Shown here one piece after another: positions 1 to 64,000 of a stretch of DNA of 64,000 nucleotides. Within the stretch, counting starts at the first letter, position 1. Each line of letters begins with the position of its first letter. Source of the DNA: Bacteroidota bacterium. Lineage in GTDB: Bacteria > Bacteroidota > Bacteroidia > Chitinophagales > Saprospiraceae. Under the pieces are notes generated by a model. It ran no database searches. It saw only the letters and a list, made by a program, of their open reading frames with translations, and was not told the origin of the DNA. The position numbers were made by a program, and so were the translations under genes. The stretch is taken from NCBI GenBank assembly GCA_016124585.1, contig WGNL01000010.1, positions 124,001 through 188,000 on the forward strand. The letters run 5' to 3'.

Positions 1-1
1 T

Positions 2-208
2 GGCTTCAATTTGCCAAAAGCTGGTGTTGCAAACCTGAAAATCACGGACGTTTCGGGCAAGGTTTTGAAAAATATTGAGCAGGAATTTAGTGCTGGCTAC
101 AATGAAGTTCAACTAAGTAGCAGCGATATTCCATCGACTGGGGTAGCCTACTACACCCTAAAAACGGAGTCAGGCACTGCTACAAAGCGAATGGTCATCG
201 TAGAATAA
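2..208 (+). CDS. T9SS type A sorting domain protein, C-terminal end only
   Basis: The open frame runs in from the left edge and ends with TAA at 206-208, so only the last 68 residues are present. They read as the beta-sandwich C-terminal signal that sends proteins through the type IX secretion system: a start like FNLPKAGVANLKI, then DVSGKVLK, then the AGYNE turn and the final ATKRMVIVE. The family signature ends in a short basic strand such as this one. The catalytic or binding part lies outside the window, so the protein's function cannot be told. A hairpin terminator follows directly, so this is the last gene of its transcript. Confidence 0.85.
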   Translation, partial: GFNLPKAGVANLKITDVSGKVLKNIEQEFSAGYNEVQLSSSDIPSTGVAYYTLKTESGTATKRMVIVE

Positions 209-230
209 ATTATTTAAAACAAACTAGAAA

Positions 231-275
231 AGGTGACCGATTGAGGGATTTTTCCAAAAGTCGGTCACCTTTCTT
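231..275 (+). terminator. Rho-independent terminator
   Basis: A perfect 10-bp stem (AGGTGACCGA at 231-240 pairing with TCGGTCACCT at 261-270), a 20-nt loop, then TTCTT. It lies 22 bases after the stop of the T9SS fragment and separates it from the cohesin gene at 320. Confidence 0.7.
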
Positions 276-319
276 CCGTCATATTAAGTTTTGGCAAACT
301 ACTTGTAATACCGATTATC

Positions 320-1123
320 ATGAAAAAGATTAATGTTTTTTCATTCCTTCTCATATTGTTTACGGCATTTAGCATGAATGCCCAAACGGTTTCTTTGACC
401 GTGCCAGATAAGCTTGTAAATCCAGGGGAATGGTTCACGATAGGCATCAAGGCCTCTGATTTTGATAATATTGCTTCCATGCAATATGCTATCCAATGGA
501 ACCCTGATATCATTGAATTTCAATCCGTAACTGGCTTAAATTCCAATATGCCAGATTTTACAGCCATCAATAGTTTCAATATTGCCCATTCGGCTGAGGG
601 CCGATTGCGGGTGAGTTGGTACTGGTTCGACCCCGTCACAAGTTCTGGTGTTTCATTAGATGACAATGCCACACTTTTCAATATCAATTTTAAAGCAGTG
701 GGCGGCATGGGCTCCAATACCATGCTTGAAATTACAGATGATACCACGGTGAACCCTCCGTTCGTGATTGAAATTGCCAATTTCGACCAAGAAGTAGCGG
801 TGAACATTGACAATGGGAAAGTGACCATCTCTGGAACAAGTGCGAGCGAGGAGACTTACACGGAAGATTTTACATTATTTCAAAATAGTCCGAACCCTTT
901 TTCAGAAATTACGTACATCTCCTTCAATTTGAATTCGGGCGATAACGCCAAATTGACCATATTTGACAGCAGCGGCAAAGCTGTATTTTCCCAAAACAAA
1001 AAATTTCCTGCCGGAATCAGCAGAATACCCGTTCGCCGGGATATGCTTTCGAGCGCAGGTACGTACTTTTACACCCTCGAAACCGCAAGAGCCACTGCCA
1101 CTAGGCAGTTGATTATGCAGTAA
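320..1123 (+). CDS. Secreted cohesin-domain protein with T9SS sorting domain
   Basis: 267 residues. A signal peptide (residues 1-21, ending SMNAQ) is followed by one cohesin-like beta-sandwich (about 23-170), recognisable by the pattern G-(W/F)-x-IGIKASDFDNIASMQY and W-NPDIIEF. A T9SS type A C-terminal domain (about 185-267) carries the usual FQNSPNPF start and ATRQLIMQ end. The ATG at 320 gives a clean signal peptide. Cohesins in clostridia bind dockerins. In Bacteroidota this fold is common in surface proteins without any dockerin partner, so a scaffold role here is only inference. The same cohesin pattern occurs three times in the next gene, so the two probably work together on the cell surface. 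Confidence 0.85.
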   Translation: MKKINVFSFLLILFTAFSMNAQTVSLTVPDKLVNPGEWFTIGIKASDFDNIASMQYAIQWNPDIIEFQSVTGLNSNMPDFTAINSFNIAHSAEGRLRVSWYWFDPVTSSGVSLDDNATLFNINFKAVGGMGSNTMLEITDDTTVNPPFVIEIANFDQEVAVNIDNGKVTISGTSASEETYTEDFTLFQNSPNPFSEITYISFNLNSGDNAKLTIFDSSGKAVFSQNKKFPAGISRIPVRRDMLSSAGTYFYTLETARATATRQLIMQ

Positions 1124-1219
1124 TGCCTAATCAAGTTGGCGGCCCATGGTGGAATTACAGGGTTCGCCAATTGTTTTCCGATTACATTTTTTCACAATTA
1201 TCGTCCCAATTCCGAACAT

Positions 1220-4200
1220 ATGAAAAGACCGATTACCAATCTCGTCATTGGGCTTCTGGCGTTATTTGCTTCGCATCTTGCCGCCCAGCCTACCTTCTCT
1301 GTTTCACCGCAAACCATCACGGCCAACGCGGGAGACAATATTACCGTAGATATCGTGGTGTCGAGCTTCGACAACATCCTTACCTTCCAGTATTCCATGA
1401 ATTGGAATCCAGCTGTGCTGGAATTTCAATCGCCTGTTGGAAATATCTCTCCATCACAACTGCCAGGCATGAACGCAAGCAGTTTCGGAACAACTGGAAC
1501 TGGCAATGGTATCTTGACTGTATCGTGGTCTGATCAGAATGCAACTGGTGTAACCGTTGCTGATGGTACCATTTTATACAGTCTGACCTTTCATGTACTT
1601 TCTTCTCAGCCTGCTACCATTAATTTTGGCAATGCCCCCACGGCCATGGAGGTGTATAATGGAGCTGGAATGGATATTACAGCCGGCACTACTTTTATCG
1701 GAGCTTCAGTTAATGGAGGCTCAGGTGGAGGCGGCGGCGGCGGCGGCGGAAACCCCGTCAGTGGCTTCGCAGTCATAGCTTCTGATGAAACTGCTGCGCC
1801 TGGTGATCAGGTTTGCGTGGATGTCACGGTAAATGATTTTACCAACATCCTTTCCATGCAGTACACCATGGAGTTTGATGAATCGAAATGGCAATTCGTC
1901 AATATCCCTACTAATAATTTTGGACTTCCTGGACTTACAATTGGGAATTTTGGCACCAACTTGTCAGCTCAGGGGCAACTTACCTTGTCTTGGTCGGATC
2001 CAAATGCCACAGGCGTAACTGTAGCTAATGGAACTGTGATTTACCAAGTCTGCCTAAATGCAATTGGTGCAGATAACTGCAATGCCACTACGCCATTTCA
2101 GTTTAATAGTGCAGTTACTCCTATTGAAGTTTATAACGGCAATAGCCAGCCAGTTACATTCCAAAGCGATCCTGGCGACCTTGAAATTTGTAGTTCCGGC
2201 GGCGGCGGTGGCGGTGGAAACGGTGACCTCACGTTCATCGCTGGTGAAGTAGAATCTCCTGCAGGTTCTCAGATATGTGTGGATTTTACGGTTGAAAATT
2301 TTAATTGTATCGTAAGTGCACAGTACACTGTTCATTTCGACCAGACTGTTATCCAATTTGCTTCCGTTCAAGGATTTGGGCTACCAGATTTGACTTCGGC
2401 TAATTTTGGCACTACGGAGACCAACAATGGTATTCTCCGTTTTTCATGGCCTTCTCCTGATCCTGTAAATGGCAACACAGTCGCCGATGGCACAGTGATA
2501 TTCCAAGTCTGCTTCAATGTGGTTGGGGCCAACGGAACAGTAGGCAATATTACTTTCAATGGAGATCCAATGCCAATTGAAGTAAGTAGTTGTAACAGCC
2601 AAAACGTTACCCCAGTTTTTGACCCAGGTAGTGTGACTGTTGGCGTCACTTGCACAGGCCCGCTATCGATAACCAATTCCTCCATAACACCTGTGAGCTG
2701 TGCTGGCGGAAGTGATGGGGGAGTGCCCATCACTGTGACTGGTGGTAGTGCGACAAAAACCTATGTTTGGAAAAACGCAAGCGGCACAACAGTTGGTACT
2801 TCGCAAAACCTGACCGGGGTTCCTGCTGGCCTTTATACAGTAACTGTAACAAGCTGTGGGGGCAATGAGACTGCCACTGCTGGGCCATTCCAAGTGACAC
2901 AACCGCTGGCATTGCATGTTGACAATACTACCCAGAACATCGCCTGTTTTGGTGAAACAAACGGCTCCATTGACATCACTGTAACGGGAGGCACCAATAC
3001 TGGTACTGGCTGTACAGGGTATACCTATACTTGGAGCAATGGCGCCACTTCACAAGATATTACTGGCCTTTCGGCAGGTAGCTACACCGTCACTGTTACG
3101 GACTGCAAAGGTTGTACGATAGTCTCAGGACCATTCACGATTTCAGCGCCACCAAGCGCCCTCACTGCTACGGTGAGCTCTACCAATATTTTATGTAACG
3201 GTGCTGCCAACGGTACAATCACTGTAACAGCCAGTGGTGGAGGCAACACAAAAGAATATCGAATCAATAATGGCAACTGGGGCACAAACAACGTGTTCAA
3301 TAACCTGGCTGCTGGCACTTACACAGTTGACACACGTGACCAACCATATGGCTGTGTGAAAACAAACACGGTAACGATTACAGAACCAACGGCTATCAAT
3401 ATTACGTTGACACCAAACCCACCCTCTGGTGGCCAAGCCAATGGTTCAATTACTTCCAATATTACTGGTGGTATTGGTTCATATTCATGTAACTGGTCAG
3501 GGCCTAATGGGGCGATTCAGGGATGCAACCCTACAAACCTTGGTCCAGGCAACTATTGCGTAACCGTAACGGATGGCAACGGCTGTACAAAAGTTAAATG
3601 TACTCTATTAAGTGCACCTGTTACTGACAACGGCAGCACTTTTAAAAATGCATGCGCTGGCACATGCAATGGTGAAATTCATGTAGTTGCTTCGGGCGGT
3701 ATCACCCCTTACACCTATACTTGGTCAGACAATGGTACAGGCTCTGATAGAACTGGACTTTGTGCAGGCACCTACACCGTAACCGTGAGCAACCCAAGTT
3801 TGCCACAGAACCAGTTTTTGGTGCAAACCTTTACAATTACGCAGCCTACACAAGGTGTAAGCGCTATTTTGGCAAATTTTGAATTGCCTACCACTTCTGC
3901 TTCATGTAATGGTTCCATCACTTTGAGTCCGCAAGGTGGCTCTGGTTCTGGCTATACTTATGTTTGGAGTGGAACTTCTCAGACCACCAATCCAATTTTT
4001 AACTTGTGTGAGGGAACTTACGCTGCCACCATTACAGACGGTAATGGCTGCACTGGAACCTATGGGCCATATATTCTGGACTATATACCAGTTCCACTTG
4101 ATTCTCCACAAGTAAGTGCGATAAATGCTTGTGCTTCACAAAATAATGGTCAAGTAACCCTATCCATTTCGGGTGGTACACCTCCGTATAAATATCAAAT

Positions 4201-5818
4201 TTCGGGGCCTCCTAGCGCACAGATGTTTACTACAAGTCAGACTTCTTATACATTTTCAAACTTGGCAGGTGGTGCACATACTTTCACCATTACGGATAGT
4301 GGCCAAGGAGTTGATCAACAATCAAAAAATGGGTCAGTAACGATTGATGTTACTACGCTTGCTGTAACGCCTGTCGTGGTTACGCATGCCACTGGGCTTG
4401 CGCCACAATCGGGTCATGTGGATATAACGCCTTCTGGTGGTCAAGCTCCATATACCTACCAATGGAACAATGGAGCCTCTTCACAGGATTTGTTTAGTGT
4501 GGCACATGGCTGTTACGAGCTTACCATGCAGGATGCCAACGGTTGTGTTCAGGTGTTCAACAATATTGGCGTCGGGGAGCTTACCGCAAGTTTTTCCGAT
4601 GTAAAACCAGATTGCCCACAACAGCTAGGTTCAATCACTGCTACTGCCTTGTTGAATGAAAGCTGTGCTGTGGCAAATACCCCATATACTTACAAGTGGA
4701 GCGATGCCAATGGCACAGTTAGCATGAGTCAAACAGCAGATAATTTGCCTCCTGGAAATTATACAGTAACCATTACCGATTCAAAAGGTACCAGCATTGT
4801 TCAGCAGCATACACTTGAGTCAGAATCAAACTTAAGTGTCAGTGCAAACATAACTACCGATTACAACGGTTACGATATTCGTTGTTATGGTGGAAGTGGC
4901 GGTGCAGCCATTGCGGTACCAATGAATGGCGTAACCCCTTACACATATGCTTGGAGCAATGGTAAGACGACCCAGGCTGTATCTGGTCTTGGAGCGGATA
5001 TAACCTACTTAGTTACCGTTACGGATGGTCATGGTTGTCAAATGTCAACTAGCTTACAATTGGAAGGTCCAACGCAGCTTTCGGCGGAGGGCAATGCATC
5101 GGCTAGTGGCTGTACTGAGGGTGATACAGGGCAGGCTTCCGTTACAGTCAGTGGCGGTGTTCCAGCATATAGCTATTCGTGGAGCAATGGCGATAAAGAC
5201 CGTATTGCCGATAATTTGACACCTGGCAATAACTATTCTGTCACTGTTACCGATTTTAATGGTTGCACAATGATTGAAAATGTAACTGTTCCATTGATTG
5301 AAACGCTAAAACTTACTGCCTTCTCCGTTTCTGATAGTGGTGGCCCGAGTGGTGTGGCAGGTGTAATCGTTACGGGTGGAACACCGCCTTACAAGTATGT
5401 TTGGAAAGACTATCCAACAGTTGCTGACAGTATTCTGACGGAACTATTCCCAGGGAATTATATCGTCGTGGTAACGGATGGCAACGGATGCCAAGCGACT
5501 AAACCTGTAAAAGTGGACGATGACACGGAGTGTGGTGAAGTCAGGACAGTTATCACCCCGGAAGGCGATGGTAAGAACGAAGAGTTCCTCATCAAATGCC
5601 TCAACCGTTTCAGTGACAATACCCTCGAAATCTACAACCGTTGGGGACAGCAGGTATATCGTACGGAAAATTACAACGACGATAACCTCTGGCGTGGCAC
5701 CAATTCACTTGGCAATGATGTGCCAGATGGTGTGTATTTCTACGTCTTCAACTATTTCGACCCAGGTATCAATGCATATGTCACCAAAAAAGGTAGCGTA
5801 ACTGTGCTTCGCAAATAA
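1220..5818 (+). CDS. Giant surface adhesin: three cohesins, SprB repeats, gliding-type C-terminal domain
   Basis: 1532 residues from the ATG at 1220, chosen because it starts a good signal peptide (MKRPITNLVIG...AAQ). Frame extends upstream but without a better start. Order: cohesin 1 (about 24-167), a poly-glycine linker (168-177), cohesin 2 (179-325), a second Gly linker, cohesin 3 (335-477), then a long series of SprB-like repeats (about 480-1433; recurring G-G-x-x-P-Y-x-Y-x-W-S-N-G and G-x-Y-x-V-T-V-T-D-x-x-G-C). It ends with a gliding-motility-associated C-terminal domain (about 1434-1532; VITPEGDGKNEEF, IYNRWGQQVY, DGVYFYV). These C-terminal domains are T9SS type B signals, so the protein should be exported to the cell surface. 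SprB is the mobile gliding adhesin of Flavobacterium. Whether this one supports gliding or only adhesion is unknown. A PorP/SprF gene follows, the usual partner of such adhesins. Confidence 0.88.
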   Translation: MKRPITNLVIGLLALFASHLAAQPTFSVSPQTITANAGDNITVDIVVSSFDNILTFQYSMNWNPAVLEFQSPVGNISPSQLPGMNASSFGTTGTGNGILTVSWSDQNATGVTVADGTILYSLTFHVLSSQPATINFGNAPTAMEVYNGAGMDITAGTTFIGASVNGGSGGGGGGGGGNPVSGFAVIASDETAAPGDQVCVDVTVNDFTNILSMQYTMEFDESKWQFVNIPTNNFGLPGLTIGNFGTNLSAQGQLTLSWSDPNATGVTVANGTVIYQVCLNAIGADNCNATTPFQFNSAVTPIEVYNGNSQPVTFQSDPGDLEICSSGGGGGGGNGDLTFIAGEVESPAGSQICVDFTVENFNCIVSAQYTVHFDQTVIQFASVQGFGLPDLTSANFGTTETNNGILRFSWPSPDPVNGNTVADGTVIFQVCFNVVGANGTVGNITFNGDPMPIEVSSCNSQNVTPVFDPGSVTVGVTCTGPLSITNSSITPVSCAGGSDGGVPITVTGGSATKTYVWKNASGTTVGTSQNLTGVPAGLYTVTVTSCGGNETATAGPFQVTQPLALHVDNTTQNIACFGETNGSIDITVTGGTNTGTGCTGYTYTWSNGATSQDITGLSAGSYTVTVTDCKGCTIVSGPFTISAPPSALTATVSSTNILCNGAANGTITVTASGGGNTKEYRINNGNWGTNNVFNNLAAGTYTVDTRDQPYGCVKTNTVTITEPTAINITLTPNPPSGGQANGSITSNITGGIGSYSCNWSGPNGAIQGCNPTNLGPGNYCVTVTDGNGCTKVKCTLLSAPVTDNGSTFKNACAGTCNGEIHVVASGGITPYTYTWSDNGTGSDRTGLCAGTYTVTVSNPSLPQNQFLVQTFTITQPTQGVSAILANFELPTTSASCNGSITLSPQGGSGSGYTYVWSGTSQTTNPIFNLCEGTYAATITDGNGCTGTYGPYILDYIPVPLDSPQVSAINACASQNNGQVTLSISGGTPPYKYQISGPPSAQMFTTSQTSYTFSNLAGGAHTFTITDSGQGVDQQSKNGSVTIDVTTLAVTPVVVTHATGLAPQSGHVDITPSGGQAPYTYQWNNGASSQDLFSVAHGCYELTMQDANGCVQVFNNIGVGELTASFSDVKPDCPQQLGSITATALLNESCAVANTPYTYKWSDANGTVSMSQTADNLPPGNYTVTITDSKGTSIVQQHTLESESNLSVSANITTDYNGYDIRCYGGSGGAAIAVPMNGVTPYTYAWSNGKTTQAVSGLGADITYLVTVTDGHGCQMSTSLQLEGPTQLSAEGNASASGCTEGDTGQASVTVSGGVPAYSYSWSNGDKDRIADNLTPGNNYSVTVTDFNGCTMIENVTVPLIETLKLTAFSVSDSGGPSGVAGVIVTGGTPPYKYVWKDYPTVADSILTELFPGNYIVVVTDGNGCQATKPVKVDDDTECGEVRTVITPEGDGKNEEFLIKCLNRFSDNTLEIYNRWGQQVYRTENYNDDNLWRGTNSLGNDVPDGVYFYVFNYFDPGINAYVTKKGSVTVLRK

Positions 5819-5835
5819 AGTGATGATTAGTGGAT

Positions 5836-5872
5836 GGTGATTTGTGACTGGGTATTACAGTCACTAATCACC
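5836..5872. repeat. Hairpin built from GTGATT/AATCAC words
   Basis: 15-bp arms (GGTGATTTGTGACTG at 5836-5850 and CAGTCACTAATCACC at 5858-5872, one mismatch) around a 7-nt loop, in the gap between the adhesin and the PorP gene. The same AATCACC words continue to about 5900 and reappear at 47168-47215. No U-run follows, so it may not terminate transcription. Confidence 0.6.
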
Positions 5873-5912
5873 ACCCACCAACCATTTTCCAATCCAATCA
5901 CCGATTAAATCC

Positions 5913-6845
5913 ATGAGCATGAAAAAACTTTTTTTACTCATAGCTGCTGTTTTTACCCTTCAAGCTGCTTGGTCGCAGGAGCAGTCCGCCGTTTTTTCAC
6001 ATTATACCATCAATCCAATCCTTATATCGCCAGCTGTGGCTGGTTTTTATGAGAACCACCAGATTTACATGGGGGTGCGCAGCCAGTGGACTGGGTTTAC
6101 TGAAAACCCAAAATCCTATGGCATTGGCTATAACGGCCCGATTGGCAAGACGCTTGGACTTGGGCTGGGAGTGATGTCCGAAAACCTCGGCAACATGACC
6201 AACACTCGTTTGCAACTCAACTATGCCTTCCGGTACGAAGTGAAAAACGTCAAGTTCGCAGCTGGTTTTTCAACCGAATTTTTGACCAAAAAAGTGGCCA
6301 AATCGGTTTTGCAAAGTCCGCTGTACGACCCAGATGACGAAATCATCATGAATGCTGTAGATGGCAACAAGGTTTTTGATGCATCACTTGGTGCATTTGC
6401 CACTTTCAAGAAAAATACTTTTGTCGGAATCACCTTTTCCAACCTCGTGGTCGCAAAAATCGGAGAGATAGAAACTGGAAAAAATGAAGGCACCCCCTTC
6501 AAATATTCCATCATCACCTTTGGTCATGAGTTTGAGGTAGAGCCTTATAATTTCAAGCTAAAGCCTTCGGTGTTGGTTTACAATATCAAGGATAAACCCC
6601 TCCAAATTGACTTCAACATGCTTGGCTCGTTTATCAATGACAAGCTTATTGCTGGGGTATCAGTTCGTGCGGGCACTGGGGGGGCGACTGGTATCATGTT
6701 GGGCACCAATGTTGACATTTTCAAACTGTACTACAGCTATGACCTAACATTCCAGAAATTCCAAAAATACAACAGCGGCTCCCATGAGCTTACGTTGTTG
6801 TTCAGCTTCGACAGTGGCAAAAAGCGCTACGACCGTAGCAACTGA
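5913..6845 (+). CDS. PorP/SprF family type IX secretion membrane protein
   Basis: 310 residues, the usual length. Signal peptide to about residue 22, then the family opening QEQSAVFSHYTINPILISPA and the repeated amphipathic strands of an outer-membrane barrel, ending with a GSHELTLLFSFD strand. PorP/SprF proteins sit in the outer membrane and hold or export T9SS type B cargo. SprF is needed for SprB secretion in Flavobacterium. Position 94 bp behind an SprB-like adhesin fits a dedicated cargo/partner pair. A second in-frame ATG at 5919 is an equally possible start. A terminator follows at 6992. Confidence 0.88.
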   Translation: MSMKKLFLLIAAVFTLQAAWSQEQSAVFSHYTINPILISPAVAGFYENHQIYMGVRSQWTGFTENPKSYGIGYNGPIGKTLGLGLGVMSENLGNMTNTRLQLNYAFRYEVKNVKFAAGFSTEFLTKKVAKSVLQSPLYDPDDEIIMNAVDGNKVFDASLGAFATFKKNTFVGITFSNLVVAKIGEIETGKNEGTPFKYSIITFGHEFEVEPYNFKLKPSVLVYNIKDKPLQIDFNMLGSFINDKLIAGVSVRAGTGGATGIMLGTNVDIFKLYYSYDLTFQKFQKYNSGSHELTLLFSFDSGKKRYDRSN

Positions 6846-6991
6846 TATGGCAGCCGACACGGCTTTGAGAACACCGAATTTGAAACCACCCGTTCACACC
6901 GGGTTTTAAACAAAATTTTTAGAACGGATTTGACCAAGAAAAAATCCGTCACAAGAAAATAGATGTCCTTTAACAATTGGTTTTTGGGATG

Positions 6992-7027
6992 GCCCCCCTC
7001 GTAAAGTCGAGGTGGGGCTACTTTTTT
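6992..7027 (+). terminator. Rho-independent terminator after PorP gene
   Basis: GCCCCCCTCG (6992-7001) pairs with CGAGGTGGGGC (7008-7018) with one bulge, followed by TACTTTTTTG. It lies about 150 bases after the PorP stop. Confidence 0.6.
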
Positions 7028-7075
7028 GCAAAAGAAAAATCCAGACAAAAACTAAACTGTTTTAATGACATTGCT

Positions 7076-7083
7076 TACTTTTG
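7076..7083 (+). promoter_or_regulatory. Possible Bacteroidota -7 box (TACTTTTG)
   Basis: Matches TAnnTTTG exactly, but no TTG is found at the usual 17-23 bases upstream, and such an 8-mer turns up often by chance. If used, transcription would begin just before the perfect hairpin at 7096 and continue to greA. Confidence 0.25.
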
Positions 7084-7095
7084 TAACTCGAAAAG

Positions 7096-7141
7096 AAGGC
7101 AAGAACGTTTCCGGCAAGTAGTTCGGAAACGTTCTTGCCTT
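7096..7141 (+). terminator. Perfect 18-bp hairpin ahead of greA, terminator or attenuator
   Basis: AAGGCAAGAACGTTTCCG (7096-7113) pairs without mismatch with 7124-7141 across a 10-nt loop, then TT. It is much stronger than the nearby terminators and lies 200 bases ahead of the greA start, just after a possible -7 box. The stretch 7142-7343 holds two weaker hairpins (around 7183-7226, and TTTCCGG/CCGGAAA at 7265-7285) and no gene, so it may be a structured leader. Confidence 0.55.
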
Positions 7142-7343
7142 TTAGGTTTGATGGTCAGCAACCAATAATCTTGACTGAATTCGCCCAATAATCCTGTCCA
7201 GCGAAACACAAGGAAGCTGGATTATTCGAATTTATTTTCCCGATTTTTGATGAAATGCCGCTTTTTTCCGGACTGTTGCCGGAAAGCATGACTTTCGTCG
7301 CTGTTAGCTTCAAGCCTATTTTTTACTGAAAAAAGAAACTGTT

Positions 7344-7814
7344 ATGAATGTTACATATCTCACACAGGAAGGCCACGATAGGTTGAAGGCCGAGTTAGAA
7401 GAACTGAAAACTACTGGACGCCAAGATGCAGCCCGTGCTATTGCTGAGGCCCGTGACAAAGGCGACCTTTCTGAAAATGCCGAATACGATGCTGCTAAGA
7501 ATGCCCAAGGCATGTTGGAGCTGAAAATAAACGAGTTGGAAAAGGTCATGGCCAACGCTCGAATCCTGAGCACAGAGGACATGGATACTTCCGAGGTTCG
7601 CCTTCTAACTAGCGTTACTATTCTCAATAAAAAGACCAAGAAGGAGGACACTTATACCCTCGTTTCCGAATCGGAGTCCAGTCTGAAGGATAAAAAAATA
7701 TCTGCCAGTTCCCCCATCGGCAAAGGGCTTTTGGGGAAAAAAGTTGGTGAAATCGCTGCCATCAACACTCCCGCAGGACAGGTGGAGTTCAAAATTTTGA
7801 AAATCTTTATCTAA
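7344..7814 (+). CDS. greA: Transcription elongation factor GreA
   Basis: 156 residues, normal length. GreA enters the RNA polymerase secondary channel and stimulates cleavage of backtracked transcripts. The N-terminal coiled coil (about 1-75) carries the tip motif DLSENAEYDAAK with its acidic catalytic pair. The C-terminal FKBP-like domain (about 80-156) has SPIGKGLLGKKVGE and ends FKILKI. The start follows a 200-base leader with hairpins. The HIT gene follows after an 80-bp gap filled by a TTTTCCA repeat. Confidence 0.96.
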   Translation: MNVTYLTQEGHDRLKAELEELKTTGRQDAARAIAEARDKGDLSENAEYDAAKNAQGMLELKINELEKVMANARILSTEDMDTSEVRLLTSVTILNKKTKKEDTYTLVSESESSLKDKKISASSPIGKGLLGKKVGEIAAINTPAGQVEFKILKIFI

Positions 7815-7823
7815 TTGAAATAG

Positions 7824-7890
7824 TGAAAATGGAAAATTGAGAATGGCGCTGGTGAGGCGTTCTGTTTTCCATTTTCCATTTTCCATTTTT
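7824..7890. repeat. Tandem-word hairpin (TTTTCCA repeats)
   Basis: The left arm GAAAATGGAAAATTGAGAATGG (as words of 7-8 bases) pairs with four TTTTCCA words on the right, ending in TTTTTCG. It fills the gap between greA and the HIT gene almost completely. Related structures lie at 8926-9000, 33472-33543 and 60285-60361. Confidence 0.65.
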
Positions 7891-7894
7891 CGTT

Positions 7895-8293
7895 ATGTCT
7901 AGCATCTTCACTCGCATTATCAAAGGCGAAATTCCAAGTCACAAAATTGCTGAGTCCGAGCATTTCATCGCCTTCCTCGACATCAATCCTGTAGTAAAAG
8001 GCCACACCCTCGTAGTTCCAAAAGAAGAGGTGGATTACCTGTTCGACTTGGATGGTGGGACATTGGCAGGCCTCATTCTTTTTTCCAAAAAAGTAGCCCG
8101 AGCACTCGATAAATCAATCGCCTGCAAGCGGGTGGGGTTGATGGTAATCGGTACGGAAGTGCCACATGCCCATGTTCATCTTATTCCTTTCCAACGGGAA
8201 AGCCAGATGAACATTTCAGGTCCCAAACTTGATTTCACAAAAGAAGAAATGTCCGAAATTGCCGCCTCCATTGCAGGGAATTTTGAACCGTGA
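7895..8293 (+). CDS. HIT family nucleotide-binding hydrolase
   Basis: 132 residues. Histidine-triad proteins split nucleoside phosphoramidates and related phosphate bonds, using the middle histidine of the H-x-H-x-H motif. Here the motif is PHAHVHLIP (about 89-97). The N-terminus has the usual SIFTRIIKGEIPSHKI and FLDINPVVKGHTLVVPK. The residues before the triad (GLMVIGTEV) depart from the NxGxxAGQ of the HINT group, a pattern common in Bacteroidota HIT proteins. The gene ends 34 bp from the convergent ruvC. Confidence 0.93.
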   Translation: MSSIFTRIIKGEIPSHKIAESEHFIAFLDINPVVKGHTLVVPKEEVDYLFDLDGGTLAGLILFSKKVARALDKSIACKRVGLMVIGTEVPHAHVHLIPFQRESQMNISGPKLDFTKEEMSEIAASIAGNFEP

Positions 8294-8326
8294 ATTTAAC
8301 ATGCACTGCTTTTCTCAATTCACCTT

Positions 8327-8887
8327 TCACAATTTTTTGGTTGGGTTTTCTTTCACATAAGCTGCCCAATCCTTCACTTTCTTCCCGCCACCAGGCAGCG
8401 ATTTTGATTGGTAAAAATGGCAGACTGCCGTGGCCAGTGCGTCTGTCGCATCGAGGTATTTTTCTTCGAGTTTGGTCTTGAAAATCGTTTCCAGCATGGC
8501 AGCCACCTGTTCCTTGGAAGCGTTGCCATTTCCGGTCACGGATTGCTTGATTTTCTTTGGTGAATACTCCGTTATCTCAACCCCCATCGTGATGCCTGCG
8601 GCAATGGCGACACCTTGCGCCCGCCCAAGTTTGAGCATGGACTGGACGTTTTTGGCGTAAAATGGGGCCTCAATCCCAATCTCACTCGGTTCGTAGCGCC
8701 GCACCAGCGCCTGCACTTCCTCAAAGATTTTTTTCAGCTTAAGTTGCTGCTCCTCAAGGTGTTGCATGGTGATAACTCCTAGTGCAATAAGGCTCAGTTT
8801 TCGGTTTTCCACTTCCACAATGCCATAACCTAGCACATTGGTGCCAGGGTCGATGCCAAGTAGGCGATATTTTGTTGTTGCTGTCAT
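8327..8887 (-). CDS. ruvC: Holliday junction resolvase RuvC
   Basis: 186 residues. RuvC cuts four-way junctions bound by RuvAB. The acidic catalytic set is visible: D in LLGIDPGTNVLGYG, E in EIGIEAPFYAKN, and the DATDALATAVCH motif. The junction-binding segment GRAQGVAIAA is present. It is about 15 residues longer than E. coli RuvC because of a lysine-rich tail (KKVKDWAAYVKENPTKKL), as is common in this phylum. It stands alone, without ruvA or ruvB beside it. Confidence 0.96.
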   Translation of the reverse strand: MTATTKYRLLGIDPGTNVLGYGIVEVENRKLSLIALGVITMQHLEEQQLKLKKIFEEVQALVRRYEPSEIGIEAPFYAKNVQSMLKLGRAQGVAIAAGITMGVEITEYSPKKIKQSVTGNGNASKEQVAAMLETIFKTKLEEKYLDATDALATAVCHFYQSKSLPGGGKKVKDWAAYVKENPTKKL

Positions 8888-8925
8888 TGCGCAGCAAAGC
8901 TAACTTCGCACAGCGAAATTGATAG

Positions 8926-9000
8926 TTGAAAATGGACAATTGATGATTGAATCAAGAACCCACGTCCAATTTCAATTTTCAATTTTCAATTTTCAATTGA
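8926..9000. repeat. Tandem-word hairpin (TTTTCAA repeats)
   Basis: Left words TTGAAAATGGACAATTGATGATTGAA pair loosely with four successive TTTTCAA/TTCAATT words at about 8967-9000. The element overlaps the only ATG available for the downstream membrane protein, so it may supply the start of that gene. Confidence 0.6.
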
Positions 9001-9989
9001 ATAGAAAATTTCTCAACTCTGCCCTCAAGCTGCTCATCGCCGCACTGCTCGGCTGGGCCATCTACCGACAAGTGTTTGCGAAGCAACAGGTGGAGGAGCT
9101 ATGGGCGGCGCTGGTCAGGGATTTCGTTTATCCTAACCTGCTCTGGTTGGTGGCCGTGGTGCTACTTGCCCCATTGAACCTCGCATTGGAAGCCATGAAA
9201 TGGCGGCAGCTCATCAGTGGGTTCTCCAATTTGAGTTTTTGGCAAACTTTCAAGGCGGTGCTGGCGGGCACTTCGATCGCTATCATCACCCCGAACAGGG
9301 TAGGGGAGTATGGTGGCAGGGTGCTATTTGTGGAGGAAGGACAGGGTTGGAAATCAGTCATTGCGACGATGGTAGGCAGCTTGGCGCAATTGCTGGCACT
9401 GCTGTCAGTAGGACTGGTAGGGGCCGTTTTTTTTTCGGTGAAATTCCTGCAACCGGAGCCTTACCTAATTCTGGTTTCCATCAGTCTGGGGGCGGCGTTT
9501 CTTGGCCTGCTGCTTTTCACCTATTTCAATATTGATGTGATGGTGCCGCTGGCGAAGCGCATCCCGTACATTGACCGCTTCAAAAAACCACTGCGCCACC
9601 TCACCGTGCTGCGTCATTACCACAAAAAAGAACTGGGTCGGGCGCTGGGTTTTGCCTTCCTGCGGTATTTCACCTACGCATCGCAATACTACTTGCTGCT
9701 GCAATTTTATGGCGTTCCTGCACCATATTTGCTAGGCATGGCGGGCATAGCGACCATCTTCCTCGTGCAGGCGAGTGTGCCGTTGCCGCCAGCGATGGGG
9801 CTGCTGGCCCGTGGCGAAATCGCCCTGTTCGTCTGGGGCTTTTTTACGCAAGACCATGTGGATATTCTGGCGGCCACCTTCTCTTTGTTCGTAATAAACA
9901 TCGCCGTGCCTGCGTTACTCGGTTTGGTGTTTATCGTCCAAGTGAACATTCTAAAATCTATCGGCTTTGAAAACAAAAAATCTTCGTAA
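8943..9989 (+). CDS. Flippase-like integral membrane protein (UPF0104/YbhN, lysylphosphatidylglycerol synthase TM type)
   Basis: About 348 residues from the ATG at 8943; a TTG at 8997 is another possible start, and the first 18 residues are translated repeat DNA. About eight hydrophobic helices span the rest. Family landmarks are LNLALEAMKW near the second helix, the loop ITPNRVGEYGGRVLF (P-x-R-x-G-E), and PLPPAMGLLARGE near the end. The family is related to the MprF membrane domain and the AglD-like group and is thought to move lipids or polyisoprenoid-linked sugars across the inner membrane. The substrate is unknown. The stop overlaps the next gene by 23 bases, so the two are probably co-translated. 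Confidence 0.82.
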   Translation: MIESRTHVQFQFSIFNFQLNRKFLNSALKLLIAALLGWAIYRQVFAKQQVEELWAALVRDFVYPNLLWLVAVVLLAPLNLALEAMKWRQLISGFSNLSFWQTFKAVLAGTSIAIITPNRVGEYGGRVLFVEEGQGWKSVIATMVGSLAQLLALLSVGLVGAVFFSVKFLQPEPYLILVSISLGAAFLGLLLFTYFNIDVMVPLAKRIPYIDRFKKPLRHLTVLRHYHKKELGRALGFAFLRYFTYASQYYLLLQFYGVPAPYLLGMAGIATIFLVQASVPLPPAMGLLARGEIALFVWGFFTQDHVDILAATFSLFVINIAVPALLGLVFIVQVNILKSIGFENKKSS

Positions 9990-10851
9990 ACCGCTCGTTT
10001 TCAGTTCGTTGACGCTGGTTTTTCTTTTTTTTGGCTTCGCAAAAATGGATACCCCAACAACGTCGGCGAAGTTCGAAACCTCGCCGACGTTTACAGACGA
10101 CGACCACAATAGCTGCGTCACCAAAAACACCACCTATTCTGCTGGCGAGGAACTTACCTACAAACTCTACTACAACTGGAATTTCGTTTGGCTCTCGGCA
10201 GGCGAGATGACCTTCAAGGTGATTGACGAGGACGACCAATGGCATTTTCAGGTAGTGGGGAAGACCTACGATAGCTACGATTGGTTCTTCAAGGTGCGGG
10301 ACTACTACGATACTTGGGTGCAGAAGGAAACAGGCCTACCCATCATGGGCATTCGAAACATCGAAGAAGGAAAGTACCGCCTGTACGACTACTTGACCTA
10401 CGACCAGAGCCGGGGCAAGGTTCACAACGACCGGGGCAAGTCCACCACCGACATCCGGGAGCATCACGATTTCCAGATTGACGACTGCATGCACGACATC
10501 GTGAGCATACTCTACCATGCCCGCAACGTGGATTTTTCGAAGATGAAAAAGGACGATACCTTCCCCATCCAACTATTCATGGACAAAGAAACTTGGCCAC
10601 TGAAGGTGCGCTACCAAGGCCGGGAAGCCAGCAAAAACATCCGGGACTTGGGCAAGTACAACACCCAGCATTTCTCGCCAGAGGTGATTCCCGGTCGGGT
10701 ATTCCCTGATGGCGCCAGCATCAACGTCTGGGTAACGGACGACGAAAACCGCCTGCCGCTGATGATTGACTCTCCGCTGAGCGTGGGGTCGGTAAAGGCG
10801 GTGCTGCAAAAGCATAAGGGGTTAAGGTGGCCGGTGAAGGCGAAGATGTGA
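9967..10851 (+). CDS. DUF3108 domain-containing exported protein
   Basis: 294 residues from a TTG at 9967, which gives a signal peptide (basic NLRK, hydrophobic VFSSLTLVFLFFGFA). The first ATG would remove it. It overlaps the membrane protein upstream by 23 bases. The mature part begins YSAGEELTYKLYYNWNFVWLSAGE, the hallmark of DUF3108, a beta-rich periplasmic domain of unknown function. The 3' end of this gene is repeated twice downstream (11500-11605, 12631-12723) as non-coding remnants. Confidence 0.85.
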   Translation: MKTKNLRKPLVFSSLTLVFLFFGFAKMDTPTTSAKFETSPTFTDDDHNSCVTKNTTYSAGEELTYKLYYNWNFVWLSAGEMTFKVIDEDDQWHFQVVGKTYDSYDWFFKVRDYYDTWVQKETGLPIMGIRNIEEGKYRLYDYLTYDQSRGKVHNDRGKSTTDIREHHDFQIDDCMHDIVSILYHARNVDFSKMKKDDTFPIQLFMDKETWPLKVRYQGREASKNIRDLGKYNTQHFSPEVIPGRVFPDGASINVWVTDDENRLPLMIDSPLSVGSVKAVLQKHKGLRWPVKAKM

Positions 10852-10880
10852 GGATGCGAAGGATTTTCTCCCAAATGCGC

Positions 10881-10888
10881 TATATTTG
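10881..10888 (+). promoter_or_regulatory. Possible -7 box (TATATTTG) for the toxin-antitoxin pair
   Basis: An exact TAnnTTTG match 17 bases ahead of the antitoxin ATG. No clear -33 TTG at the usual spacing. Confidence 0.3.
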
Positions 10889-10904
10889 TTAAAAATCAGG
10901 AAAA

Positions 10905-11138
10905 ATGAATCCTTTGTTGCAACGCATTACATTGAATCCGAAAGTATGCAACGGTAAGCCGACTATCCGCAATATGCGCTTTACTGTGTCACAAATGCTG
11001 GAACTGCTCTCCGCTGGCATGACCCACGACGAGATTTTGGAGGACTATCCCTTTATTGAGCAGGAAGACATCAGGGCTTGCTTGCTGTTCGCTTCCAAAA
11101 TGGCCAACGCACACTCCGTGATTACTTTGGCCGCTTGA
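10905..11138 (+). CDS. DUF433 family antitoxin
   Basis: 77 residues. DUF433 proteins are small winged-helix-like antitoxins paired with PIN-like toxins. The family pattern is plain: RITLNPKVCNGKPTIRNMRFTV near the start, then a helix-turn-helix-like segment MTHDEILEDYPFIEQEDIRACLLFA. It probably binds both its own promoter and the toxin. The toxin gene begins 6 bp after the stop. The pair lies between the intact DUF3108 gene and a decayed copy of its 3' end. Confidence 0.9.
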   Translation: MNPLLQRITLNPKVCNGKPTIRNMRFTVSQMLELLSAGMTHDEILEDYPFIEQEDIRACLLFASKMANAHSVITLAA

Positions 11139-11144
11139 CCCACC

Positions 11145-11498
11145 ATGAAATTTCTGATTGATACGCAACTGCCGCCAAGGTTGGCGAAATTCCTTTCAGG
11201 TAAGGGTATTGATGCCAACCATACATCCCGCTATCCTGATGGCTACTTCTTGGATGATGAGGCTATTCGCCGCATTGCGAAGGCTGAGGAAAGAACCATC
11301 ATTACCAAAGATTCCGATTTTTTCGACCACTATTTGGTCAAGGGAGCACCTCCACGTGTCCTTCTGCTCCGCATGGGAAATCTCAGCAATATTGAACTGT
11401 TGGCACAGTTCGAGAAACACTTGCCGCAAGTACAACAGCTATTCGATGATGGTGCGGAATTAGTGGAGTTTTATGAGGAGCGGTTGGTTAGGTATTGA
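11145..11498 (+). CDS. DUF5615 family PIN-like toxin
   Basis: 117 residues. A PIN-fold (Mut7-C-like) putative ribonuclease. The acidic residues expected at the active site are seen in MKFLIDTQLPPRLA (Asp6) and in the core ITKDSDFFDHY (Asp-Ser-Asp). LLLRMGNLSN follows as the fourth strand. Together with the upstream DUF433 gene it forms a type II toxin-antitoxin module. The target RNA is unknown. Its stop codon at 11496-11498 is followed within two bases by a copy of the DUF3108 gene end. Confidence 0.9.
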   Translation: MKFLIDTQLPPRLAKFLSGKGIDANHTSRYPDGYFLDDEAIRRIAKAEERTIITKDSDFFDHYLVKGAPPRVLLLRMGNLSNIELLAQFEKHLPQVQQLFDDGAELVEFYEERLVRY

Positions 11499-11499
11499 A

Positions 11500-11605
11500 T
11501 CCCGATGGCGCCAGCATCAAGACCTGGATGACGGACGACGATAACCGCCTGCCGCTAATGATTGACTCGACGCTTAGCGTCGGCTCGGTGAAGGCGAAGG
11601 TGTGA
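11500..11605 (+). pseudogene. Remnant: 3' end of a DUF3108 gene, copy 2
   Basis: Matches the end of the gene at 9967 (from about 10707). In frame it reads DGASIKTWMTDDDNRL and then MIDSTLSVGSVKAKV-stop. A 42-bp segment between two GTRAAGGCG words is missing compared with the intact gene. Several differences are silent, so this was probably a functional paralogue before it lost its 5' part. Confidence 0.85.
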
Positions 11606-11625
11606 GAGAAATACAAGTAACTTGA

Positions 11626-12564
11626 TTACTTATCTTCAGTTGGTATGCAATGAAACATCACCCAGTTCCAGTCCTTTACTGGTTTTTCTTCTAAAATTTC
11701 GAAGCCATTTTCCTTTATTGATTTACGGACTAGCTCCAGTTTCATTGCATTTTTGCAATCCGGTATTTCATCCTCTTTAATAACAGGGTCGGTGATGAAT
11801 AATTCGCCATCAGGTAAGAGCGATTGCCGAATAGAGGCCAGCATTTCTGACTGATGGGAGAAATGGTGAAAGGAGTTTCTGATAATGACCTTATCAAGAT
11901 GGACACTCTCCAGAGCAGTTGACTTTTTCTTGCCTTCCACGGTGAAATATTGGTTGGATTCCTTGACGCTCTTACACCTATCTATTTTTGAAGCGGCGTA
12001 CTGGACGGCATCTTTATCCAAATCATTGATATAAATCTGAAGGCTATCGAAGGCAAGTCCAAGTAGCAGGCTGAAACTTCCATCACCAGCTCCAATTTCC
12101 GCCACCTGCATCCCATTCTGTATTTTATAAAAAGCGAGTTCTTCAAAAAGCGTTGTTTGGTTTTCAATCTGAAAGGGCGGGCTTGGTTTCAAAATCCTGT
12201 TGTTCAGTAGGCTCATCCAATCATCATTCTCAGCTACGATTTGTATCATTTCCGGTGTCAATAGCTGGGTAGGTTTGAAATCCGGGACTTTCTTTTGATA
12301 GAGTTTAATGATTTTTTCGGGGGAATAATTGAGAATATGGTAGGCATAGGTGACATTGAAAACGAAATCACTGGCCTGCTCTCCGTTTTCGGCTTTCCAA
12401 AGCTCATCCAACTGGTATATTTGCTTGAATCCTACAGGATTGCGTATTATCAATTCATTTCTGTAGTTAACCAATCCCATAATCATGTTGCGCTGGCCAC
12501 TAGTATCGGATTGTGCAGACAGAACAAAGGGAAAAGCTGTAAATAGACAAAGCAGGGTTTTCAT
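11626..12564 (-). CDS. Exported class I SAM-dependent methyltransferase
   Basis: 312 residues from the ATG at 12564 (the frame extends upstream into a DUF3108 remnant and is not coding there). A signal peptide, MKTLLCLFTAFPFVLSAQ, precedes a helical region. The Rossmann methyltransferase domain starts around residue 170: motif I VAEIGAGDGSFSLLLG, acidic end of strand 2 YINDLDKDAV, motif IV-like VIIRNSFHHFSH, motif VI LLPDGELFITDP. Substrate unknown. A SAM-dependent enzyme with a Sec signal is unusual since SAM is cytoplasmic. Periplasmic proteins of this kind (related to the Gram-negative L-isoaspartate or UbiE-like groups) exist in Bacteroidota. It sits alone between two DUF3108 remnants. 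Confidence 0.82.
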   Translation of the reverse strand: MKTLLCLFTAFPFVLSAQSDTSGQRNMIMGLVNYRNELIIRNPVGFKQIYQLDELWKAENGEQASDFVFNVTYAYHILNYSPEKIIKLYQKKVPDFKPTQLLTPEMIQIVAENDDWMSLLNNRILKPSPPFQIENQTTLFEELAFYKIQNGMQVAEIGAGDGSFSLLLGLAFDSLQIYINDLDKDAVQYAASKIDRCKSVKESNQYFTVEGKKKSTALESVHLDKVIIRNSFHHFSHQSEMLASIRQSLLPDGELFITDPVIKEDEIPDCKNAMKLELVRKSIKENGFEILEEKPVKDWNWVMFHCIPTEDK

Positions 12565-12630
12565 ACAATGACAATAATTTTGGGCAAAAATATGGGATTT
12601 CGTTTGGTTAAGTAGCTGGTTTTTAGGTGC

Positions 12631-12723
12631 CTGATAATTAACTCGCCGCTGAGCGTGGGGTCGGTGAAGGCGGTGCTGCAAAAGCATAAGGGGTTAAGGT
12701 GGCCGGTGAAGGCGAAGGTGTGA
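12631..12723 (+). pseudogene. Remnant: 3' end of a DUF3108 gene, copy 3
   Basis: From CTGATAATTAACTCGCCGC to GTGTGA it follows the last 93 bases of the gene at 9967 almost base for base, including the 42-bp segment missing from copy 2. The dispersed repeat at 12728 begins right behind it. Confidence 0.85.
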
Positions 12724-12727
12724 GGAG

Positions 12728-12838
12728 GTTAGCAAATGGCCGCAAGAGCCGTTATGCCAAATTTTTGCTGGAATGCTGGCTTTTCAAATGGACTGAGGTG
12801 AGGCTATTGGGGAAGACTTCCGCAACAGTGGTTAGCTA
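12728..12838 (+). repeat. Dispersed palindromic repeat, copy A
   Basis: Left half contains AGCAAATGGC and GCCAAATTTTTGCT as an imperfect inverted pair around CGCAAGAGCCGTTAT. The right half has TTGCTGGAATGCTGGCTTTT and, 46 bases later, GGGAAGACTTCCGCAAC. Other copies: 15049 (B), 18240 (C), 20644 (D, opposite strand). It abuts the stop of the minus-strand gene at 12842. Confidence 0.7.
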
Positions 12839-12841
12839 AAA

Positions 12842-14341
12842 TTAATTCTTAATCAGTTTTTTCACAAAAAAAACCTCACTGCCGAAAGCTTTTAGCCAAT
12901 AAGTTCCACTAGGAAGTTTTGAACCCTCAACCTCAAATTTCATGGAGTGTACCGGTGCAGCTTTCACCACTCTTCCTGTTATGTCCACTAATTCATACCG
13001 TAAAGAACCATCTGGTAGTTCAACCGTGAACTGGGATGCAAACGGATTGGGATAGATAATCAATTCTTTTTGGGGTGCATTGTCTTCAACAATCCCTGAA
13101 GGTATGTCGCAATTGGTCGTGTCAAAGCAACCGTATTGGTTAACCTTTACGAGCCATCCCAATAATTTTGGAACGGGTGGGTTTTCCCGTACTTGCCCAC
13201 AGGCGATGATGTTCTTGGAGGGTAGTACCACAAGCCCTGTGAAGTAACTGTTCGAACATTGTCCTGTACTGCACTCCTCTACAATTTTCAAACTCCAAAG
13301 GCTGTCACCTGTATCAGAAATTTTATAGATCCATCCTTTATTACCAATATCTGGGAAATCATTTTTTTGCCCCGCCGCAACCCAATTACCATCGTTTGCA
13401 GGAATTAAATTGTACAGCTGATTTAGATAATTTACATCACTTACTACACTTACCCATTCATTATTAAAAACGGAATCCAACTTTCCTATTCGCCTTGCGA
13501 CTGCATATGGATCTTGTGTAGTAGCTAAATAGTAATTTGTGATATATATCCAGCCACCTTCTTCAGTTTTATTTAAACCCACTATCCCACCTTGTTTATC
13601 TGCAATATCACTGTTCCATTCCCACTTAATTATACCTGAACTATCTACTGCAATTAACCTGCTTTGAACCCAAGAATTTTCCGGAGAAGTATTGGCGGAG
13701 CCTCTGCCAGCCCCAATAATAATTGTATTATCATCTAAATATTTCAAGGAGCCTAACTGATCCCAAATATCTGGAGAAAAGAATTTTTTTTCCCAAATTT
13801 TATTTCCCATCAAATCCGTTTTTAAAAGAAAAATATCTGCTGTATTATTAGATTGAGTTTGTTTATGCCCACCAATGAGAAAACCATCCTTTATTTCAAT
13901 GACTTTTCTTTGATGCAAAGTTAAAGTAAGGGAATCTGGGTATTCTTTTACAAAAATCAAATTGCCAAACCTGTCCAGTTTCATTAAAAAGCCCGAATTT
14001 CTATTAAATAGACTGCCGACCACAACAAAGCAATTGTCACTGGTTTTTATGATGGAATAATCGGGTTCCATGACGTATTGATCTCCCAAACTATCAAAAT
14101 GGATTTTGTAGTCAATCAGGTTGCCAGAAGTGTCTGCCCTCGCAAACAAAACTCCCCACTGTATTTGGGGTGTCGTGTCGTTTGCTGTTCCGTAAATGTA
14201 AAGCGTATCGTTGTCCAATAGCATATTGTTGAACACCGTGCCACTATAGCCGAGGTCAAATGTTTTGTGAAACCCTACCGAATCCTGACAGTAGGGTTTC
14301 ACGCACATGGTAAAAAATAAAAAGACTACTAAATATCTCAT
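12842..14341 (-). CDS. Secreted beta-propeller-like protein with T9SS type A sorting domain
   Basis: 499 residues from the ATG at 14341 (a TTG at 14350 is less likely). Signal peptide to about residue 18 (KPYCQ). The body has repeated short strands such as DNTIIIGAGRG and GGWIYITNYYLA with W/D-rich turns. This pattern is typical of the delta-60/WD-like repeat proteins that Bacteroidota secrete, but no enzymatic motif is seen. The last 80 residues are a T9SS sorting domain (LIIYPNPFASQFTVELPDG, SGTYWLKAF, VKKLIKN). It lies just behind a decayed T9SS gene and may be part of the same old transcript. Confidence 0.75.
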   Translation of the reverse strand: MRYLVVFLFFTMCVKPYCQDSVGFHKTFDLGYSGTVFNNMLLDNDTLYIYGTANDTTPQIQWGVLFARADTSGNLIDYKIHFDSLGDQYVMEPDYSIIKTSDNCFVVVGSLFNRNSGFLMKLDRFGNLIFVKEYPDSLTLTLHQRKVIEIKDGFLIGGHKQTQSNNTADIFLLKTDLMGNKIWEKKFFSPDIWDQLGSLKYLDDNTIIIGAGRGSANTSPENSWVQSRLIAVDSSGIIKWEWNSDIADKQGGIVGLNKTEEGGWIYITNYYLATTQDPYAVARRIGKLDSVFNNEWVSVVSDVNYLNQLYNLIPANDGNWVAAGQKNDFPDIGNKGWIYKISDTGDSLWSLKIVEECSTGQCSNSYFTGLVVLPSKNIIACGQVRENPPVPKLLGWLVKVNQYGCFDTTNCDIPSGIVEDNAPQKELIIYPNPFASQFTVELPDGSLRYELVDITGRVVKAAPVHSMKFEVEGSKLPSGTYWLKAFGSEVFFVKKLIKN

Positions 14342-14346
14342 TTTTA

Positions 14347-15091
14347 TCAATATACGGCCAATTTCCCTAACTGGTTGATGTTCTTACCCTTGATTTGATA
14401 AGAGTAAATGCCGGGAGGGAAATTACTTGTCGAGAATGAAACTTCTTTGGATTCTTTGCCTTGGTAAAAATAAACCAATGAACCAAACGAATTGACAATT
14501 TTGAATGTGATTTCCTCAATTCCAAGCGGAGAGTCAATTCTCTTTAGCATAGTTTCTCCATTGGTAGGGTTGGGATAAACTATAAAAGATTGCTTAGTAT
14601 ATGATGGTGGTGAATGGCTTGAAGTATTATTTTGTAAAGATCTTTCAGGGATTGAAGGTTAATGATAAATAGGCGGGTAGTAATAGCCGTAGAGACCAAG
14701 TATCTTCTTTGCCCAGCCAGGTGCAAATCCATAATCTCCATCAGCTATCTGAACCAATTTGTTGATGGCAACTGTATCCAAACCATCTATTGGCTGAGCC
14801 TCTAAAATGGAAAAATTTTGCATTAGGTTGTCGTAATCATCCAACTGCTCGCCAGATAAATCAAATTTTTCTGGAATTTCGTTAAGAATTTCGTCTACCT
14901 GTTCGCTTTCATCATTGAACAAATAACTCTTAGCCATTTCAAAATCAGCACTATAGGTTTCCATATTCCTTAACCAAACCCTCAGACTGTCACCTTCGAA
15001 AACGGCAGTATCATAAGCAATATGAGGCAAAACAAGGTAGCTATTAATAACTTGCTGGAACAGTGGCTTTTTTATGGAATTGTGGCACAGC
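14347..15091 (-). pseudogene. Decayed T9SS cargo gene: 5' truncated, in-frame stop
   Basis: Two open segments lie in the same frame: 15091-14662 (includes LFQQVINSYLVLPHIAYDTA and ILGLYGYYYPPIYH) and 14658-14347 (SIPERSLQ... then SFIVYPNPTNGETML and the T9SS sorting domain ending QLGKLAVY). They are separated only by a TAA at 14659-14661. The frame also meets a stop just upstream at about 15092, exactly inside dispersed repeat B, so the 5' part is missing. One reading is a large helical T9SS protein cut by the repeat and then hit by a nonsense change. A sequencing error at 14659 would not explain the missing start. Confidence 0.7.
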
Positions 15092-15116
15092 TATTTGGGA
15101 AGACTTGTGCTAACCG
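15049..15116 (+). repeat. Dispersed palindromic repeat, copy B
   Basis: Right-hand half only: TTGCTGGAACAGTGGCTTTT, then 46 bases after TTGCTGG the block GGGAAGACTTGTGC. Between them GGCACAGCTATTT, the same as in copy C. It overlaps the broken 5' end of the T9SS pseudogene. Confidence 0.65.
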
Positions 15117-15165
15117 ATTAGTTTAAGTAGTGGGAATTGTAAGAGGAAGTAAATGAATGATTAAG

Positions 15166-15203
15166 AAAATTCGGGGAATTGCGACCGCAATTCCCCGAAA
15201 ACT
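15166..15203 (-). terminator. Rho-independent terminator of the VWA gene
   Basis: Perfect 14-bp stem TTCGGGGAATTGCG (15170-15183) with its complement at 15186-15199. On the minus strand it is followed by TTTTCTTAATC, and it lies 10 bases after the stop of the gene at 15209. Confidence 0.85.
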
Positions 15204-15208
15204 TAATT

Positions 15209-17593
15209 CTACTTACTAATAATCAATGATTTAGACAGGGTCTCTTTTCCTGTGACCACCTGCAAGAAATACTTGCCGTTAGGATATTTCACTGCTGGTA
15301 GGTCCAATTCAAGATTCGTTTCACCTTCTGTTAAATCCCGCCGCAGTATTTCCCTTCCAAATATGTCGAGCATGGAAAGCACTGCACCACCTTCTACAGA
15401 TCCACTCAAATGGATATTGACCTTGGTAGAAGCTGGGTTAGGGAAGATTTCAAGTACCATTGACTCTGCTACCGTAGGAATGGTATTGCCGGTTGGCTTT
15501 AACAGATTTTGAGGACAAGAGACACATGGCCCAAGGAAATCGCCATGGTTGAGGTGTGCCTGCACGGCATTGACATTCACACAAATGGTACTACCATCAT
15601 GGCACATGCTCACCTTTTGACCGTTCGAATGGCACACCCAATACGCTGGTATGTTTTCAAAGCCTGGGAATTCCTCGGCGTTGCAAGGGCCGTTGTCATC
15701 ACCGCCGGGGCAGTTGTCACATCCATCAGCCACACCGTCGCAGTCACTATCACCGTCCGGTTCGTTCGGATTTGGATCGATGGTGTCAGGGCAACCGTCG
15801 TTGTCATCGTCTGGGTCGCCGGCATCGCAGATTCCATCTCCGTCGTTGTCGTCCCCATCATTTGATGGGTCGAAGGTGCCTGAAGCACAGTCGTCGCAGC
15901 TATCCCCATCGCTATCACCGCATATGAAATTATTGTACGGATCGAGGTCGTCCACATCATTTACGCCATCATTGTCATCGTCCGGATCGCAGGCATCGCC
16001 AATGGCATCACCGTCAAAGTCTGCTTGATCAACGTTTGTCACAGTCGGGCAGTTGTCACACACATCGCCTACACCGTCTCCGTCACTATCGATTTGGTGA
16101 GCGTTTGGAGTGAGTACACAATTGTCACACACGTCTCCCACACCGTCTCCGTCGGTATCGATTTGATTGGTATTGGGGTTATTAATACAGTTGTCGCATG
16201 CATCGCCCACGCCATCATTGTCGGTGTCTGCTTGTTCAGGGTTGGGATTATAAGGGCAATTGTCCAAGGCATCTTCCACACCGTCGCCGTCGGCATCGGG
16301 GAAACAAGCGAGTGCTCCTTCGTTGCTATTCTGCCCCTCTTCACAATCACGACAGGCAATGGCACCCACATTGGGATTATAAGTGCCAGAGGAACAAGCA
16401 ATACAACTGGTGGCTCCCGTTACATTTTGATAGGTTCCAGCTGGGCAAGGTTGGCAAGATGTGGCTCCTGGTGCACCATTGAATGTGCCCATTTCGCATT
16501 CCGCACAAGCAATTTGTCCCTCGAGTGCACTGTATCTGCCTGCTGGGCAAAGAATCGCATTCTCCCCATCGGGACAGTAAGACCCGGGTGGGCAAAGCTG
16601 GCAACCAACGACAACCTCTTGGCCACCAATGGTTTGCGTTACTTGATAGTATCCCGGCTCACAGTGGCAGGTGGCTGTGTTGAAGTTTTCTATATCCTCC
16701 ACTGCCAATGGGCAGGTATCACAGGCATCGCCGATACCATCTCCGTCAGAATCGGTTTGGTCAGGATTGCTCACGTTTGGACAGTTATCTTCACCGCCGA
16801 GGGCACTCACGTATCCAGCAGGGGCGTCGCAGTCAACCACTGCATTGTTTGGGTCACCAATGCCGTCCCCGTCCAAATCAGCGTAGAAGGTATTGAGCAG
16901 GCTGTTGGCGATGGTGGTAAAACATGTAATCAATCCAGGAAAGTCAGCTTCTAAGCTGTAATCAGCTTCGGGTAATGGGTAGGCCCCTATAGGGTCAGGC
17001 CCCGATACTTGAATCATGTTGGACACGCTGATATTATTGCCAACCCCAACCATGAAAATGTGGGAACCCTGTCCTTTGACAAAATTGGCACCGGTGATGG
17101 CCTCGTCGAAAAATTGGGCTGGGTATGGGTTGCCATCTGTAAAAAATATTACTAAATCGGCAACGACCCCCATGCTATTCAAATCGAAGACTCTATTAAA
17201 TGCCAGGTCCCATCTGGTTGTACCTTCTCTCCAATAAATCTGGTTCAAAGCGTCAAGGATAAAGGCATCCGTTACAGGTTGTAGCATAGTACTTCCCAAC
17301 ACCGACGTGTTGATTGCATTGTCTGAAAACTCGACAAGAGCCAGATTCACATTGGTGTTTTTGACTGCCTGCATGAACGATTCAACGGCATCTTCTACCA
17401 ATTGGAAATTGACGGGGCCAATGGAACCTGATTCGTCAAGCACAATGACCACGTTGACAGGGCAGGAATTCCCCATATTGGGATTGGGGGCTGGTGGTGG
17501 CAATTGTGCCAAGGCATGGTTTGGCATAGCCAAAAAACTAAGAAGTGCCAAGCAAAAGCCTGACAGGGAGCAATACTTTAGAATTGTTTTCAT
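15209..17593 (-). CDS. Secreted VWA / thrombospondin type 3 repeat adhesin with T9SS domain
   Basis: 794 residues from the ATG at 17593, which begins a signal peptide ([14 protein letters not shown]...HALAQ); the longer frame upstream lacks one. Order: VWA domain (about 45-245) with MIDAS residues DESGS and FFTDGNP; a first TSP3 repeat cluster (D-x-D-G-D-G-I-G-D); a Cys-rich GCC2/ephrin-receptor-like block ([25 protein letters not shown]); many TSP3 calcium-binding repeats ([14 protein letters not shown]); a Cys/His motif [20 protein letters not shown] seen in other Bacteroidota surface proteins; and a T9SS type A domain ([13 protein letters not shown]...LSKSLIISK). Likely a calcium-stabilised cell-surface adhesin. 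It has its own strong terminator. Confidence 0.9.
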
Positions 17594-17774
17594 GTCAAAA
17601 ATTTTTGTGAACAATATTTGCGCAGCCGAGAAAACACCCTTCCAAACCCCGACCACATTAAGTAAGGAGGGTAAAATTTTGAGAAAAAAGATAGCGGAAA
17701 TGGGAACTTTCAATGGCAATTCTCCAATAACCGCAAGCCTTTTAATAGTTCATTGACTAGGATTTAACCAAAAC

Positions 17775-17891
17775 TTATTCTTTGGAATCCACTTTTACAA
17801 AGCACTTGTTGTCAAGGTGATAGTCTTCAATCAAATCCATTTCCGGCATTTTTTCGAATTCAATCAAATCATCTTGCCGCAACAACTCCAT
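17775..17891 (-). CDS. Possible 38-residue acidic peptide or gene remnant
   Basis: ATG at 17891 to TAA at 17775: MELLRQDDLIEFEKMPEMD, then LIEDYHLDNKCFVKVDSKE. A stop lies four codons upstream in the same frame, so it is a small gene or the last piece of a lost one. The rest of 17594-18239 shows no gene; I see only AT-rich spacer. Confidence 0.25.
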   Translation of the reverse strand: MELLRQDDLIEFEKMPEMDLIEDYHLDNKCFVKVDSKE

Positions 17892-18239
17892 GTCAGTATT
17901 TCAAATACATGGAGAGTGGTGGTAGCTTTCGTGAGCCTATTCGGATGGATGTTCTCTTTTTTAGAGGCAGGGTTGGTGGAAATTTCCAATCCGAGATAAC
18001 TGGTCTCATTGAAATTCCCATTTTAAATTAGGTGCTAATAAACGCTATCCACCGCATGACTAGCACGGGCCTACGGTATCTCTGTAATTGTTAAAGTGGG
18101 AAGGTAGGAAAAATTTATTAATTCAGATGGCATTCCATTTAGAAGGATATTTATTTTGTGGTTATCACATTTCAAGACTGAACATTAAACCCCAGGATGC
18201 ACAAGCTGGCTACAACCCGCCGCACCCATTCTTGGACAA

Positions 18240-18362
18240 CCACAGTTCAAGCAAACGTTAAGCGCCGAAAGAGCCGCTGCGCTCAACGCTTGCTGGAACT
18301 GTGGGCTTTTGCACGGTAATGGGGCACAGCTATTTGGGAAGACTTGCGCCAACGGGGTGCTG
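18240..18362 (+). repeat. Dispersed palindromic repeat, copy C (fullest copy)
   Basis: A 25-bp imperfect inverted repeat (three mismatches) spans 18240-18303: arms start CACAGTTC and end GAACTGTG around the loop CGAAAGAGCCGCT. Behind it follow GGGCTTTT, GGGGCACAGCTATTT and GGGAAGACTTGCGCCAAC. It abuts the stop of the minus-strand gene at 18369, as copy A does at 12842. Confidence 0.7.
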
Positions 18363-18368
18363 ACGATG

Positions 18369-19571
18369 CTAGTTTTTTCTTTTACCTAACCAATTATTTC
18401 CTGAATAATCAAAAATCTGCTTAATCTTTCTCGCTTGTTGCAAATAATAATCTTTCCATGATATGCCTAAGTCTTCTTCTACTGCCTTTTTTGTATTTAA
18501 GTCTTTTCCTAATGGTTCGAAACCATCAGCGCAGATAATCATAATGTCATCGCAATGAATAACTCCATGAAAAATAATTGTTGATTGTTCAATTATTACT
18601 TGTAGAACTACAATTCCATACGCATCTATTACCTCTATTGCAGTTTCGTCGTAATTAAATTTAAATAAATCCCTGCCTAATGTCCATTTGTTATTATTAA
18701 TTTCTCCTACTAGTTTGCCATCAATATCATAGAATTTACCTGAAATATAGGGTTTTCCCTCAATCATTTTCAATTCAATTGGATGAAATTTACCGCATCC
18801 AATCATCCCATTTAGTGGTACTCCTCCTCTTAAATCCTCAATAGAAAATAATACCCCAACACTTCCAAAAATTACAGTAAATTTTTCAATATTTGGCAAG
18901 CTTTGAGACTTAAGGTTACCTTCTGTAACAAAGTTTTCTATCTTAACTTGAGAGTGGCAGCTATTTTCAAGGTTAATAATTACATGACTTCGAATATCAA
19001 CTAAATCATGATAAAATTTATAGCAGTTAGATGTATCTGGTAAAATTTCAACCCTTGGAAAATTAATATCCCCAACTTCATCCTTTTTTAAAATGAATGA
19101 AAAACTGCCAAATTCATCGGTAATTGCTGTCAGGGAGTTGTAGATTTCAGACTTTGTTAATTCTTCAGATTTTATTGAAACTTTCAACCCTTTTACAGGT
19201 TCTTGGGATTCTTTGTCCACTATAGTGCCAGTAATTACTACTTTATTGTCATTTTTGATAGTTATATCTTGATTGCCACTATTTAATATAGGGATAGTTT
19301 GTTTTTGAATTCCAAATTTAGGATGGCTGATATAAACATCTATCTGGTCGCCTGATTTGTGGTTTTTTCCATCTCCAATTTCAAGGTTTAGTATATATTC
19401 ACCGTCTGTTGTTGTATTATCATATCTATCACCTCCTAAAATATAAATACTAGCTCCTGATATTGGTTTTCCATTTTTATTGAATAAATGCCCATGTAAT
19501 ATCCTAGATTGGGCTATGGAAATTAATGGGAAGAATAGAAACGACAGAAAATACAATTTAAGATTATTCAT
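18369..19571 (-). CDS. Exported protein with two carboxypeptidase-regulatory-like domains
   Basis: 400 residues; signal peptide to about residue 21 (LISIAQ). Two beta-sandwich domains of the carboxypeptidase regulatory-like type: about 23-110 (GHLFNKNGKPISGASIYILG, DNTTTDGEYIL) and about 112-205 (VITGTIVDKESQEPVKGLKV, DEFGSFSFIL). The C-terminal 190 residues are beta-rich (GKFYDIDGKLVGEINNNKWT) and not recognised. There is no T9SS domain. The start overlaps the end of the upstream lipoprotein gene by 8 bases, so they form an operon. The DNA is clearly more AT-rich than the flanking genes, which suggests transfer. Confidence 0.7.
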   Translation of the reverse strand: MNNLKLYFLSFLFFPLISIAQSRILHGHLFNKNGKPISGASIYILGGDRYDNTTTDGEYILNLEIGDGKNHKSGDQIDVYISHPKFGIQKQTIPILNSGNQDITIKNDNKVVITGTIVDKESQEPVKGLKVSIKSEELTKSEIYNSLTAITDEFGSFSFILKKDEVGDINFPRVEILPDTSNCYKFYHDLVDIRSHVIINLENSCHSQVKIENFVTEGNLKSQSLPNIEKFTVIFGSVGVLFSIEDLRGGVPLNGMIGCGKFHPIELKMIEGKPYISGKFYDIDGKLVGEINNNKWTLGRDLFKFNYDETAIEVIDAYGIVVLQVIIEQSTIIFHGVIHCDDIMIICADGFEPLGKDLNTKKAVEEDLGISWKDYYLQQARKIKQIFDYSGNNWLGKRKN

Positions 19572-20358
19572 TTTCTTTTAATTTTTTTAACTTAACTTCG
19601 ATTTTTTCTGCGGGCACGGTATAGTGTCGGCTTATTTCTTCGTAGCCCTTTTTCGAAATAGATAATTTTATCGTTCGATCTACACTTATAGCTTTGCTAG
19701 AAAGACTAAACCTTCCATTGTCGTCAGTAAGAATTATTGTATCTAGTGGATAAATGTAAACTCTAGCATCTTTAATAGCAGTATTACCAGAAATTTCTGT
19801 TACAATACCTGATATTGTATTAGTTTTCCTTTCATCATTCATTTCTACTTTTTGTTGGGTTGGGGTTTCACTTTTTTTTGACTCTTTATTCTTTACCTTT
19901 GAACCTTCTTCGTGAAATATAGTGGCTACATTAGCTTTATATGCTTCAATTATTTCAATATATTTTGAATCCTTTTCGATGTCAGTTAAACTTTTTGATT
20001 TACATGTAACATCGTAAAATGCACAAGCAACAATTCTGTATATATTTATTTTTTGTGTTATTGACGGATCATTTGCTAAGATTTCCGAAGAAACTTCCTC
20101 TATTTCTTCACTGTAGTTTGAAATTTCTCCTGAAATTTCTCCCCTAGCTTGAATTAACTTTTTTGCTACTTCTTTTGTTTTTCCTTCTAATTCAACAATC
20201 CCCTCTTGAGAACTCTTATTTGAATTTGTTTGTTCTTTTGAGCTTTTATCGATTGCAACACCTATGGGACACAAGCATTCATTTTTGTCTTTTTCATCAC
20301 ATGAAAGAAATACAAAAATTGAAACTAATGTTAGAAAATATTTTCTATATGTATTCAT
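19564..20358 (-). CDS. Lipoprotein with C-terminal carboxypeptidase-regulatory-like domain
   Basis: 264 residues. A lipoprotein signal ends in the lipobox VFLSC (Cys at about 20). The middle (60-150) is charged and helical with several Cys, then a Lys/Ser/Glu-rich linker leads to a regulatory-like beta sandwich (about 185-264; ISGIVTEISGNTAIKDARVY, TDDNGRFSLSSK). It is first in a two-gene operon with the exported protein at 18369, which has the same fold, so the two probably form one envelope complex. The function is unknown. AT-rich like its partner. Confidence 0.65.
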   Translation of the reverse strand: MNTYRKYFLTLVSIFVFLSCDEKDKNECLCPIGVAIDKSSKEQTNSNKSSQEGIVELEGKTKEVAKKLIQARGEISGEISNYSEEIEEVSSEILANDPSITQKINIYRIVACAFYDVTCKSKSLTDIEKDSKYIEIIEAYKANVATIFHEEGSKVKNKESKKSETPTQQKVEMNDERKTNTISGIVTEISGNTAIKDARVYIYPLDTIILTDDNGRFSLSSKAISVDRTIKLSISKKGYEEISRHYTVPAEKIEVKLKKLKENE

Positions 20359-20578
20359 ACAAAGTTTTCAATTAAAATTTTTGTTACATCCCATGGAAAG
20401 TTTGAAATACTAACTTACGAGATTAAAGTCCGATGCCGCAAATATTCTGCTTCCCAAAGCTACATAAATTCTAAAAATCTACCGATAAGATACAATTTCA
20501 GCAGGATCAATTTTTTTGTTTTGTTACTGAACTTTTGTGACGACAAAAGCTTTTGTACTTTCAATTGCCAACAGCGCA

Positions 20579-20616
20579 AAAGATGAGGTCAATTCATTTG
20601 AATTGACCTCATCTTT
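20579..20616. terminator. Perfect 17-bp bidirectional terminator-like hairpin
   Basis: AAAGATGAGGTCAATTC (20579-20595), loop ATTT, exact complement at 20600-20616, flanked by A and T runs. It lies upstream of the minus-strand lipoprotein operon and has no adjacent gene to end, which suggests that a gene was lost here. Confidence 0.6.
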
Positions 20617-20643
20617 CTATGAAATCGAATCAATAAAATCTGT

Positions 20644-20750
20644 TGTCGTAAGTCTTCCACACCTCCCTGCAAAACAACACACCCATCCTTGGAAAAAAAA
20701 CACAGTTCCAGCAAGAGTTTAGCGAAGCGGCTCTTGCGTCCGTGTGCCAA
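20644..20750 (-). repeat. Dispersed palindromic repeat, copy D (inverted)
   Basis: On the minus strand: CGCAAGAGCCGCTTCGC, CTCTTGCTGGAACTGTG, a divergent spacer, then GGAAGACTTACGACAAC. The spacing between the two conserved blocks is 56 instead of 46-47 bases. The remainder of 20359-21060 shows no gene. Confidence 0.6.
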
Positions 20751-21060
20751 TCCCCTTCTGCCCTCGCTTCAAAAGCGGCAGTTCAATCACTTTTCCAGCA
20801 GTTGGCATTGCTTACGTCTTTCAAATTCACCCCCTCCCTTGATTTTACAAACCTAAAATTCATTATTTCTTCCCCAATATTCCGTAAAAATCATGTTTGG
20901 CATTTAATTTGCCCAAATACTCCTAACTCACCTTGCCGTACCGAGCGGCCACGAATTCCACCACAGCGACATTTTAAGAGAAGTTTTTTTAGCGTTCGAT
21001 TCTTATAGTTGACTTGCATGATTCAGCAGTTTTGACAAAACACCTGTGCAAAAGTGCTTC

Positions 21061-21291
21061 GAACTTGTAAGAAGGCACATAGCATAATGCGTATCCCGCA
21101 TAACACAAGCACTAGGACATATCGCACAGCGGAAAAACCACAAAGCACAAACATTACGATATAAAGCACAATGCAAAAGCCGCATCGCACAAGCACAGGG
21201 TCGTATAGCGCAAGGTAAAAGCTGCATCGCACAAGCACAGAGCCATATAGCAAAATAGAATAGCCGTATAGCGCAGCACCGACTCAAAAAT
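21061..21291 (+). repeat. 21-bp-period degenerate array 1
   Basis: Units begin at 21082, 21103, 21124, 21145, 21166, 21187, 21208, 21229, 21250 and 21271, all exactly 21 bases apart, with a weak unit at 21061. Each starts GCACAA or a close variant and ends CGTATA or CGCATC; the middle 8-9 bases differ from unit to unit. The array ends 58 bases ahead of the gene at 21349. It is not a CRISPR: the units are too short and there are no cas genes. Confidence 0.85.
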
Positions 21292-21348
21292 GATAAAACA
21301 CGGTAATACAGGTTAAAGCCATTAATTAATCACTTAAATATCATCAAC

Positions 21349-22470
21349 ATGAAAAAGGAAGTAAAGAACATTGAAGCAGCAGAAGCTATTCAAGAAGATG
21401 CGGCGGAGGGTACCGAGTTTAAATCCGTCACGGTGCCGAAGTACCATTGCGAAACGGACGTATTATATGACGTATGCAATCTCGCTTGGGATAATTACGA
21501 CCTTATACAGCCGTTGTTTTTTGAGAAGAGTACGCTTTTTACCGCTGTCTTGAGCACCGACGCCCGTGCAGCAGTGGCATCGGCCAGGGCCTTTCCGGAC
21601 AATACGACCCGCACCTTGATTGCAAAAAATGCCTATGACGAAATGGTACGGATCAACCCGCTGCTCACCACGGAATGGGAGGTGCTGGCGTTCTATATCC
21701 GGCTGGCATATCCTAGCACGGCGGATGCTGAACTGGCCTCGGCTGGCTACCCGCAATATAAACAGGCCATCAAAAAGCAATGGGGCAATACGGAGAGTAT
21801 GGCCATAAAGGCCAAAGCATATATGACTGACCATGCTGCCGACTTATCAGGTGCAGGCACAATGCCTGCGGGGTTTCCGGCGGCTTTTAATGCACTGGGC
21901 GATGAGTTTATATTGCAGCGCAAAACACGCAATAATGCCTTGGGCACTTCGGTAACGGGCACAGCTGATAAGATTGCGGCTAATAATGAGGTATACGACC
22001 AAGTGATATGGATGATGGATATGGGCAAAATCATCAATAAATTCGATAAGACGGAGTATAATAAATTCGTGTTCGACCGCCTGAAGAATATCGTGCGGGG
22101 ACGCAAACCATCGGGTGCGAAGGGCATGGTGAAGGCTGATGGGGCTTTCATGCCGATTGCTAATGTGACGCTGTCGGCCCGCAACCTGAACCCGAAAGCA
22201 CCGCAGCAGTCCTACAGCACGATGAGCGATGCAAATGGCGATTTCTTTCTTGAAATGGCGTCCGGTGAATATGAGATTACGGTGGAGGCACCGAATTATG
22301 GGACGGTGGTCGTGCCGAAGTTCCGGGTAAGAGTCGGTAAGAAACGTCGACTGAACCCGCTGTTGGCCCCGGCGAACGTGGCATCTGGCCTGCTGGCGGA
22401 GGCAGTGCAGGCAATGTCAGCGCCTGTGACAAAGAAGCAGTTGCAGGCTGCGGAGAATGGGGTAGGGTAG
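21349..22470 (+). CDS. Array-associated cytoplasmic protein: helical N-terminus, beta-sandwich C-terminus
   Basis: 373 residues, no signal peptide or membrane segment. Residues 1-25 are acidic (EAAEAIQEDAAEGTEF). About 30-245 is predicted mainly helical (DARAAVASARAFPDNTTRTL, NEVYDQVIWMMDMGKIINKF) and not a family I can name. Residues about 255-335 look like a carboxypeptidase-regulatory-like domain (GMVKADGAFMPIANVTLSAR, SDANGDFFLEMASGEYEITV), a fold usually found outside the cell. The gene lies directly behind 21-bp array 1 and ends at its own terminator, so array plus gene look like one unit. The gene at 60362 has the same overall plan and also sits behind such an array. Confidence 0.7.
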   Translation: MKKEVKNIEAAEAIQEDAAEGTEFKSVTVPKYHCETDVLYDVCNLAWDNYDLIQPLFFEKSTLFTAVLSTDARAAVASARAFPDNTTRTLIAKNAYDEMVRINPLLTTEWEVLAFYIRLAYPSTADAELASAGYPQYKQAIKKQWGNTESMAIKAKAYMTDHAADLSGAGTMPAGFPAAFNALGDEFILQRKTRNNALGTSVTGTADKIAANNEVYDQVIWMMDMGKIINKFDKTEYNKFVFDRLKNIVRGRKPSGAKGMVKADGAFMPIANVTLSARNLNPKAPQQSYSTMSDANGDFFLEMASGEYEITVEAPNYGTVVVPKFRVRVGKKRRLNPLLAPANVASGLLAEAVQAMSAPVTKKQLQAAENGVG

Positions 22471-22494
22471 AGGATGGCTTTTCGATAATGCTGA

Positions 22495-22532
22495 GCGGTG
22501 ACACTTTTTCAAAAGGTGTCATCGCTTTTTTT
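22495..22532 (+). terminator. Rho-independent terminator
   Basis: GCGGTGACACTTTT pairs with AAAAGGTGTCATCGC (two imperfect positions), followed by seven T. It ends the gene at 21349. The gap to 22754 also holds two copies of GTCCACGCCGCTT..GTCATC (22533 and 22634). Confidence 0.75.
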
Positions 22533-22754
22533 GTCCACGCCGCTTTTGTCATCCCACTATGCGAGGACGGTTTCCCTTCGGGAATGACAAGGGGAAGTGC
22601 CTGCCCAGCGCAGTCTGTTTGAGGTACGGAACGGTCCACGCCGCTTTGTCATCGCCGTAGGCGACCTGTGCTCGTCGCTTTTGTTGTCGTTCATCCTTTG
22701 TGCCAACCACCTTTCCCCGATTTTTCTCATCTTCGTAAAAAAATCATCCATTCA

Positions 22755-23390
22755 ATGCAACAGCCCACCCGACGGTTTTCCATCAATGGTATCTTATTGG
22801 TCATCTCGCTCTTGGCGGTGTTCGCTGCAGGGGTGTTCGTCACCCGCTGGTATTTCAAGCGCTTCGAAACGGTGGAGCAGAACAACGGCGTGGTGCTATT
22901 GGAGCGCATCAAACAGGTGGCCAAATTGGTGACGGTGGAGGGCTACTTCTCGGAGATTTACGACTATCAGGACTACTACGGCTACGACCTCAGTTTTTTC
23001 CGGAAAAAAGCACTGATACGGGTGAAGGCCAAAGTGTCCGTGGGCTACGACTTGGAGAAAATGAAGCTGACTGCCATCCCGGAGACAAAAACCATCCGAC
23101 TGAGCGGCATCCCGCCCGCCGAAATCCTGTCCATTGAACACGACCTCGACTACTACGACGTGCAGGAGGGGCTGTTCAACGAGTTCTCCCCAGAGGACTA
23201 CAACAAACTGAACAACAACGCCAAGGAGTTTATCCGAAAAAAAGCATTGGAAAGCGACTTGGTGAAAACGGCGACCACGCAGCGGAATGTGCTCTTCGAA
23301 ACCATGAAGTTCATGGCGGAAAGTGCAGGCTGGACGCTGGAAATGGAGACCCCGATGATTGGGCCTGCTCCCAATAGTTTTCCCCAATAA
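22755..23390 (+). CDS. DUF4230 domain-containing membrane-anchored protein
   Basis: 211 residues from the ATG at 22755. One N-terminal membrane helix (about 9-31, GILLVISLLAVFAAGVFVT), then a soluble domain with the DUF4230 order: ERIKQVAKLVTVEGYFSEIY, FRKKALIRVKAKVSVGYDLE, IRLSGIPPAEILSIEHDLDY. It ends with an amphipathic helix and LFETMKFMAESAGW. The family has no known function. The soluble part should face the periplasm. It is a single gene. Confidence 0.85.
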   Translation: MQQPTRRFSINGILLVISLLAVFAAGVFVTRWYFKRFETVEQNNGVVLLERIKQVAKLVTVEGYFSEIYDYQDYYGYDLSFFRKKALIRVKAKVSVGYDLEKMKLTAIPETKTIRLSGIPPAEILSIEHDLDYYDVQEGLFNEFSPEDYNKLNNNAKEFIRKKALESDLVKTATTQRNVLFETMKFMAESAGWTLEMETPMIGPAPNSFPQ

Positions 23391-23577
23391 ATGACCAAAC
23401 GGAACAAAATTGGGCGATTTCGTTAAACGATTTCAGAAATCTGCTACATTTAGCCGCATTTTTGGTTTTTGGACGGATTTATTCAAGAACCGCTTTTTTA
23501 ACAAACAAAACTAAGGAGGTCGGGCTATCTGAGGTCTGAAGGGTTCAGGGGCGGACTTTCCAACAAAAAATCTGAGT

Positions 23578-25143
23578 ATGGATATTGGACTTATTTCCCT
23601 AATCGTGGGTTGGGCATTCGTGTTGTTTTGGGTGCCTGTGGTGGTGCTCTCTCAACGAAAAACACACCCCAAAGCGCTCTTTACCTTGTTTTTTGCGGAG
23701 CTATGGGAGCGTTTCTCTTTCTATGGCATGCGGTCGTTCTTGGTGTTGTACATGACTGGCGTGCTTTTCACGCAAATGATTCAAGGTGAGGCCGATGCTA
23801 GGGCTTATGGTATTTACGGCGCCTTCAACGCCCTGCTGTATGCAGCGCCCGTCATCGGTGGAATGATTGCCGATAAGATATTGGGGTTCCGCCGTACGAT
23901 TTTGATAGGTGGGATTGCGATGGCTGCTGCACAGTTCATCCTTGCTTTCAATGCTTGGCAGATGCACAACGAGACCATGTTCTTTGCTGGCCTTGGTTTG
24001 TTGGCGGTAGGCAATGGATTTTTCAAACCCAATATATCCAGCTTCTTAGGTACATTTTACGATAAAAACGATTCCCGCAAGGATGGGGCTTTTACCATTT
24101 TTTACATGGGTATCAATATCGGTGCCTTTTTGTCTCCACTGACCTGTGCCTACCTCGCACAGACGGTTCATTGGTCGTTGGGCTTCCTTTGCGCTGGGGT
24201 AGGCATGCTGCTGGGCATCATTGTTTTCTGGAGAAATATGGCCAAATACGAGGACAAAGGCAATCCGCCTAATCCAGAGTCACTCAAGACGGTCTTCTTT
24301 GCAGGTATGGGCAAGCAGTCGATTATCATTCTTGGTGCGTTGCTTTCGATTCCAGTTTTCGCCTTGTTGATTGATTATGAGCGGGTTACGGACATCATCC
24401 TGATTCTGAGCGGTATCGCAGTACTCGGCTATGTTTTAATAAACGCCCTACGGGACAACAACAAGGAAGACGGTCAGCGGATGCTCGTTTTCTTGGCCCT
24501 GTTCTTTTTTCACATGATTTTCTGGACTTTGTTCGAGCAGGCAGGTGGCTCATTAACCATCCTCGCCGACCGCTTCGTCAACCGTGGTAGCGTGCCAGCA
24601 GGGCAGTTCCAATCACTGAACGCTTTGTTCATCATGCTCTTGGCTCCAGTCTTCTCTTGGATCTGGCTCAAACTCTCCAAAGCTGGTAAAGAGCCTCGCA
24701 CACCGATGAAATTCTTTTATGGTTTGGTGCAGATTGCCTTAGGCTTCTGGGTCATTGTTTGGGGGGCGAAAAGTGTCATGGCAGGCGTGAATTCGGGAGC
24801 ATTGATTCCGGTCATTTACCTCGTCATCATGTACTTGCTGCACACAACGGGTGAGTTGAGCATTTCGCCAGTGGGTTTATCGGTGGTGACAAAATTGGCA
24901 CCCGCTAAAATGGTAGGCTTTGTGATGGGCGCATGGTTCCTTTCCATTGCTTTTGCCCATAAAATTGCAGGTGAATTGGGCAAGGAAATCGCTTCCCCAA
25001 CAGAAGGTGGCGATGCATCTACGGCGCTGGGTGCCTTCGTGGATGTTTACATGCATTGGGGCGTTTACATCACACTAGGTGCTGCGCTGATTTTGCTCAT
25101 CATTTCACCAGTATTGAAAAAATGGATGCACGGTATCCAATAA
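23578..25143 (+). CDS. POT/PTR family proton-coupled oligopeptide transporter
   Basis: 521 residues with about 12-14 hydrophobic helices. The proton-coupling motif E-x-x-E-R-F is plain in FFAELWERFSFYGMRSFLVL. The PTR2 signature follows: GGMIADKILGFRRTILIGG, then FYMGINIGAFLSPLTC, and late helices with GELSISPVGLSVVTKLAPAK. It imports di- and tripeptides with protons. Two stacked terminators follow. The start ATG at 23578 gives a normal cytoplasmic N-terminus. Confidence 0.95.
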   Translation: MDIGLISLIVGWAFVLFWVPVVVLSQRKTHPKALFTLFFAELWERFSFYGMRSFLVLYMTGVLFTQMIQGEADARAYGIYGAFNALLYAAPVIGGMIADKILGFRRTILIGGIAMAAAQFILAFNAWQMHNETMFFAGLGLLAVGNGFFKPNISSFLGTFYDKNDSRKDGAFTIFYMGINIGAFLSPLTCAYLAQTVHWSLGFLCAGVGMLLGIIVFWRNMAKYEDKGNPPNPESLKTVFFAGMGKQSIIILGALLSIPVFALLIDYERVTDIILILSGIAVLGYVLINALRDNNKEDGQRMLVFLALFFFHMIFWTLFEQAGGSLTILADRFVNRGSVPAGQFQSLNALFIMLLAPVFSWIWLKLSKAGKEPRTPMKFFYGLVQIALGFWVIVWGAKSVMAGVNSGALIPVIYLVIMYLLHTTGELSISPVGLSVVTKLAPAKMVGFVMGAWFLSIAFAHKIAGELGKEIASPTEGGDASTALGAFVDVYMHWGVYITLGAALILLIISPVLKKWMHGIQ

Positions 25144-25152
25144 TAATAAGAG

Positions 25153-25225
25153 ATTGGCCCATTGTCTGGCCAATTTTTAATTAAACAAAAGCCCTCCACC
25201 TTTTGAACGGGTGGAGGGCTTTTTT
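25153..25225 (+). terminator. Two tandem Rho-independent terminators
   Basis: First: ATTGGCC (25153) with GGCCAAT then TTTTTAATT. Second: AAAAGCCCTCCACC (25187-25200) with a perfect complement at 25210-25223, then more T. Both end the peptide transporter gene. Confidence 0.85.
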
Positions 25226-25239
25226 ATAAAAACTCGGAA

Positions 25240-25695
25240 ATGAATAGTTCATCAACTTCAAGCAGCAATGATTTCCAACAACTTCAAGTGCTTCATGGTG
25301 CAATGATGATGGGGGCAGTTTTGATCGCTGTTTTTCTTGGTTTTATGATGACCAGTGATGGGGCAGTAGCAGATTTTGCTGGCCTAATGAAAGGCTTTCT
25401 GTTGATAGCAATGGTATTGATGGCGGCTGAAATATCGGCTTCAAATCTTATTTGGCGTAGCCGCCAAGCAAAGATCCCCGCTACCAATGACCCAGCAGTG
25501 AAATGGATGCATTATCGGACTTCCTGTATCATAAGATGGGCATTGCTGGAGGGTGGCGTGCTGATTTCTGTGGTGTTGACTTTTTTGGAGCAAAACCTTG
25601 CTGGTTTTTGTATTGCTGCGGTAGGCTTGGTATTTCTATTAATGGCAAAACCTTCAAGGGATTATGTGGCTGACCAGTACAGGATTTCAGTTTAG
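25240..25695 (+). CDS. Small four-helix membrane protein of unknown function
   Basis: 151 residues. Ser/Thr-rich start, then four hydrophobic stretches: about 20-40 (HGAMMMGAVLIAVFLGFMM), 47-68, 95-115 and 118-137. The charged loop WRSRQAKIP lies between the second and third. No known family motif recognised. It begins right after the transporter terminators and faces the convergent gene at 25724. Confidence 0.55.
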   Translation: MNSSSTSSSNDFQQLQVLHGAMMMGAVLIAVFLGFMMTSDGAVADFAGLMKGFLLIAMVLMAAEISASNLIWRSRQAKIPATNDPAVKWMHYRTSCIIRWALLEGGVLISVVLTFLEQNLAGFCIAAVGLVFLLMAKPSRDYVADQYRISV

Positions 25696-25723
25696 CCGAT
25701 GTAACTCACTCAAAAATATTTTA

Positions 25724-27229
25724 CTACAGTTTTGTCAAAATATGGTTCCACAATTTTTCATAAGGAATCACTTCCAACTCATTCAACTTGCCCCGATACT
25801 TGAATGGGTGACTCACCAGCAGTTCATAAGCCTTTTCTGTTTTCGAAACCTCGTGCAGCTTGAAATTGGCCTTCAGCACTTGTTGCACGAGTTTAATGAA
25901 GTAAAACATTCGGAAATTTTCATGTTCATTCAGTGATTTCCCATATACCCGCAAATTGTCGATGGCTTCGGCAGCCTCCGGCAGTGACTTCCTGTCCAAG
26001 TGGTACAGTATCTGGCCGATCAATAAATGAATCGAGATTGGCCGCAGCTCTTTTGGCAGCATGAGGTCGTCTTTCAAGAACCGGGAAAGCCGGAAAGTCT
26101 TGCCTAACTGTTCCTTCAGAGCATCTATTTGGCCGGGTTGTTTTTCGATGAAATAATTCAGGTAAGCCTCGTAAATACGCCATTTTTCACGGGTATGGGC
26201 ATCCAGCTTTTTGAATTTACTAAGCGACCTGGCCCTGATGAAAACTGCCGCCCCATGGATATAATTATCAGTGTGCAAAGCTGTCAGCAGGTAGTATTCC
26301 ATGAAATTGAACCAGACCGTACTGCCTTCCTCAAAAATCTGTAGACTTCGCTCGGCAGTGATTTTACCATTTTTGAAATCCCGCAAATGCAGATTGGCTG
26401 TCATTTTCTTTAGCTGAAAAGTAGCCAGTTTGTCCTCCTGCAAATAGTTGGGATTCTGGTCAATGTACTGCTCAGCTTGCGAACAAATCAGCAGTACGTT
26501 TTCATAGTCGGAAAGCAGTTCATACTGGTAGGTCCAAACCAAGAACATATTGTAAAACACTACGGGAGAATCGTACATCTCTGACAAGCTCACCAGTGAA
26601 TCACAATAGCCCTGCAACTCTTCCAGAATCCCCTCCAACTCTTCCGCTGGTTTGGCGTAGGCCATCAAAACCCGTTGGTGAAGCTCTTCCGAACGAACTT
26701 CCGCCAAGAAGATGTCGGTGTATTCTTTGATATATGCATCATATTCTTGAAACATTTTTTCATCACCCGCCTCTGCTGTGAACTGCCGCAAAACCCTGCT
26801 GCAATTGAGGATAATGTCCGAGAATTTGAACCGCAAGCCAACTAACAACACCTGCCTTGCCAGTTCTTCGGCTGAGGACATAGCTTCATTTGCCATCAAT
26901 ATCTTCACCAAGGTCCAGTCTCGGTGACAGGAAAAATGAGCCCTGTCGTAGTTTGTCACACTTGGCTGCGTTTGGTCGATGAAGAAAAGCGTGTTCATCA
27001 ACCGCTTGCGAAACCTGGATTTTAGTTGTCGGTACTTGTCGTCGGTGGGACTGCACTTGTAGAGGAAAGAAGCTGCATCCCGGTCATTCTTGAAGCGGTC
27101 AGCCATGAGCGCTTCATAAAACTCCGTGAACTTGCTGGTTTTGTTGTCAATGGTGGCACCGTCAAAAATCTCAATCTTGCGTATTTTCTTCTTTGAAATA
27201 ATTTTAGAAACTTCCAGTAAATTCTTCAT
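25724..27229 (-). CDS. Large helical-repeat cytoplasmic protein of unknown function
   Basis: 501 residues from the ATG at 27229 (17 extra residues upstream look non-coding). No signal peptide. Almost wholly helical, with TPR-like pairs (MYDSPVVFYNMFLVWTYQYE, YENVLLICSQAEQYI). The N-terminus is basic (SKIISKKKIRKIEIFDG), followed by a segment on arginine-rich helices (YRQLKSRFRKRLMNTLFF). Proteins of this plan are common in Saprospira-like genomes and have no assigned role. It stands alone, between a convergent membrane gene and the terminator of the A2M gene. Confidence 0.6.
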   Translation of the reverse strand: MKNLLEVSKIISKKKIRKIEIFDGATIDNKTSKFTEFYEALMADRFKNDRDAASFLYKCSPTDDKYRQLKSRFRKRLMNTLFFIDQTQPSVTNYDRAHFSCHRDWTLVKILMANEAMSSAEELARQVLLVGLRFKFSDIILNCSRVLRQFTAEAGDEKMFQEYDAYIKEYTDIFLAEVRSEELHQRVLMAYAKPAEELEGILEELQGYCDSLVSLSEMYDSPVVFYNMFLVWTYQYELLSDYENVLLICSQAEQYIDQNPNYLQEDKLATFQLKKMTANLHLRDFKNGKITAERSLQIFEEGSTVWFNFMEYYLLTALHTDNYIHGAAVFIRARSLSKFKKLDAHTREKWRIYEAYLNYFIEKQPGQIDALKEQLGKTFRLSRFLKDDLMLPKELRPISIHLLIGQILYHLDRKSLPEAAEAIDNLRVYGKSLNEHENFRMFYFIKLVQQVLKANFKLHEVSKTEKAYELLVSHPFKYRGKLNELEVIPYEKLWNHILTKL

Positions 27230-27372
27230 GTCTGTGTTCAGGATTGGGTTCAGATGTATAAAAATTGGGGGCTTCCACACTATATTTTATCAAAATATAA
27301 ATTGAAGACTTTCCAAAAACTGTTCCGCTTCTCGTTTTTTCACGTCACAGTTTTGCTTTTGGATAGCCAATA

Positions 27373-27415
27373 AAAAAAGGGCTTCGTTGAAAAAAATCCA
27401 ACAAAACCCCTTCTT
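27373..27415 (-). terminator. Terminator of the alpha-2-macroglobulin fusion gene
   Basis: On the minus strand AAGGGGTTTTGTTG pairs with CAACGAAGCCCTT, with small internal loops, followed by TTTTTT. It lies about 25 bases after the stop at 27440. Confidence 0.55.
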
Positions 27416-27439
27416 TTTCTCAATCACTGGGTAGCTTAA

Positions 27440-30400
27440 TCACTCGATCACTATCCGATCCGGTTTGCTCCATGTCACAGCATCGTTAGAGTAGTAAAGC
27501 CAAGCTGCGGATGCAGGCGCCTCATACTCGCCTGGCACATCGGCCTTCAAGTCAAGGCTGAGTTCTTTCACTTCCTTGCCCTTCATGCCTACGAAGTAGA
27601 ACACCACGTAGCTGTCTTTAATCTCATAGAAATCAAACATGCTACGCTCCTGCATTTGTTTCACCTGCCAAGGCTGCACGCTCAGTCCGGCAGGTATTCC
27701 TACAATTACCATTGGGTTCGGAACGGCATCACTGCTACGATTGATGATTTTAGTCGTCAACCTAACCGTTTCACCTGCCTTTGTCGCTTTTCCAATCGTT
27801 GTTTCTAGACCAAGCTTACAAGCCGGGTCACTGTAAGGCAGTGTGGTCGAATATTTCACGGAGAGGTCGTAGGGGAGGGCATCACCTTCGGCAAACTTGA
27901 CCTTTACCTCATTTTTTCCTTCGGTAAAATATTGCCCTAAATCATTGAAAAACAAGGCGTCTGATTGGTCGGCAGTGAACTCCTGGTTACCCATTGATTT
28001 GCCATTTACGAAGAGTTCTACCGCTCCGCCGATGTTTTTCTTCATGAACCTCGCATTTTCCACCAATGCTTTCAGTGCCAAAACTGTGGCCTGAGTGCTT
28101 CCGAAACCAAACTGGGTTTTTGCGCCTGCTAAGTATCGAACTGCCTTGTCAACAATGGCCCGCTCTTTTGCTGATTCGCCACCTTCGGCTGCATTGATAT
28201 TCGCCAAAAAGGCAAGCGTGGCAAGGGAAGTAGTCTCTACCGTAAGGTTCCTACCCGTGCTTTGTGTCATGCTCACCGTCTTGCCTGTCCAACTGCCATC
28301 TTCAGACTGCACTTTTGTTAAAATGGAAAGGAATTCTTCTGCCCGTCGGTCGCCAAGGTTTAGCAGCGACTTGGTAGCCAATGCCACAATGTATGGGTCA
28401 TGTGACTCACGTGCGTCCTTGATCAACTTTGCTACCTCTGGCCCTACCTCTTTGCCGTAGCCAGCTTCTGTCATGCCCCAAGTAATGTAGGCATCGGCGA
28501 TGGTGGATTTTTGTCGCCAGCCGTAGCCACCTTGCTGGCCAAGCCAACCACCCTGACCATCCCGGCGTGACATGAGCCAATTGGCTGTGCGGTCTATCCA
28601 GGCCTGATCCACTTCCCAAACCGATTTCATGTCCACCAGTTCCATGAGTCCGTAGGCGGTAAGTGCCTCCGTTGCTGGTGGATTACCGTGCCAGTCGAAT
28701 CCGCCACCCTTCACCTCAAAAGTTTTGAGGCGGTTGTAGCCAAAATCCAATTGTTTCAACGCATTGGCTTCAATGGTTGGGGCAGAAGTGTTTGTTGTTC
28801 TCAAAAGATTGATAACCAGCACATTAGGGTAGTTTACGCTACTTGTCTGCTCGAAGCAGCCGTAGGGTTGGCGGATCATGCGATCTAGTCCAGAAGTTAA
28901 ATCGCTGAGCACACTGGGGTGTACCGTGAACGTTGCCGAAAGGCTACCCTCCACGACATCGCTCACGGGTACTTTAAAGGTTTTATTTCGCTCATTCCCC
29001 CCAAAAACTAGGTTTACGGGGAAGCCACGGGGCATCACTTTCAGCTCTTGTGTGAAGGCATCGCTCAAGCCGTTTGCCTCGAAACTGACCTGGATTTCTC
29101 CACTTTTTGCACCAAGCGCAATTTCGTATGCTGGGAAAATCGTCGTGCTTTCGCCGGGTTGGAGTGTGACCGTTTCAGGTTGGTTTTTTATTAAAGAAAA
29201 ACCTGCGGGCATTACGACGGTCAGTACGCCCGTGATGTTTTTTTCGGTATTGTTCGTCAATGCTAACGGGAATGCCAACTTGTCACCAGTGAGCAGGTTA
29301 ACTGGTGCTTTCACATCCATGCTGAATGGCATTTGGGTAAAAAACCGCTGCTCGGTGCGCCCGATTTCGCCAGCAGATGAAATTCCCTCCACTGTAGCCC
29401 GGAAAGTGCTGATGGCGTCGGTATTGTAAAACTCGACGGTGGCCTTGCCGTTCCTGCCGACATCAAGCTTAGGGGCGAAGAAGACGGTTTTCCTGAAATC
29501 GGTGCGTTGAGTGCTGGATGCTTGACCCTGTTCGTTACTCACTTCGTACTTGGGTGCGTAGAATTGCCTTGGGGCGTAGAAGCTAACCACATCTGCCAGT
29601 GTTGGCTTTGATGCCAAAGCTATTTGACCACTTGTTACTGGCAAATTTGCTTTCACATTTTCGGTGGGTATCTTGGCATTTTGGGCATTATTTACCTTAA
29701 TGCTACCTATCCCAATTCCATTGCCAACCACATCTTCAGCACTTCCAAATGCTGCGGGCACTCCCAAATTAATCATCGGAGTCACTTCAATGGACTGCTT
29801 GGGAGGCAAAGCGCCCGTTACCCGAACCCCGTCAATATAATAATTCGTCGAACTGTTGCGGCTGCCCCGAATGGTTAAAGCCCCATCTTCATCCGACGTA
29901 GCTGCGCCAGCGGTGAACGAACTGAGAGCGTTGACATCACGGGTTGGTAAAGCCTTGATTTGCTCAGATGTTAAACTGCCCCCAGAAGTAACATTGTCAG
30001 TTTCAGGAACCCATGCCTTCTGTTGAACTTCGCCAACTTTATCCTTTGACTTCTTTCTTGGTGCTGCTGCCTGAGGGCGAGCCATTGAAATACTATTGCC
30101 AGATGTAGTGTTGTCCTGATAAATTAAAGGTCTTTGGTAAGTCACTACGACGGACTCCAATTGAATTCCTGGGCTTAATTTCTCCTCCAATTTATTGACT
30201 CTTCCAGCGCTGATTTCCATTCCTGTGACTCTCATAGGGGAGTAACCAGTCGTTGAAAACTCCACGTCGTATGTACCTGGGTCAATTTCAGTGAGTGAGT
30301 AGTTTCCGTCAAAATCAGTATTTGTACCCGTCTTCAAGACGCCGTTTCTGTACAAAGCAATGGTGCCAAATACGATAGGTTCCCCTGAATCTGCATCTTT

Positions 30401-32707
30401 AAGGGTTCCTTCTAGCTTAGTTTGCATTGGTTTTGCCAACACTAGCGGTGCCACCTGTATTTGGTTTTTGTCAAAATCCTTTACTTCGTAAGGTAGGCGT
30501 ATTTGCAGCATTTTCTTCGTCCCATCTACCATGATTTGATTGCCTTCCCATGCTGAAGAAAAGACTGCCAATTGTTGATTGTTTGACAAAAGCGTATCTA
30601 GTTCGAATCGGCCGAAATCATTGGTCAAGGCTACCATGCCTGATTTTTTTATTCCAACCAGTATTCTAGGCACAGGGTGGCCGTTCTTGTCCGTCACAAT
30701 GCCTTGCGTTACTGCCCGTTCGTTCTCAAACTGCATCGCTACAGGCTGCTTATCCAGCAAATCCTCCCAAGCCAACCGCCGCCAGCCTTGCGTCAGCATC
30801 AGGTAGTCCAGTGCTAGCAGTTCGTTCTTCTCGGGGTGTTTTTCTTTTGCTTCGAAGTAGAAATTCGGCTCCTCGATTTTCCCTTTCAACTCGCTTTCCA
30901 GCAAGAGGTGGCCGAGGATATTCCCCTGTCTATCATCAGCGAAAGTGAGTAAGTTGTCATCCGCCACGGCGAGGCTGAACTGTCCAGGCATCGGGATGCC
31001 CCGCTCGTCGGTCACGCTGACGGTCATGGTCACTTTTTCACGAGGCAGGTATTTCTCCTTATCCGTTTTTACATTGATTTTCAGTTGTTTATCGTGGTTG
31101 AGGAAAACGAGTCGCTCGGCACGGGGGAGTTCTTGGCTGTCGAAAAGGGTGACTTGTGCAATACCAATCGGCAGGTTTTTCACAGGGATTTTCACCAGAT
31201 GCGAGCCAGCACGGGCGGGCAGCGTTTCTAGGTATTTCACTTCGCCCTGACTGACTAAGGCCACATGCAAGACTTCATCTTCGGTAGAGTTCACTTCTGC
31301 AATCAATGTGTCCTGTTGCAGCGGGTTTATTTTCATGGAAAAACCACGAGGGAATGCATCAGCCAAGCCATATTTTTCAGCAATGCCTTCTGGTTTTGTC
31401 AAAATGGCGTGGTAAGCCTCCCCACTAGCTGGGGTGAAATTGAATGCTCCCATCCCTTGATGATAGCTCTCAAAGCTGGCCACTTCCACCCCTTTCGAAT
31501 TGACTATTTTGCCGCTCACATCGGCAGGTTTTCCCCATTCGTTCAGTGCCTTGAAAGCCACGACGGCGGGCAGTCCGGCTACCATGTCACCGCCTTCCGG
31601 CATGAACTGGAGGTCAACTTTGTTCAATACAATTGGGATACTGCGGCTGATGCTCTCCGTCTGGCCGTTGTACTGGATGAGCACGTTGAGCAACCCGTCG
31701 TTTGTTTCAAGACCCTTCGGCAAATCAAACTTGACCTGCGCATGTCCCCGCCCATCCGTTTTGCCCGAAAACTCGTTGAACTGTTGACCAGCTAAGCTGG
31801 CCTTGCCACTGAAATCGTAATTGGCTAGCGGTGCATTGGCCAGTGTATTCAGGTCAATTTTAGCTTCCACCACATCGCCTGGGCCGTACGCTTTTTTCAT
31901 GAAATCCAACTCCATGCGCAGCCTTGGTAGCACAGTGGCCTGCACCTGTACATTCCGCTCGAAAGCATCGTTTGAATTTCGCATCCAATTGGTGTATGCC
32001 CTGATTTTGTATAGTCCACCCGTTGCGCCAGCTTCCAATTTGAAGTCGCCCGCTGCCGTTCCGCCCTTGGCCAACAGCATGATTTTCTTCAACACCGAAC
32101 CATTCGGGCCAAGCAGTTCCACGTAGAGTATATCGCTTTTCGGGCTGGCCTTCAGCGTGTTGGCATCCCGCACGTAGGCATTGAACCAGATGTCCTCCCC
32201 TGGCTCGAAGAACAGGCGGTCGAATTGCAGATAGACCTTTTCGGTGGAAGTTGATTGGTTAAAAAGGGAGAGGGTGTTTTTCAGTTTTTGATAGAAAGAA
32301 CTGTCTTGTAGGGTTTTGATTTCAGATTGCAGATTTAAGAAATCAGATTTAAGAATTGGGGGAGCAGGAGCATTTTGGCCCAGATTTCCTAAGTCTTTAA
32401 GACTTAGGAAATCTTGTGCCTTTGGTTTTGTTGTTTGCGTAACAGCTTGATTATCATTGGTTTTTTCTTCAGAAAAAACCTGTGTGACGGTTGGCGGACT
32501 GGCAGTCCGCTCTACGTTGCGCTGCATGAAAAGCAGGGCAACGAGAATTAGTAAAGTTGTCATAGCCAAAATAATTTTAGTTAAAAAATAGCTTCTATTC
32601 GGAGTCCTGTCATCGAGGAGCTGCTCCATTTTTTCCCAAGCCGCCGGGTTGTACTCGAACTCATGTTCGGCGAGCTTTTGCTTTATATTTTTAGAATTCT
32701 TGTCCAT
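27440..32707 (-). CDS. Anti-sigma-like / alpha-2-macroglobulin / TonB-plug fusion protein
   Basis: 1755 residues from the ATG at 32707, 29 bp behind an ECF sigma gene. Residues 1-35 (KQKLAEHEFEYNPAAWEKME) and one membrane helix (about 39-61) have the layout of Bacteroidota anti-sigma factors. The periplasmic part has an MG2-type domain (about 150-260; EKVYLQFDRLFFEPGED), further macroglobulin domains, two carboxypeptidase-regulatory-like domains (about 660 and 760-820), and a segment very like a SusC TonB plug (about 920-990; LSSFTAGAATSDEDGALTIR, then YYIDGVRV). The A2M domain (about 1075-1140) and the thioester motif GCFEQ (about 1280) follow, then the alpha-toroid (GGWLGQQGGYGWRQKSTIAD) and receptor-like end. 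A2M proteins trap proteases. The fusion may couple envelope damage to the sigma factor. The plug has no barrel. Confidence 0.88.
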   Translation of the reverse strand: MDKNSKNIKQKLAEHEFEYNPAAWEKMEQLLDDRTPNRSYFLTKIILAMTTLLILVALLFMQRNVERTASPPTVTQVFSEEKTNDNQAVTQTTKPKAQDFLSLKDLGNLGQNAPAPPILKSDFLNLQSEIKTLQDSSFYQKLKNTLSLFNQSTSTEKVYLQFDRLFFEPGEDIWFNAYVRDANTLKASPKSDILYVELLGPNGSVLKKIMLLAKGGTAAGDFKLEAGATGGLYKIRAYTNWMRNSNDAFERNVQVQATVLPRLRMELDFMKKAYGPGDVVEAKIDLNTLANAPLANYDFSGKASLAGQQFNEFSGKTDGRGHAQVKFDLPKGLETNDGLLNVLIQYNGQTESISRSIPIVLNKVDLQFMPEGGDMVAGLPAVVAFKALNEWGKPADVSGKIVNSKGVEVASFESYHQGMGAFNFTPASGEAYHAILTKPEGIAEKYGLADAFPRGFSMKINPLQQDTLIAEVNSTEDEVLHVALVSQGEVKYLETLPARAGSHLVKIPVKNLPIGIAQVTLFDSQELPRAERLVFLNHDKQLKINVKTDKEKYLPREKVTMTVSVTDERGIPMPGQFSLAVADDNLLTFADDRQGNILGHLLLESELKGKIEEPNFYFEAKEKHPEKNELLALDYLMLTQGWRRLAWEDLLDKQPVAMQFENERAVTQGIVTDKNGHPVPRILVGIKKSGMVALTNDFGRFELDTLLSNNQQLAVFSSAWEGNQIMVDGTKKMLQIRLPYEVKDFDKNQIQVAPLVLAKPMQTKLEGTLKDADSGEPIVFGTIALYRNGVLKTGTNTDFDGNYSLTEIDPGTYDVEFSTTGYSPMRVTGMEISAGRVNKLEEKLSPGIQLESVVVTYQRPLIYQDNTTSGNSISMARPQAAAPRKKSKDKVGEVQQKAWVPETDNVTSGGSLTSEQIKALPTRDVNALSSFTAGAATSDEDGALTIRGSRNSSTNYYIDGVRVTGALPPKQSIEVTPMINLGVPAAFGSAEDVVGNGIGIGSIKVNNAQNAKIPTENVKANLPVTSGQIALASKPTLADVVSFYAPRQFYAPKYEVSNEQGQASSTQRTDFRKTVFFAPKLDVGRNGKATVEFYNTDAISTFRATVEGISSAGEIGRTEQRFFTQMPFSMDVKAPVNLLTGDKLAFPLALTNNTEKNITGVLTVVMPAGFSLIKNQPETVTLQPGESTTIFPAYEIALGAKSGEIQVSFEANGLSDAFTQELKVMPRGFPVNLVFGGNERNKTFKVPVSDVVEGSLSATFTVHPSVLSDLTSGLDRMIRQPYGCFEQTSSVNYPNVLVINLLRTTNTSAPTIEANALKQLDFGYNRLKTFEVKGGGFDWHGNPPATEALTAYGLMELVDMKSVWEVDQAWIDRTANWLMSRRDGQGGWLGQQGGYGWRQKSTIADAYITWGMTEAGYGKEVGPEVAKLIKDARESHDPYIVALATKSLLNLGDRRAEEFLSILTKVQSEDGSWTGKTVSMTQSTGRNLTVETTSLATLAFLANINAAEGGESAKERAIVDKAVRYLAGAKTQFGFGSTQATVLALKALVENARFMKKNIGGAVELFVNGKSMGNQEFTADQSDALFFNDLGQYFTEGKNEVKVKFAEGDALPYDLSVKYSTTLPYSDPACKLGLETTIGKATKAGETVRLTTKIINRSSDAVPNPMVIVGIPAGLSVQPWQVKQMQERSMFDFYEIKDSYVVFYFVGMKGKEVKELSLDLKADVPGEYEAPASAAWLYYSNDAVTWSKPDRIVIE

Positions 32708-32736
32708 TTTTCTACAGGATACCCCGCCCATGCCTC

Positions 32737-33375
32737 CTAAAAGGAGACCCACTGTTTGGCAGGTTTTGATAATTTTTCAGATTTTGAATTTGGCGGTGAG
32801 CTTCCCTGACTAAGTTCCTCTTTAGCGGGCAGGGGTAAAAGCCGTTCCCGCAACCACTTCTTCGCCTCCGCCAGCCGCCATTTCGAAGTATTTTCATTGA
32901 TACCGAGTTGCTCCGCAATTTCCCGGTGGGTGTAACCTTCCACCACGTTCATCGAAAAAACGACCCGCTGCTCCGGCGGCAGTTGTTGGATGAGGCGGTA
33001 AATGTCCTCGGCCTGCAACTGCTCCAGAATGCCATCGTCATACCCCGATTCTGGCGGCTCTCCCAGTCGGAACACACTTCGCATTTTTACTTGCGACCGC
33101 ACGAAATCAATCGCTGTGCGCAGCGTGATGGTGGCCATCCAACTGAACAGGCTACCTTTCTCCGAGTATTCGTTGATGTTCTGGAAAATCTTCAGGAACG
33201 CCCGATTCAGTACATCTTCCGCCTCGGGGCGGCTACTGGTGTACCGCATGCTGATGCCCAACAACCGACCAAAGTACCGCTGGTACAGGCATCCCTGTGC
33301 CAGCCGGTGCTGTTGGCGGCAACCCTCCACGAGGAGAGCGTCCGAGCTTTGAGTAGTGTAAAGGTTGTTTTGCAT
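32737..33375 (-). CDS. ECF-type RNA polymerase sigma factor
   Basis: 212 residues. Region 2 (about 28-95): YQRYFGRLLGISMRYT, AEDVLNRAFLKIFQNI and the melting segment SLFSWMATITLRTAIDFVR. Region 4 (about 120-180): LPPEQRVVFSMNVVEGYTHR, then EIAEQLGINENTSKWRLAEA, a clear helix-turn-helix. A Ser/Lys-rich tail of about 30 residues follows. It is transcribed ahead of the membrane-anchored A2M fusion, whose N-terminus looks like an anti-sigma factor, so the pair is probably a cell-surface signalling switch. Regulon unknown. Confidence 0.93.
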   Translation of the reverse strand: MQNNLYTTQSSDALLVEGCRQQHRLAQGCLYQRYFGRLLGISMRYTSSRPEAEDVLNRAFLKIFQNINEYSEKGSLFSWMATITLRTAIDFVRSQVKMRSVFRLGEPPESGYDDGILEQLQAEDIYRLIQQLPPEQRVVFSMNVVEGYTHREIAEQLGINENTSKWRLAEAKKWLRERLLPLPAKEELSQGSSPPNSKSEKLSKPAKQWVSF

Positions 33376-33471
33376 CTGCTTGTGAAAAGGACAACGAGGC
33401 GTCGTCCAAATTTGGTTGGAAAAACTGACAACTTTTTGCAGATGCGTGACGAAAGGAGGATTGCATAACAG

Positions 33472-33543
33472 AAAATGGAGAATTGAATACAGCGTCAGAA
33501 TCAGGCAGCAGCATTTTCAATTCTCCATTTTCAATTTTCAATT
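33472..33543. repeat. Tandem-word hairpin (TTTTCAATTCTCCA words)
   Basis: AAAATGGAGAATTGAA on the left pairs with TTTTCAATTCTCCATTTT on the right, followed by further TTTTCAA words, about 30 bases apart. It lies between the sigma gene and the CAP gene and overlaps the last codons of the latter. Confidence 0.6.
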
Positions 33544-34029
33544 GGAAAGCGGATCGCCAAAATCCTGCACCCAAATATCCCCGACGAGGGCAACGCCCAT
33601 TTCAGAATAACCACCCCGCATGAGGTTGATGCAGTGGCCGGGGCTAGCCTGCCAAGCTAATAGGGTGCGCTGAAAATTTGGATAACCTTGCGCAATGTTT
33701 TCGCCGACGGCTTGCCATTGGTAGCCAACTCCATCGGCACGGTCACCGATGCCGCTGCCGTCGGAGCTTTCATGGGCGAAAAAATTGTTGCGGAGCATAT
33801 CGTTGGCATGGCCCAAAGCAGCCTGTTCGAGTTGGTCATTCCAGATGATGGGGCCGACGGGCGGCATGTATTTTCGACCACAATGGCAGCCCTTGGCACG
33901 CAGGCGGTTGACCATCGCAAGAGCTTCTTGCTTGCTGGTGTCGGAGAGTTTGGTCGGTGTTTCAAGTTTGGTGGAGTGGATGGCGGAGCAGAGAAAAGCG
34001 GTAGTGATAGCGATTTTTGCTGCGAACAT
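33538..34029 (-). CDS. Secreted CAP-domain (SCP/PR1-like) protein
   Basis: 163 residues. Signal peptide to about residue 18, then a single CAP domain: MVNRLRAKGCHCG, LEQAALGHANDMLRNNFFAH (conserved His), ESSDGSGIGDRA, GYQWQAVGENIAQGY, SPGHCINLMRGGYSEMGVA. The His/Glu residues of the CAP cavity are all present. Bacterial single-domain CAP proteins are widespread, and their role is not settled. Its last codons are made of repeat sequence (GDPLSN). Single gene. Confidence 0.92.
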   Translation of the reverse strand: MFAAKIAITTAFLCSAIHSTKLETPTKLSDTSKQEALAMVNRLRAKGCHCGRKYMPPVGPIIWNDQLEQAALGHANDMLRNNFFAHESSDGSGIGDRADGVGYQWQAVGENIAQGYPNFQRTLLAWQASPGHCINLMRGGYSEMGVALVGDIWVQDFGDPLSN

Positions 34030-34232
34030 AGTTTTACCTTTTTTTATGATTTCGGAATTGTCGGCCAGAAAACGTTTTCGGTTTACATTTTATTGAAAAT
34101 CAGAATGTTAAAAAAATGAAAAGCAAGTATTGCTGAATAGGAATTTTTCATCCCTGAAAACGCTGGGCATTGGCACCGAACCGGATTATATTGGTTATTT
34201 TCGCAGCTTTTAAGCGAACGAAATATTTCTAC

Positions 34233-37200
34233 ATGGAGCTTTTGAAAAAGCTGTTTTCTGGCCTCTTCTCCACTTCGGCAGCAGGTGTTTACATGATAGT
34301 TTTCGCAGCCTCCATCGGCATCGCCACCTTCATCGAAAATGACTTCGGCACCAGCGCGGCCCAGAAAGTGATTTTCACCACCAAATGGTTCGAACTGCTG
34401 CTCGTGCTGTTCAGTATCTGCTTGATTGTCAATATCTTCCGCTTTCGAATGGTGCAAATGAAGAAATGGGCGCAACTCATTTTCCACGCTGCCATGGTCA
34501 TCATCCTCATCGGGTCGGGCGTCACGAGGTATTTCGGGAAAGAAGGCATGATGGGAATCCGGGAGGGCAGCGCTTCCAATTCGTTCCTCTCCCGAGAAAC
34601 GTATTTGAATTTTCAGGTAAAAACGGGTGGTCGCAGCTTCAGCATCCACGAGCCAGTCCTGTTTGCTTCTTTGGGGAACAACCATTTTGAAAAATCCTAT
34701 CTGCTTGGCAATCAAACACTTAAAACGCAGGTGACCAGCTTCATGCCCAACCCTACCGAAACGATGGTGGACGACGACAACGGGCTTCCTACCCTGAAAG
34801 TCGTCATCGCTGGCGGGCAAGGCCGGGAGGAATACCTCGTGCAGCAAGGCCAACGCTCGAATATCTACGGCACAAATTTCAATTTCGGAAACCCCGAATT
34901 GCCGCAGGCTTTCAATATCAAATTGCAAAACGACAGCCTCTATTTCATGGCCAGCGTGCCGTTCGGCCAGATGGTGATGGCCACGCAGACGAGGGACTCA
35001 CTCGCCGCTGGGCAGTGGCACCCGCTCCGCCTCCGTAGCATGTACTCCGATGGGATGCACAGCTTTGTTTTCGGTGCATACAGCCCTCATGCCCGTACCG
35101 AAATCACTTCTTCCGACCGCAAAATGGCCAGCAACAGCACGGGCGGTGTAGAATTGGTCTTGACCTTCGGCAATGAGCAGCGCAAGGTGTTCGTGACGGG
35201 CAGCCAAGGCGTGGAAGGCACACCGAGGATTGCCGATTTTGGCAATTCCAGCGTGGCCGTGGCGTATGGGGCAAAACGGGTCGAACTCCCTTTCAGCATT
35301 GGACTTCGTGACTTCATCCTGGAGCGCTACCCCGGCTCCGACAACCCCTCCAGCTACGCCAGCGAAGTCACGCTGATAGACCAGCGGAAGAACGTGAACC
35401 GCAACCAGCGCATTTACATGAACCATATTCTGGACTACGGTGGCTACCGTTTTTTTCAATCCAGCTACGACCCTGACGAACTCGGCACCTACCTCAGCGT
35501 GAACTACGATGCGCCTGGTACTTGGATTTCGTATTTAGGTTATGCACTACTCACTTTAGGATTAATCATGGTTTTTTTCGTTAAAAACACCCGTTTCACC
35601 CAACTCACCAAGCAATTGAAGAATATGAGGGAGCAGACTGAAAAAGTGGTTGCCGCAGTATTGATAGGCATTTTCTTCGCCTTTTCATCGCCAGCGAGAG
35701 CAGAGGAAGCGCCCGCCACCATCATACAGAAATCCCATGCCGATGCCTTTGGGCGGCTCATCATGCAGGATATGTCGGGCCGCTTCAAGCCGATGAACAC
35801 CTTTTGCAACGAGGTACTTCGCAAATTGGCCAAAAAGGAAAGCCTGTACGGCCTCAGTTCCGAGCAGATTGTGATTGGGATGTCGGCGAACCCGCCGGCG
35901 TGGTACCATATTCCGATGATAAAGCTCGGCAGCCACGAGGAGGTGCGAAAACTTCTCGGCGTGGACGAAGCACTGGTACGCTACAGTGATTTTTTTGGGG
36001 AAAATGGCGAGTATAAACTGCGGGATGCCGTGCGCCAAGCTTACAACACACCGCCCCGTGACCGTGGCGTTTTTGAGAAGGAAATCGTGAAAGTGGATGA
36101 GAAGGTGAATATCGCCAGCATGGTTTTTTCTGGGCGGTTTTTGAAGATATTCCCAGTCCCCGGCGATTCGTCACATACTTGGATGAGTGCTGTACCCGAT
36201 GACCCTTCCATATTGGATAATCCGAATTTTAAAGGCTCCATTATTGAGGCATTTTACCCCGCATATCTGCCTGCATTAAAATTGGGTGTTCAAAATAATG
36301 ATTGGAGTTTAGCGGACAAAATAATAGCCGAATTAAGCAATTATCAGCGGCGATATGGCGGCGATGTTTTACCTTCAGATGGCAAAATAAAAGCTGAGCT
36401 TTTGCTCAATAAACTCAATGTGTTCAGCCGTTTGAGCGTGTTTTATAGTATATTGTCCATAATGTTTTTAGGCTTATTATTTACGGGGGTATTTAAACCC
36501 AATTTAAACCTAAAAACACCGGGCAAAATCGTCATCGCATTATTGACGCTTGGCTTTATATTTCATGCAATAGGCTTGGGGTTACGTTGGTATATTGCAG
36601 GCCGTGCGCCTTGGAGCAATGGCTATGAATCCATGATATGGATTGGCTGGACGGCCACCCTGGCAGGCTTGCTTTTCAGTCGAAAATCATTCGGCGGTCT
36701 GACGGCTACCAGCGTCTTGGCGGCGATTGTGCTGATGGTGGCTGGCATGAGCTACCTTGACCCAGAAATCACCCCGCTCGTTCCCGTCCTGAAATCCTAT
36801 TGGTTGACCATCCACGTATCGCTGGAGGCTGGCAGTTATGGTTTTTTGGCGCTAGGTGCCATCATCGGCGTTTTGAACTTGGTTTTCATGTTGTTTGTCA
36901 ATCGAAAGAATGGCGAAAATGTCTATCGCATCATCAAGGAATTGACCTATACCAGCGAGATAACCCTCATCGGCGGCTTGGTTATGATTTCCATCGGCAC
37001 CTATCTAGGCGGCGTCTGGGCGAACGAATCGTGGGGCCGCTACTGGGGTTGGGATGCCAAGGAAACCTGGGCGTTGGTGACTATTTTGGTGTATTCCTTT
37101 ATCCTGCATATGCGCTTTATCCCCGGCCTGCGTGGGCAATTGGCGTTCAATGTGGCCTCCCTTTTCGGCTGGGCCTCGGTGATGATGACTTATTTCGGTG

Positions 37201-37352
37201 TGAATTATTACCTCTCCGGCCTGCACTCTTACGCCGCTGGCGATCCCGTTCCGATTCCCGCTTGGGTACCTTGGACGGTGGGTGCTCTCACGGTTTTGAG
37301 TCTAGCCGCTTGGTGGCGGCACCGGACGTATCAGAAGCAAATCAAGGCATGA
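34233..37352 (+). CDS. ccsBA: Fused cytochrome c biogenesis protein CcsBA (ResB-CcsA)
   Basis: 1039 residues from the ATG at 34233. The N-terminal half is ResB/CcsB: membrane helices with SAAGVYMIVFAASIGIATFI and MKKWAQLIFHAAMVIILIGS, a large periplasmic part, and a helix near 450. The C-terminal half is CcsA, with helices from about 750 and the tryptophan-rich haem-handling motif WGRYWGWDAKETWALV (about 930) followed by the conserved His in FILHMRFIPG. It carries haem to the periplasm and attaches it to CXXCH motifs (system II). Its place next to two multihaem cytochromes that need over 100 attachments is telling. It faces the convergent lipoprotein gene. Confidence 0.95.
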   Translation: MELLKKLFSGLFSTSAAGVYMIVFAASIGIATFIENDFGTSAAQKVIFTTKWFELLLVLFSICLIVNIFRFRMVQMKKWAQLIFHAAMVIILIGSGVTRYFGKEGMMGIREGSASNSFLSRETYLNFQVKTGGRSFSIHEPVLFASLGNNHFEKSYLLGNQTLKTQVTSFMPNPTETMVDDDNGLPTLKVVIAGGQGREEYLVQQGQRSNIYGTNFNFGNPELPQAFNIKLQNDSLYFMASVPFGQMVMATQTRDSLAAGQWHPLRLRSMYSDGMHSFVFGAYSPHARTEITSSDRKMASNSTGGVELVLTFGNEQRKVFVTGSQGVEGTPRIADFGNSSVAVAYGAKRVELPFSIGLRDFILERYPGSDNPSSYASEVTLIDQRKNVNRNQRIYMNHILDYGGYRFFQSSYDPDELGTYLSVNYDAPGTWISYLGYALLTLGLIMVFFVKNTRFTQLTKQLKNMREQTEKVVAAVLIGIFFAFSSPARAEEAPATIIQKSHADAFGRLIMQDMSGRFKPMNTFCNEVLRKLAKKESLYGLSSEQIVIGMSANPPAWYHIPMIKLGSHEEVRKLLGVDEALVRYSDFFGENGEYKLRDAVRQAYNTPPRDRGVFEKEIVKVDEKVNIASMVFSGRFLKIFPVPGDSSHTWMSAVPDDPSILDNPNFKGSIIEAFYPAYLPALKLGVQNNDWSLADKIIAELSNYQRRYGGDVLPSDGKIKAELLLNKLNVFSRLSVFYSILSIMFLGLLFTGVFKPNLNLKTPGKIVIALLTLGFIFHAIGLGLRWYIAGRAPWSNGYESMIWIGWTATLAGLLFSRKSFGGLTATSVLAAIVLMVAGMSYLDPEITPLVPVLKSYWLTIHVSLEAGSYGFLALGAIIGVLNLVFMLFVNRKNGENVYRIIKELTYTSEITLIGGLVMISIGTYLGGVWANESWGRYWGWDAKETWALVTILVYSFILHMRFIPGLRGQLAFNVASLFGWASVMMTYFGVNYYLSGLHSYAAGDPVPIPAWVPWTVGALTVLSLAAWWRHRTYQKQIKA

Positions 37353-37365
37353 TTGGATAGGACGC

Positions 37366-37443
37366 AGATTTAACTGATTTAATGGATTTTCTCAGATAAA
37401 AAAATCAGTGTGAATCTGTTTTATCAGTTAAATCTGTGTCCTA
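37366..37443. repeat. Long inverted repeat between convergent genes
   Basis: GATAGGACGCAGATTTAACTGA on the left is mirrored by TCAGTTAAATCTGTGTCCTATC on the right, each given in its words, with AATGGATTT/AATCTGTTT continuing the pairing. It fills the gap between ccsBA and the lipoprotein gene and could end both transcripts. The words CAGATTTAACTGA recur as in other Bacteroidota intergenic repeats. Confidence 0.65.
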
Positions 37444-37449
37444 TCTATC

Positions 37450-38241
37450 CTACTTCGCAACCACCGCCGACTCCAAGATATAATCGTATTTATAACCTGC
37501 TCCAAAGTCCTTGTTCAAGGCCAACGTCCCTTCCATCGTGACTGTCTGGCCGAGTTCCACTTGCTCAACGGTGGTCACCGTCAGGTCGAGGTCCTTGCCG
37601 GAGCCATCCTGTAGGTGGAGCCAGTTTCGACCCATGATCATCGGGTTTACCTTCATCACCTTGCCGGTCACTTTCACGGTTTTACCTTCATATTTTTTGA
37701 GATTAGCCACCAGGTCAGAGAGTTTGATGGCTCCCGCAGCAGGCGTCACGTTTTTCGGAGCTTCGACGGTGGAGCCGCTTTGAACATTGGCATGGGCCTG
37801 TTCCTTGGTCATGCCATCAGTCGTGGCGCCTTCTGGCCCAAAATCCGAGACGAGGTACAGCGTTTCGAAGTTCCGGTTGAATTCCTTGCTCTCAAAATTC
37901 TTCTTCATCAACCCGCCCCGATAGACGTAGTTCTTGCCGATTTCGATGGGCTGTTTCATCACGGCAACCCATACCTCTTGGCCGTTTTCCTTGCCCCGCA
38001 CGTAGGTGTATTTGTCTGTGTTCAACACCTCCTCCGCCGTTATTTTATGCTCCGCAACATCCAAGTTGGGCTGGCCGGGAGCCGTGTTCACACCGCCCTG
38101 CATGCCAGCGCCGGGGTCTTGGAACATGGGCGGGGCAGCATCACTGCCTGTGGAATCTGCTTCAACGACTTCGGGGCCGGAGTTGCAGGAAAAAACTGCT
38201 ATTGCGAAGAGCAAAACTGCCCAAATCTTTATGTTTTGCAT
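37450..38241 (-). CDS. Lipoprotein with C-terminal OB-fold-like domain
   Basis: 263 residues from the ATG at 38241. The lipobox FSCNSG places the Cys at about 19. A Gly/Pro-rich linker (FQDPGAGMQGGVNTAPGQP) follows. About 55-130 (VLNTDKYTYVRGKENGQEVW, YVYRGGLMKKNF) and about 175-263 (GKTVKVTGKVMKVNPMIMGR, WLHLQDGSGKDLDLTV) look like beta-barrel OB-type folds. The second resembles the small OB-fold domains found near cytochrome c and nitrite reductase genes. No CXXCH is present. It lies 81 bp after the barrel gene on the same strand, so it may belong to the cytochrome cluster. A TACCTTTG box on the minus strand (38271-38278) could start its own transcript. Confidence 0.7.
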   Translation of the reverse strand: MQNIKIWAVLLFAIAVFSCNSGPEVVEADSTGSDAAPPMFQDPGAGMQGGVNTAPGQPNLDVAEHKITAEEVLNTDKYTYVRGKENGQEVWVAVMKQPIEIGKNYVYRGGLMKKNFESKEFNRNFETLYLVSDFGPEGATTDGMTKEQAHANVQSGSTVEAPKNVTPAAGAIKLSDLVANLKKYEGKTVKVTGKVMKVNPMIMGRNWLHLQDGSGKDLDLTVTTVEQVELGQTVTMEGTLALNKDFGAGYKYDYILESAVVAK

Positions 38242-38322
38242 GATTGTCTTTTTTGAATTTTGATAGAAAGCAAAGGTAGGAATAAAGGAAAGCAATATTC
38301 GAGGAGATATGCATAGTTCAGT

Positions 38323-39945
38323 CTAAAACCGCTGCACCAATTTCGTATTCACCCGATGGAACGTATCCGCCTTTTTATCAAAAGTACCTTCATAATACAG
38401 GTACAAGGCCAGCTTCTTGGTCAGGTTCCAGGACAAATTTACCCCTAAAATTTCCTGCTGGATACGCAGTTCGCTCGTCGTGTAGCGATAGTCCACCATG
38501 CGAGCATAAACATCGGCACTGAGCTTGCCGGGCACAATGTCCCTCGTCAGGCGCAGTCCGTACATCTTGCTGGACAGGTAGTGTGTCTCCAAAAAATTAG
38601 CAGTGATGGACGCCGAGGTTTTCATCCAGGGAATCCGACTAATATTCAAGTAGCTGTTCAGGTTTTTCGACAGGTTGGCGTCGCTTTTTTGGAAACGCCA
38701 ACTTGCATTTATGCCCCATGTTATCAGTTTGAATGGCCGATAATTGAAGTTAAAACGCAGCCCCTGCCTTGTTTCATCGTCAATCAATTGGTCAATATAG
38801 TTCTTATAGCTTTCGTAGTAGATGATGTTTTTGCGGTTGTCGTAGGAGAGCGATAGGCTGGTTTTCTTCGAAATCTTCTGGCGCAAAGACAGGTACATAT
38901 TCGTTAAACTGGCCTTGCTTTTTGCCTCGCCATTTATGTTTTCGTATAAATCCACTTCCGCCGAACCGAAGAAACTCAGGTCTTTCAGCAAATTATTGGA
39001 ATGCTGAAAATACAGAAACCGCCTGTCCACCGCTCCGCTGTTCCGCTGCTCGATAAAGGCTGCAGTGCTCTGGCTCTGCTTGGAGTCTTTGAGACTATTG
39101 TACCCGATATAAGCACCCGCTTGCAGCAAGCTGAAGTCGAAACCATAGTCAGCGTAGTTCGGTCGAGAGCCGATAATGCCGCCAAGCATGAAATTGCCCA
39201 ACCCCTTCTCCACCTGCAAGCCGTCAATTGCTCCCATGCTTGAAATCCGCTGGTTGATTCTCCTTCCGAGAACGATGTTCGACGTCTTATCCAAATCATA
39301 TTTCAACGCCATCGAATACACTTTCAGCGCATCGCTGAGCTTATCCTTTACCGCTTGCCACTCACCGACCGTGTGACGGAAGGTGATGTAGGTATCCGTC
39401 GAAAAGCGGCTGTTTTTGATATTGTTCCCCTGCATCGTGAAGGCATAACGCATTCGGTGTGTCTCATCCCCCGCATAAAAATTGCTGTAGGAAGATGCGG
39501 AAACCCGACCCCGTATTTTTTGCTTGAAATCAGCCGTGGTTTTTTCTTCCGTTTCCGGGGTGACAACCACGGGCGCTGGCCCGGCAAGGCTATCCCGTGT
39601 CGTTTTTTGGGGAATTGTTTTACTTTCCTTTTCCGCTTTTTTTGGTTCTTCTTTTTTCAAAATCTTCGCAAAAAATACCTCACCTACATTCACCTTTTCC
39701 GCCAACAACGAAGAACAAACGCAGGACGTGGAAGACTTGTCCTTCACCACGAGACTCGGCGTCAGCACGCTGTCTTTTTGGGTAAAAAGCGTATCGCCCT
39801 TTTCGATGCCTTCCGTGGTGGCATATTTCACATAGACATTCTGCGAAGAAACATAGGATGCCGCACCCTGCACAAGAACCTTGGCGTCCTGCGCATACAA
39901 GAAACCGCAACAAACAATCAGCAATATGGTAAATCCGGTTTTCAC
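38323..39945 (-). CDS. Outer-membrane beta-barrel-like protein beside the giant cytochrome
   Basis: 540 residues from a GTG. Signal peptide to about residue 18, a small N-terminal domain (about 20-105; VYVKYATTEGIEKGDTLF and a CVC motif), a Lys/Glu/Pro linker, then about 400 residues of alternating amphipathic strands (RFSTDTYITFRHTV, LNSYLNISRIPWMKTSASIT, YLYYEGTFDKKAD) ending in a C-terminal strand with final Phe (NTKLVQRF), as outer-membrane barrels do. The gene starts 31 bp after the 85-haem cytochrome on the same strand. In porin-cytochrome systems a barrel sheathes a multihaem protein. That role is inference here; no similarity to MtrB is claimed. Confidence 0.65.
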   Translation of the reverse strand: MKTGFTILLIVCCGFLYAQDAKVLVQGAASYVSSQNVYVKYATTEGIEKGDTLFTQKDSVLTPSLVVKDKSSTSCVCSSLLAEKVNVGEVFFAKILKKEEPKKAEKESKTIPQKTTRDSLAGPAPVVVTPETEEKTTADFKQKIRGRVSASSYSNFYAGDETHRMRYAFTMQGNNIKNSRFSTDTYITFRHTVGEWQAVKDKLSDALKVYSMALKYDLDKTSNIVLGRRINQRISSMGAIDGLQVEKGLGNFMLGGIIGSRPNYADYGFDFSLLQAGAYIGYNSLKDSKQSQSTAAFIEQRNSGAVDRRFLYFQHSNNLLKDLSFFGSAEVDLYENINGEAKSKASLTNMYLSLRQKISKKTSLSLSYDNRKNIIYYESYKNYIDQLIDDETRQGLRFNFNYRPFKLITWGINASWRFQKSDANLSKNLNSYLNISRIPWMKTSASITANFLETHYLSSKMYGLRLTRDIVPGKLSADVYARMVDYRYTTSELRIQQEILGVNLSWNLTKKLALYLYYEGTFDKKADTFHRVNTKLVQRF

Positions 39946-39976
39946 AAATATTCAAATGAGTTAGCCAATTCAACTC

Positions 39977-42900
39977 CTATTTATGCCCATCGGGATGGCA
40001 GGTATAGCAAGCCTGACTATTATACTGATACCCGTTCACGCCTTGGTGTTCATCTGCCAAATCCGCAGGGTCGTCGTGCTCATGGCAGTCAATGCAACTG
40101 AACTGCGAGTAATTGTTTGGTGTCGTATGGCATTCATTGCAATTGTTCCACTCGCCCTCATGCTTTCCACTGTAAATCGGGAAATACATATTGTCGTGGT
40201 CCCAGTTGGCAGGTGTCCAGCCGTTTTGCGAATGGCAGTTTTCACAAGTTGTCGGGAAGCCCGCCGACTGGTGGTTCGGGTTGTTCGCTCCGTTGTAATC
40301 GGAGGCATGGCAGCCGTAGCACGTGTTCGGGGTGTTGTTGTAGTTGCCGTTGTGGCAAGTGGCGCAATCATTCTGGATACCCACGTGTGCCCCTTGGAAC
40401 TGCCAGAATTGATTGTGGATAGGAAAAGTCGCTGGATTCCAGTCTGGGTCGGTGGTGTGGCACATGGCGCAGTCCGTCGGCAACGCAAGTGCTACGTGAT
40501 TCGGATTTGCACTTGCATTGTAATCCGACTGGTGACAGCCGTTGCATGTGTTTGGCGTATTGTTGTAATTGCCGCCCACATGGCAGGCCGCACAATCATT
40601 CTGAACCGGGATATGCGCCCCTGTGAATGGCCAGAACTGGCTGTGGTTAAACGTCGAAGGCACCCAAGCATTCTGCGTGTGACAGTCGTCGCAGGTCGTT
40701 GGGAACTGGTTCGCCGCATGGTTCGGGTTCGTCGTGCCGTTGTAGTCTGCTTGATGGCAACCGAAGCAAGTCGTCGGTGTATTATTGTAATTCCCGTTGT
40801 GGCAAGCCGCACAATCATTTTGCACTCCGATATGCGCCCCAACGAACGGCCAGAACTGCCCATGAATCGGGAAGCTCGCTGGTTGCCAATCCGGGTCAGT
40901 CGTGTGGCATTGGGCACAGTCCGTTGGCAAGTTCAAGGCCGTGTGGCTAGGATTCGTACTGCCATTGTAATCGGGCTGATGGCAGCCGACACAAGTGTTC
41001 GGAGTCGAGGTATAATTCCCACCTATGTGGCAAGCTATGCAATCATTTTGCACCGGAATATGCGCTCCCGTCAACGGCCAGATGCTGTTGTGGTCAAAAC
41101 TCGAAGGCACCCAGCCAGCCGTCGTATGGCAGTCCTCACAGGTCACGGGGAACTGGTTGGTCGTGTGGTTCGGGTCAGTGGTGCCGTTGTAATCCGCCAT
41201 GTGGCAGCCGTTGCAGGTGTTCGGCGTATTGTTGTAGTTGCCGCCGATGTGGCACGCCGCACAGTCATTCTGAATATTAATGTGAGCCCCCGTCAGCGGC
41301 CAGATAGTATTGTGGTCAAAATTGGCAGGCACCCAAGCCGTTTCCGTGTGGCAGCTTGCGCAATCCGTTGGGAAATTGGCCGCCTCGTGGTCAGGGTTGG
41401 TCGTCCCGTTGTAATCGGCCAAGTGGCAGCCCACACAGGTGTTCGGCGTGTTGTTGTAATTGCCGTTGTGGCAGGCCGCACAGTCGTTCTGGATATTTGC
41501 GTGAGCGCCATTCAACTGATAAAACTGATTGTGAATCGGGAAAGTAGCGGGCTCCCAATCTGGGGCAGTCGTGTGGCACATCGCACAGTCCGTCGGCAGA
41601 CTGAGTGAGACGTGATTCGGGTTTGTCGAGCCGTTGTAGTCTGGCGTATGGCAGCCCGCACAAGTGTTCGGCGTATTGTTGTAATTGCCGTTGTGACAAG
41701 CCGCACAGTCATTCTGAATCGGCTGGTGCGCACCCGTCAGCGGGTAAAACTGGTCGTGAATGGCGAAACTCGCAGGCGCCCATCCCGGCGCAGTGGTGTG
41801 GCAGCTTGCGCAATCCGTGGGGAAATTCAACACCTCATGGTCGGGGTTCACGCTCGCATTATAATCCGTCGTGTGACAAGCAGCGCAATCCGTCGGCGTC
41901 CCTTGATACCCGTTGGCATGGCAGTCCACACAGTCAGCATTCAAGTGAGCCCCTGTCAATGGCCAAACCGTATTGTGGTCAAAACCGCCCTGCCCTTCCC
42001 CCGTCGGGTGACAAGCAAAACAAGCATTGCTGTTGTACTGATACCCTCCGACGCCATTGTGCAGGTTGTCAGTCTCTGGGTTCACGTGGCAGGTCGTGCA
42101 AGTAAATTCCGAGAAATTATTCGGGTTGTTGTGGCAATCCGTGCATTGCGACCACTCGCCATTGTGCGTTCCGCTGTAAATCGGGAAATATTGACTGTCG
42201 TGGTCAAAATTGGCAGGCACCCACGCCGTCTCCGTATGGCAGGTCGTACAATCCGTCGAGAAGCCCGCCTGCTGGTGGTTCGGGTTCGTCGTGCCGTTGA
42301 AATCCGCCGTGTGACAAGCATAGCAGGTGTTCGGCGTATTGTTGTAATTCCCGTTATGACAAGTGGCGCAGTCGTTGGCAATCAAAGCATGACCACCATT
42401 TAGCGGATAAAAATCATCGTGAATCGGGAACTGCGCAGGCTGCCAGTCAGGTGCCGTGGTATGGCACATGGCGCAATCGTTCGGGATGTTCAGCGCTACG
42501 TGGTTCGGGTTGGTCGAACCGTTGAAGTCCGGCGTATGGCAGCCGTTGCAGGTATTCGGCGTGTTAGAGTAGTTGCCCCCAACGTGACAGGCCGCACAAT
42601 CATTGGCCACCGGGATATGCGCTCCCGTAAACGGCCAAACGCCATTATGGTCAAACGTGGAAGGTACCCAAGCCGTCTCCGAGTGGCAGGTAGCGCAGTC
42701 CGTTGGGAACTGGTTCGTTACGTGATTTGGGTCGGTCGTGCCGTTGTAATCTGCTTGGTGGCAGCCCACGCAGGTGTTCGGCGTATTGTTGTAATTGCCG
42801 TTGTGACAAGTGGCGCAGTCGTTCGCAATCGTTGCGTGAGCACCATTCAATTGATAATACTGATTGTGAACCGAGAAGCTGGCAGGCGCCCAATCCGGTG

Positions 42901-45900
42901 CCGTCGTGTGACAGCTTGCGCAATCCGTGGACAGCCCTAACGCCACGTGGTTCGGATTGGTCGAACCATTGAAATCCGCCGTATGACAAGCCGCACAATC
43001 CGTCGGCGTATTCTGGAAACCCGCCGAATGGCAGTCCAAACATTCCGCCATCAAGTGTGCCCCCGTGAGCGGGAACGAAGTCGTGTTGTGGTCAAAAATA
43101 TTCGTCGCATCCCCCGTTGGGTGGCAAGCCAAGCAAGCCGGACTGCTGTACGAATAACCGCCCACGCCATTGTGCTGGTTGTTCGTCTCTGGGTTCACGT
43201 GGCAAGTCGTGCAGTTCACTTCCGCATAGTTCGCAGGGTTCGAGTGGCAATCCGTGCAAGCGTTCCACTCCCCATTGTGCGCACCGCTGTAAATCGGGAA
43301 GTATTGGCCATCGTGGTCGAAGTTCGCAGGAACCCAAGCGCTCTCGCCATGGCAGCTTGCGCAATCCGTCGGGAACTGTGCCGACTGGTGGTTCGGGTTC
43401 GTCGTGTTGTTGTAATCCGCAGCGTGGCAGCCGAAGCATGTATTCGGCGTATTGTTGTAATCCCCGTTGTGACAAGCGGCGCAGTCATTCGCAATCATGG
43501 CGTGAGCACCATTTAGCACATAAAAATCATTGTGAATCGGGAAGCTCGCTGGCTGCCAGTCGGGCGCTGTGGTATGGCACATCGCACAATCGTTGGGCAA
43601 GCCGAGCGCGACGTGGTTCGGGTTTTGCGAAGCGCTATAATCCGGCGTGTGGCAGCCCGCACAGTCCGTCGGTGTGGTCGTGTAATTCCCGCCAACATGG
43701 CATTGCGCACATTCATTGGCTACCGCAATATGGCTGCCGGTGAACGGCCAAACGCTATTGTGGTCAAAAGTGGAAGGTGCCCAAGCCGTCTCCGAGTGGC
43801 AAGTAGTACAATCATTCGGGAACTGGTTCGCCACGTGGTTCGGGTCATTCACGGCATTGAAGTCCGAGCTATGACAGCCAATGCAGGTGTTCGGCGTATT
43901 CGTGTAATCCCCGTTGTGGCAAGTGGCGCAGTCGTTTGCAATCGTTGCGTGAGCACCATTCAACACATAATAATCATTGTGAATCGCAAACGTGGCGGGC
44001 GACCAGCCGGGGTCGGTCGTGTGGCAGCTTGCGCAATCCGTCGGGATGTTCAGCATCACGTGGTTCGGGTTCGCTGCACCGTTGAAATCCGGCGTGTGGC
44101 AAGCCGCACATTCCGTGGAAGTCCCTTGGAAAACCCCACCAACATGGCAGTCAAAACATTCTGCCGTCAAGTGCGCCCCGGTCAACGGGAAAGCAGTCGT
44201 GTTATGGTCGAACACATTCGTCGCATCGCCCGTCGGGTGGCAGGCAAGGCAGGCATTGCTTTCGAAGACAAAACCACCCACGCCGTTGTGCTGGTCAGTC
44301 GTCTCAGGGTTCGCATGGCAGGTCGTGCAGGTGAACTGCGTGTAATCCGATGGATTCGTGTGGCAATCCAAACAAGCATTCCACTCCCCGTTGTGCGCAC
44401 CGCTGTATATCGGGAAATGCTGCGCATCGTGGTCAAATGTCGCAGGCGACCAAGTGGTTTCCGTATGGCATTCCGTGCAGTTTTGTGAAAACTGCAAAGC
44501 CGTGTGGTTCGGGTCGGTCGTTGCAGCATAATCCGCTTGGTGGCAGCCGAAGCAAGTATTGGGCGTATTGTTGTAATCCCCATTGTGACAGGCGGCGCAG
44601 TCGTTCGCAATCATGGCGTGTGCGCCATTCAGCACATAAAAATCATTGTGGATGGGGAAAGTCGCAGGATTCCAGTCGGGTGCTGTCGTATGGCACATCG
44701 CACAGTCATTCGGCAGGGCCAGTGCTACGTGGTTCGGGTTTTGCGAAGCGCTGTAATCCGGCGTGTGGCAGCCCGCACAGTCCGTCGGCGTGTTCGAGTA
44801 ATTCCCCCCGACGTGACATTGCGCACATTCATTGGCCACCGCAATATGGCTACCCGTGAACGGCCAAACCGCATTATGGTCAAAGTTCGAAGGTGCCCAG
44901 GCCGTCTCCGAGTGGCAGGTGGCGCAGTCTGTCGGGAACTGGTTCTGCACGTGGTTCGGGTCACTCGCCGCATTGTAATCGGGCGTATGGCAGCCCGCAC
45001 AAGTGTTCGGCGTATTGTTGTAATCCCCATTGTGACAGGCGGCGCAGTCATTCGCAATTGCAGCGTGCGCACCATTCAATACATAAAAATCATTGTGATT
45101 GGCGAAGGTGGCGGGTGCCCAGCCGGGGTCGGTCGTGTGGCAGCTTGCGCAATCATTTGATAAGCCGAGGCTTGTATGGTTCGGGTTGGTGGTTCCGTTG
45201 AAATCCGCCGTGTGGCAGGCCGCACATTCCGTCGGTGTTCCGGTGTAAACGTTACCGACGTGGCATTGCGCACAATCCACCGTCAAGTGCGCCCCCGTCA
45301 GCGGAAAGGCCGTGTTGTTATGGTTAAAAGCCCCGTCCGCTTCGCCCGTCGGGTGACAGGCGAGGCAGGCCGAATTTTCATAAACATAACCCACCACGGC
45401 GTCGTGCGCATCGTCCGTCTCCGGGTTCACGTGGCAGACCGTGCAACTGTTCTCTGCGAAATTATTGGGGTTGATGTGGCACTCGGCACACTCATTCCAG
45501 ATGCCTTTGTGCTTGCCGCTGTAAATCGGGAAATACTGCCCGTCGTGGGCGAGGAACTGCGCCGGGTTCCAGTCGGGGTCGGTCGTGTGACATTGCGCAC
45601 AGTCGTTGGGGAAGTTCGCCGTCTGGTGGTTCGGGTTCGTCGTCCCTTCGAAATCAGGCTGGTGGCAGGCGAAGCAGTTGGTAGGCGTATTTGCAAAATC
45701 GCCGCCCGTGTGGCACTTGGCGCATTCGTTCGTCTCATGTCCCTTCGTCAGCGGGAAAAACGAGTGGTCCACTTTGTCCGTGTTCCAGTCCGGCACATCA
45801 GGGCTGTGGCACTCGATGCAGTTTGTCGAGAACCCCGCCTGCGGGTGGTTTGGGTTCGTCGAATTGTTGAAATCGGCGAGGTGGCAGTCCACACACTCGT

Positions 45901-46417
45901 TGCCAAGGCGGTCGAAGCGCAGGCCCGTTTCGCTCACGTGGCACTCAGCGCAGCTCACCGTTTTATGAACGCCCGTAAGCGGGAAGCCATTCTCGAAGTG
46001 AATTTTCTGCACGTCATCCACTAGCCAGTTGTTCGGCGTATGGCAGCGGGCGCAGTCGTTCCCCACCGTCTGCTGGTGAATGTCCACGTGACAGGAGTTG
46101 CAGTCCGGCTTGGCCTTTTCAAATACCAGCGACTCGTGGCAGTCCCTGCAATCCACGTTTGCGTGGCGTCCCGTGAGGATGAAGCTCGTCTTATTGTGAT
46201 GGAAAAGGGTAGTATCAACCGGCAGCAACATCCCAGTCGTCTTTGACTTGGTTGGCTTTTGTAACTCGATGTTTTTCCAGTAATCAGCTGCTATCTCCCA
46301 GCCTGCCGGGGAATGACAGGCCGCACAGTCCATTTTTAGGGCTGTGCCGTGAGGGTTTTGCGAGAACAATTCCGTCCCCAAAACCAGCAGGATGATGATG
46401 AAAAGCAGTCTGTGCAC
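39977..46417 (-). CDS. Giant multihaem cytochrome c with about 85 CXXCH motifs
   Basis: 2146 residues from a GTG giving a signal peptide (LLFIIILLVLGTELFSQ). Counting through the translation I find 85 CXXCH motifs, about one per 25 residues. From about residue 330 the protein is a tandem repeat of three-haem modules of about 75-80 residues: FPLTGAH..., C-CH-GGNYNNTPNTC-GCH, DYNGTTNPNH, FPTDC-CH, then W-P-FDHN. Within this, a special three-haem insert (YFPIYSGAHNGEWNAC, NPETNNQHNGVGGY, ACLACHPTGDA) recurs at motifs 11, 26, 41 and 56, every 15 motifs, and again at 83. Extra histidines in NPNH and FDHN could be distal ligands. No T9SS domain or lipobox is seen, so it should stay in the periplasm or be held by the neighbouring barrel. 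Probably a long electron wire or capacitor. Confidence 0.95.
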   Translation of the reverse strand: MHRLLFIIILLVLGTELFSQNPHGTALKMDCAACHSPAGWEIAADYWKNIELQKPTKSKTTGMLLPVDTTLFHHNKTSFILTGRHANVDCRDCHESLVFEKAKPDCNSCHVDIHQQTVGNDCARCHTPNNWLVDDVQKIHFENGFPLTGVHKTVSCAECHVSETGLRFDRLGNECVDCHLADFNNSTNPNHPQAGFSTNCIECHSPDVPDWNTDKVDHSFFPLTKGHETNECAKCHTGGDFANTPTNCFACHQPDFEGTTNPNHQTANFPNDCAQCHTTDPDWNPAQFLAHDGQYFPIYSGKHKGIWNECAECHINPNNFAENSCTVCHVNPETDDAHDAVVGYVYENSACLACHPTGEADGAFNHNNTAFPLTGAHLTVDCAQCHVGNVYTGTPTECAACHTADFNGTTNPNHTSLGLSNDCASCHTTDPGWAPATFANHNDFYVLNGAHAAIANDCAACHNGDYNNTPNTCAGCHTPDYNAASDPNHVQNQFPTDCATCHSETAWAPSNFDHNAVWPFTGSHIAVANECAQCHVGGNYSNTPTDCAGCHTPDYSASQNPNHVALALPNDCAMCHTTAPDWNPATFPIHNDFYVLNGAHAMIANDCAACHNGDYNNTPNTCFGCHQADYAATTDPNHTALQFSQNCTECHTETTWSPATFDHDAQHFPIYSGAHNGEWNACLDCHTNPSDYTQFTCTTCHANPETTDQHNGVGGFVFESNACLACHPTGDATNVFDHNTTAFPLTGAHLTAECFDCHVGGVFQGTSTECAACHTPDFNGAANPNHVMLNIPTDCASCHTTDPGWSPATFAIHNDYYVLNGAHATIANDCATCHNGDYTNTPNTCIGCHSSDFNAVNDPNHVANQFPNDCTTCHSETAWAPSTFDHNSVWPFTGSHIAVANECAQCHVGGNYTTTPTDCAGCHTPDYSASQNPNHVALGLPNDCAMCHTTAPDWQPASFPIHNDFYVLNGAHAMIANDCAACHNGDYNNTPNTCFGCHAADYNNTTNPNHQSAQFPTDCASCHGESAWVPANFDHDGQYFPIYSGAHNGEWNACTDCHSNPANYAEVNCTTCHVNPETNNQHNGVGGYSYSSPACLACHPTGDATNIFDHNTTSFPLTGAHLMAECLDCHSAGFQNTPTDCAACHTADFNGSTNPNHVALGLSTDCASCHTTAPDWAPASFSVHNQYYQLNGAHATIANDCATCHNGNYNNTPNTCVGCHQADYNGTTDPNHVTNQFPTDCATCHSETAWVPSTFDHNGVWPFTGAHIPVANDCAACHVGGNYSNTPNTCNGCHTPDFNGSTNPNHVALNIPNDCAMCHTTAPDWQPAQFPIHDDFYPLNGGHALIANDCATCHNGNYNNTPNTCYACHTADFNGTTNPNHQQAGFSTDCTTCHTETAWVPANFDHDSQYFPIYSGTHNGEWSQCTDCHNNPNNFSEFTCTTCHVNPETDNLHNGVGGYQYNSNACFACHPTGEGQGGFDHNTVWPLTGAHLNADCVDCHANGYQGTPTDCAACHTTDYNASVNPDHEVLNFPTDCASCHTTAPGWAPASFAIHDQFYPLTGAHQPIQNDCAACHNGNYNNTPNTCAGCHTPDYNGSTNPNHVSLSLPTDCAMCHTTAPDWEPATFPIHNQFYQLNGAHANIQNDCAACHNGNYNNTPNTCVGCHLADYNGTTNPDHEAANFPTDCASCHTETAWVPANFDHNTIWPLTGAHINIQNDCAACHIGGNYNNTPNTCNGCHMADYNGTTDPNHTTNQFPVTCEDCHTTAGWVPSSFDHNSIWPLTGAHIPVQNDCIACHIGGNYTSTPNTCVGCHQPDYNGSTNPSHTALNLPTDCAQCHTTDPDWQPASFPIHGQFWPFVGAHIGVQNDCAACHNGNYNNTPTTCFGCHQADYNGTTNPNHAANQFPTTCDDCHTQNAWVPSTFNHSQFWPFTGAHIPVQNDCAACHVGGNYNNTPNTCNGCHQSDYNASANPNHVALALPTDCAMCHTTDPDWNPATFPIHNQFWQFQGAHVGIQNDCATCHNGNYNNTPNTCYGCHASDYNGANNPNHQSAGFPTTCENCHSQNGWTPANWDHDNMYFPIYSGKHEGEWNNCNECHTTPNNYSQFSCIDCHEHDDPADLADEHQGVNGYQYNSQACYTCHPDGHK

Positions 46418-46441
46418 GTAACTTTATCTATCGTATGCTGA

Positions 46442-46449
46442 CAAAACTA
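46442..46449 (-). promoter_or_regulatory. Possible -7 box for the giant cytochrome gene
   Basis: On the minus strand TAGTTTTG matches TAnnTTTG, 25 bases before the GTG start. A TTG lies only 13 bases further upstream, closer than the usual 17-23. Confidence 0.3.
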
Positions 46450-46588
46450 TGACAATGAAATCCAATTCCGCACCGTAGCAGGCGCTTCCCGAACCCTAAT
46501 TATCTGAAACGGTATTTTTCACAACCGAACGGGGAGTCTTCTTTGTTTTCCCTTCGGAAAAGGTAGGGGAGGGGGCGGTAGCGTTGTT

Positions 46589-46819
46589 GATTTCGGCCCT
46601 TGCAATCTTAATTTCTTTCCTTGCAATATCGATTTCGAGCCTTGCAATGTTTATTTCTGTTTCTGCAATCTTGATTTCGGCCCTTGCAATCTTAATTTCT
46701 ATCCTTGCAATATCAGTTTCTGGCTTTGCAATCTTGATTTCTTGTCTTGCAATATTAATTTCCAACCTTGCAATCTTGATTTCGCAACCAGCAATATTGA
46801 TTTCTAACAGCTGCAATGA
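46589..46819. repeat. 21-bp-period degenerate array 2a
   Basis: Eleven units starting at 46589 and every 21 bases to 46799. Each has ATTTC, seven variable bases (GGCCCTT, TTTCCTT, GAGCCTT, TGTTTCT, TATCCTT, TGGCTTT, TTGTCTT, CAACCTT, GCAACCA...), then GCAAT and CTT or ATC. On the minus strand the frame stays open as a heptapeptide repeat like EIKIARA, but a stop lies directly before the only start (TTG), so coding is doubtful. It lies upstream of the 85-haem gene. Confidence 0.85.
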
Positions 46820-46840
46820 CTAAATCGCCGTTTTCCTAAT

Positions 46841-47093
46841 CAATTTATGACCCATCGCTGTCAATTTCGCCAACATCGCTGTTAATTTCTGCCTTGTCGA
46901 TATTAATTTCTGCCCTATCGTTGTCGATTTCAGCTCCATCGCTGTTAATTTCTGCCCTATCCGCTGTCGATTTCTGCCCTGTCGATATTGATTTCAGCGT
47001 CATCGTTGTCGATTTCGGCTCCATCGCTGTTAATTTCTATCCTATCGCTGTCGATTTCTGCGCTGTCGATATTGATTTCTGCCCTGTTCATGT
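46841..47093. repeat. 21-bp-period degenerate array 2b
   Basis: Twelve units from 46841, each with AATTTC or GATTTC, a short variable segment, then ATCGCTGT, TCGATAT or TCGTTGT. All are 21 bases except one of 22 (46946-46967), which breaks any reading frame. The units share the frame ATTTC-TGCCC with array 2a, so both may come from one ancestral array. Between 47094 and 47167 I see nothing. Confidence 0.85.
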
Positions 47094-47167
47094 CGTCCGC
47101 TCGGCCAGTTTTAAGTAAAAACAAACCCCTCTAACCCCTGACCTTCCTCCGAAAAATCGACCCAATA

Positions 47168-47215
47168 ACCCACTCCCTCCAATCACCATTCACTAATCAC
47201 CAATCACCATTCACC
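47168..47215. repeat. Short tandem words (AATCACCATTCACT)
   Basis: AATCACC/ATTCACC words repeated about five times right up to the stop of the 23-haem gene. The same words form the hairpin at 5836-5872; here only one arm is present. Confidence 0.5.
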
Positions 47216-49063
47216 CTACTTATGACAAACCACGCACTCAAAGCTCACGAACTTGTACTGCACCGTCACCACCTCATTTATTTCCTTCGGTAAATGGCAT
47301 TTGTCGCAGGCCGTTTCGGCATGTTTTCCTTCCAGCGGGAACTGTGTCTTCTGGTGGTTAAAAGATGAAATGACCCAATCATCATTGCCGTGGCAGCGGG
47401 CACAATCCGTCACGCCGTCCCGCTCGAACTGCCCCGCATGGTTGTCCGCATGGCAACTGGCACATTCCTGCGCCAAACCAGCGAAGCGGCGTTCCGGCGG
47501 CTCCTGCACATGGCATTCCCGGCAGTCCACCTGTTGGTGTTTGCCCTTTAGTTGAAACTTCGTTTTGTTGTGGTCAAAATTGCCGACCGCTGACCAGCTT
47601 TCCGTCACATGGCAGGTCTTGCAGTCTTGGTTGGGATACCATTTTTCCGCCAATTCATTACCCTGTTTGTGGATGTCCACGTGGCAGTCCACACAGCGCT
47701 CACCGATTTTTCGGAAGAGCCATTTATCCTCCTTCAGATGACAGGCAAAACATGGCGTCGCCACATGCGCTCCATCCAGTGGAAACTTGGTCCTGCCATG
47801 TTGTTCAATCGAAAAGCTACTCCCTTGGAATCCGTCCACCGTGTGGCACTCAGCGCAGTCGGGCGCCTTCGCCAATCCCCCTTGAGGGGGTCGGGGGGTG
47901 TTGAACTGTCCCTCGTGGTAGTCTGAGTGACAAGCGGCGCAGGTATTGTGTGGCAACGGGTCGGTGAAACTATCAGCTGTATGACATTTTTTGCAGTCCA
48001 CGGCGGCGTGTTTCCCAGCCAACTCAAAACCAGTGAGGGTGTGGTTGAAATTTTCAAGGCTGCCCAGTTCTATTTTGTGGAACGAGCTTTCGTTATGGCA
48101 GCCAGCGCAGTCCTGCCCGAATTTCCCCTCGTGCGGGTCACGGTGGCAGGTGGCACATTCGTTTGTTTTTACCCCAAGCCTATCCTGAAAAACGGAGGTT
48201 GGCATAGTCGCCACCATGTTGTGGCAATCCTTGCAGTCAACTTGCTTGTGTTTGCCCTTCAGAGCAAAATGCGTTTGGTTGTGGTTGAAACGGGTGAGGC
48301 TGCTAGTGTTCTGAAAGGACTGCTCGTTGTGGCACTGCTTGCAGTCCGAACCGAGGTGGCTGCGGTGTGGGTCATCGTGGCAGGCGTTGCAATTCTTGGA
48401 GGCCACATCGGCGAAGTGCTGGAATTCCTTGCCGTTTTTCACTTCCATTTTGTGACATTCCTTGCAGTCCACGGTTTTGTGTTTGCCTGCTAGGGCGAAG
48501 TCGGTTTTGTCGTGGTTAAACTTGGTGGCAGGCTTGAAATCGTCCATGCCGTGGCATTTGCCACAGTCGTTCGAGAGGGTCTTTTGGTGGTAGTCGTCGT
48601 GACAGTCAAGGCACTGCTTGCCCATGCCAAGGAAAGTGTCTTTGCGTTTCTTTAGGCTATAATCGTCGATATTATCGGGCTTGTGGCATTCCCGGCAGTC
48701 CACTTTTTTGTGGGCACCTTCCAAGGCATATCCCGCCAGTGAGTGGTTGAAGTTTTTTTCATCGAAACGCACCATGTCGAAATTCCGACCGTGGTGGTCG
48801 CTGTGGCAGGTGGCACAGTCCTTACCCTTCACATCTCTGGAGACGTGGTAGCCCTCCCGCTTGTCCATCAAGCTTTTGATTTCTTTGTGGCAAGCGAGAC
48901 ATTTATCGTTGGAAACCTTGCTTCCAAGCACGTGGCATTGGGTGCAATTGCTCATTCCCTCCAGCTTGGCGTGTGCAGCGGAGAGGTCGCCAGGGGAGAG
49001 CTGGGCGACGGCGGCGCTGGCGAGCAGGACAAGGAAAGAAATGTTTAGAATTACAATTTTCAC
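47216..49063 (-). CDS. Multihaem cytochrome c with 23 CXXCH motifs
   Basis: 615 residues from a GTG with signal peptide (IVILNISFLVLLASAAVAQ). I count 23 CXXCH motifs in three-haem modules: F-L-GKHKTVDC-ECH, then C-ACH-DPH, then LGSDC-QCH-F, then FNH-KTHFAL. The DPH, DYH and DIH triplets after haem motifs and the FNH/FDH histidines could be axial ligands. It resembles the cytochrome c3/c7-like and doubled CXXCH proteins of soil and sludge Bacteroidota. No membrane anchor. It is placed between the oxidoreductase genes and the giant cytochrome on the same strand and may pass electrons from the inner membrane to it. Confidence 0.93.
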   Translation of the reverse strand: MKIVILNISFLVLLASAAVAQLSPGDLSAAHAKLEGMSNCTQCHVLGSKVSNDKCLACHKEIKSLMDKREGYHVSRDVKGKDCATCHSDHHGRNFDMVRFDEKNFNHSLAGYALEGAHKKVDCRECHKPDNIDDYSLKKRKDTFLGMGKQCLDCHDDYHQKTLSNDCGKCHGMDDFKPATKFNHDKTDFALAGKHKTVDCKECHKMEVKNGKEFQHFADVASKNCNACHDDPHRSHLGSDCKQCHNEQSFQNTSSLTRFNHNQTHFALKGKHKQVDCKDCHNMVATMPTSVFQDRLGVKTNECATCHRDPHEGKFGQDCAGCHNESSFHKIELGSLENFNHTLTGFELAGKHAAVDCKKCHTADSFTDPLPHNTCAACHSDYHEGQFNTPRPPQGGLAKAPDCAECHTVDGFQGSSFSIEQHGRTKFPLDGAHVATPCFACHLKEDKWLFRKIGERCVDCHVDIHKQGNELAEKWYPNQDCKTCHVTESWSAVGNFDHNKTKFQLKGKHQQVDCRECHVQEPPERRFAGLAQECASCHADNHAGQFERDGVTDCARCHGNDDWVISSFNHQKTQFPLEGKHAETACDKCHLPKEINEVVTVQYKFVSFECVVCHK

Positions 49064-49104
49064 AAGTTGTGATAGATTTGAATGTACCTCATTTCAAAAT
49101 AGTT

Positions 49105-50109
49105 TTAAAAATCTGGAAAGTCTAATAATTGATTGAACTGCGTTGTTGGGGATTCTGGATTGTAAATTATGACTTCTGGCTTTTCAAACGATTCAATTAC
49201 CCCTTTCCCAAATTCAAAAAGAACTATATTAATGCCTGAATGATTTTTAGTTGAATTATATTTTATCCCATTATATCCAGAAATCTTAGCACAATCCATA
49301 ATAAATCTAGTAAGATAATAATCCGGCTTCCATTTGTCTTTATTATTTATTGATTGTTGAAGGACGGAAGAGTTGTGTAAAGCAACTAATAAAGTAGAAG
49401 TCGAAGGCCCAAGCTTATCCCAGTCATAACTCAGGTCTAGAATATTTTCAATTTTCTTTAGACTGAATTTTTGCATCCAAATCAAGGAAGGTTTCCGGTC
49501 ACCTAAACTTTCTATAATTGCAGTTTCTTGGTCTTCTGCAATATATAGATGACTTTGGCCAGAATGGTTAAACCTTCCTTCATCTGATTTTCCAGTTGGG
49601 GGTGAAAGAAAATCTTCTAAACTAAATATATCTGGACTGGTAATTTTCCTTGATCGATAGAAGTCTCCTTGTATTGAACAACATGGCAATTTTCTGTTCT
49701 TGATTTCTCTTAAAATGGATTTTGCCAAAGGAAAACTTAATGCAATTGTAGGGTGAGAACGTATACCATTGGACAGACGCTCAATTTTTTTACCGTATTT
49801 TCTCTCGGCATTAGATAGGTGAACTCGTATCTCTTTATCAAATCTATCCTCAAGTCCTATGTCGTATCCCAGTTCCACTTCCGTTCCACAATTTGGGCAA
49901 ATTAGGTGCTGAATTATTTTCTCTCTAGACTTTTTTTCAACCTTGAAATCATCGAATAGGTCTTCAATGTCATATCGCACACCAAACACCCAAATCCATT
50001 CTCCACTGTCTCTTGGTTGACAGTTTAGGCAATAATGTATCTCTGCTTGAATTTTGTCCTTTAACCTTTCTTCTTTTAACGTTAATTCGTCTTTTGAAAA
50101 CTCGTCCAT
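49105..50109 (-). CDS. RES-domain protein with N-terminal zinc-ribbon-like region
   Basis: 334 residues. N-terminal about 25-85 has two Cys pairs (CLNCQP and CPNCG), likely a zinc-binding HEPN/RES-type N-terminal domain. The RES domain (about 145-310) shows the conserved Arg in DFYRSRKI, GRFNHSG (R-x-N), LYIAEDQETAIIES (Y and E) and a final beta region. RES toxins such as MbcT and RES-Xre split NAD+. No Xre/MbcA antitoxin is visible beside it, so it may be a stand-alone defence or stress effector. The DNA is visibly more AT-rich than its neighbours, and it splits the cytochrome cluster, so it was probably acquired. Confidence 0.8.
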   Translation of the reverse strand: MDEFSKDELTLKEERLKDKIQAEIHYCLNCQPRDSGEWIWVFGVRYDIEDLFDDFKVEKKSREKIIQHLICPNCGTEVELGYDIGLEDRFDKEIRVHLSNAERKYGKKIERLSNGIRSHPTIALSFPLAKSILREIKNRKLPCCSIQGDFYRSRKITSPDIFSLEDFLSPPTGKSDEGRFNHSGQSHLYIAEDQETAIIESLGDRKPSLIWMQKFSLKKIENILDLSYDWDKLGPSTSTLLVALHNSSVLQQSINNKDKWKPDYYLTRFIMDCAKISGYNGIKYNSTKNHSGINIVLFEFGKGVIESFEKPEVIIYNPESPTTQFNQLLDFPDF

Positions 50110-50135
50110 ACTTTAGTAAGGTTTTCTTTAAAATA

Positions 50136-51464
50136 TCACCGGTGCTTCTTCACCGTATATCCAAACCGTTTCTTAATTTCCACCCCTGTCTTCTGCAAAA
50201 ACTGCGTCGGCAACTCACCACCAGCGAAAATGTACACAAGGTCGTTTTTCAACGCTTCTTTCCCACCAGTTTCCGTGAGCGCCAGTTCAACCAGTTCCTT
50301 ATCAATTTTCACGACGTTAGATTTCAGTTTCACATCCAGTTTTCCTTCGGCAATGGCGGCTTCCAGCTTCTCCCGGTTCTTCGGCTTTACCCGACTGAAT
50401 GCCTCGCTGCGATAACTGAGCACCACTTGGTTTTGCTCCGCCAAGGATAGCGCCGCTTCGATGGCCGAGTCGCCGCCGCCCACTACGACGACGTTTTTGC
50501 CGATGACGTTTTCGGGTTCGAGCAGGCGGTAGGCCACTTTTTCCATGCCCTCGCCGGGCACGCCGAGCTTGCGAGGGCTACCCCTGCGGCCGATGGCGAG
50601 TAGCACATTCTTCGTTTTGAACTCCTTTCCCTTGGCAGTGAACACCCGGAAAATTTCGCCATCAATCTGGATGCCCTCGACTTTCGTGTTCTCTTGGATG
50701 GTAATGCCATTTTTCAGCAAAGCCTCATTCCAGAGGTTTAAAAGCTCCGTTTTGCTGGTGTCGAAAAGCTTGATTTTGCCATACATCGGCAGTTCGACGG
50801 GAGCGGTCATCACGATTTTTGAGCGGGGAAAATTGAAGACCGTGCCGCCGAGCGAATCTTGCTCCAAAGTGATGAAGTTGAGGCCGTGCCGTTTGGCCGT
50901 CAGGGAGGCAGAAATGCCTGCCGGACCTGCGCCGATGATGACGACATCGTAAGTGTCGCCGCCTTTTTGTTCGATGTTCTTCGCAATGCTGTTCATCGCC
51001 TGCTCGCCCTGCTCTACGCTGTTTTTGATAAGGCCCATGCCGCCCAATTCACCAGCGATGTAAATCCCCGGCACATTGGTCTCGAAGTTCTCACTGACGT
51101 GCGGCAGGTCAACGCCCCTTTTCTCCGTACCAATGACGAGCGAAATCGCCTCCACCGGACAAGCATGGAAGCAAGCGCCATGCCCCACGCACTCCGCCGC
51201 ATTGATCAAAGTGGCCCGCCCATGCACGATACCGATGATATCCTTCTCTGGGCAGGCTTCGATGCAGGCGCCACTCTTAATGCAAGTTCCCAAATCAATC
51301 ACCGGGTGCAGTGAAACTGGCTCGTGCATGCCAATCTGCTTGGCAATTTCAATCTTGGCGGTGGTCTTTTGGGTGGTCTTTTTTTGCTTTTTTAAATAAA
51401 AGAAAATGACCACGGCGCAAAACAACCCGACACTTCCGTAGATGATGAATTGTTCGAGAATCAT
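50136..51464 (-). CDS. Membrane-anchored 2x[4Fe-4S] / FAD-NAD(P) oxidoreductase
   Basis: 442 residues. One N-terminal membrane helix (about 6-24). Ferredoxin-type domain (about 55-115) with CIKSGACIEACP and CVGHGACFHACP, the Cys pattern for two clusters with one widened spacing. Then a thioredoxin-reductase-like flavoprotein (about 130-442): an FAD site GAGPAGISAS, NAD(P) site GGGDSAIEAALSLAEQ, and a second flavin motif YIFAGGELPTQFL. The catalytic CxxC of thioredoxin reductase is absent. It probably moves electrons between NAD(P)H or ferredoxin and the cytochrome b encoded 30 bp upstream. Close homologues of this Fe-S-fused YpdA-like type are found near multihaem genes. Confidence 0.85.
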   Translation of the reverse strand: MILEQFIIYGSVGLFCAVVIFFYLKKQKKTTQKTTAKIEIAKQIGMHEPVSLHPVIDLGTCIKSGACIEACPEKDIIGIVHGRATLINAAECVGHGACFHACPVEAISLVIGTEKRGVDLPHVSENFETNVPGIYIAGELGGMGLIKNSVEQGEQAMNSIAKNIEQKGGDTYDVVIIGAGPAGISASLTAKRHGLNFITLEQDSLGGTVFNFPRSKIVMTAPVELPMYGKIKLFDTSKTELLNLWNEALLKNGITIQENTKVEGIQIDGEIFRVFTAKGKEFKTKNVLLAIGRRGSPRKLGVPGEGMEKVAYRLLEPENVIGKNVVVVGGGDSAIEAALSLAEQNQVVLSYRSEAFSRVKPKNREKLEAAIAEGKLDVKLKSNVVKIDKELVELALTETGGKEALKNDLVYIFAGGELPTQFLQKTGVEIKKRFGYTVKKHR

Positions 51465-51494
51465 TTTATTGAATGGATTGAAAAATCAGCTTTA

Positions 51495-52364
51495 CTAAAA
51501 TACCCACCTCGCCCCCATCGCCAACGTGACTGCCACATGGATGACCATGATTATCAGCATAATCAGAGCAAAAGGCAGATGCGCCACATGCCAATATTTG
51601 AACAGTTTTTGCATGACGGCCAATCGCTCGATGCGATTGTTAAGTGTCAGTTCGTTGTTCACCAGTTTTGACAGTTTGCGCACATCAGGGCTGGCCACGC
51701 CGTTTTCCCGAAGGGTGCTTTTCACTTGGCGGAGGGTCTTTTTATCTTCGAAATATTTGCTGAAAATGCTCGAAAGCACGTTGCCACTAAATTTCTGACG
51801 GCCAACATTGACCGTTTCAAGCACAAGTTGGTAGCTAGAATCATTCAAGTGGTACTGGCTTTTCAAGGATTCACCAAGGTCGGCTTTCATGGCTTTCACC
51901 TCATTCAAACTCAACTCCCTACCGCCGATAGTTCTTGGTATTTGACCATAAATAAAACGCCCGATGATGCCGCTCGCCACCACCGCCACCATGCTCCAAA
52001 AACTGATGGAAACAATGCCGCCGAACTTGAACGCTGTGTGAAAGAGTATCATGACCGGGCCAAGGCTGCACAGGAAGATATGGAATTCGAGCCAGTATTT
52101 TAACCTGCCGAAACGGGCGAGGGTCTTGAATTTCTTGCGGGCTTGATAGCCAAAAACACCAATCAAAATCAGCAGTGTACCAACGATACCCAATCCATGC
52201 CCGAAGACGCCGCTGGGTTTGAATAGGTTGTGGTCAGGATGGTAAAACCGCTCTTCAATCGGGGTGCTGTAGTAGGGGATTCCTTTGATAAGTAGAATAA
52301 AAAAAGTCAGGATAACAATCCCGGTCAAGACAGAAACATAAATGGTGTGAGCCAGCTTAGACAT
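51495..52364 (-). CDS. Cytochrome b-like membrane protein
   Basis: 289 residues. Hydrophobic helices at about 10-28, 55-72, 92-110, 118-138 and 258-282. Histidines that could bind haem lie within them: GHGLGIVG, EFHIFLCSLGPVMILFHTAF (two His 14 apart), and YWHVAHL with VIHVAVTLAMG. This is the layout of b561-type or formate-dehydrogenase-gamma-like cytochromes. The soluble part between helices four and five (about 145-245) is charged and helical. First gene of the minus-strand cluster, next to the Fe-S flavoprotein, so quinol oxidation or reduction is likely. Confidence 0.75.
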   Translation of the reverse strand: MSKLAHTIYVSVLTGIVILTFFILLIKGIPYYSTPIEERFYHPDHNLFKPSGVFGHGLGIVGTLLILIGVFGYQARKKFKTLARFGRLKYWLEFHIFLCSLGPVMILFHTAFKFGGIVSISFWSMVAVVASGIIGRFIYGQIPRTIGGRELSLNEVKAMKADLGESLKSQYHLNDSSYQLVLETVNVGRQKFSGNVLSSIFSKYFEDKKTLRQVKSTLRENGVASPDVRKLSKLVNNELTLNNRIERLAVMQKLFKYWHVAHLPFALIMLIIMVIHVAVTLAMGARWVF

Positions 52365-52742
52365 AAGAAATAGACCAATTTACAGGGCTAAAAGTATTCA
52401 AATAAAGCTCAATTGATGGATGACGAATGTCATTTTGCCGCTGAACGGGTTAAAACCAAGGCTTAACGGGCAAGATTTTTTAAACAAAATACAAAGTTAT
52501 TGCCAATTGCGTGTCTAGTCCTTTCCTTCACAGGATTCTGTTCTACGCTAATTTTATTCGATGAAAAAAGGTGAAAAGTTGCCAGGCGTGCAGACGAAAA
52601 TCGCAGTGCGACAACTTGCACATCATCCCTTATGAAAAGCCAGTATTAATTTTGGCGCAAAAATTTCATTTTTGGCAACTTTTATGCTTCGCAAAAGTTT
52701 CTACTTGCTCAACCAGATAAGCCAACCTCTTACACCTGAAGA
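52365..52742. other. Divergent promoter region, no gene
   Basis: Lies between the cytochrome b gene (-) and the DUF2062 gene (+). A TAACTTTG box on the minus strand (52492-52499) and a TAATTTTG box on the plus strand (52647-52654) both match the phylum's -7 consensus, but neither has a TTG at the right distance. No repeats or strong hairpins seen. Confidence 0.3.
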
Positions 52743-53201
52743 ATGCGTTTTTTAGAAAAGCTCAAAGGTTTCCTCAAACAAGGTGCTACACCAAAAGCAT
52801 TGGCCAAAAGCACCACCATCGGCTTACTGCTCGGGGTATTCCCGATGCTCGGCGTCACGACCCTCATGATGGGCGCCATCTCCGTCCGTTGGAAGCTTAA
52901 CCTGCCACTGATGCTGGCCGTGAGCTATTTGATTTATCCGCTGCAAATCGTGCTACTCATCCCCTTCGTGCGGGTAGGGGAGTGGTTGACAGGCGTCGCA
53001 CATGCCGATTTCTCCTTGGATGCTCTCGCTGAATCCTTTGCCACCAATTTTACGGCGGCACTGGTGGACTTGGGCACTTCAAACCTAGTGGCTGTACTGG
53101 GTTGGTGCTTGCTGGCTTTGCCAGTAGGTATGTTGCTTTACATTGTTTTGATGCCAAGTTTCCGTTTTATCCTCAACAAACGCCAGCAGTTTCAAGCCTA
53201 A
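52743..53201 (+). CDS. DUF2062 domain-containing membrane protein
   Basis: 152 residues. Amphipathic start, then hydrophobic helices about 24-45 (STTIGLLLGVFPMLGVTTLM), 52-78 (LPLMLAVSYLIYPLQIVLL) and 112-138. The G-x-x-x-G-x-F-P-x-x-G motif and the N-x-P pair (KLNLPLML) are the DUF2062 marks. Function is unknown; the domain is often fused to glycosyltransferases, but here it stands alone. Its end faces the convergent adhesin gene. Confidence 0.85.
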   Translation: MRFLEKLKGFLKQGATPKALAKSTTIGLLLGVFPMLGVTTLMMGAISVRWKLNLPLMLAVSYLIYPLQIVLLIPFVRVGEWLTGVAHADFSLDALAESFATNFTAALVDLGTSNLVAVLGWCLLALPVGMLLYIVLMPSFRFILNKRQQFQA

Positions 53202-53248
53202 ACCAAGATAGTCATACGGTCACAAATCTGGTGAACGGCTTTATTCGC

Positions 53249-56200
53249 CTACTTTACTATTGTTACATCCCCTTTTTTGAAAATTGATGAAACTTGTCCA
53301 CAAGCATCTAGTTTTACCGAAACCCACCAAACAAATACACCAGGGTCTAGTTTTTTTCCCCTAAAAATACCATCCCAACCTGTTTTGTAGTCACTGGTTT
53401 CAAACAACAAGTCGCCCCATCTATCGAAAATTTTCCATTGAAAATCAAGTACTTGTGTGGAAGGGGGGAAATAACTAAACAGTAGGTCGTTGATGCCATC
53501 GCCATTTGGGGAAAAAGCGTTGGGAATATAAAATGGCGATTCTGAGTCGCCTTGTTCAAGTGTCAGGTTGATAGTGGCGTCAAGTGTTTCACAAGCATTG
53601 CTAACTTTCAGCGCATAAACCCCTGGTGCTGTCGCTGGATAAACTTCATTTTCTAACCCATCTGCCCACTGCAACTTATATGGAATTGCACTTGAAACTT
53701 GTGGGATTAACAGCACCTCATTCCCGCAAATGACCGTTGCGTCCTGTACTGTGACAACCATTGGTGGAACGATAGGTATTTCTACCGAATGCTCGGTTAT
53801 ACAGCCATCGCTGTTTGAGATAAAAACCGTAAAACTCCCACCTGATAAGTTGTTAAATGATGGAACGTTTTGATAATCAACCCCATCCAGTGAGAAAAGA
53901 TAAGGGGGCGTTCCGCCTGAAATATCCATCATGGATAACGCTCCGTTCTGCTTTTCATGGCAGGCAGTATCGACTTCTAAATTGAAATCGCTCAATTCCA
54001 TTTTTTCTACAATGGCCGTGACAATGGAGTCACAACCATGTATATTTTCAAGCACAAAGGTCAGGGTATCACCAGCTGCAATTGTTTCCCCTTGAAATTC
54101 AATGCTTTGCCCATCGCAAGCTTGTAGGTTCATAATGGCAGTGTCTGCTGAAAAAGCATTGACATTGACGGTGACAAGGGAATCGCAGCCGTTCTGCTTT
54201 TGAAAAGTAAATACCGCCGAACTGCCAGTAGGAACAAATGTGCCGTTGAAAATAACGCTGTCACCAGGGCATCCTGCTAATGCGACAAAAGTCATTGGCT
54301 CATCGGGGTAAGCAGCAATATTGACGTTGACAATGGAATCGCAGCCACTAATATTTTGCAAAGTGATGGTAGCGGAGGTACCAACTGGAATGGCTATGCC
54401 ATTCCAGTAAATGGTATCGCCTAGGCAGCCCTGCAAGTTTGTAAAGCTGGTATCTTCTGAAATAGAGCTGACGTTGACTGTCACCAAGGAGTCGCAGCCA
54501 GTTATATTTTGAAAAGTGAACACTGCAGAGCTATCGGTCGGGATGAAAACGCCTTCAAAACTCACCCCATCATTGGGGCAGGCATACATTTCCACAAAAG
54601 TCATTGGTTCCGTTGGGAAGGTCGTGACATTGACAATGACGATGGAATCGCAACCGTTCACGTTTTGAAAAATGAACTCCTGACTGGTTCCGGCTAGAAT
54701 GTAATTTCCGTTGAAATCGACGGTATCACCCACGCATCCTTGCATTTGCAAAATGGTAGCTGGTAAAATTGGCCATGCATTGACATCTACGATGATGGTT
54801 GAGTCGCAACCTGCCGAATTTTGATACACAAACGTTTCTTGCGCTCCAGCTTGGATAAACACGCCATTGAACGCTATGCTATCTCCCTCACAAGCGTTCA
54901 TCGATAGGGTCTGCGTGGGTGAGGCACAGGTCAGCACCAAGAGCCAATCCTGCTGTTCGGAGACATCGCAGCCGCTGAGTGTCAAAGACAGGGAATCCAA
55001 TAATGGTTGGTAACCGGGGGGAATGCTGGCCGGGTCGAGTGCCACGATATAGTCCTGTGCGGCAATATCTGGGAACATATACATGCCAGCACCATTGCTC
55101 GAAACTTGCCCAATAACTGTCAAGCTATCATTGAGAAGGATGCTAACACCGGGTGCAGGCGAGTCGCCAGCGTCAATGATGCCATTGCCATTGGTGTCCA
55201 GCCAGACAGTACCATTGAGGGTGCCATAACCTTCGTAAAGGTCAAGATGGAGCACCTCCGAGACAGACGAACAACCAAAACTATCGGTCATTTCGACAAA
55301 ATACTGCCCACTTTGTTCAGTAATGAAATTACCGACAGTCCCTTCGGGAGCAGGTACGGGAACACCATTAAAAAACCATTGAAAATCAATTCCCTGCGCC
55401 AAATCGGGTAAACAAACCGTATCCCCTTCGCACTGGATATGACAACCATCGGGAATAATAGACGGGCTGGGTGCTTGGTGCAAAACAAGGGTATTGCTTC
55501 TTCCTTCACAACCAAATGCATTGATGGCCCGCACAAAATAGCTGCCACCTGCCAGCACATCAATCGAATTGGCAAATACCCCAGTGTTCCAAACATAGGT
55601 GACATTGGTTTGTGGGCTGACGACATTCAATGTGGCAGGATTATTTTCGCATAAAAAACCACTAGGGTTGGAGGTTGCTACTATGAGTGGCAATGGGTTT
55701 ACGGTCACTTGAAACGGCCCCTCGATGCTTGTACAGCCTGCATTTCCGTCGGTAATGGTAACGGTGAAAATATAGCTACCAGTTGGAAGTAAATTGCCTT
55801 TGTCATCCGTGAAATTGATTTCAGTGCTGGTGCTGCCATCAGACCAAACGTAGGTATAGTTCAAATTGCCTTGCACCACTAAATTCACGTCCTCGCCTTC
55901 GCAGATGGTATAGCTGTTTTCAACATAATTGATGGGTTGTCCAAAATCATTGTACTCAACGGCTTTGATAATGGCCGAAGGCGAACCGAAGACATTCACG
56001 GAAGCAGGTTCGGGGCTGTAGGTGCAGCCGTTTGCATCGGTCAAAGTGACGCCGGAAATGGAGGTTTGCGTGACTGTGATATTGCCCCCAACACTACCAT
56101 TTGACCAAAGCAGACTGCTGCCGCCCGGTGGTGCGGTCAAGATGATTTGGTCGCCTTCGCAAATGGGGGAAGGCTGAGAGAAGGCAATATCCCCTGACAA

Positions 56201-59200
56201 ATTGTTGGCGGAAATAATGACTGGCTGGGTGAAGACTTGAGTACAGCCGTACACATTTGTGGCGGTCAATTTTACAGGATATGTACCAGTGGCTTGATAG
56301 GCATGGAAGCTAATGCCCAAATTGGAGGTGTTGGCTGTACCGCTGGTAGGGTCACCAAATTGCCAAGCAACCGAAAATGCATAATCATTGAGCTGCGCAA
56401 CAAAGGGAACCAATGCTGCCTCACAGGTGACTGGAGGTTGGTCAAAGCTCGCACCCGGCAAGGGCAGCACGCTGATGGTTTTTACGATGGACATGGTACA
56501 GCCTGTGGCTGCCGTGACTGTTAGCGTGACGTCATAATCGCCTGGATTGGCGTAAGCATGGCTTGGCGCCAATGAAGTGGAGGTGTTGGCGGCACCACTG
56601 GCAGGGTCACCAAAATCCCATGTCCTACTGACGATGCTGGCACCTGGCATGGTCAGACTTCGGTCCTTGAAGCTGGCCGCTGTGCCCGGACAGGCCCTTG
56701 AAAATTCGAAATCGGGACCTAGGGGCACCTGTACCGTTTGCACCTCAAAACTATAACAAGTATCACCAGGTGGATTGCTGTACAAACCGCCTATCAACAG
56801 TACATGGTAATAGCCCATTTCGGGGAAAACAAAACTTGGGTCGGTTTCGGTAGAAGAACCTAGCAAGGTACTGCTAGAAGCAAAACGCCATTGCAAGGTG
56901 CCGGGCACAAAATTGCTGGAAGTATTGCTGAATTGGAATTCATCGCATTTCCCTGTGCTGCTTGTGTTGAAACTGATATTACCATTGGCATTACAACCGG
57001 TTGATGGTGGTGGCGGGTCGCCAGGGTCTCCAGGAAAAAAGCAATAACCATTGATACACTGGCCTCCGAAGCTGGCACAGTCGCCGAGTATAATGCTATT
57101 GGAACTTGCTGTGCAACCCACGTCATTCGTCACCACGACATAGTACGTTCCGGCCATGTTTGTGGAATAATCCGGTGCATTTGAGCCTACAGGCGTCGTG
57201 TTGCTGTACCATTGGTAATCATAACCACTTGCTTCATTCACAGCGGACATAAGTGCTGGTGGTCCACCGGGGCAAAGCGCCAGATAGCCTTCCAAATAAA
57301 TCTTTGCCTGAGGCGCTGGTTTTGTGCCGATATAGAAAATCGTATCGCCCATGCAGCCATTGGCATTGGTGACTTCAACTTCGAAATACCCGTTCGGCAG
57401 TTGTGGCATGGCCGCACTGGAAAGCTGGGTCCCATTTACATCCCGCCATGAATAAGTCGAGAAAGGCACGGTCGTTTGTACCTGTACCGTGCTGCCTGAG
57501 CAGACTGTTGGTGGCTGAACGACGGGGATGGCAGGGGGCTTCACGTCCACTGCAAAAGTCTTAGTGATGCCGCAGAGTGTAAGCGACACTGTGGCCGGCC
57601 CTGTTCTATGCCAGAATATGTTTAAACTATCCGTGCCTTGTCCGCTGCTTATCGTGCCTGCGTCAGGAGGGACTATGCTCCATTCGTATTTAATATCCTC
57701 ATAAAAAGTGGCAGTATATATTCCTGCTGTTTCTTGGCAAACCGAGGCGTCGCCAGTGATGGCAAGGTTGGTAACGGAACTAATTTGGAGGGTGTTATTG
57801 CCAGAAGAGCATTGAAACCCTGAAGTGGATATCTGTCTTAATTGAACAAAGCGTGGGCTGGTAGTGCCCCACGAAGTATTGATGGAAGTGCCAGTATAGA
57901 TGGTGTAAGGTGAGCCGTCTTTAACGCCCCATTGATAGGAATAATTTGGGTCAGGCTGTACGACTTGATAGCTATATATTTCACCCGGACATATAACGGA
58001 TGCACCTTCCAACAATGGAACAGGTGGGGCAGGGTACACAGTATAGAACAGCGACCTGGGGCCACCACAAACAATATTCAATGAATTCATAACGGGAGTT
58101 ACCGTTACAACATATTTGCCTGGAGGGGCTGAGGTCAAGACAGAAATACTTGTGGAGTTGGTTCCTATCTTGATGGTGTCCCCTGCCTCGTTTTTTATGA
58201 CCCAATTGCCTGGCAAGAAATTGTTGGTCAAGGCATCCCGTTGCGCAAAACTTGAAAAAGTTCCTTCACATAATTCTATGGGGCCTTGGATATAGTTTTC
58301 ATTTAAAATCTTGACCAATAAAGTATCCTTTCCGCTGCAACCTAAATAGCAATTATCTATTTCGACAATAACATAATGCGGATTGGGGTCGGGAGAATCG
58401 CTCCATTGTATGCTCACGCTGCTCGTGCCTTGCCCATTCACAATAGCTCCACTGCCCACCACCGACCAAGTAATATTAGAGCCATTGAAATCCGCCACGT
58501 TATAATTCTCCAAAGCTCCCCGGCATACTACCGCTTTGCCTTGTATGTTTACCGAAGGTGAAAGAATTGGTATGGGAATCACGTTTGCTACATCGCAGCC
58601 AGCGCTGCAACCCGGTGTTTGCAGGGAAATACTGCCTGCTGGCCCGCTGTTCCAGGTGATGGTGATAAAATTGTCGGACATACCCCCGCCATCTTCAATG
58701 GTGCCATCACCGATGACCTCCCAGACATAGTTGCCGCAAGCCGAACTGGTCGAATACGTCACCGTTTCACCAACACATATTGTGCCCACGCATTGAATAT
58801 CGGGTATTTGCGACGGCAAAACCTCCACCGTGGTATAAGTGGTATCACTGCAAAAGCATTCATTGCGGGCGATGAGCATGACCGTATAAGTGCCCGCTGT
58901 TTGGTATTTATGGCTGGTATGTAGTGTGGTAGCAGTGGTATAATCCCCAAAATCCCAACTATAAGTAGCGCCAAAAATGCTTTGATTTTCAAAGAAAACC
59001 GTTTGCCCCTCACATATTTCAATGATATTGGAAACATTGACCATTGGCACTGATGCAAGGCTGGCCGTGGGCACTGGTATTATGTCTACGCACATGGAGA
59101 CAGTAGTGCCGCAGCTTTGCGCCATACAATCCAAAGTGAAATGATGCACGAGCGTATTCATAGCATTATAGGGGTCAGTAATAGTCACATCATATTGCCC

Positions 59201-60217
59201 ATTGCAAAGGCCTGATATATCGGGTGTTGTTTCACCATTGCTCCATAAAAATTCATATGGAAGGCCGCCATTTAATATATTGTTCCAATTGCCGATGGTG
59301 CCATCGCAAGCATTGCAATCACTGGGCTGCGTGACCGTAATTGGATAGATAGGGATAAAACTTGGGGAGCAACACGCAGGCATGATAAAACTGCATTGCG
59401 CCGAGGTGCCGCAGGCATCCGTTACCGTGACAGTATATGGCCCTATGGTAGTTAACCCACCTGAAGACGGGATATTGATATTGTTTAATAAAGTAGTCGT
59501 CGAATAACTGTAACCATTTGGCCCCGAAACTGAGACAACAAATGGCGCTGTGCCGCCGTACATGTTCAGGTAGGCTGTGCCGCCCCAATATGGCGTGTCA
59601 ATGCCAATGGAGATACCTTTTATGCCGCAATTAATTTGAAACAGGCCAGTACTTGGCACACCGTTCACGAAGGCGGTCAGGTTGCCGTTGCCGGGCCCGC
59701 CCCATTCCACGGTGATGGTATGCCCATTTTCCACATGGCTCAATGCGCCAGTCACCAACCAAGTGACCGTTGCCCCAGTCGGCACGTTTATGACCTCATA
59801 CGTGACGGCGCTGTTGGCGCAAACATTTTGGCACCCAGTGACAGCCCCATCCGGACAAGTCGCAGCAGAAATAGACACGATTTCTGGCCCCGTGCATTGT
59901 GAAACTGTCACCGTAGTAGAAGCTGAAAAGGATTGGCCGCTAATGACACCTAACACCGTCAAAGTGTAGTTTCCGGAAGCGGCTGCCGAAATGGCCACGG
60001 ATTCCTCGTTCTGTCCGGCGATGATGCTGGCCCCTCCCGATACCGACCAACTGTAGTAATCTGCACAGCAGGGCATTACGACAGCGGTGTATATCCCGGT
60101 CTCAGAGAGGCAAAGGCTGCTAGGCCCTGTGATGGTGACGGATTGTGCCTGTGTAGCTTTTAGGCCAAAAAATACGGCAAGACAAATCAAGGTGGAGATG
60201 CGTAATGCTGTTTTCAT
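53249..60217 (-). CDS. Giant PKD/SdrD_B adhesin with gliding-type C-terminal domain
   Basis: 2322 residues. Signal peptide to about residue 24 (LKATQAQ). Many Ig/PKD-like domains follow; clear PKD units are at about 413-450, 1190-1233 and 1283-1316 (WDFGD...H-Y-x-x-G-x-Y). About 1661-1746 is an SdrD_B/CNA_B-like domain (GTVWLDTNGNGIIDAGDSPA). About 1766-2075 carries six near-equal repeats of some 50 residues (QACDGQSIEFQG, AGTS-x-x-F-x-QN, GCDSIV). An SprB-like repeat comes next, then the gliding-motility-associated C-terminal domain (about 2220-2322; FSPNGDGINDLLF, KIFDRWGDLLFETS). It should be secreted by the T9SS as a long surface fibre. No PorP gene lies beside it, unlike the adhesin at 1220. 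Confidence 0.9.
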   Translation of the reverse strand: MKTALRISTLICLAVFFGLKATQAQSVTITGPSSLCLSETGIYTAVVMPCCADYYSWSVSGGASIIAGQNEESVAISAAASGNYTLTVLGVISGQSFSASTTVTVSQCTGPEIVSISAATCPDGAVTGCQNVCANSAVTYEVINVPTGATVTWLVTGALSHVENGHTITVEWGGPGNGNLTAFVNGVPSTGLFQINCGIKGISIGIDTPYWGGTAYLNMYGGTAPFVVSVSGPNGYSYSTTTLLNNINIPSSGGLTTIGPYTVTVTDACGTSAQCSFIMPACCSPSFIPIYPITVTQPSDCNACDGTIGNWNNILNGGLPYEFLWSNGETTPDISGLCNGQYDVTITDPYNAMNTLVHHFTLDCMAQSCGTTVSMCVDIIPVPTASLASVPMVNVSNIIEICEGQTVFFENQSIFGATYSWDFGDYTTATTLHTSHKYQTAGTYTVMLIARNECFCSDTTYTTVEVLPSQIPDIQCVGTICVGETVTYSTSSACGNYVWEVIGDGTIEDGGGMSDNFITITWNSGPAGSISLQTPGCSAGCDVANVIPIPILSPSVNIQGKAVVCRGALENYNVADFNGSNITWSVVGSGAIVNGQGTSSVSIQWSDSPDPNPHYVIVEIDNCYLGCSGKDTLLVKILNENYIQGPIELCEGTFSSFAQRDALTNNFLPGNWVIKNEAGDTIKIGTNSTSISVLTSAPPGKYVVTVTPVMNSLNIVCGGPRSLFYTVYPAPPVPLLEGASVICPGEIYSYQVVQPDPNYSYQWGVKDGSPYTIYTGTSINTSWGTTSPRFVQLRQISTSGFQCSSGNNTLQISSVTNLAITGDASVCQETAGIYTATFYEDIKYEWSIVPPDAGTISSGQGTDSLNIFWHRTGPATVSLTLCGITKTFAVDVKPPAIPVVQPPTVCSGSTVQVQTTVPFSTYSWRDVNGTQLSSAAMPQLPNGYFEVEVTNANGCMGDTIFYIGTKPAPQAKIYLEGYLALCPGGPPALMSAVNEASGYDYQWYSNTTPVGSNAPDYSTNMAGTYYVVVTNDVGCTASSNSIILGDCASFGGQCINGYCFFPGDPGDPPPPSTGCNANGNISFNTSSTGKCDEFQFSNTSSNFVPGTLQWRFASSSTLLGSSTETDPSFVFPEMGYYHVLLIGGLYSNPPGDTCYSFEVQTVQVPLGPDFEFSRACPGTAASFKDRSLTMPGASIVSRTWDFGDPASGAANTSTSLAPSHAYANPGDYDVTLTVTAATGCTMSIVKTISVLPLPGASFDQPPVTCEAALVPFVAQLNDYAFSVAWQFGDPTSGTANTSNLGISFHAYQATGTYPVKLTATNVYGCTQVFTQPVIISANNLSGDIAFSQPSPICEGDQIILTAPPGGSSLLWSNGSVGGNITVTQTSISGVTLTDANGCTYSPEPASVNVFGSPSAIIKAVEYNDFGQPINYVENSYTICEGEDVNLVVQGNLNYTYVWSDGSTSTEINFTDDKGNLLPTGSYIFTVTITDGNAGCTSIEGPFQVTVNPLPLIVATSNPSGFLCENNPATLNVVSPQTNVTYVWNTGVFANSIDVLAGGSYFVRAINAFGCEGRSNTLVLHQAPSPSIIPDGCHIQCEGDTVCLPDLAQGIDFQWFFNGVPVPAPEGTVGNFITEQSGQYFVEMTDSFGCSSVSEVLHLDLYEGYGTLNGTVWLDTNGNGIIDAGDSPAPGVSILLNDSLTVIGQVSSNGAGMYMFPDIAAQDYIVALDPASIPPGYQPLLDSLSLTLSGCDVSEQQDWLLVLTCASPTQTLSMNACEGDSIAFNGVFIQAGAQETFVYQNSAGCDSTIIVDVNAWPILPATILQMQGCVGDTVDFNGNYILAGTSQEFIFQNVNGCDSIVIVNVTTFPTEPMTFVEMYACPNDGVSFEGVFIPTDSSAVFTFQNITGCDSLVTVNVSSISEDTSFTNLQGCLGDTIYWNGIAIPVGTSATITLQNISGCDSIVNVNIAAYPDEPMTFVALAGCPGDSVIFNGTFVPTGSSAVFTFQKQNGCDSLVTVNVNAFSADTAIMNLQACDGQSIEFQGETIAAGDTLTFVLENIHGCDSIVTAIVEKMELSDFNLEVDTACHEKQNGALSMMDISGGTPPYLFSLDGVDYQNVPSFNNLSGGSFTVFISNSDGCITEHSVEIPIVPPMVVTVQDATVICGNEVLLIPQVSSAIPYKLQWADGLENEVYPATAPGVYALKVSNACETLDATINLTLEQGDSESPFYIPNAFSPNGDGINDLLFSYFPPSTQVLDFQWKIFDRWGDLLFETSDYKTGWDGIFRGKKLDPGVFVWWVSVKLDACGQVSSIFKKGDVTIVK

Positions 60218-60284
60218 AAAAGCTGTTCTTAGGCGAATTAACTAACAGGCTTGCAGTATCTATGCTGCGATGGGTAAAGATAAT

Positions 60285-60361
60285 TTAGAATTGAAAATTG
60301 AGAATTAAAAATTGACGGTTAACAATAGATGTCAATTCTCAATTCTCAATTTTTAATTATT
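60285..60361. repeat. Tandem-word hairpin (AATTGAG/CTCAATT words)
   Basis: GAATTGAAAATTGAGAATT and the following AAAAATTGA are mirrored by TCAATTCTCAATTCTCAATT and TTTTTAATT about 25 bases on. It lies between the adhesin start and the stop of the gene at 60362. Confidence 0.65.
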
Positions 60362-60976
60362 TCAAAGCGCTTTTGCCACCGTCTCAACCTCCGAGCCGGG
60401 CATATCGCTTTTATAGCCCACGATTTTGATGATGGAAGTACCACTGGGCAAATTCGTCAGCGTATAAGACTTGTTCTGAAACGCATCGTGCAGTACCCAA
60501 ACATCGTCCACTTTCCGAAAGACCTTGAAATAATCGTTGCCACCCCTGTTGCTCAGGACAATATCCACCGTACCATCCGCCTCGCCCGGTTTCACCGATT
60601 TAATGCCAAACGGCCCTTGGTGACGGACTGTACTTTCTTCTTTGCTCAATGGAAAACCACTGAGGCCAGCCTTATAGCGGTCGTTGCCAGCAATGCCAAT
60701 GACATACGGGGCCAGGTCTTCCAGCATCTCCATGACCGCAGCTATTTTTTGCAAAAGGGTATTGCGGGTATTTTCGCTGCGCTCCGTCTTGGGCACGTCG
60801 GCAGCCAGCAGTTCATCCAGGGCAGTGGTCAATTGTGCAACGGTCGGTGTCGGGGAAGCGTAGGTAGCGACATTGGCCGATAGGCCGACTTTTACGGCAT
60901 TGCCGTAGTTGTAAACGGAAGTGGCGCTAGCATTGGCGCTAGGCAGTTTGATTCTAAAACTTCGATAACGTGACAT
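60362..60976 (-). CDS. Array-associated cytoplasmic protein: helical N-terminus, FnIII-like C-terminus
   Basis: 204 residues, no signal peptide. About 1-95 is helical and Ala/Thr-rich (SANASATSVYNYGNAVKVGL, TLLQKIAAVMEMLEDLAPYV), suggesting a small helix bundle. About 110-200 reads as a fibronectin-type sandwich (FGIKSVKPGEADGTVDIVLS, YFKVFRKVDDVWVLHDAF, YTLTNLPSGTSIIKIVGY). I do not recognise a named family. It lies behind the 61018 hairpin and 21-bp array 3 and reads away from them. The plan, helical N-terminus plus beta sandwich without export signal, is that of the gene at 21349, although the sequences are not visibly alike. Confidence 0.65.
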   Translation of the reverse strand: MSRYRSFRIKLPSANASATSVYNYGNAVKVGLSANVATYASPTPTVAQLTTALDELLAADVPKTERSENTRNTLLQKIAAVMEMLEDLAPYVIGIAGNDRYKAGLSGFPLSKEESTVRHQGPFGIKSVKPGEADGTVDIVLSNRGGNDYFKVFRKVDDVWVLHDAFQNKSYTLTNLPSGTSIIKIVGYKSDMPGSEVETVAKAL

Positions 60977-61017
60977 AGATTTAATGGTTTAATATGAATG
61001 AATAATCCAAGTTGCGG

Positions 61018-61128
61018 ATGTTGGTTGACAAGGTTAATAACAGTTGATAACGGTTGATAACAGTTGATTTTGGGGATTAGTAGGCAAAAATCAACCGTTA
61101 TCAACCTTGTCAACCTTTTCAACCTTGC
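61018..61128. repeat. Large hairpin built of 11-bp words
   Basis: The left arm has GGTTGACAAGG, then TTGATAAC(A/G)G words; the right arm has AAAATCAACCG, TTATCAACC, TTGTCAACC and TTTTCAACC. The arms pair over about 40 bases with a spacer of about 20. It sits between array 3 and the gene at 60362, inside that gene's presumed leader. Confidence 0.7.
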
Positions 61129-61205
61129 CTTTTCCAAGTTATCCGCAACTTGAATTAATTAAGATTGTATATGCTAACTGCGCAGCCATTGCTGCCTATT
61201 TTTGA

Positions 61206-61415
61206 TTTGACATCGTTATTGACCTTTTAGACATTAAAAACGGTCGGTTAGACATTAAAACCGACCACTTACGATGTCAAATTGGTCGGTTTGACATCGT
61301 AATCGGTCACTACTACTGTCTAATTGGTTGGTTTGACATTCGTAGCGACCATTTACGATGTCAAACGAGGCGCTTACGATGTGTAAACGTCCCATTTGAC
61401 AGTGAGCGACCAGTT
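61206..61415. repeat. 21-bp-period degenerate array 3 with flipping blocks
   Basis: Ten units of exactly 21 bases from 61206. Each has a left block, either GACATCGT-like or its reverse complement ACGATGTC, and a right block, either CGGTC or its reverse complement GACCG. The two blocks flip independently of each other. The linking bases are mostly A. Between 61416 and 61648 only a small GCACGG/CCGTGC hairpin (about 61447-61465) is seen. Confidence 0.85.
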
Positions 61416-61648
61416 TGCGGTCTTGCTAAATGATTTTTGTTGTTTTGCACGGGCTTTATCCGTGCGGTGAGTTTTCTTGTGGTATGTTGGGGGGTGGTGG
61501 TTGCTTCTAAATTGTTTTTTGCTTATTAAAGTATATAGATTCTAGATGCATAATTCAATCGATAACAAGAATTTGGTATTATGTCTCAGTCTAACTAAAG
61601 CCATTCAGGCCTAGTTATGTTCATAAATATTTGTCGTATGCCTTTATA

Positions 61649-61861
61649 TCAACCTACTTGCGATTCAGAATATTTTCCTTTAATATTAGCAATAAAAAAC
61701 TTGCCAATAGAAGGCGCAAATTTCATTTCGTAATAAGTGCTTTCTAAAATATCATAGTATTGCCAAATTGTCCCACTATTAAATTCTATTTCAAGTGTTG
61801 CAGTAATTGGGTCATAACCAATACTTCTAATATTTGACGATTGTACAAATTCTCTTTCCAT
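61649..61861 (-). CDS. KTSC-domain small protein, last gene of the SIR2-HerA operon
   Basis: 70 residues, the size of one KTSC domain. Family pattern: SSNIRSIGYDPITATLEIEF, SGTIWQYYDI (the central Y-x-Y position), STYYEMKFAPSIGKFFIANI with final KYSES. The domain occurs alone or at the end of some lysyl-tRNA synthetases and has been suggested to bind RNA; its function is not proven. The start lies only 4 bp after the HerA stop, so it is surely co-transcribed. It may modulate the defence pair or be a passenger. Confidence 0.88.
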   Translation of the reverse strand: MEREFVQSSNIRSIGYDPITATLEIEFNSGTIWQYYDILESTYYEMKFAPSIGKFFIANIKGKYSESQVG

Positions 61862-61865
61862 GGTT

Positions 61866-63635
61866 TTAATGTTTTTGTTGTCTAATTCTTGTTACGACAG
61901 TTTTGTAATTTTCTTGATTTTCGGGATGAGATACTAACCATTTTTCTACCAATTTTGGGTCGTCACTTGTAGGTGTTGGAACATTAAGTTTAAGCCTAAT
62001 CCTTGACGGGATTTTTATAGCTTCACCAACAATTATAGCTTCACCAGTTCTTAATGATGGTAATAAATCAATTAAACTATTCAAATTATCAGGAGCTGAA
62101 TTCTTTACAATTGATTGGTCACCTGAATTTGTTAATCTTAGAGCTATGAATGTACCTACTTGAGCAAGAATTGTTTCTGAAATTTCAGATGGCCTTTGTG
62201 AGATAACTAAAGCGCCTAAACCAAACTTTCTGCCTTCCTTGAAAACTTTTTCTACTGCATCTTTTGAATAGCTGTTGTTATCATTTTTATTCAGATAATT
62301 ATGAGCTTCCTCATAGGCTAATAATAAAGGTCTATTCTTTCCTGTGTATGTTTCATATCTACCCCAAAACATACTATCATAAATAAAACGAGTTATTAAG
62401 CCAACTGTAATATCTAGCACTTCAAAAGGCACTCCACTCAAATCTAGAATAGCTAATTTTTTATCACTTCCTATCCATTCGTTTAATAAATTATTTAAGT
62501 CCTTTGGAGAACTAGCATCTTTGTACTCTCCTGGATTAAAAAGAAAGTCAAACCTTGAATCTCTTAACCTTGACAAAATTTTTCTTTCGTATGAATAAAA
62601 TTCGTTGTGTTGAGATTTAAAAGGTGAACTCACTGATGCAGTTGATAAATGAGAGGTAAATCTTGCACCAACAAGATTTTCTGCATCTCCATCATCTTCT
62701 TTAATTGCAGTTGCTTTTGTCTGTTCATCTTTTTTTGTTGTCGAGAAACTGGCATTTAGCCACCAATTCATACGATACCACAATTGCCTTGCACTAAATG
62801 GAATTGGCGAGTCAGCAGTTACAAAATCAGGATTAACTACTCCTGCTTTTAATGTGCAATTTTCCTTTTTTAAGGAAGTTACTAGCTCTCTAAATAATCT
62901 ATAATCTGGCTTTTGGTCATCAGTTGGTTTTGCTCCAACGAGAAAATATGACAACTCGTCAAAAGTCATTAACCAAAAAGGGATAAACAAAGGGTTTGCC
63001 ACTTCATTTATTTTAAAAACTTTCGCATCAGGAAATGCACTTGCATACTCACCATGTGGGTCAACTAAAATTGTTCTTGAACCTTGATAGTCACCTAAAA
63101 TAGCTTTGAGTATGCTAACAGTTGTATTTGATTTGCCACTACCTGTTGAACCTAAAATAGCACAATGTCTTAAAACTAGTTTATGTAAGTCAGCATAAAC
63201 ACTCAAATTTTCAGAAGATGAATGTTTGCCAATTTCAATTGAGCCTTCATCTTTTTTTCCATAAATGTTAAATAGGTCTTTCTCAACTACTATATGTACT
63301 TCGTCATTAATGGTTGGATAAGTTCCCACTCCCTTTTCAAAATCATCATCACCTATTTTTTCACCAACAAGTTGAACTGTTAGGAATCTTGATCCAAATG
63401 AGTACTTTAAATTGAATTCGTCAGATTTACTTGGTGTATTGCTAACTGATGATACTATACCATAAATTGTAATGTTGCCAATTGGGATTTTAATAAACGT
63501 TCCTATTTGTCCAATCTTGTATAAACGCCCATTAATAATAGGTGCAGCAGATGGAATTTCATTTGAAACTTCAACTTCAACTGTTCCAGAATCAACACGA
63601 ATAATATGTCCTAGATATGTAATTTCGGTTTTCAT
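61866..63635 (-). CDS. herA: HerA-type ATPase of a SIR2-HerA anti-phage system
   Basis: 589 residues. N-terminal HAS-barrel (about 1-120; GHIIRVDSGTVEVEV, YKIGQIGTFIKIPIGNITIY). RecA-like motor with Walker A GSTGSGKSNTTV (about 165) and DPHGEYASAF; Walker B region RPLLLAYEEAHNYL (about 450); sensor/arginine part LGALVISQRPSEISETIL and SIVKNSAPDNL. HerA forms hexamers. With a SIR2 NADase it makes a complex that depletes NAD+ on phage infection in described systems. The start overlaps the SIR2 stop as ATGA, so translation is coupled. AT-rich, as expected of acquired defence genes. Confidence 0.92.
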   Translation of the reverse strand: MKTEITYLGHIIRVDSGTVEVEVSNEIPSAAPIINGRLYKIGQIGTFIKIPIGNITIYGIVSSVSNTPSKSDEFNLKYSFGSRFLTVQLVGEKIGDDDFEKGVGTYPTINDEVHIVVEKDLFNIYGKKDEGSIEIGKHSSSENLSVYADLHKLVLRHCAILGSTGSGKSNTTVSILKAILGDYQGSRTILVDPHGEYASAFPDAKVFKINEVANPLFIPFWLMTFDELSYFLVGAKPTDDQKPDYRLFRELVTSLKKENCTLKAGVVNPDFVTADSPIPFSARQLWYRMNWWLNASFSTTKKDEQTKATAIKEDDGDAENLVGARFTSHLSTASVSSPFKSQHNEFYSYERKILSRLRDSRFDFLFNPGEYKDASSPKDLNNLLNEWIGSDKKLAILDLSGVPFEVLDITVGLITRFIYDSMFWGRYETYTGKNRPLLLAYEEAHNYLNKNDNNSYSKDAVEKVFKEGRKFGLGALVISQRPSEISETILAQVGTFIALRLTNSGDQSIVKNSAPDNLNSLIDLLPSLRTGEAIIVGEAIKIPSRIRLKLNVPTPTSDDPKLVEKWLVSHPENQENYKTVVTRIRQQKH

Positions 63636-64000
63636 TTTGTGATTGATTCTATAGCGTCTTTTTTTCCTGAATTGGTAATTAAAAAATTAACTAGTTGGTT
63701 AAAATCACCAAGTGTAAACTTATTTTCAGCACTATTCCAATAAGAATCAGACTTTTCATTTGGTTTCAAATCTGTTGAAATATATTCCCATTCTCCTATG
63801 TTACCATTAATTATTGCTTTGGTAGGCCCAAAAACGTTAAGATTCAAATAGGCGGACGTTTGTTTATGTAAATTTTCAACTTCTGCATCTTGAAAGAAAA
63901 AGACCAAAGCAGTAAGCCTATTATTTTGCCTTAAACAATTGAATATTACTTCATTAATGTGTTGATCTGAAAACGAGTATCCTGTAAAAATAAATAATAA
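63632..64000 (-). CDS. SIR2 family protein, C-terminal part, cut by the window edge
   Basis: The last 122 residues read in from the right edge. They begin LFIFTGYSFSDQHINEVIFN; the G-Y-S-F-x-D-x-H-I-N box is the closing signature of SIR2-like (SIR2_2) domains of defence NADases. A roughly 80-residue tail of unknown fold follows (IGEWEYISTDLKPN, LGDFNQLVNFLITNSG). The catalytic N-terminal part lies outside. The ATGA overlap with herA and the usual gene order support a SIR2-HerA operon. Confidence 0.88.
   Translation of the reverse strand, partial: LLFIFTGYSFSDQHINEVIFNCLRQNNRLTALVFFFQDAEVENLHKQTSAYLNLNVFGPTKAIINGNIGEWEYISTDLKPNEKSDSYWNSAENKFTLGDFNQLVNFLITNSGKKDAIESITK

What the first reader, a model, noticed from the sequence alone, without database searches (positions are those of the whole stretch)
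39977..46417. Cytochrome with about 85 haem-binding motifs in one chain
Seen: 85 CXXCH motifs by hand count in 2146 residues, arranged as three-haem modules with a special three-haem insert every 15 motifs (11, 26, 41, 56) and again at the end (83). Known: most multihaem cytochromes of electron-transfer bacteria carry 4 to about 30 haems, so this is near the extreme. Inference: the higher-order period of 15 suggests growth by unequal duplication of a five-module block, and a rod of stacked haems long enough to cross the periplasm or extend from the cell. The break in the 15-period before the last insert (27 motifs) looks like a later gain of 12 motifs.
Basis: partly seen in the sequence, partly recalled or inferred. 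Interest (0 to 1): 0.88.

Follow-up and report, generated by a model that had tools for sequence, protein, structure and literature searches.

The report
Giant 85-haem cytochrome of Saprospiraceae
A bacterium encodes one very long protein with 85 haem-attachment sites that, with its neighbour genes, looks like an electron wire or electron store spanning the cell envelope; relatives have the same wire in lengths that change three haems at a time, and its long body avoids lysine and arginine.

Summary
Confirmed: the minus-strand ORF 39977-46417 (2146 aa) has exactly 85 CXXCH; all 170 Cys lie in them, and spare His are spaced as expected for bis-His ligation. An assembly accident is unlikely: a congener keeps all 85 motifs in register at 51% codon identity in the body, and a named strain has 82.

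It is one haem plus 28 triplets. Of 93 complete relatives 86 have 3n+1 motifs. The neighbourhood is conserved: predicted cytochrome b, FAD/Fe-S oxidoreductase, 23-haem cytochrome, giant, outer-membrane barrel (22 predicted strands), lipoprotein. The body has no Lys/Arg for 1,780 residues; 34 of 42 large relatives have under 1%.

Best reading: a one-chain haem rod at the end of a NAD(P)H-to-outer-membrane electron pathway; extracellular wire versus periplasmic store is undecided. AlphaFold of the rod failed.

Already in print: Saprospiraceae proteins with very many motifs and the EET/capacitor idea (PMC11495043); 113 haems in Methanoperedenaceae (PMC7082337). Added here: triplet rule, cap, gene neighbourhood, Lys/Arg desert, a named host strain (Phaeodactylibacter xiamenensis).

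The parts
39977..46417 (-). giant cytochrome, 2146 aa, 85 CXXCH (1 + 28 triplets)
46358..46417 (-). probable Sec signal peptide, residues 1-20 (read by eye; no lipobox Cys)
   Evidence: sequence; mature start by the family pattern QN.PHG
45491..46357 (-). N-cap: residues 21-309, haems 1-10, keeps Lys/Arg; also present in 13-haem relatives
40166..45505 (-). Lys/Arg desert: residues 305-2084, 1,780 residues without K or R
45275..45490 (-). internal cap triplet S1, haems 11-13
44159..44374 (-). internal cap triplet S2, haems 26-28
43043..43258 (-). internal cap triplet S3, haems 41-43
41933..42145 (-). internal cap triplet S4, haems 56-58
39980..40141 (-). C-terminal cap triplet S5, haems 83-85
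47216..49063 (-). partner cytochrome, 615 aa, 23 CXXCH; of 66 complete ORFs of this family 51 have 23, 14 have 20 and one fragment has 14
50136..51464 (-). 442 aa FAD/NAD(P) oxidoreductase with ferredoxin-type Fe-S motifs and an N-terminal hydrophobic stretch (the latter by eye)
51495..52364 (-). 289 aa membrane protein; His95/His109 and His259 or His262/His276 among its invariant residues in 11 sequences: two b-type haems predicted (inference)
   Evidence: no Pfam match
38323..39945 (-). 540 aa outer-membrane protein: small N-terminal beta domain (22-96), disordered linker, 22 predicted strands of 8 or more residues (143-539), ends in Phe
37450..38295 (-). 281 aa probable lipoprotein (lipobox by eye, start codon uncertain), usually behind the barrel gene
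34170..37352 (+). CcsBA-like cytochrome c maturation protein (ResB + CcsA/CcsB), near the operon in many relatives, in either orientation

Best explanation
The giant is a single-chain, bis-His multihaem wire made of repeated three-haem units between an N-cap and a C-terminal cap. It is the outermost cytochrome of a dedicated envelope pathway: NAD(P)H (or menaquinol) -> FAD/Fe-S oxidoreductase -> cytochrome b in the inner membrane -> 23-haem periplasmic cytochrome -> giant, which is held by or passed through its own large outer-membrane barrel, so that electrons reach acceptors or partners outside. Shown: motif number, His supply, triplet rule, conserved gene neighbourhood, barrel prediction, purifying selection. 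Inferred: haem occupancy, cytochrome b haems, direction of electrons, surface position, rod shape.
For: 85 motifs with a repeating 0-1-2 supply of spare His (exceptions in the full report); 18 motif His and 19 other His all invariant over 17 homologous blocks; 85 of 85 motifs and 87 of 90 other His kept in G001 with dN 0.10, dS 1.5 (dS near saturation). The gene order cytb-FAD-23/20-haem-(short paralog)-giant-barrel-(lipoprotein) recurs in Saprospiraceae, Bacteroidales, Melioribacteraceae and Flavobacteriales MAGs. Barrel modelled at pLDDT 77.4 with 22 strands, best aligned to TonB-receptor barrels, Z up to 19.2. A haem ORF stands immediately upstream of 49 of 59 barrel ORFs in the family sample, 9 of the other 10 being at a contig edge.
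Against: No expression, haem or localisation data. The giant carries no lipobox and no T9SS tail (by eye), although the genome has at least 150 Por_Secre_tail matches, so how it would leave the cell is unknown. The barrel fold is generic; pore open or closed is untested. The model of the rod failed, so shape is a guess. The genome has two COX1-type oxidases, so oxygen respiration is available without this pathway. Some loci deviate from the common order (L084, L103, L127, L134).
Confidence: 0.5

Rival explanations
1. Periplasmic electron store ('capacitor'): the giant stays inside the outer membrane, takes up to 85 electrons per molecule from the 23-haem partner and returns them when conditions change; the barrel has another job.
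For: Soluble-type signal peptide, no anchor and no T9SS tail seen by eye; haem number varies widely between relatives, as expected if capacity and not exact length matters; the same idea is in print for Geobacter periplasmic nanowires (PMC10138318, passages) and for sludge Saprospiraceae (PMC11495043, passages); COX1-type oxidases in the genome fit life with changing oxygen.
Against: Does not explain the barrel gene next to it nor the Lys/Arg desert.
Confidence: 0.3
2. Not an electron wire but a haem or metal reservoir, or a redox enzyme (peroxide, NO) that happens to have many haems.
For: No gene of the set has been tested; the very acidic body (164 Asp+Glu in 1,837 aa) could bind cations.
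Against: Each haem has a candidate second His, leaving no obvious open site for catalysis; genes for electron delivery are commonly next to it.
Confidence: 0.08
3. Assembly or repeat artefact: the true haem number is lower or the array is chimaeric.
For: Many contigs of relatives end inside the gene (open5/open3 rows).
Against: Longest exact repeat is 43 bp; G001 has the same 28-triplet pattern at 84% identity; 82 motifs in P. xiamenensis KD52 on a 308-kb contig; module arrays in three genomes of one contig (G449, G558, G616). No reads were seen.
Confidence: 0.02

Closest known systems
Secreted many-CxxCH proteins of activated-sludge Bacteroidota/Saprospiraceae (PMC11495043)
   Same: Same bacterial family, extreme motif numbers, same EET/capacitor proposal; probably the same kind of protein (abstract and passages seen).
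   Different: Architecture, triplet rule, gene neighbourhood, barrel, Lys/Arg desert and named host strains are not in the passages I saw; supplements could not be read, so sequences were not compared.
Geobacter triheme-domain 'nanowire' cytochromes GSU1996 (12 haems) and GSU2210 (27) (PMC10138318, passages; PDB 3ov0)
   Same: One chain of repeated three-haem domains, secreted; the giant scores far above Pfam's Cytochrome_C7 cut-off.
   Different: Spacing order differs: giant 15/16, 25/26, 30-37; GSU1996 26-28, 16-18, 34-36. GSU1996 has one His-Met haem per domain in print; the giant has a spare His for each haem. phmmer with the giant finds no PDB chain at E<=0.001.
113-haem (and 69-haem) MHCs of Methanoperedenaceae (PMC7082337, passages)
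   Same: Comparable or larger haem number.
   Different: Archaeal; not compared in sequence here.
Gene neighbourhoods with over a hundred haem motifs found by MHCscan (PMC11475568, passages and one section)
   Same: Shows that very haem-rich clusters are widespread; surveys porin-cytochrome neighbourhoods.
   Different: The words Bacteroidota and Saprospir- do not occur in its main text.
OmcS/OmcE/OmcZ cytochrome filaments (PMC9473688, passages)
   Same: Long haem chains; all eight OmcZ haems are bis-His.
   Different: Polymers of small subunits (OmcZ: 8 haems per 58 A rise); here one gene encodes the array; no PDB sequence match.
Porin-cytochrome complexes MtrCAB / Pcc
   Same: Barrel gene beside multihaem cytochrome genes.
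   Different: 22 predicted strands (MtrB 26, recalled) and no Pfam or NCBIfam name; 23- and 85-haem cytochromes instead of decahaems; no lipobox on the giant.

Membership tests
Broad c3/c7 cytochrome families of Pfam | score above the gathering cut-off | tested here: met
   Cytochrome_C7 303.7 bits (cut-off 24.8), Cytochrom_c3_2 215.5 (25), MtrC/MtrF domain II/IV 141.2 (30), Cytochrom_CIII 139.8 (22.9)
c7 triheme nanowire family (TIGR04257 / GSU1996) | score above the curated NCBIfam cut-off | tested here: met
   48.3 bits against cut-off 40 for the whole protein, but the best stretch covers profile 24-74 of 75; single modules match weakly, 28 of 46 at E<=1
c7 triheme nanowire family (TIGR04257 / GSU1996) | order of motif spacings within the triplet | tested here: not met
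   giant 15/16 then 25/26 in 25 of 28 triplets; GSU1996 26-28 then 16-18 in 4 of 4 (letters from the alignment); no circular shift turns one into the other
c7 triheme nanowire family (TIGR04257 / GSU1996) | sequence similarity to solved c7 structures | tested here: inconclusive
   giant: 0 PDB sequences at E<=0.001; module profile: best nine-haem cytochrome E 0.0025, PpcA chains from 0.057 over 24 residues. The 23-haem partner does match 3ov0, E 1.3e-8
c7 triheme nanowire family (TIGR04257 / GSU1996) | one His-Met haem per domain (GSU1996, in print) | tested here: inconclusive
   three spare His per triplet suggest all bis-His; no structure
Porin-cytochrome (Mtr/Pcc) conduit | outer-membrane barrel encoded with the cytochromes | tested here: met
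Porin-cytochrome (Mtr/Pcc) conduit | barrel homologous to MtrB/PcoB | tested here: inconclusive
   no Pfam family in the window protein; 1 of 13 homologues hits OMP_b-brl_3 at 0.002; MtrB not among the 50 rows listed
Porin-cytochrome (Mtr/Pcc) conduit | barrel physically binds a multihaem cytochrome | not testable with these tools
   needs pull-down or structure
Polymerising cytochrome filaments (OmcS/E/Z) | small subunit of 4-8 haems | tested here: not met
   one chain of 85 motifs; whether the chains also polymerise is untested
Giant Saprospiraceae MHCs of PMC11495043 | Saprospiraceae protein with signal peptide and a very high CxxCH number | tested here: met
   same-genus genome G001 holds the same 50,641-bp contig as a record titled Saprospiraceae bacterium
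Giant Saprospiraceae MHCs of PMC11495043 | sequence homology with the listed proteins | not testable with these tools

The most novel reading that the evidence does not exclude
A genetically encoded single-molecule nanowire: the N-cap docks at its own outer-membrane barrel and the Lys/Arg-free, polyanionic body is exported through it, giving a rod of about 60 nm (85 haems at the roughly 7 A per haem of OmcZ). Its length is set by gene recombination in three-haem steps, and the missing Lys/Arg make the exposed part immune to trypsin-like proteases and invisible to trypsin-based proteomics.
Probability: 0.25. Interest if true: 0.88.

Novelty: new variant of a known kind. Interest (0 to 1): 0.66.

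Why it matters
It turns a curiosity (very many haems in one chain) into a testable system: a quantised family from 13 to 94 motifs with one gene neighbourhood, present in named strains (P. xiamenensis KD52 with 82 motifs, two Labilibaculum strains with 22). Natural length variants let one ask how conduction, storage and reach depend on haem number. The Lys/Arg desert predicts that standard trypsin proteomics sees only about the first 300 residues, which may be why such proteins are overlooked. An envelope electron pathway spread over Bacteroidota with an unnamed barrel would widen the known range of electroactive bacteria.

Tried and rejected

Artefact: rejected. 'Later gain of 12 motifs': rejected. 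'Insert' reading of the special triplet: replaced by C-terminal cap. 71 of 93 complete members have it by a strict pattern; of the 22 misses 18 carry an FPIYSGKH-type form by eye (3 of them with a CX3CH motif), 4 do not: fragments of L165 and L168, and L123 (10 motifs) and L191 (19 motifs), which are doubtful members.

Triplet rule, results against: 7 of 93 complete ORFs are not 3n+1. Three are pieces of frame-broken genes (L165 once, L168 twice), three have one CX3CH in place of CXXCH (L173, L178, L208) and one lacks the usual N-terminal motifs (L085). The doubtful L123/10 and L191/19 are among the 86. Members are related and not independent; loci of one genome from two collections were merged only by identical last 60 residues and length. 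Triplet types A/B/S come from my own text patterns; many triplets in relatives stay unclassified (x).

Lys/Arg desert, results against: 8 of 42 complete members with 40 or more motifs have 1% or more K+R in the body, four of them 5.2-6.8%, so the fold does not need it. The binomial test (2 of 283 differences against 39 expected) assumes equal mutation rates and single steps; it is crude. Only one literature search used lysine or trypsin terms (20 of 4,608 papers listed), so absence from print is weakly tested.

Gene order, results against: contig ends cut many loci, and L084, L103, L127 and L134 deviate from the common order. In one search the match of congener G011 is weak (E 1e-8) and need not be a giant.

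T9SS export: tail family common in the genome, absent at the giant's C-terminus (sequence). Lysine deserts in print concern ubiquitin and pupylation (PMC10169902, PMC10665810, search listing only); they do not explain missing Arg. MtrB was not listed among the fold matches, which decides nothing. PDB search with the barrel profile: only mavicyanin at E 0.75. Literature searches on this kind of protein: and for Phaeodactylibacter; to the point were PMC11495043, PMC7082337 and PMC11475568. PMC9304909 and PMC3534657 (passages) had nothing on it. One search was a throw-away pattern used to get the genome handle.
Full report
Observation. The ORF on the minus strand at 39977-46417 is 2146 aa with a GTG start and a hydrophobic N-terminus that looks like a Sec signal peptide. 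It has 85 CXXCH; the other five frames have none. All 170 Cys lie in these motifs and shuffled sequence gives about one.

Anatomy. Motif 1 stands alone; 28 triplets follow. An ordinary triplet reads [H..GxH]-C-15-C-25(with PNH)-C-33; 25 of 28 triplets keep 15/16 then 25/26. After motifs 2, 3, 4 and so on the number of spare His runs 0, 1, 2 in repeat; the departures are three after motif 1, one extra after motifs 25 and 84, and one instead of two after the last motif. In 17 homologous 18-motif blocks, 18 motif His and 19 other His are all invariant. This is the pattern expected if every haem is bis-His, but haem occupancy is not shown. Ordinary triplets alternate between two types (A, B, by my own text patterns). 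The pattern here is N-cap (motifs 1-10), then S ABAB S ABAB S ABAB S AABBABAB S, where S is the special triplet.

What S is. Relatives of 13 motifs consist of N-cap plus S. By strict pattern 71 of 93 complete members end in S, and by eye 89 of 93. So S is a C-terminal cap, and the internal S triplets look like relics of cap-ended units joined in tandem (inference). In G010 three members of 16, 31 and at least 24 motifs stand as separate genes in a row.

Triplet rule. I gathered 202 distinct ORFs with 10 or more motifs from the window and the loci: 132 fall to the giant family, 70 to the partner family. Of 93 complete giant-family ORFs 86 have 3n+1 motifs, from 13 to 94 and one doubtful 10; the seven others are accounted for in Tried and rejected. 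The seven complete giants of the genus, own included, have 82, 82, 85, 85, 88, 91 and 94. G003 and G004 differ by one triplet inside a run of near-identical triplets (best matches up to 0.96 within G003). So the family changes length by whole triplets, most simply by unequal recombination (inference).

Not an artefact, and under selection. G001 has the same 28-triplet pattern; all 85 motifs and 87 of 90 other His align. Its body shares 85% of residues but only 51% of codons, dN 0.10, dS 1.5. 26 of 28 triplets find the triplet of the same number as best match. The longest exact repeat in the gene is 43 bp. P. xiamenensis KD52 has 82 motifs on a 308-kb contig, and module arrays occur in three genomes of one contig (ORFs of 718-1085 aa; their motifs were not counted).

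Lys/Arg desert. Residues 305-2084 hold no Lys or Arg; the body from motif 11 has 2 Lys, 0 Arg and 164 Asp+Glu in 1,837 residues, while the N-cap has 20 Lys+Arg in 289. Of 42 complete members with at least 40 motifs, 34 have under 1% Lys+Arg in the body (median 0.3%), four have 1.0-1.8% and four have 5.2-6.8%. The 23/20-haem partner has a median of 12% (65 proteins). Between G000 and G001 2 of 283 residue differences involve Lys or Arg, against about 39 expected from the codons (crude). So the desert seems to be kept by selection in most lineages and is not needed by the fold. In a trypsin digest of the mature protein the body is one peptide of 1,781 residues.

Neighbourhood. Common order: cytochrome b (invariant His), FAD/NAD(P) oxidoreductase with Fe-S motifs, 23- or 20-haem cytochrome, often a 13-haem short paralog, giant, outer-membrane protein, lipoprotein, often CcsBA nearby. 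A haem ORF is directly upstream of the barrel ORF in 49 of 59 cases (9 at contig edges, 1 missed because the ORFs overlap by more than my rule allowed), in 59 of 61 (2 missed likewise) and in 12 of 12, in three overlapping sets. The barrel protein is in 65 of 298 genomes of the family, own genome included. It is modelled with 22 strands after a small beta domain and a disordered linker (pLDDT 77.4). It aligns best to TonB-receptor barrels (PirA, Z 19.2, rmsd 4.2, 347 residues); Foldseek puts pilus ushers first. No domain of the size of a TonB plug is modelled (plug size recalled); whether the pore is open is untested.

Breadth. 21 of 60 relatives (own included; all 14 of the genus, one of them weakly) match the giant. 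In the named collection 195 stretches encoded relatives and the best 80 were kept as 74 loci, so the sample leans to close relatives: mostly Saprospiraceae MAGs, also MAGs titled Bacteroidales, Ignavibacteriales, Melioribacteraceae, Flavobacteriales and Cytophagales, and strains of P. xiamenensis and Labilibaculum. 21 of 296 genomes drawn over the phylum, own included, have modules at E<=1e-20.

How it most likely works. Electrons from NAD(P)H or menaquinol cross the inner membrane by the flavoprotein and cytochrome b, pass the 23-haem protein and enter the N-cap of the giant; its haems carry or store them; the barrel links it to the outer membrane. Every step after the gene order is inference. 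At OmcZ's 58 A per 8 haems (PMC9473688, passages) 85 haems would span about 60 nm if fully extended. Wire and store are not exclusive; I put 0.5 and 0.3.

Known or new. Saprospiraceae proteins with very many motifs, and more than 100 in some Bacteroidota, were reported in 2024 (PMC11495043, abstract and passages); neighbourhoods with over a hundred motifs too (PMC11475568, passages); 113 haems in 2020 (PMC7082337, passages). By Pfam the giant is a c7/c3-type cytochrome far above cut-off. The closest characterised design, GSU1996 with 12 haems in four triplets (PMC10138318, passages), has the two short spacings in the opposite order and is not matched by phmmer with the giant. Hence: new variant of a known kind.

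Noticed in passing
window 46587-47085: Two arrays of a 21-bp tandem repeat (higher periods 42/63/84) between the 23-haem gene and the giant, where relatives such as G001 carry the 13-haem short paralog; a 106-aa ORF 46496-46816 runs through one array.
   Followed up: partly
window 49105-50109: RES-domain protein (334 aa) standing in the operon between the FAD oxidoreductase and the 23-haem gene; no homologue among the ORFs of the relatives' loci compared.
   Followed up: partly
window 53249-60217: 2322-aa protein with a T9SS type B sorting domain near the operon.
   Followed up: no
L173, L178, L208: Three members from Bacteroidales/Bacteroidetes MAGs have one CX3CH (CTTSCH) in the C-terminal cap where others have CXXCH, so CXXCH counting misses one likely haem site.
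   Followed up: partly
L185, L104, L107, L126: Four lineages have 5-7% Lys/Arg in the giant's body; in L185 some Lys stand where others have Asn. A natural comparison for the function of the desert.
   Followed up: no
L168 9794-13036 and 12703-14103; L165 8724-10493: Giant genes broken into overlapping or separate frames, either real decay or sequencing error.
   Followed up: no
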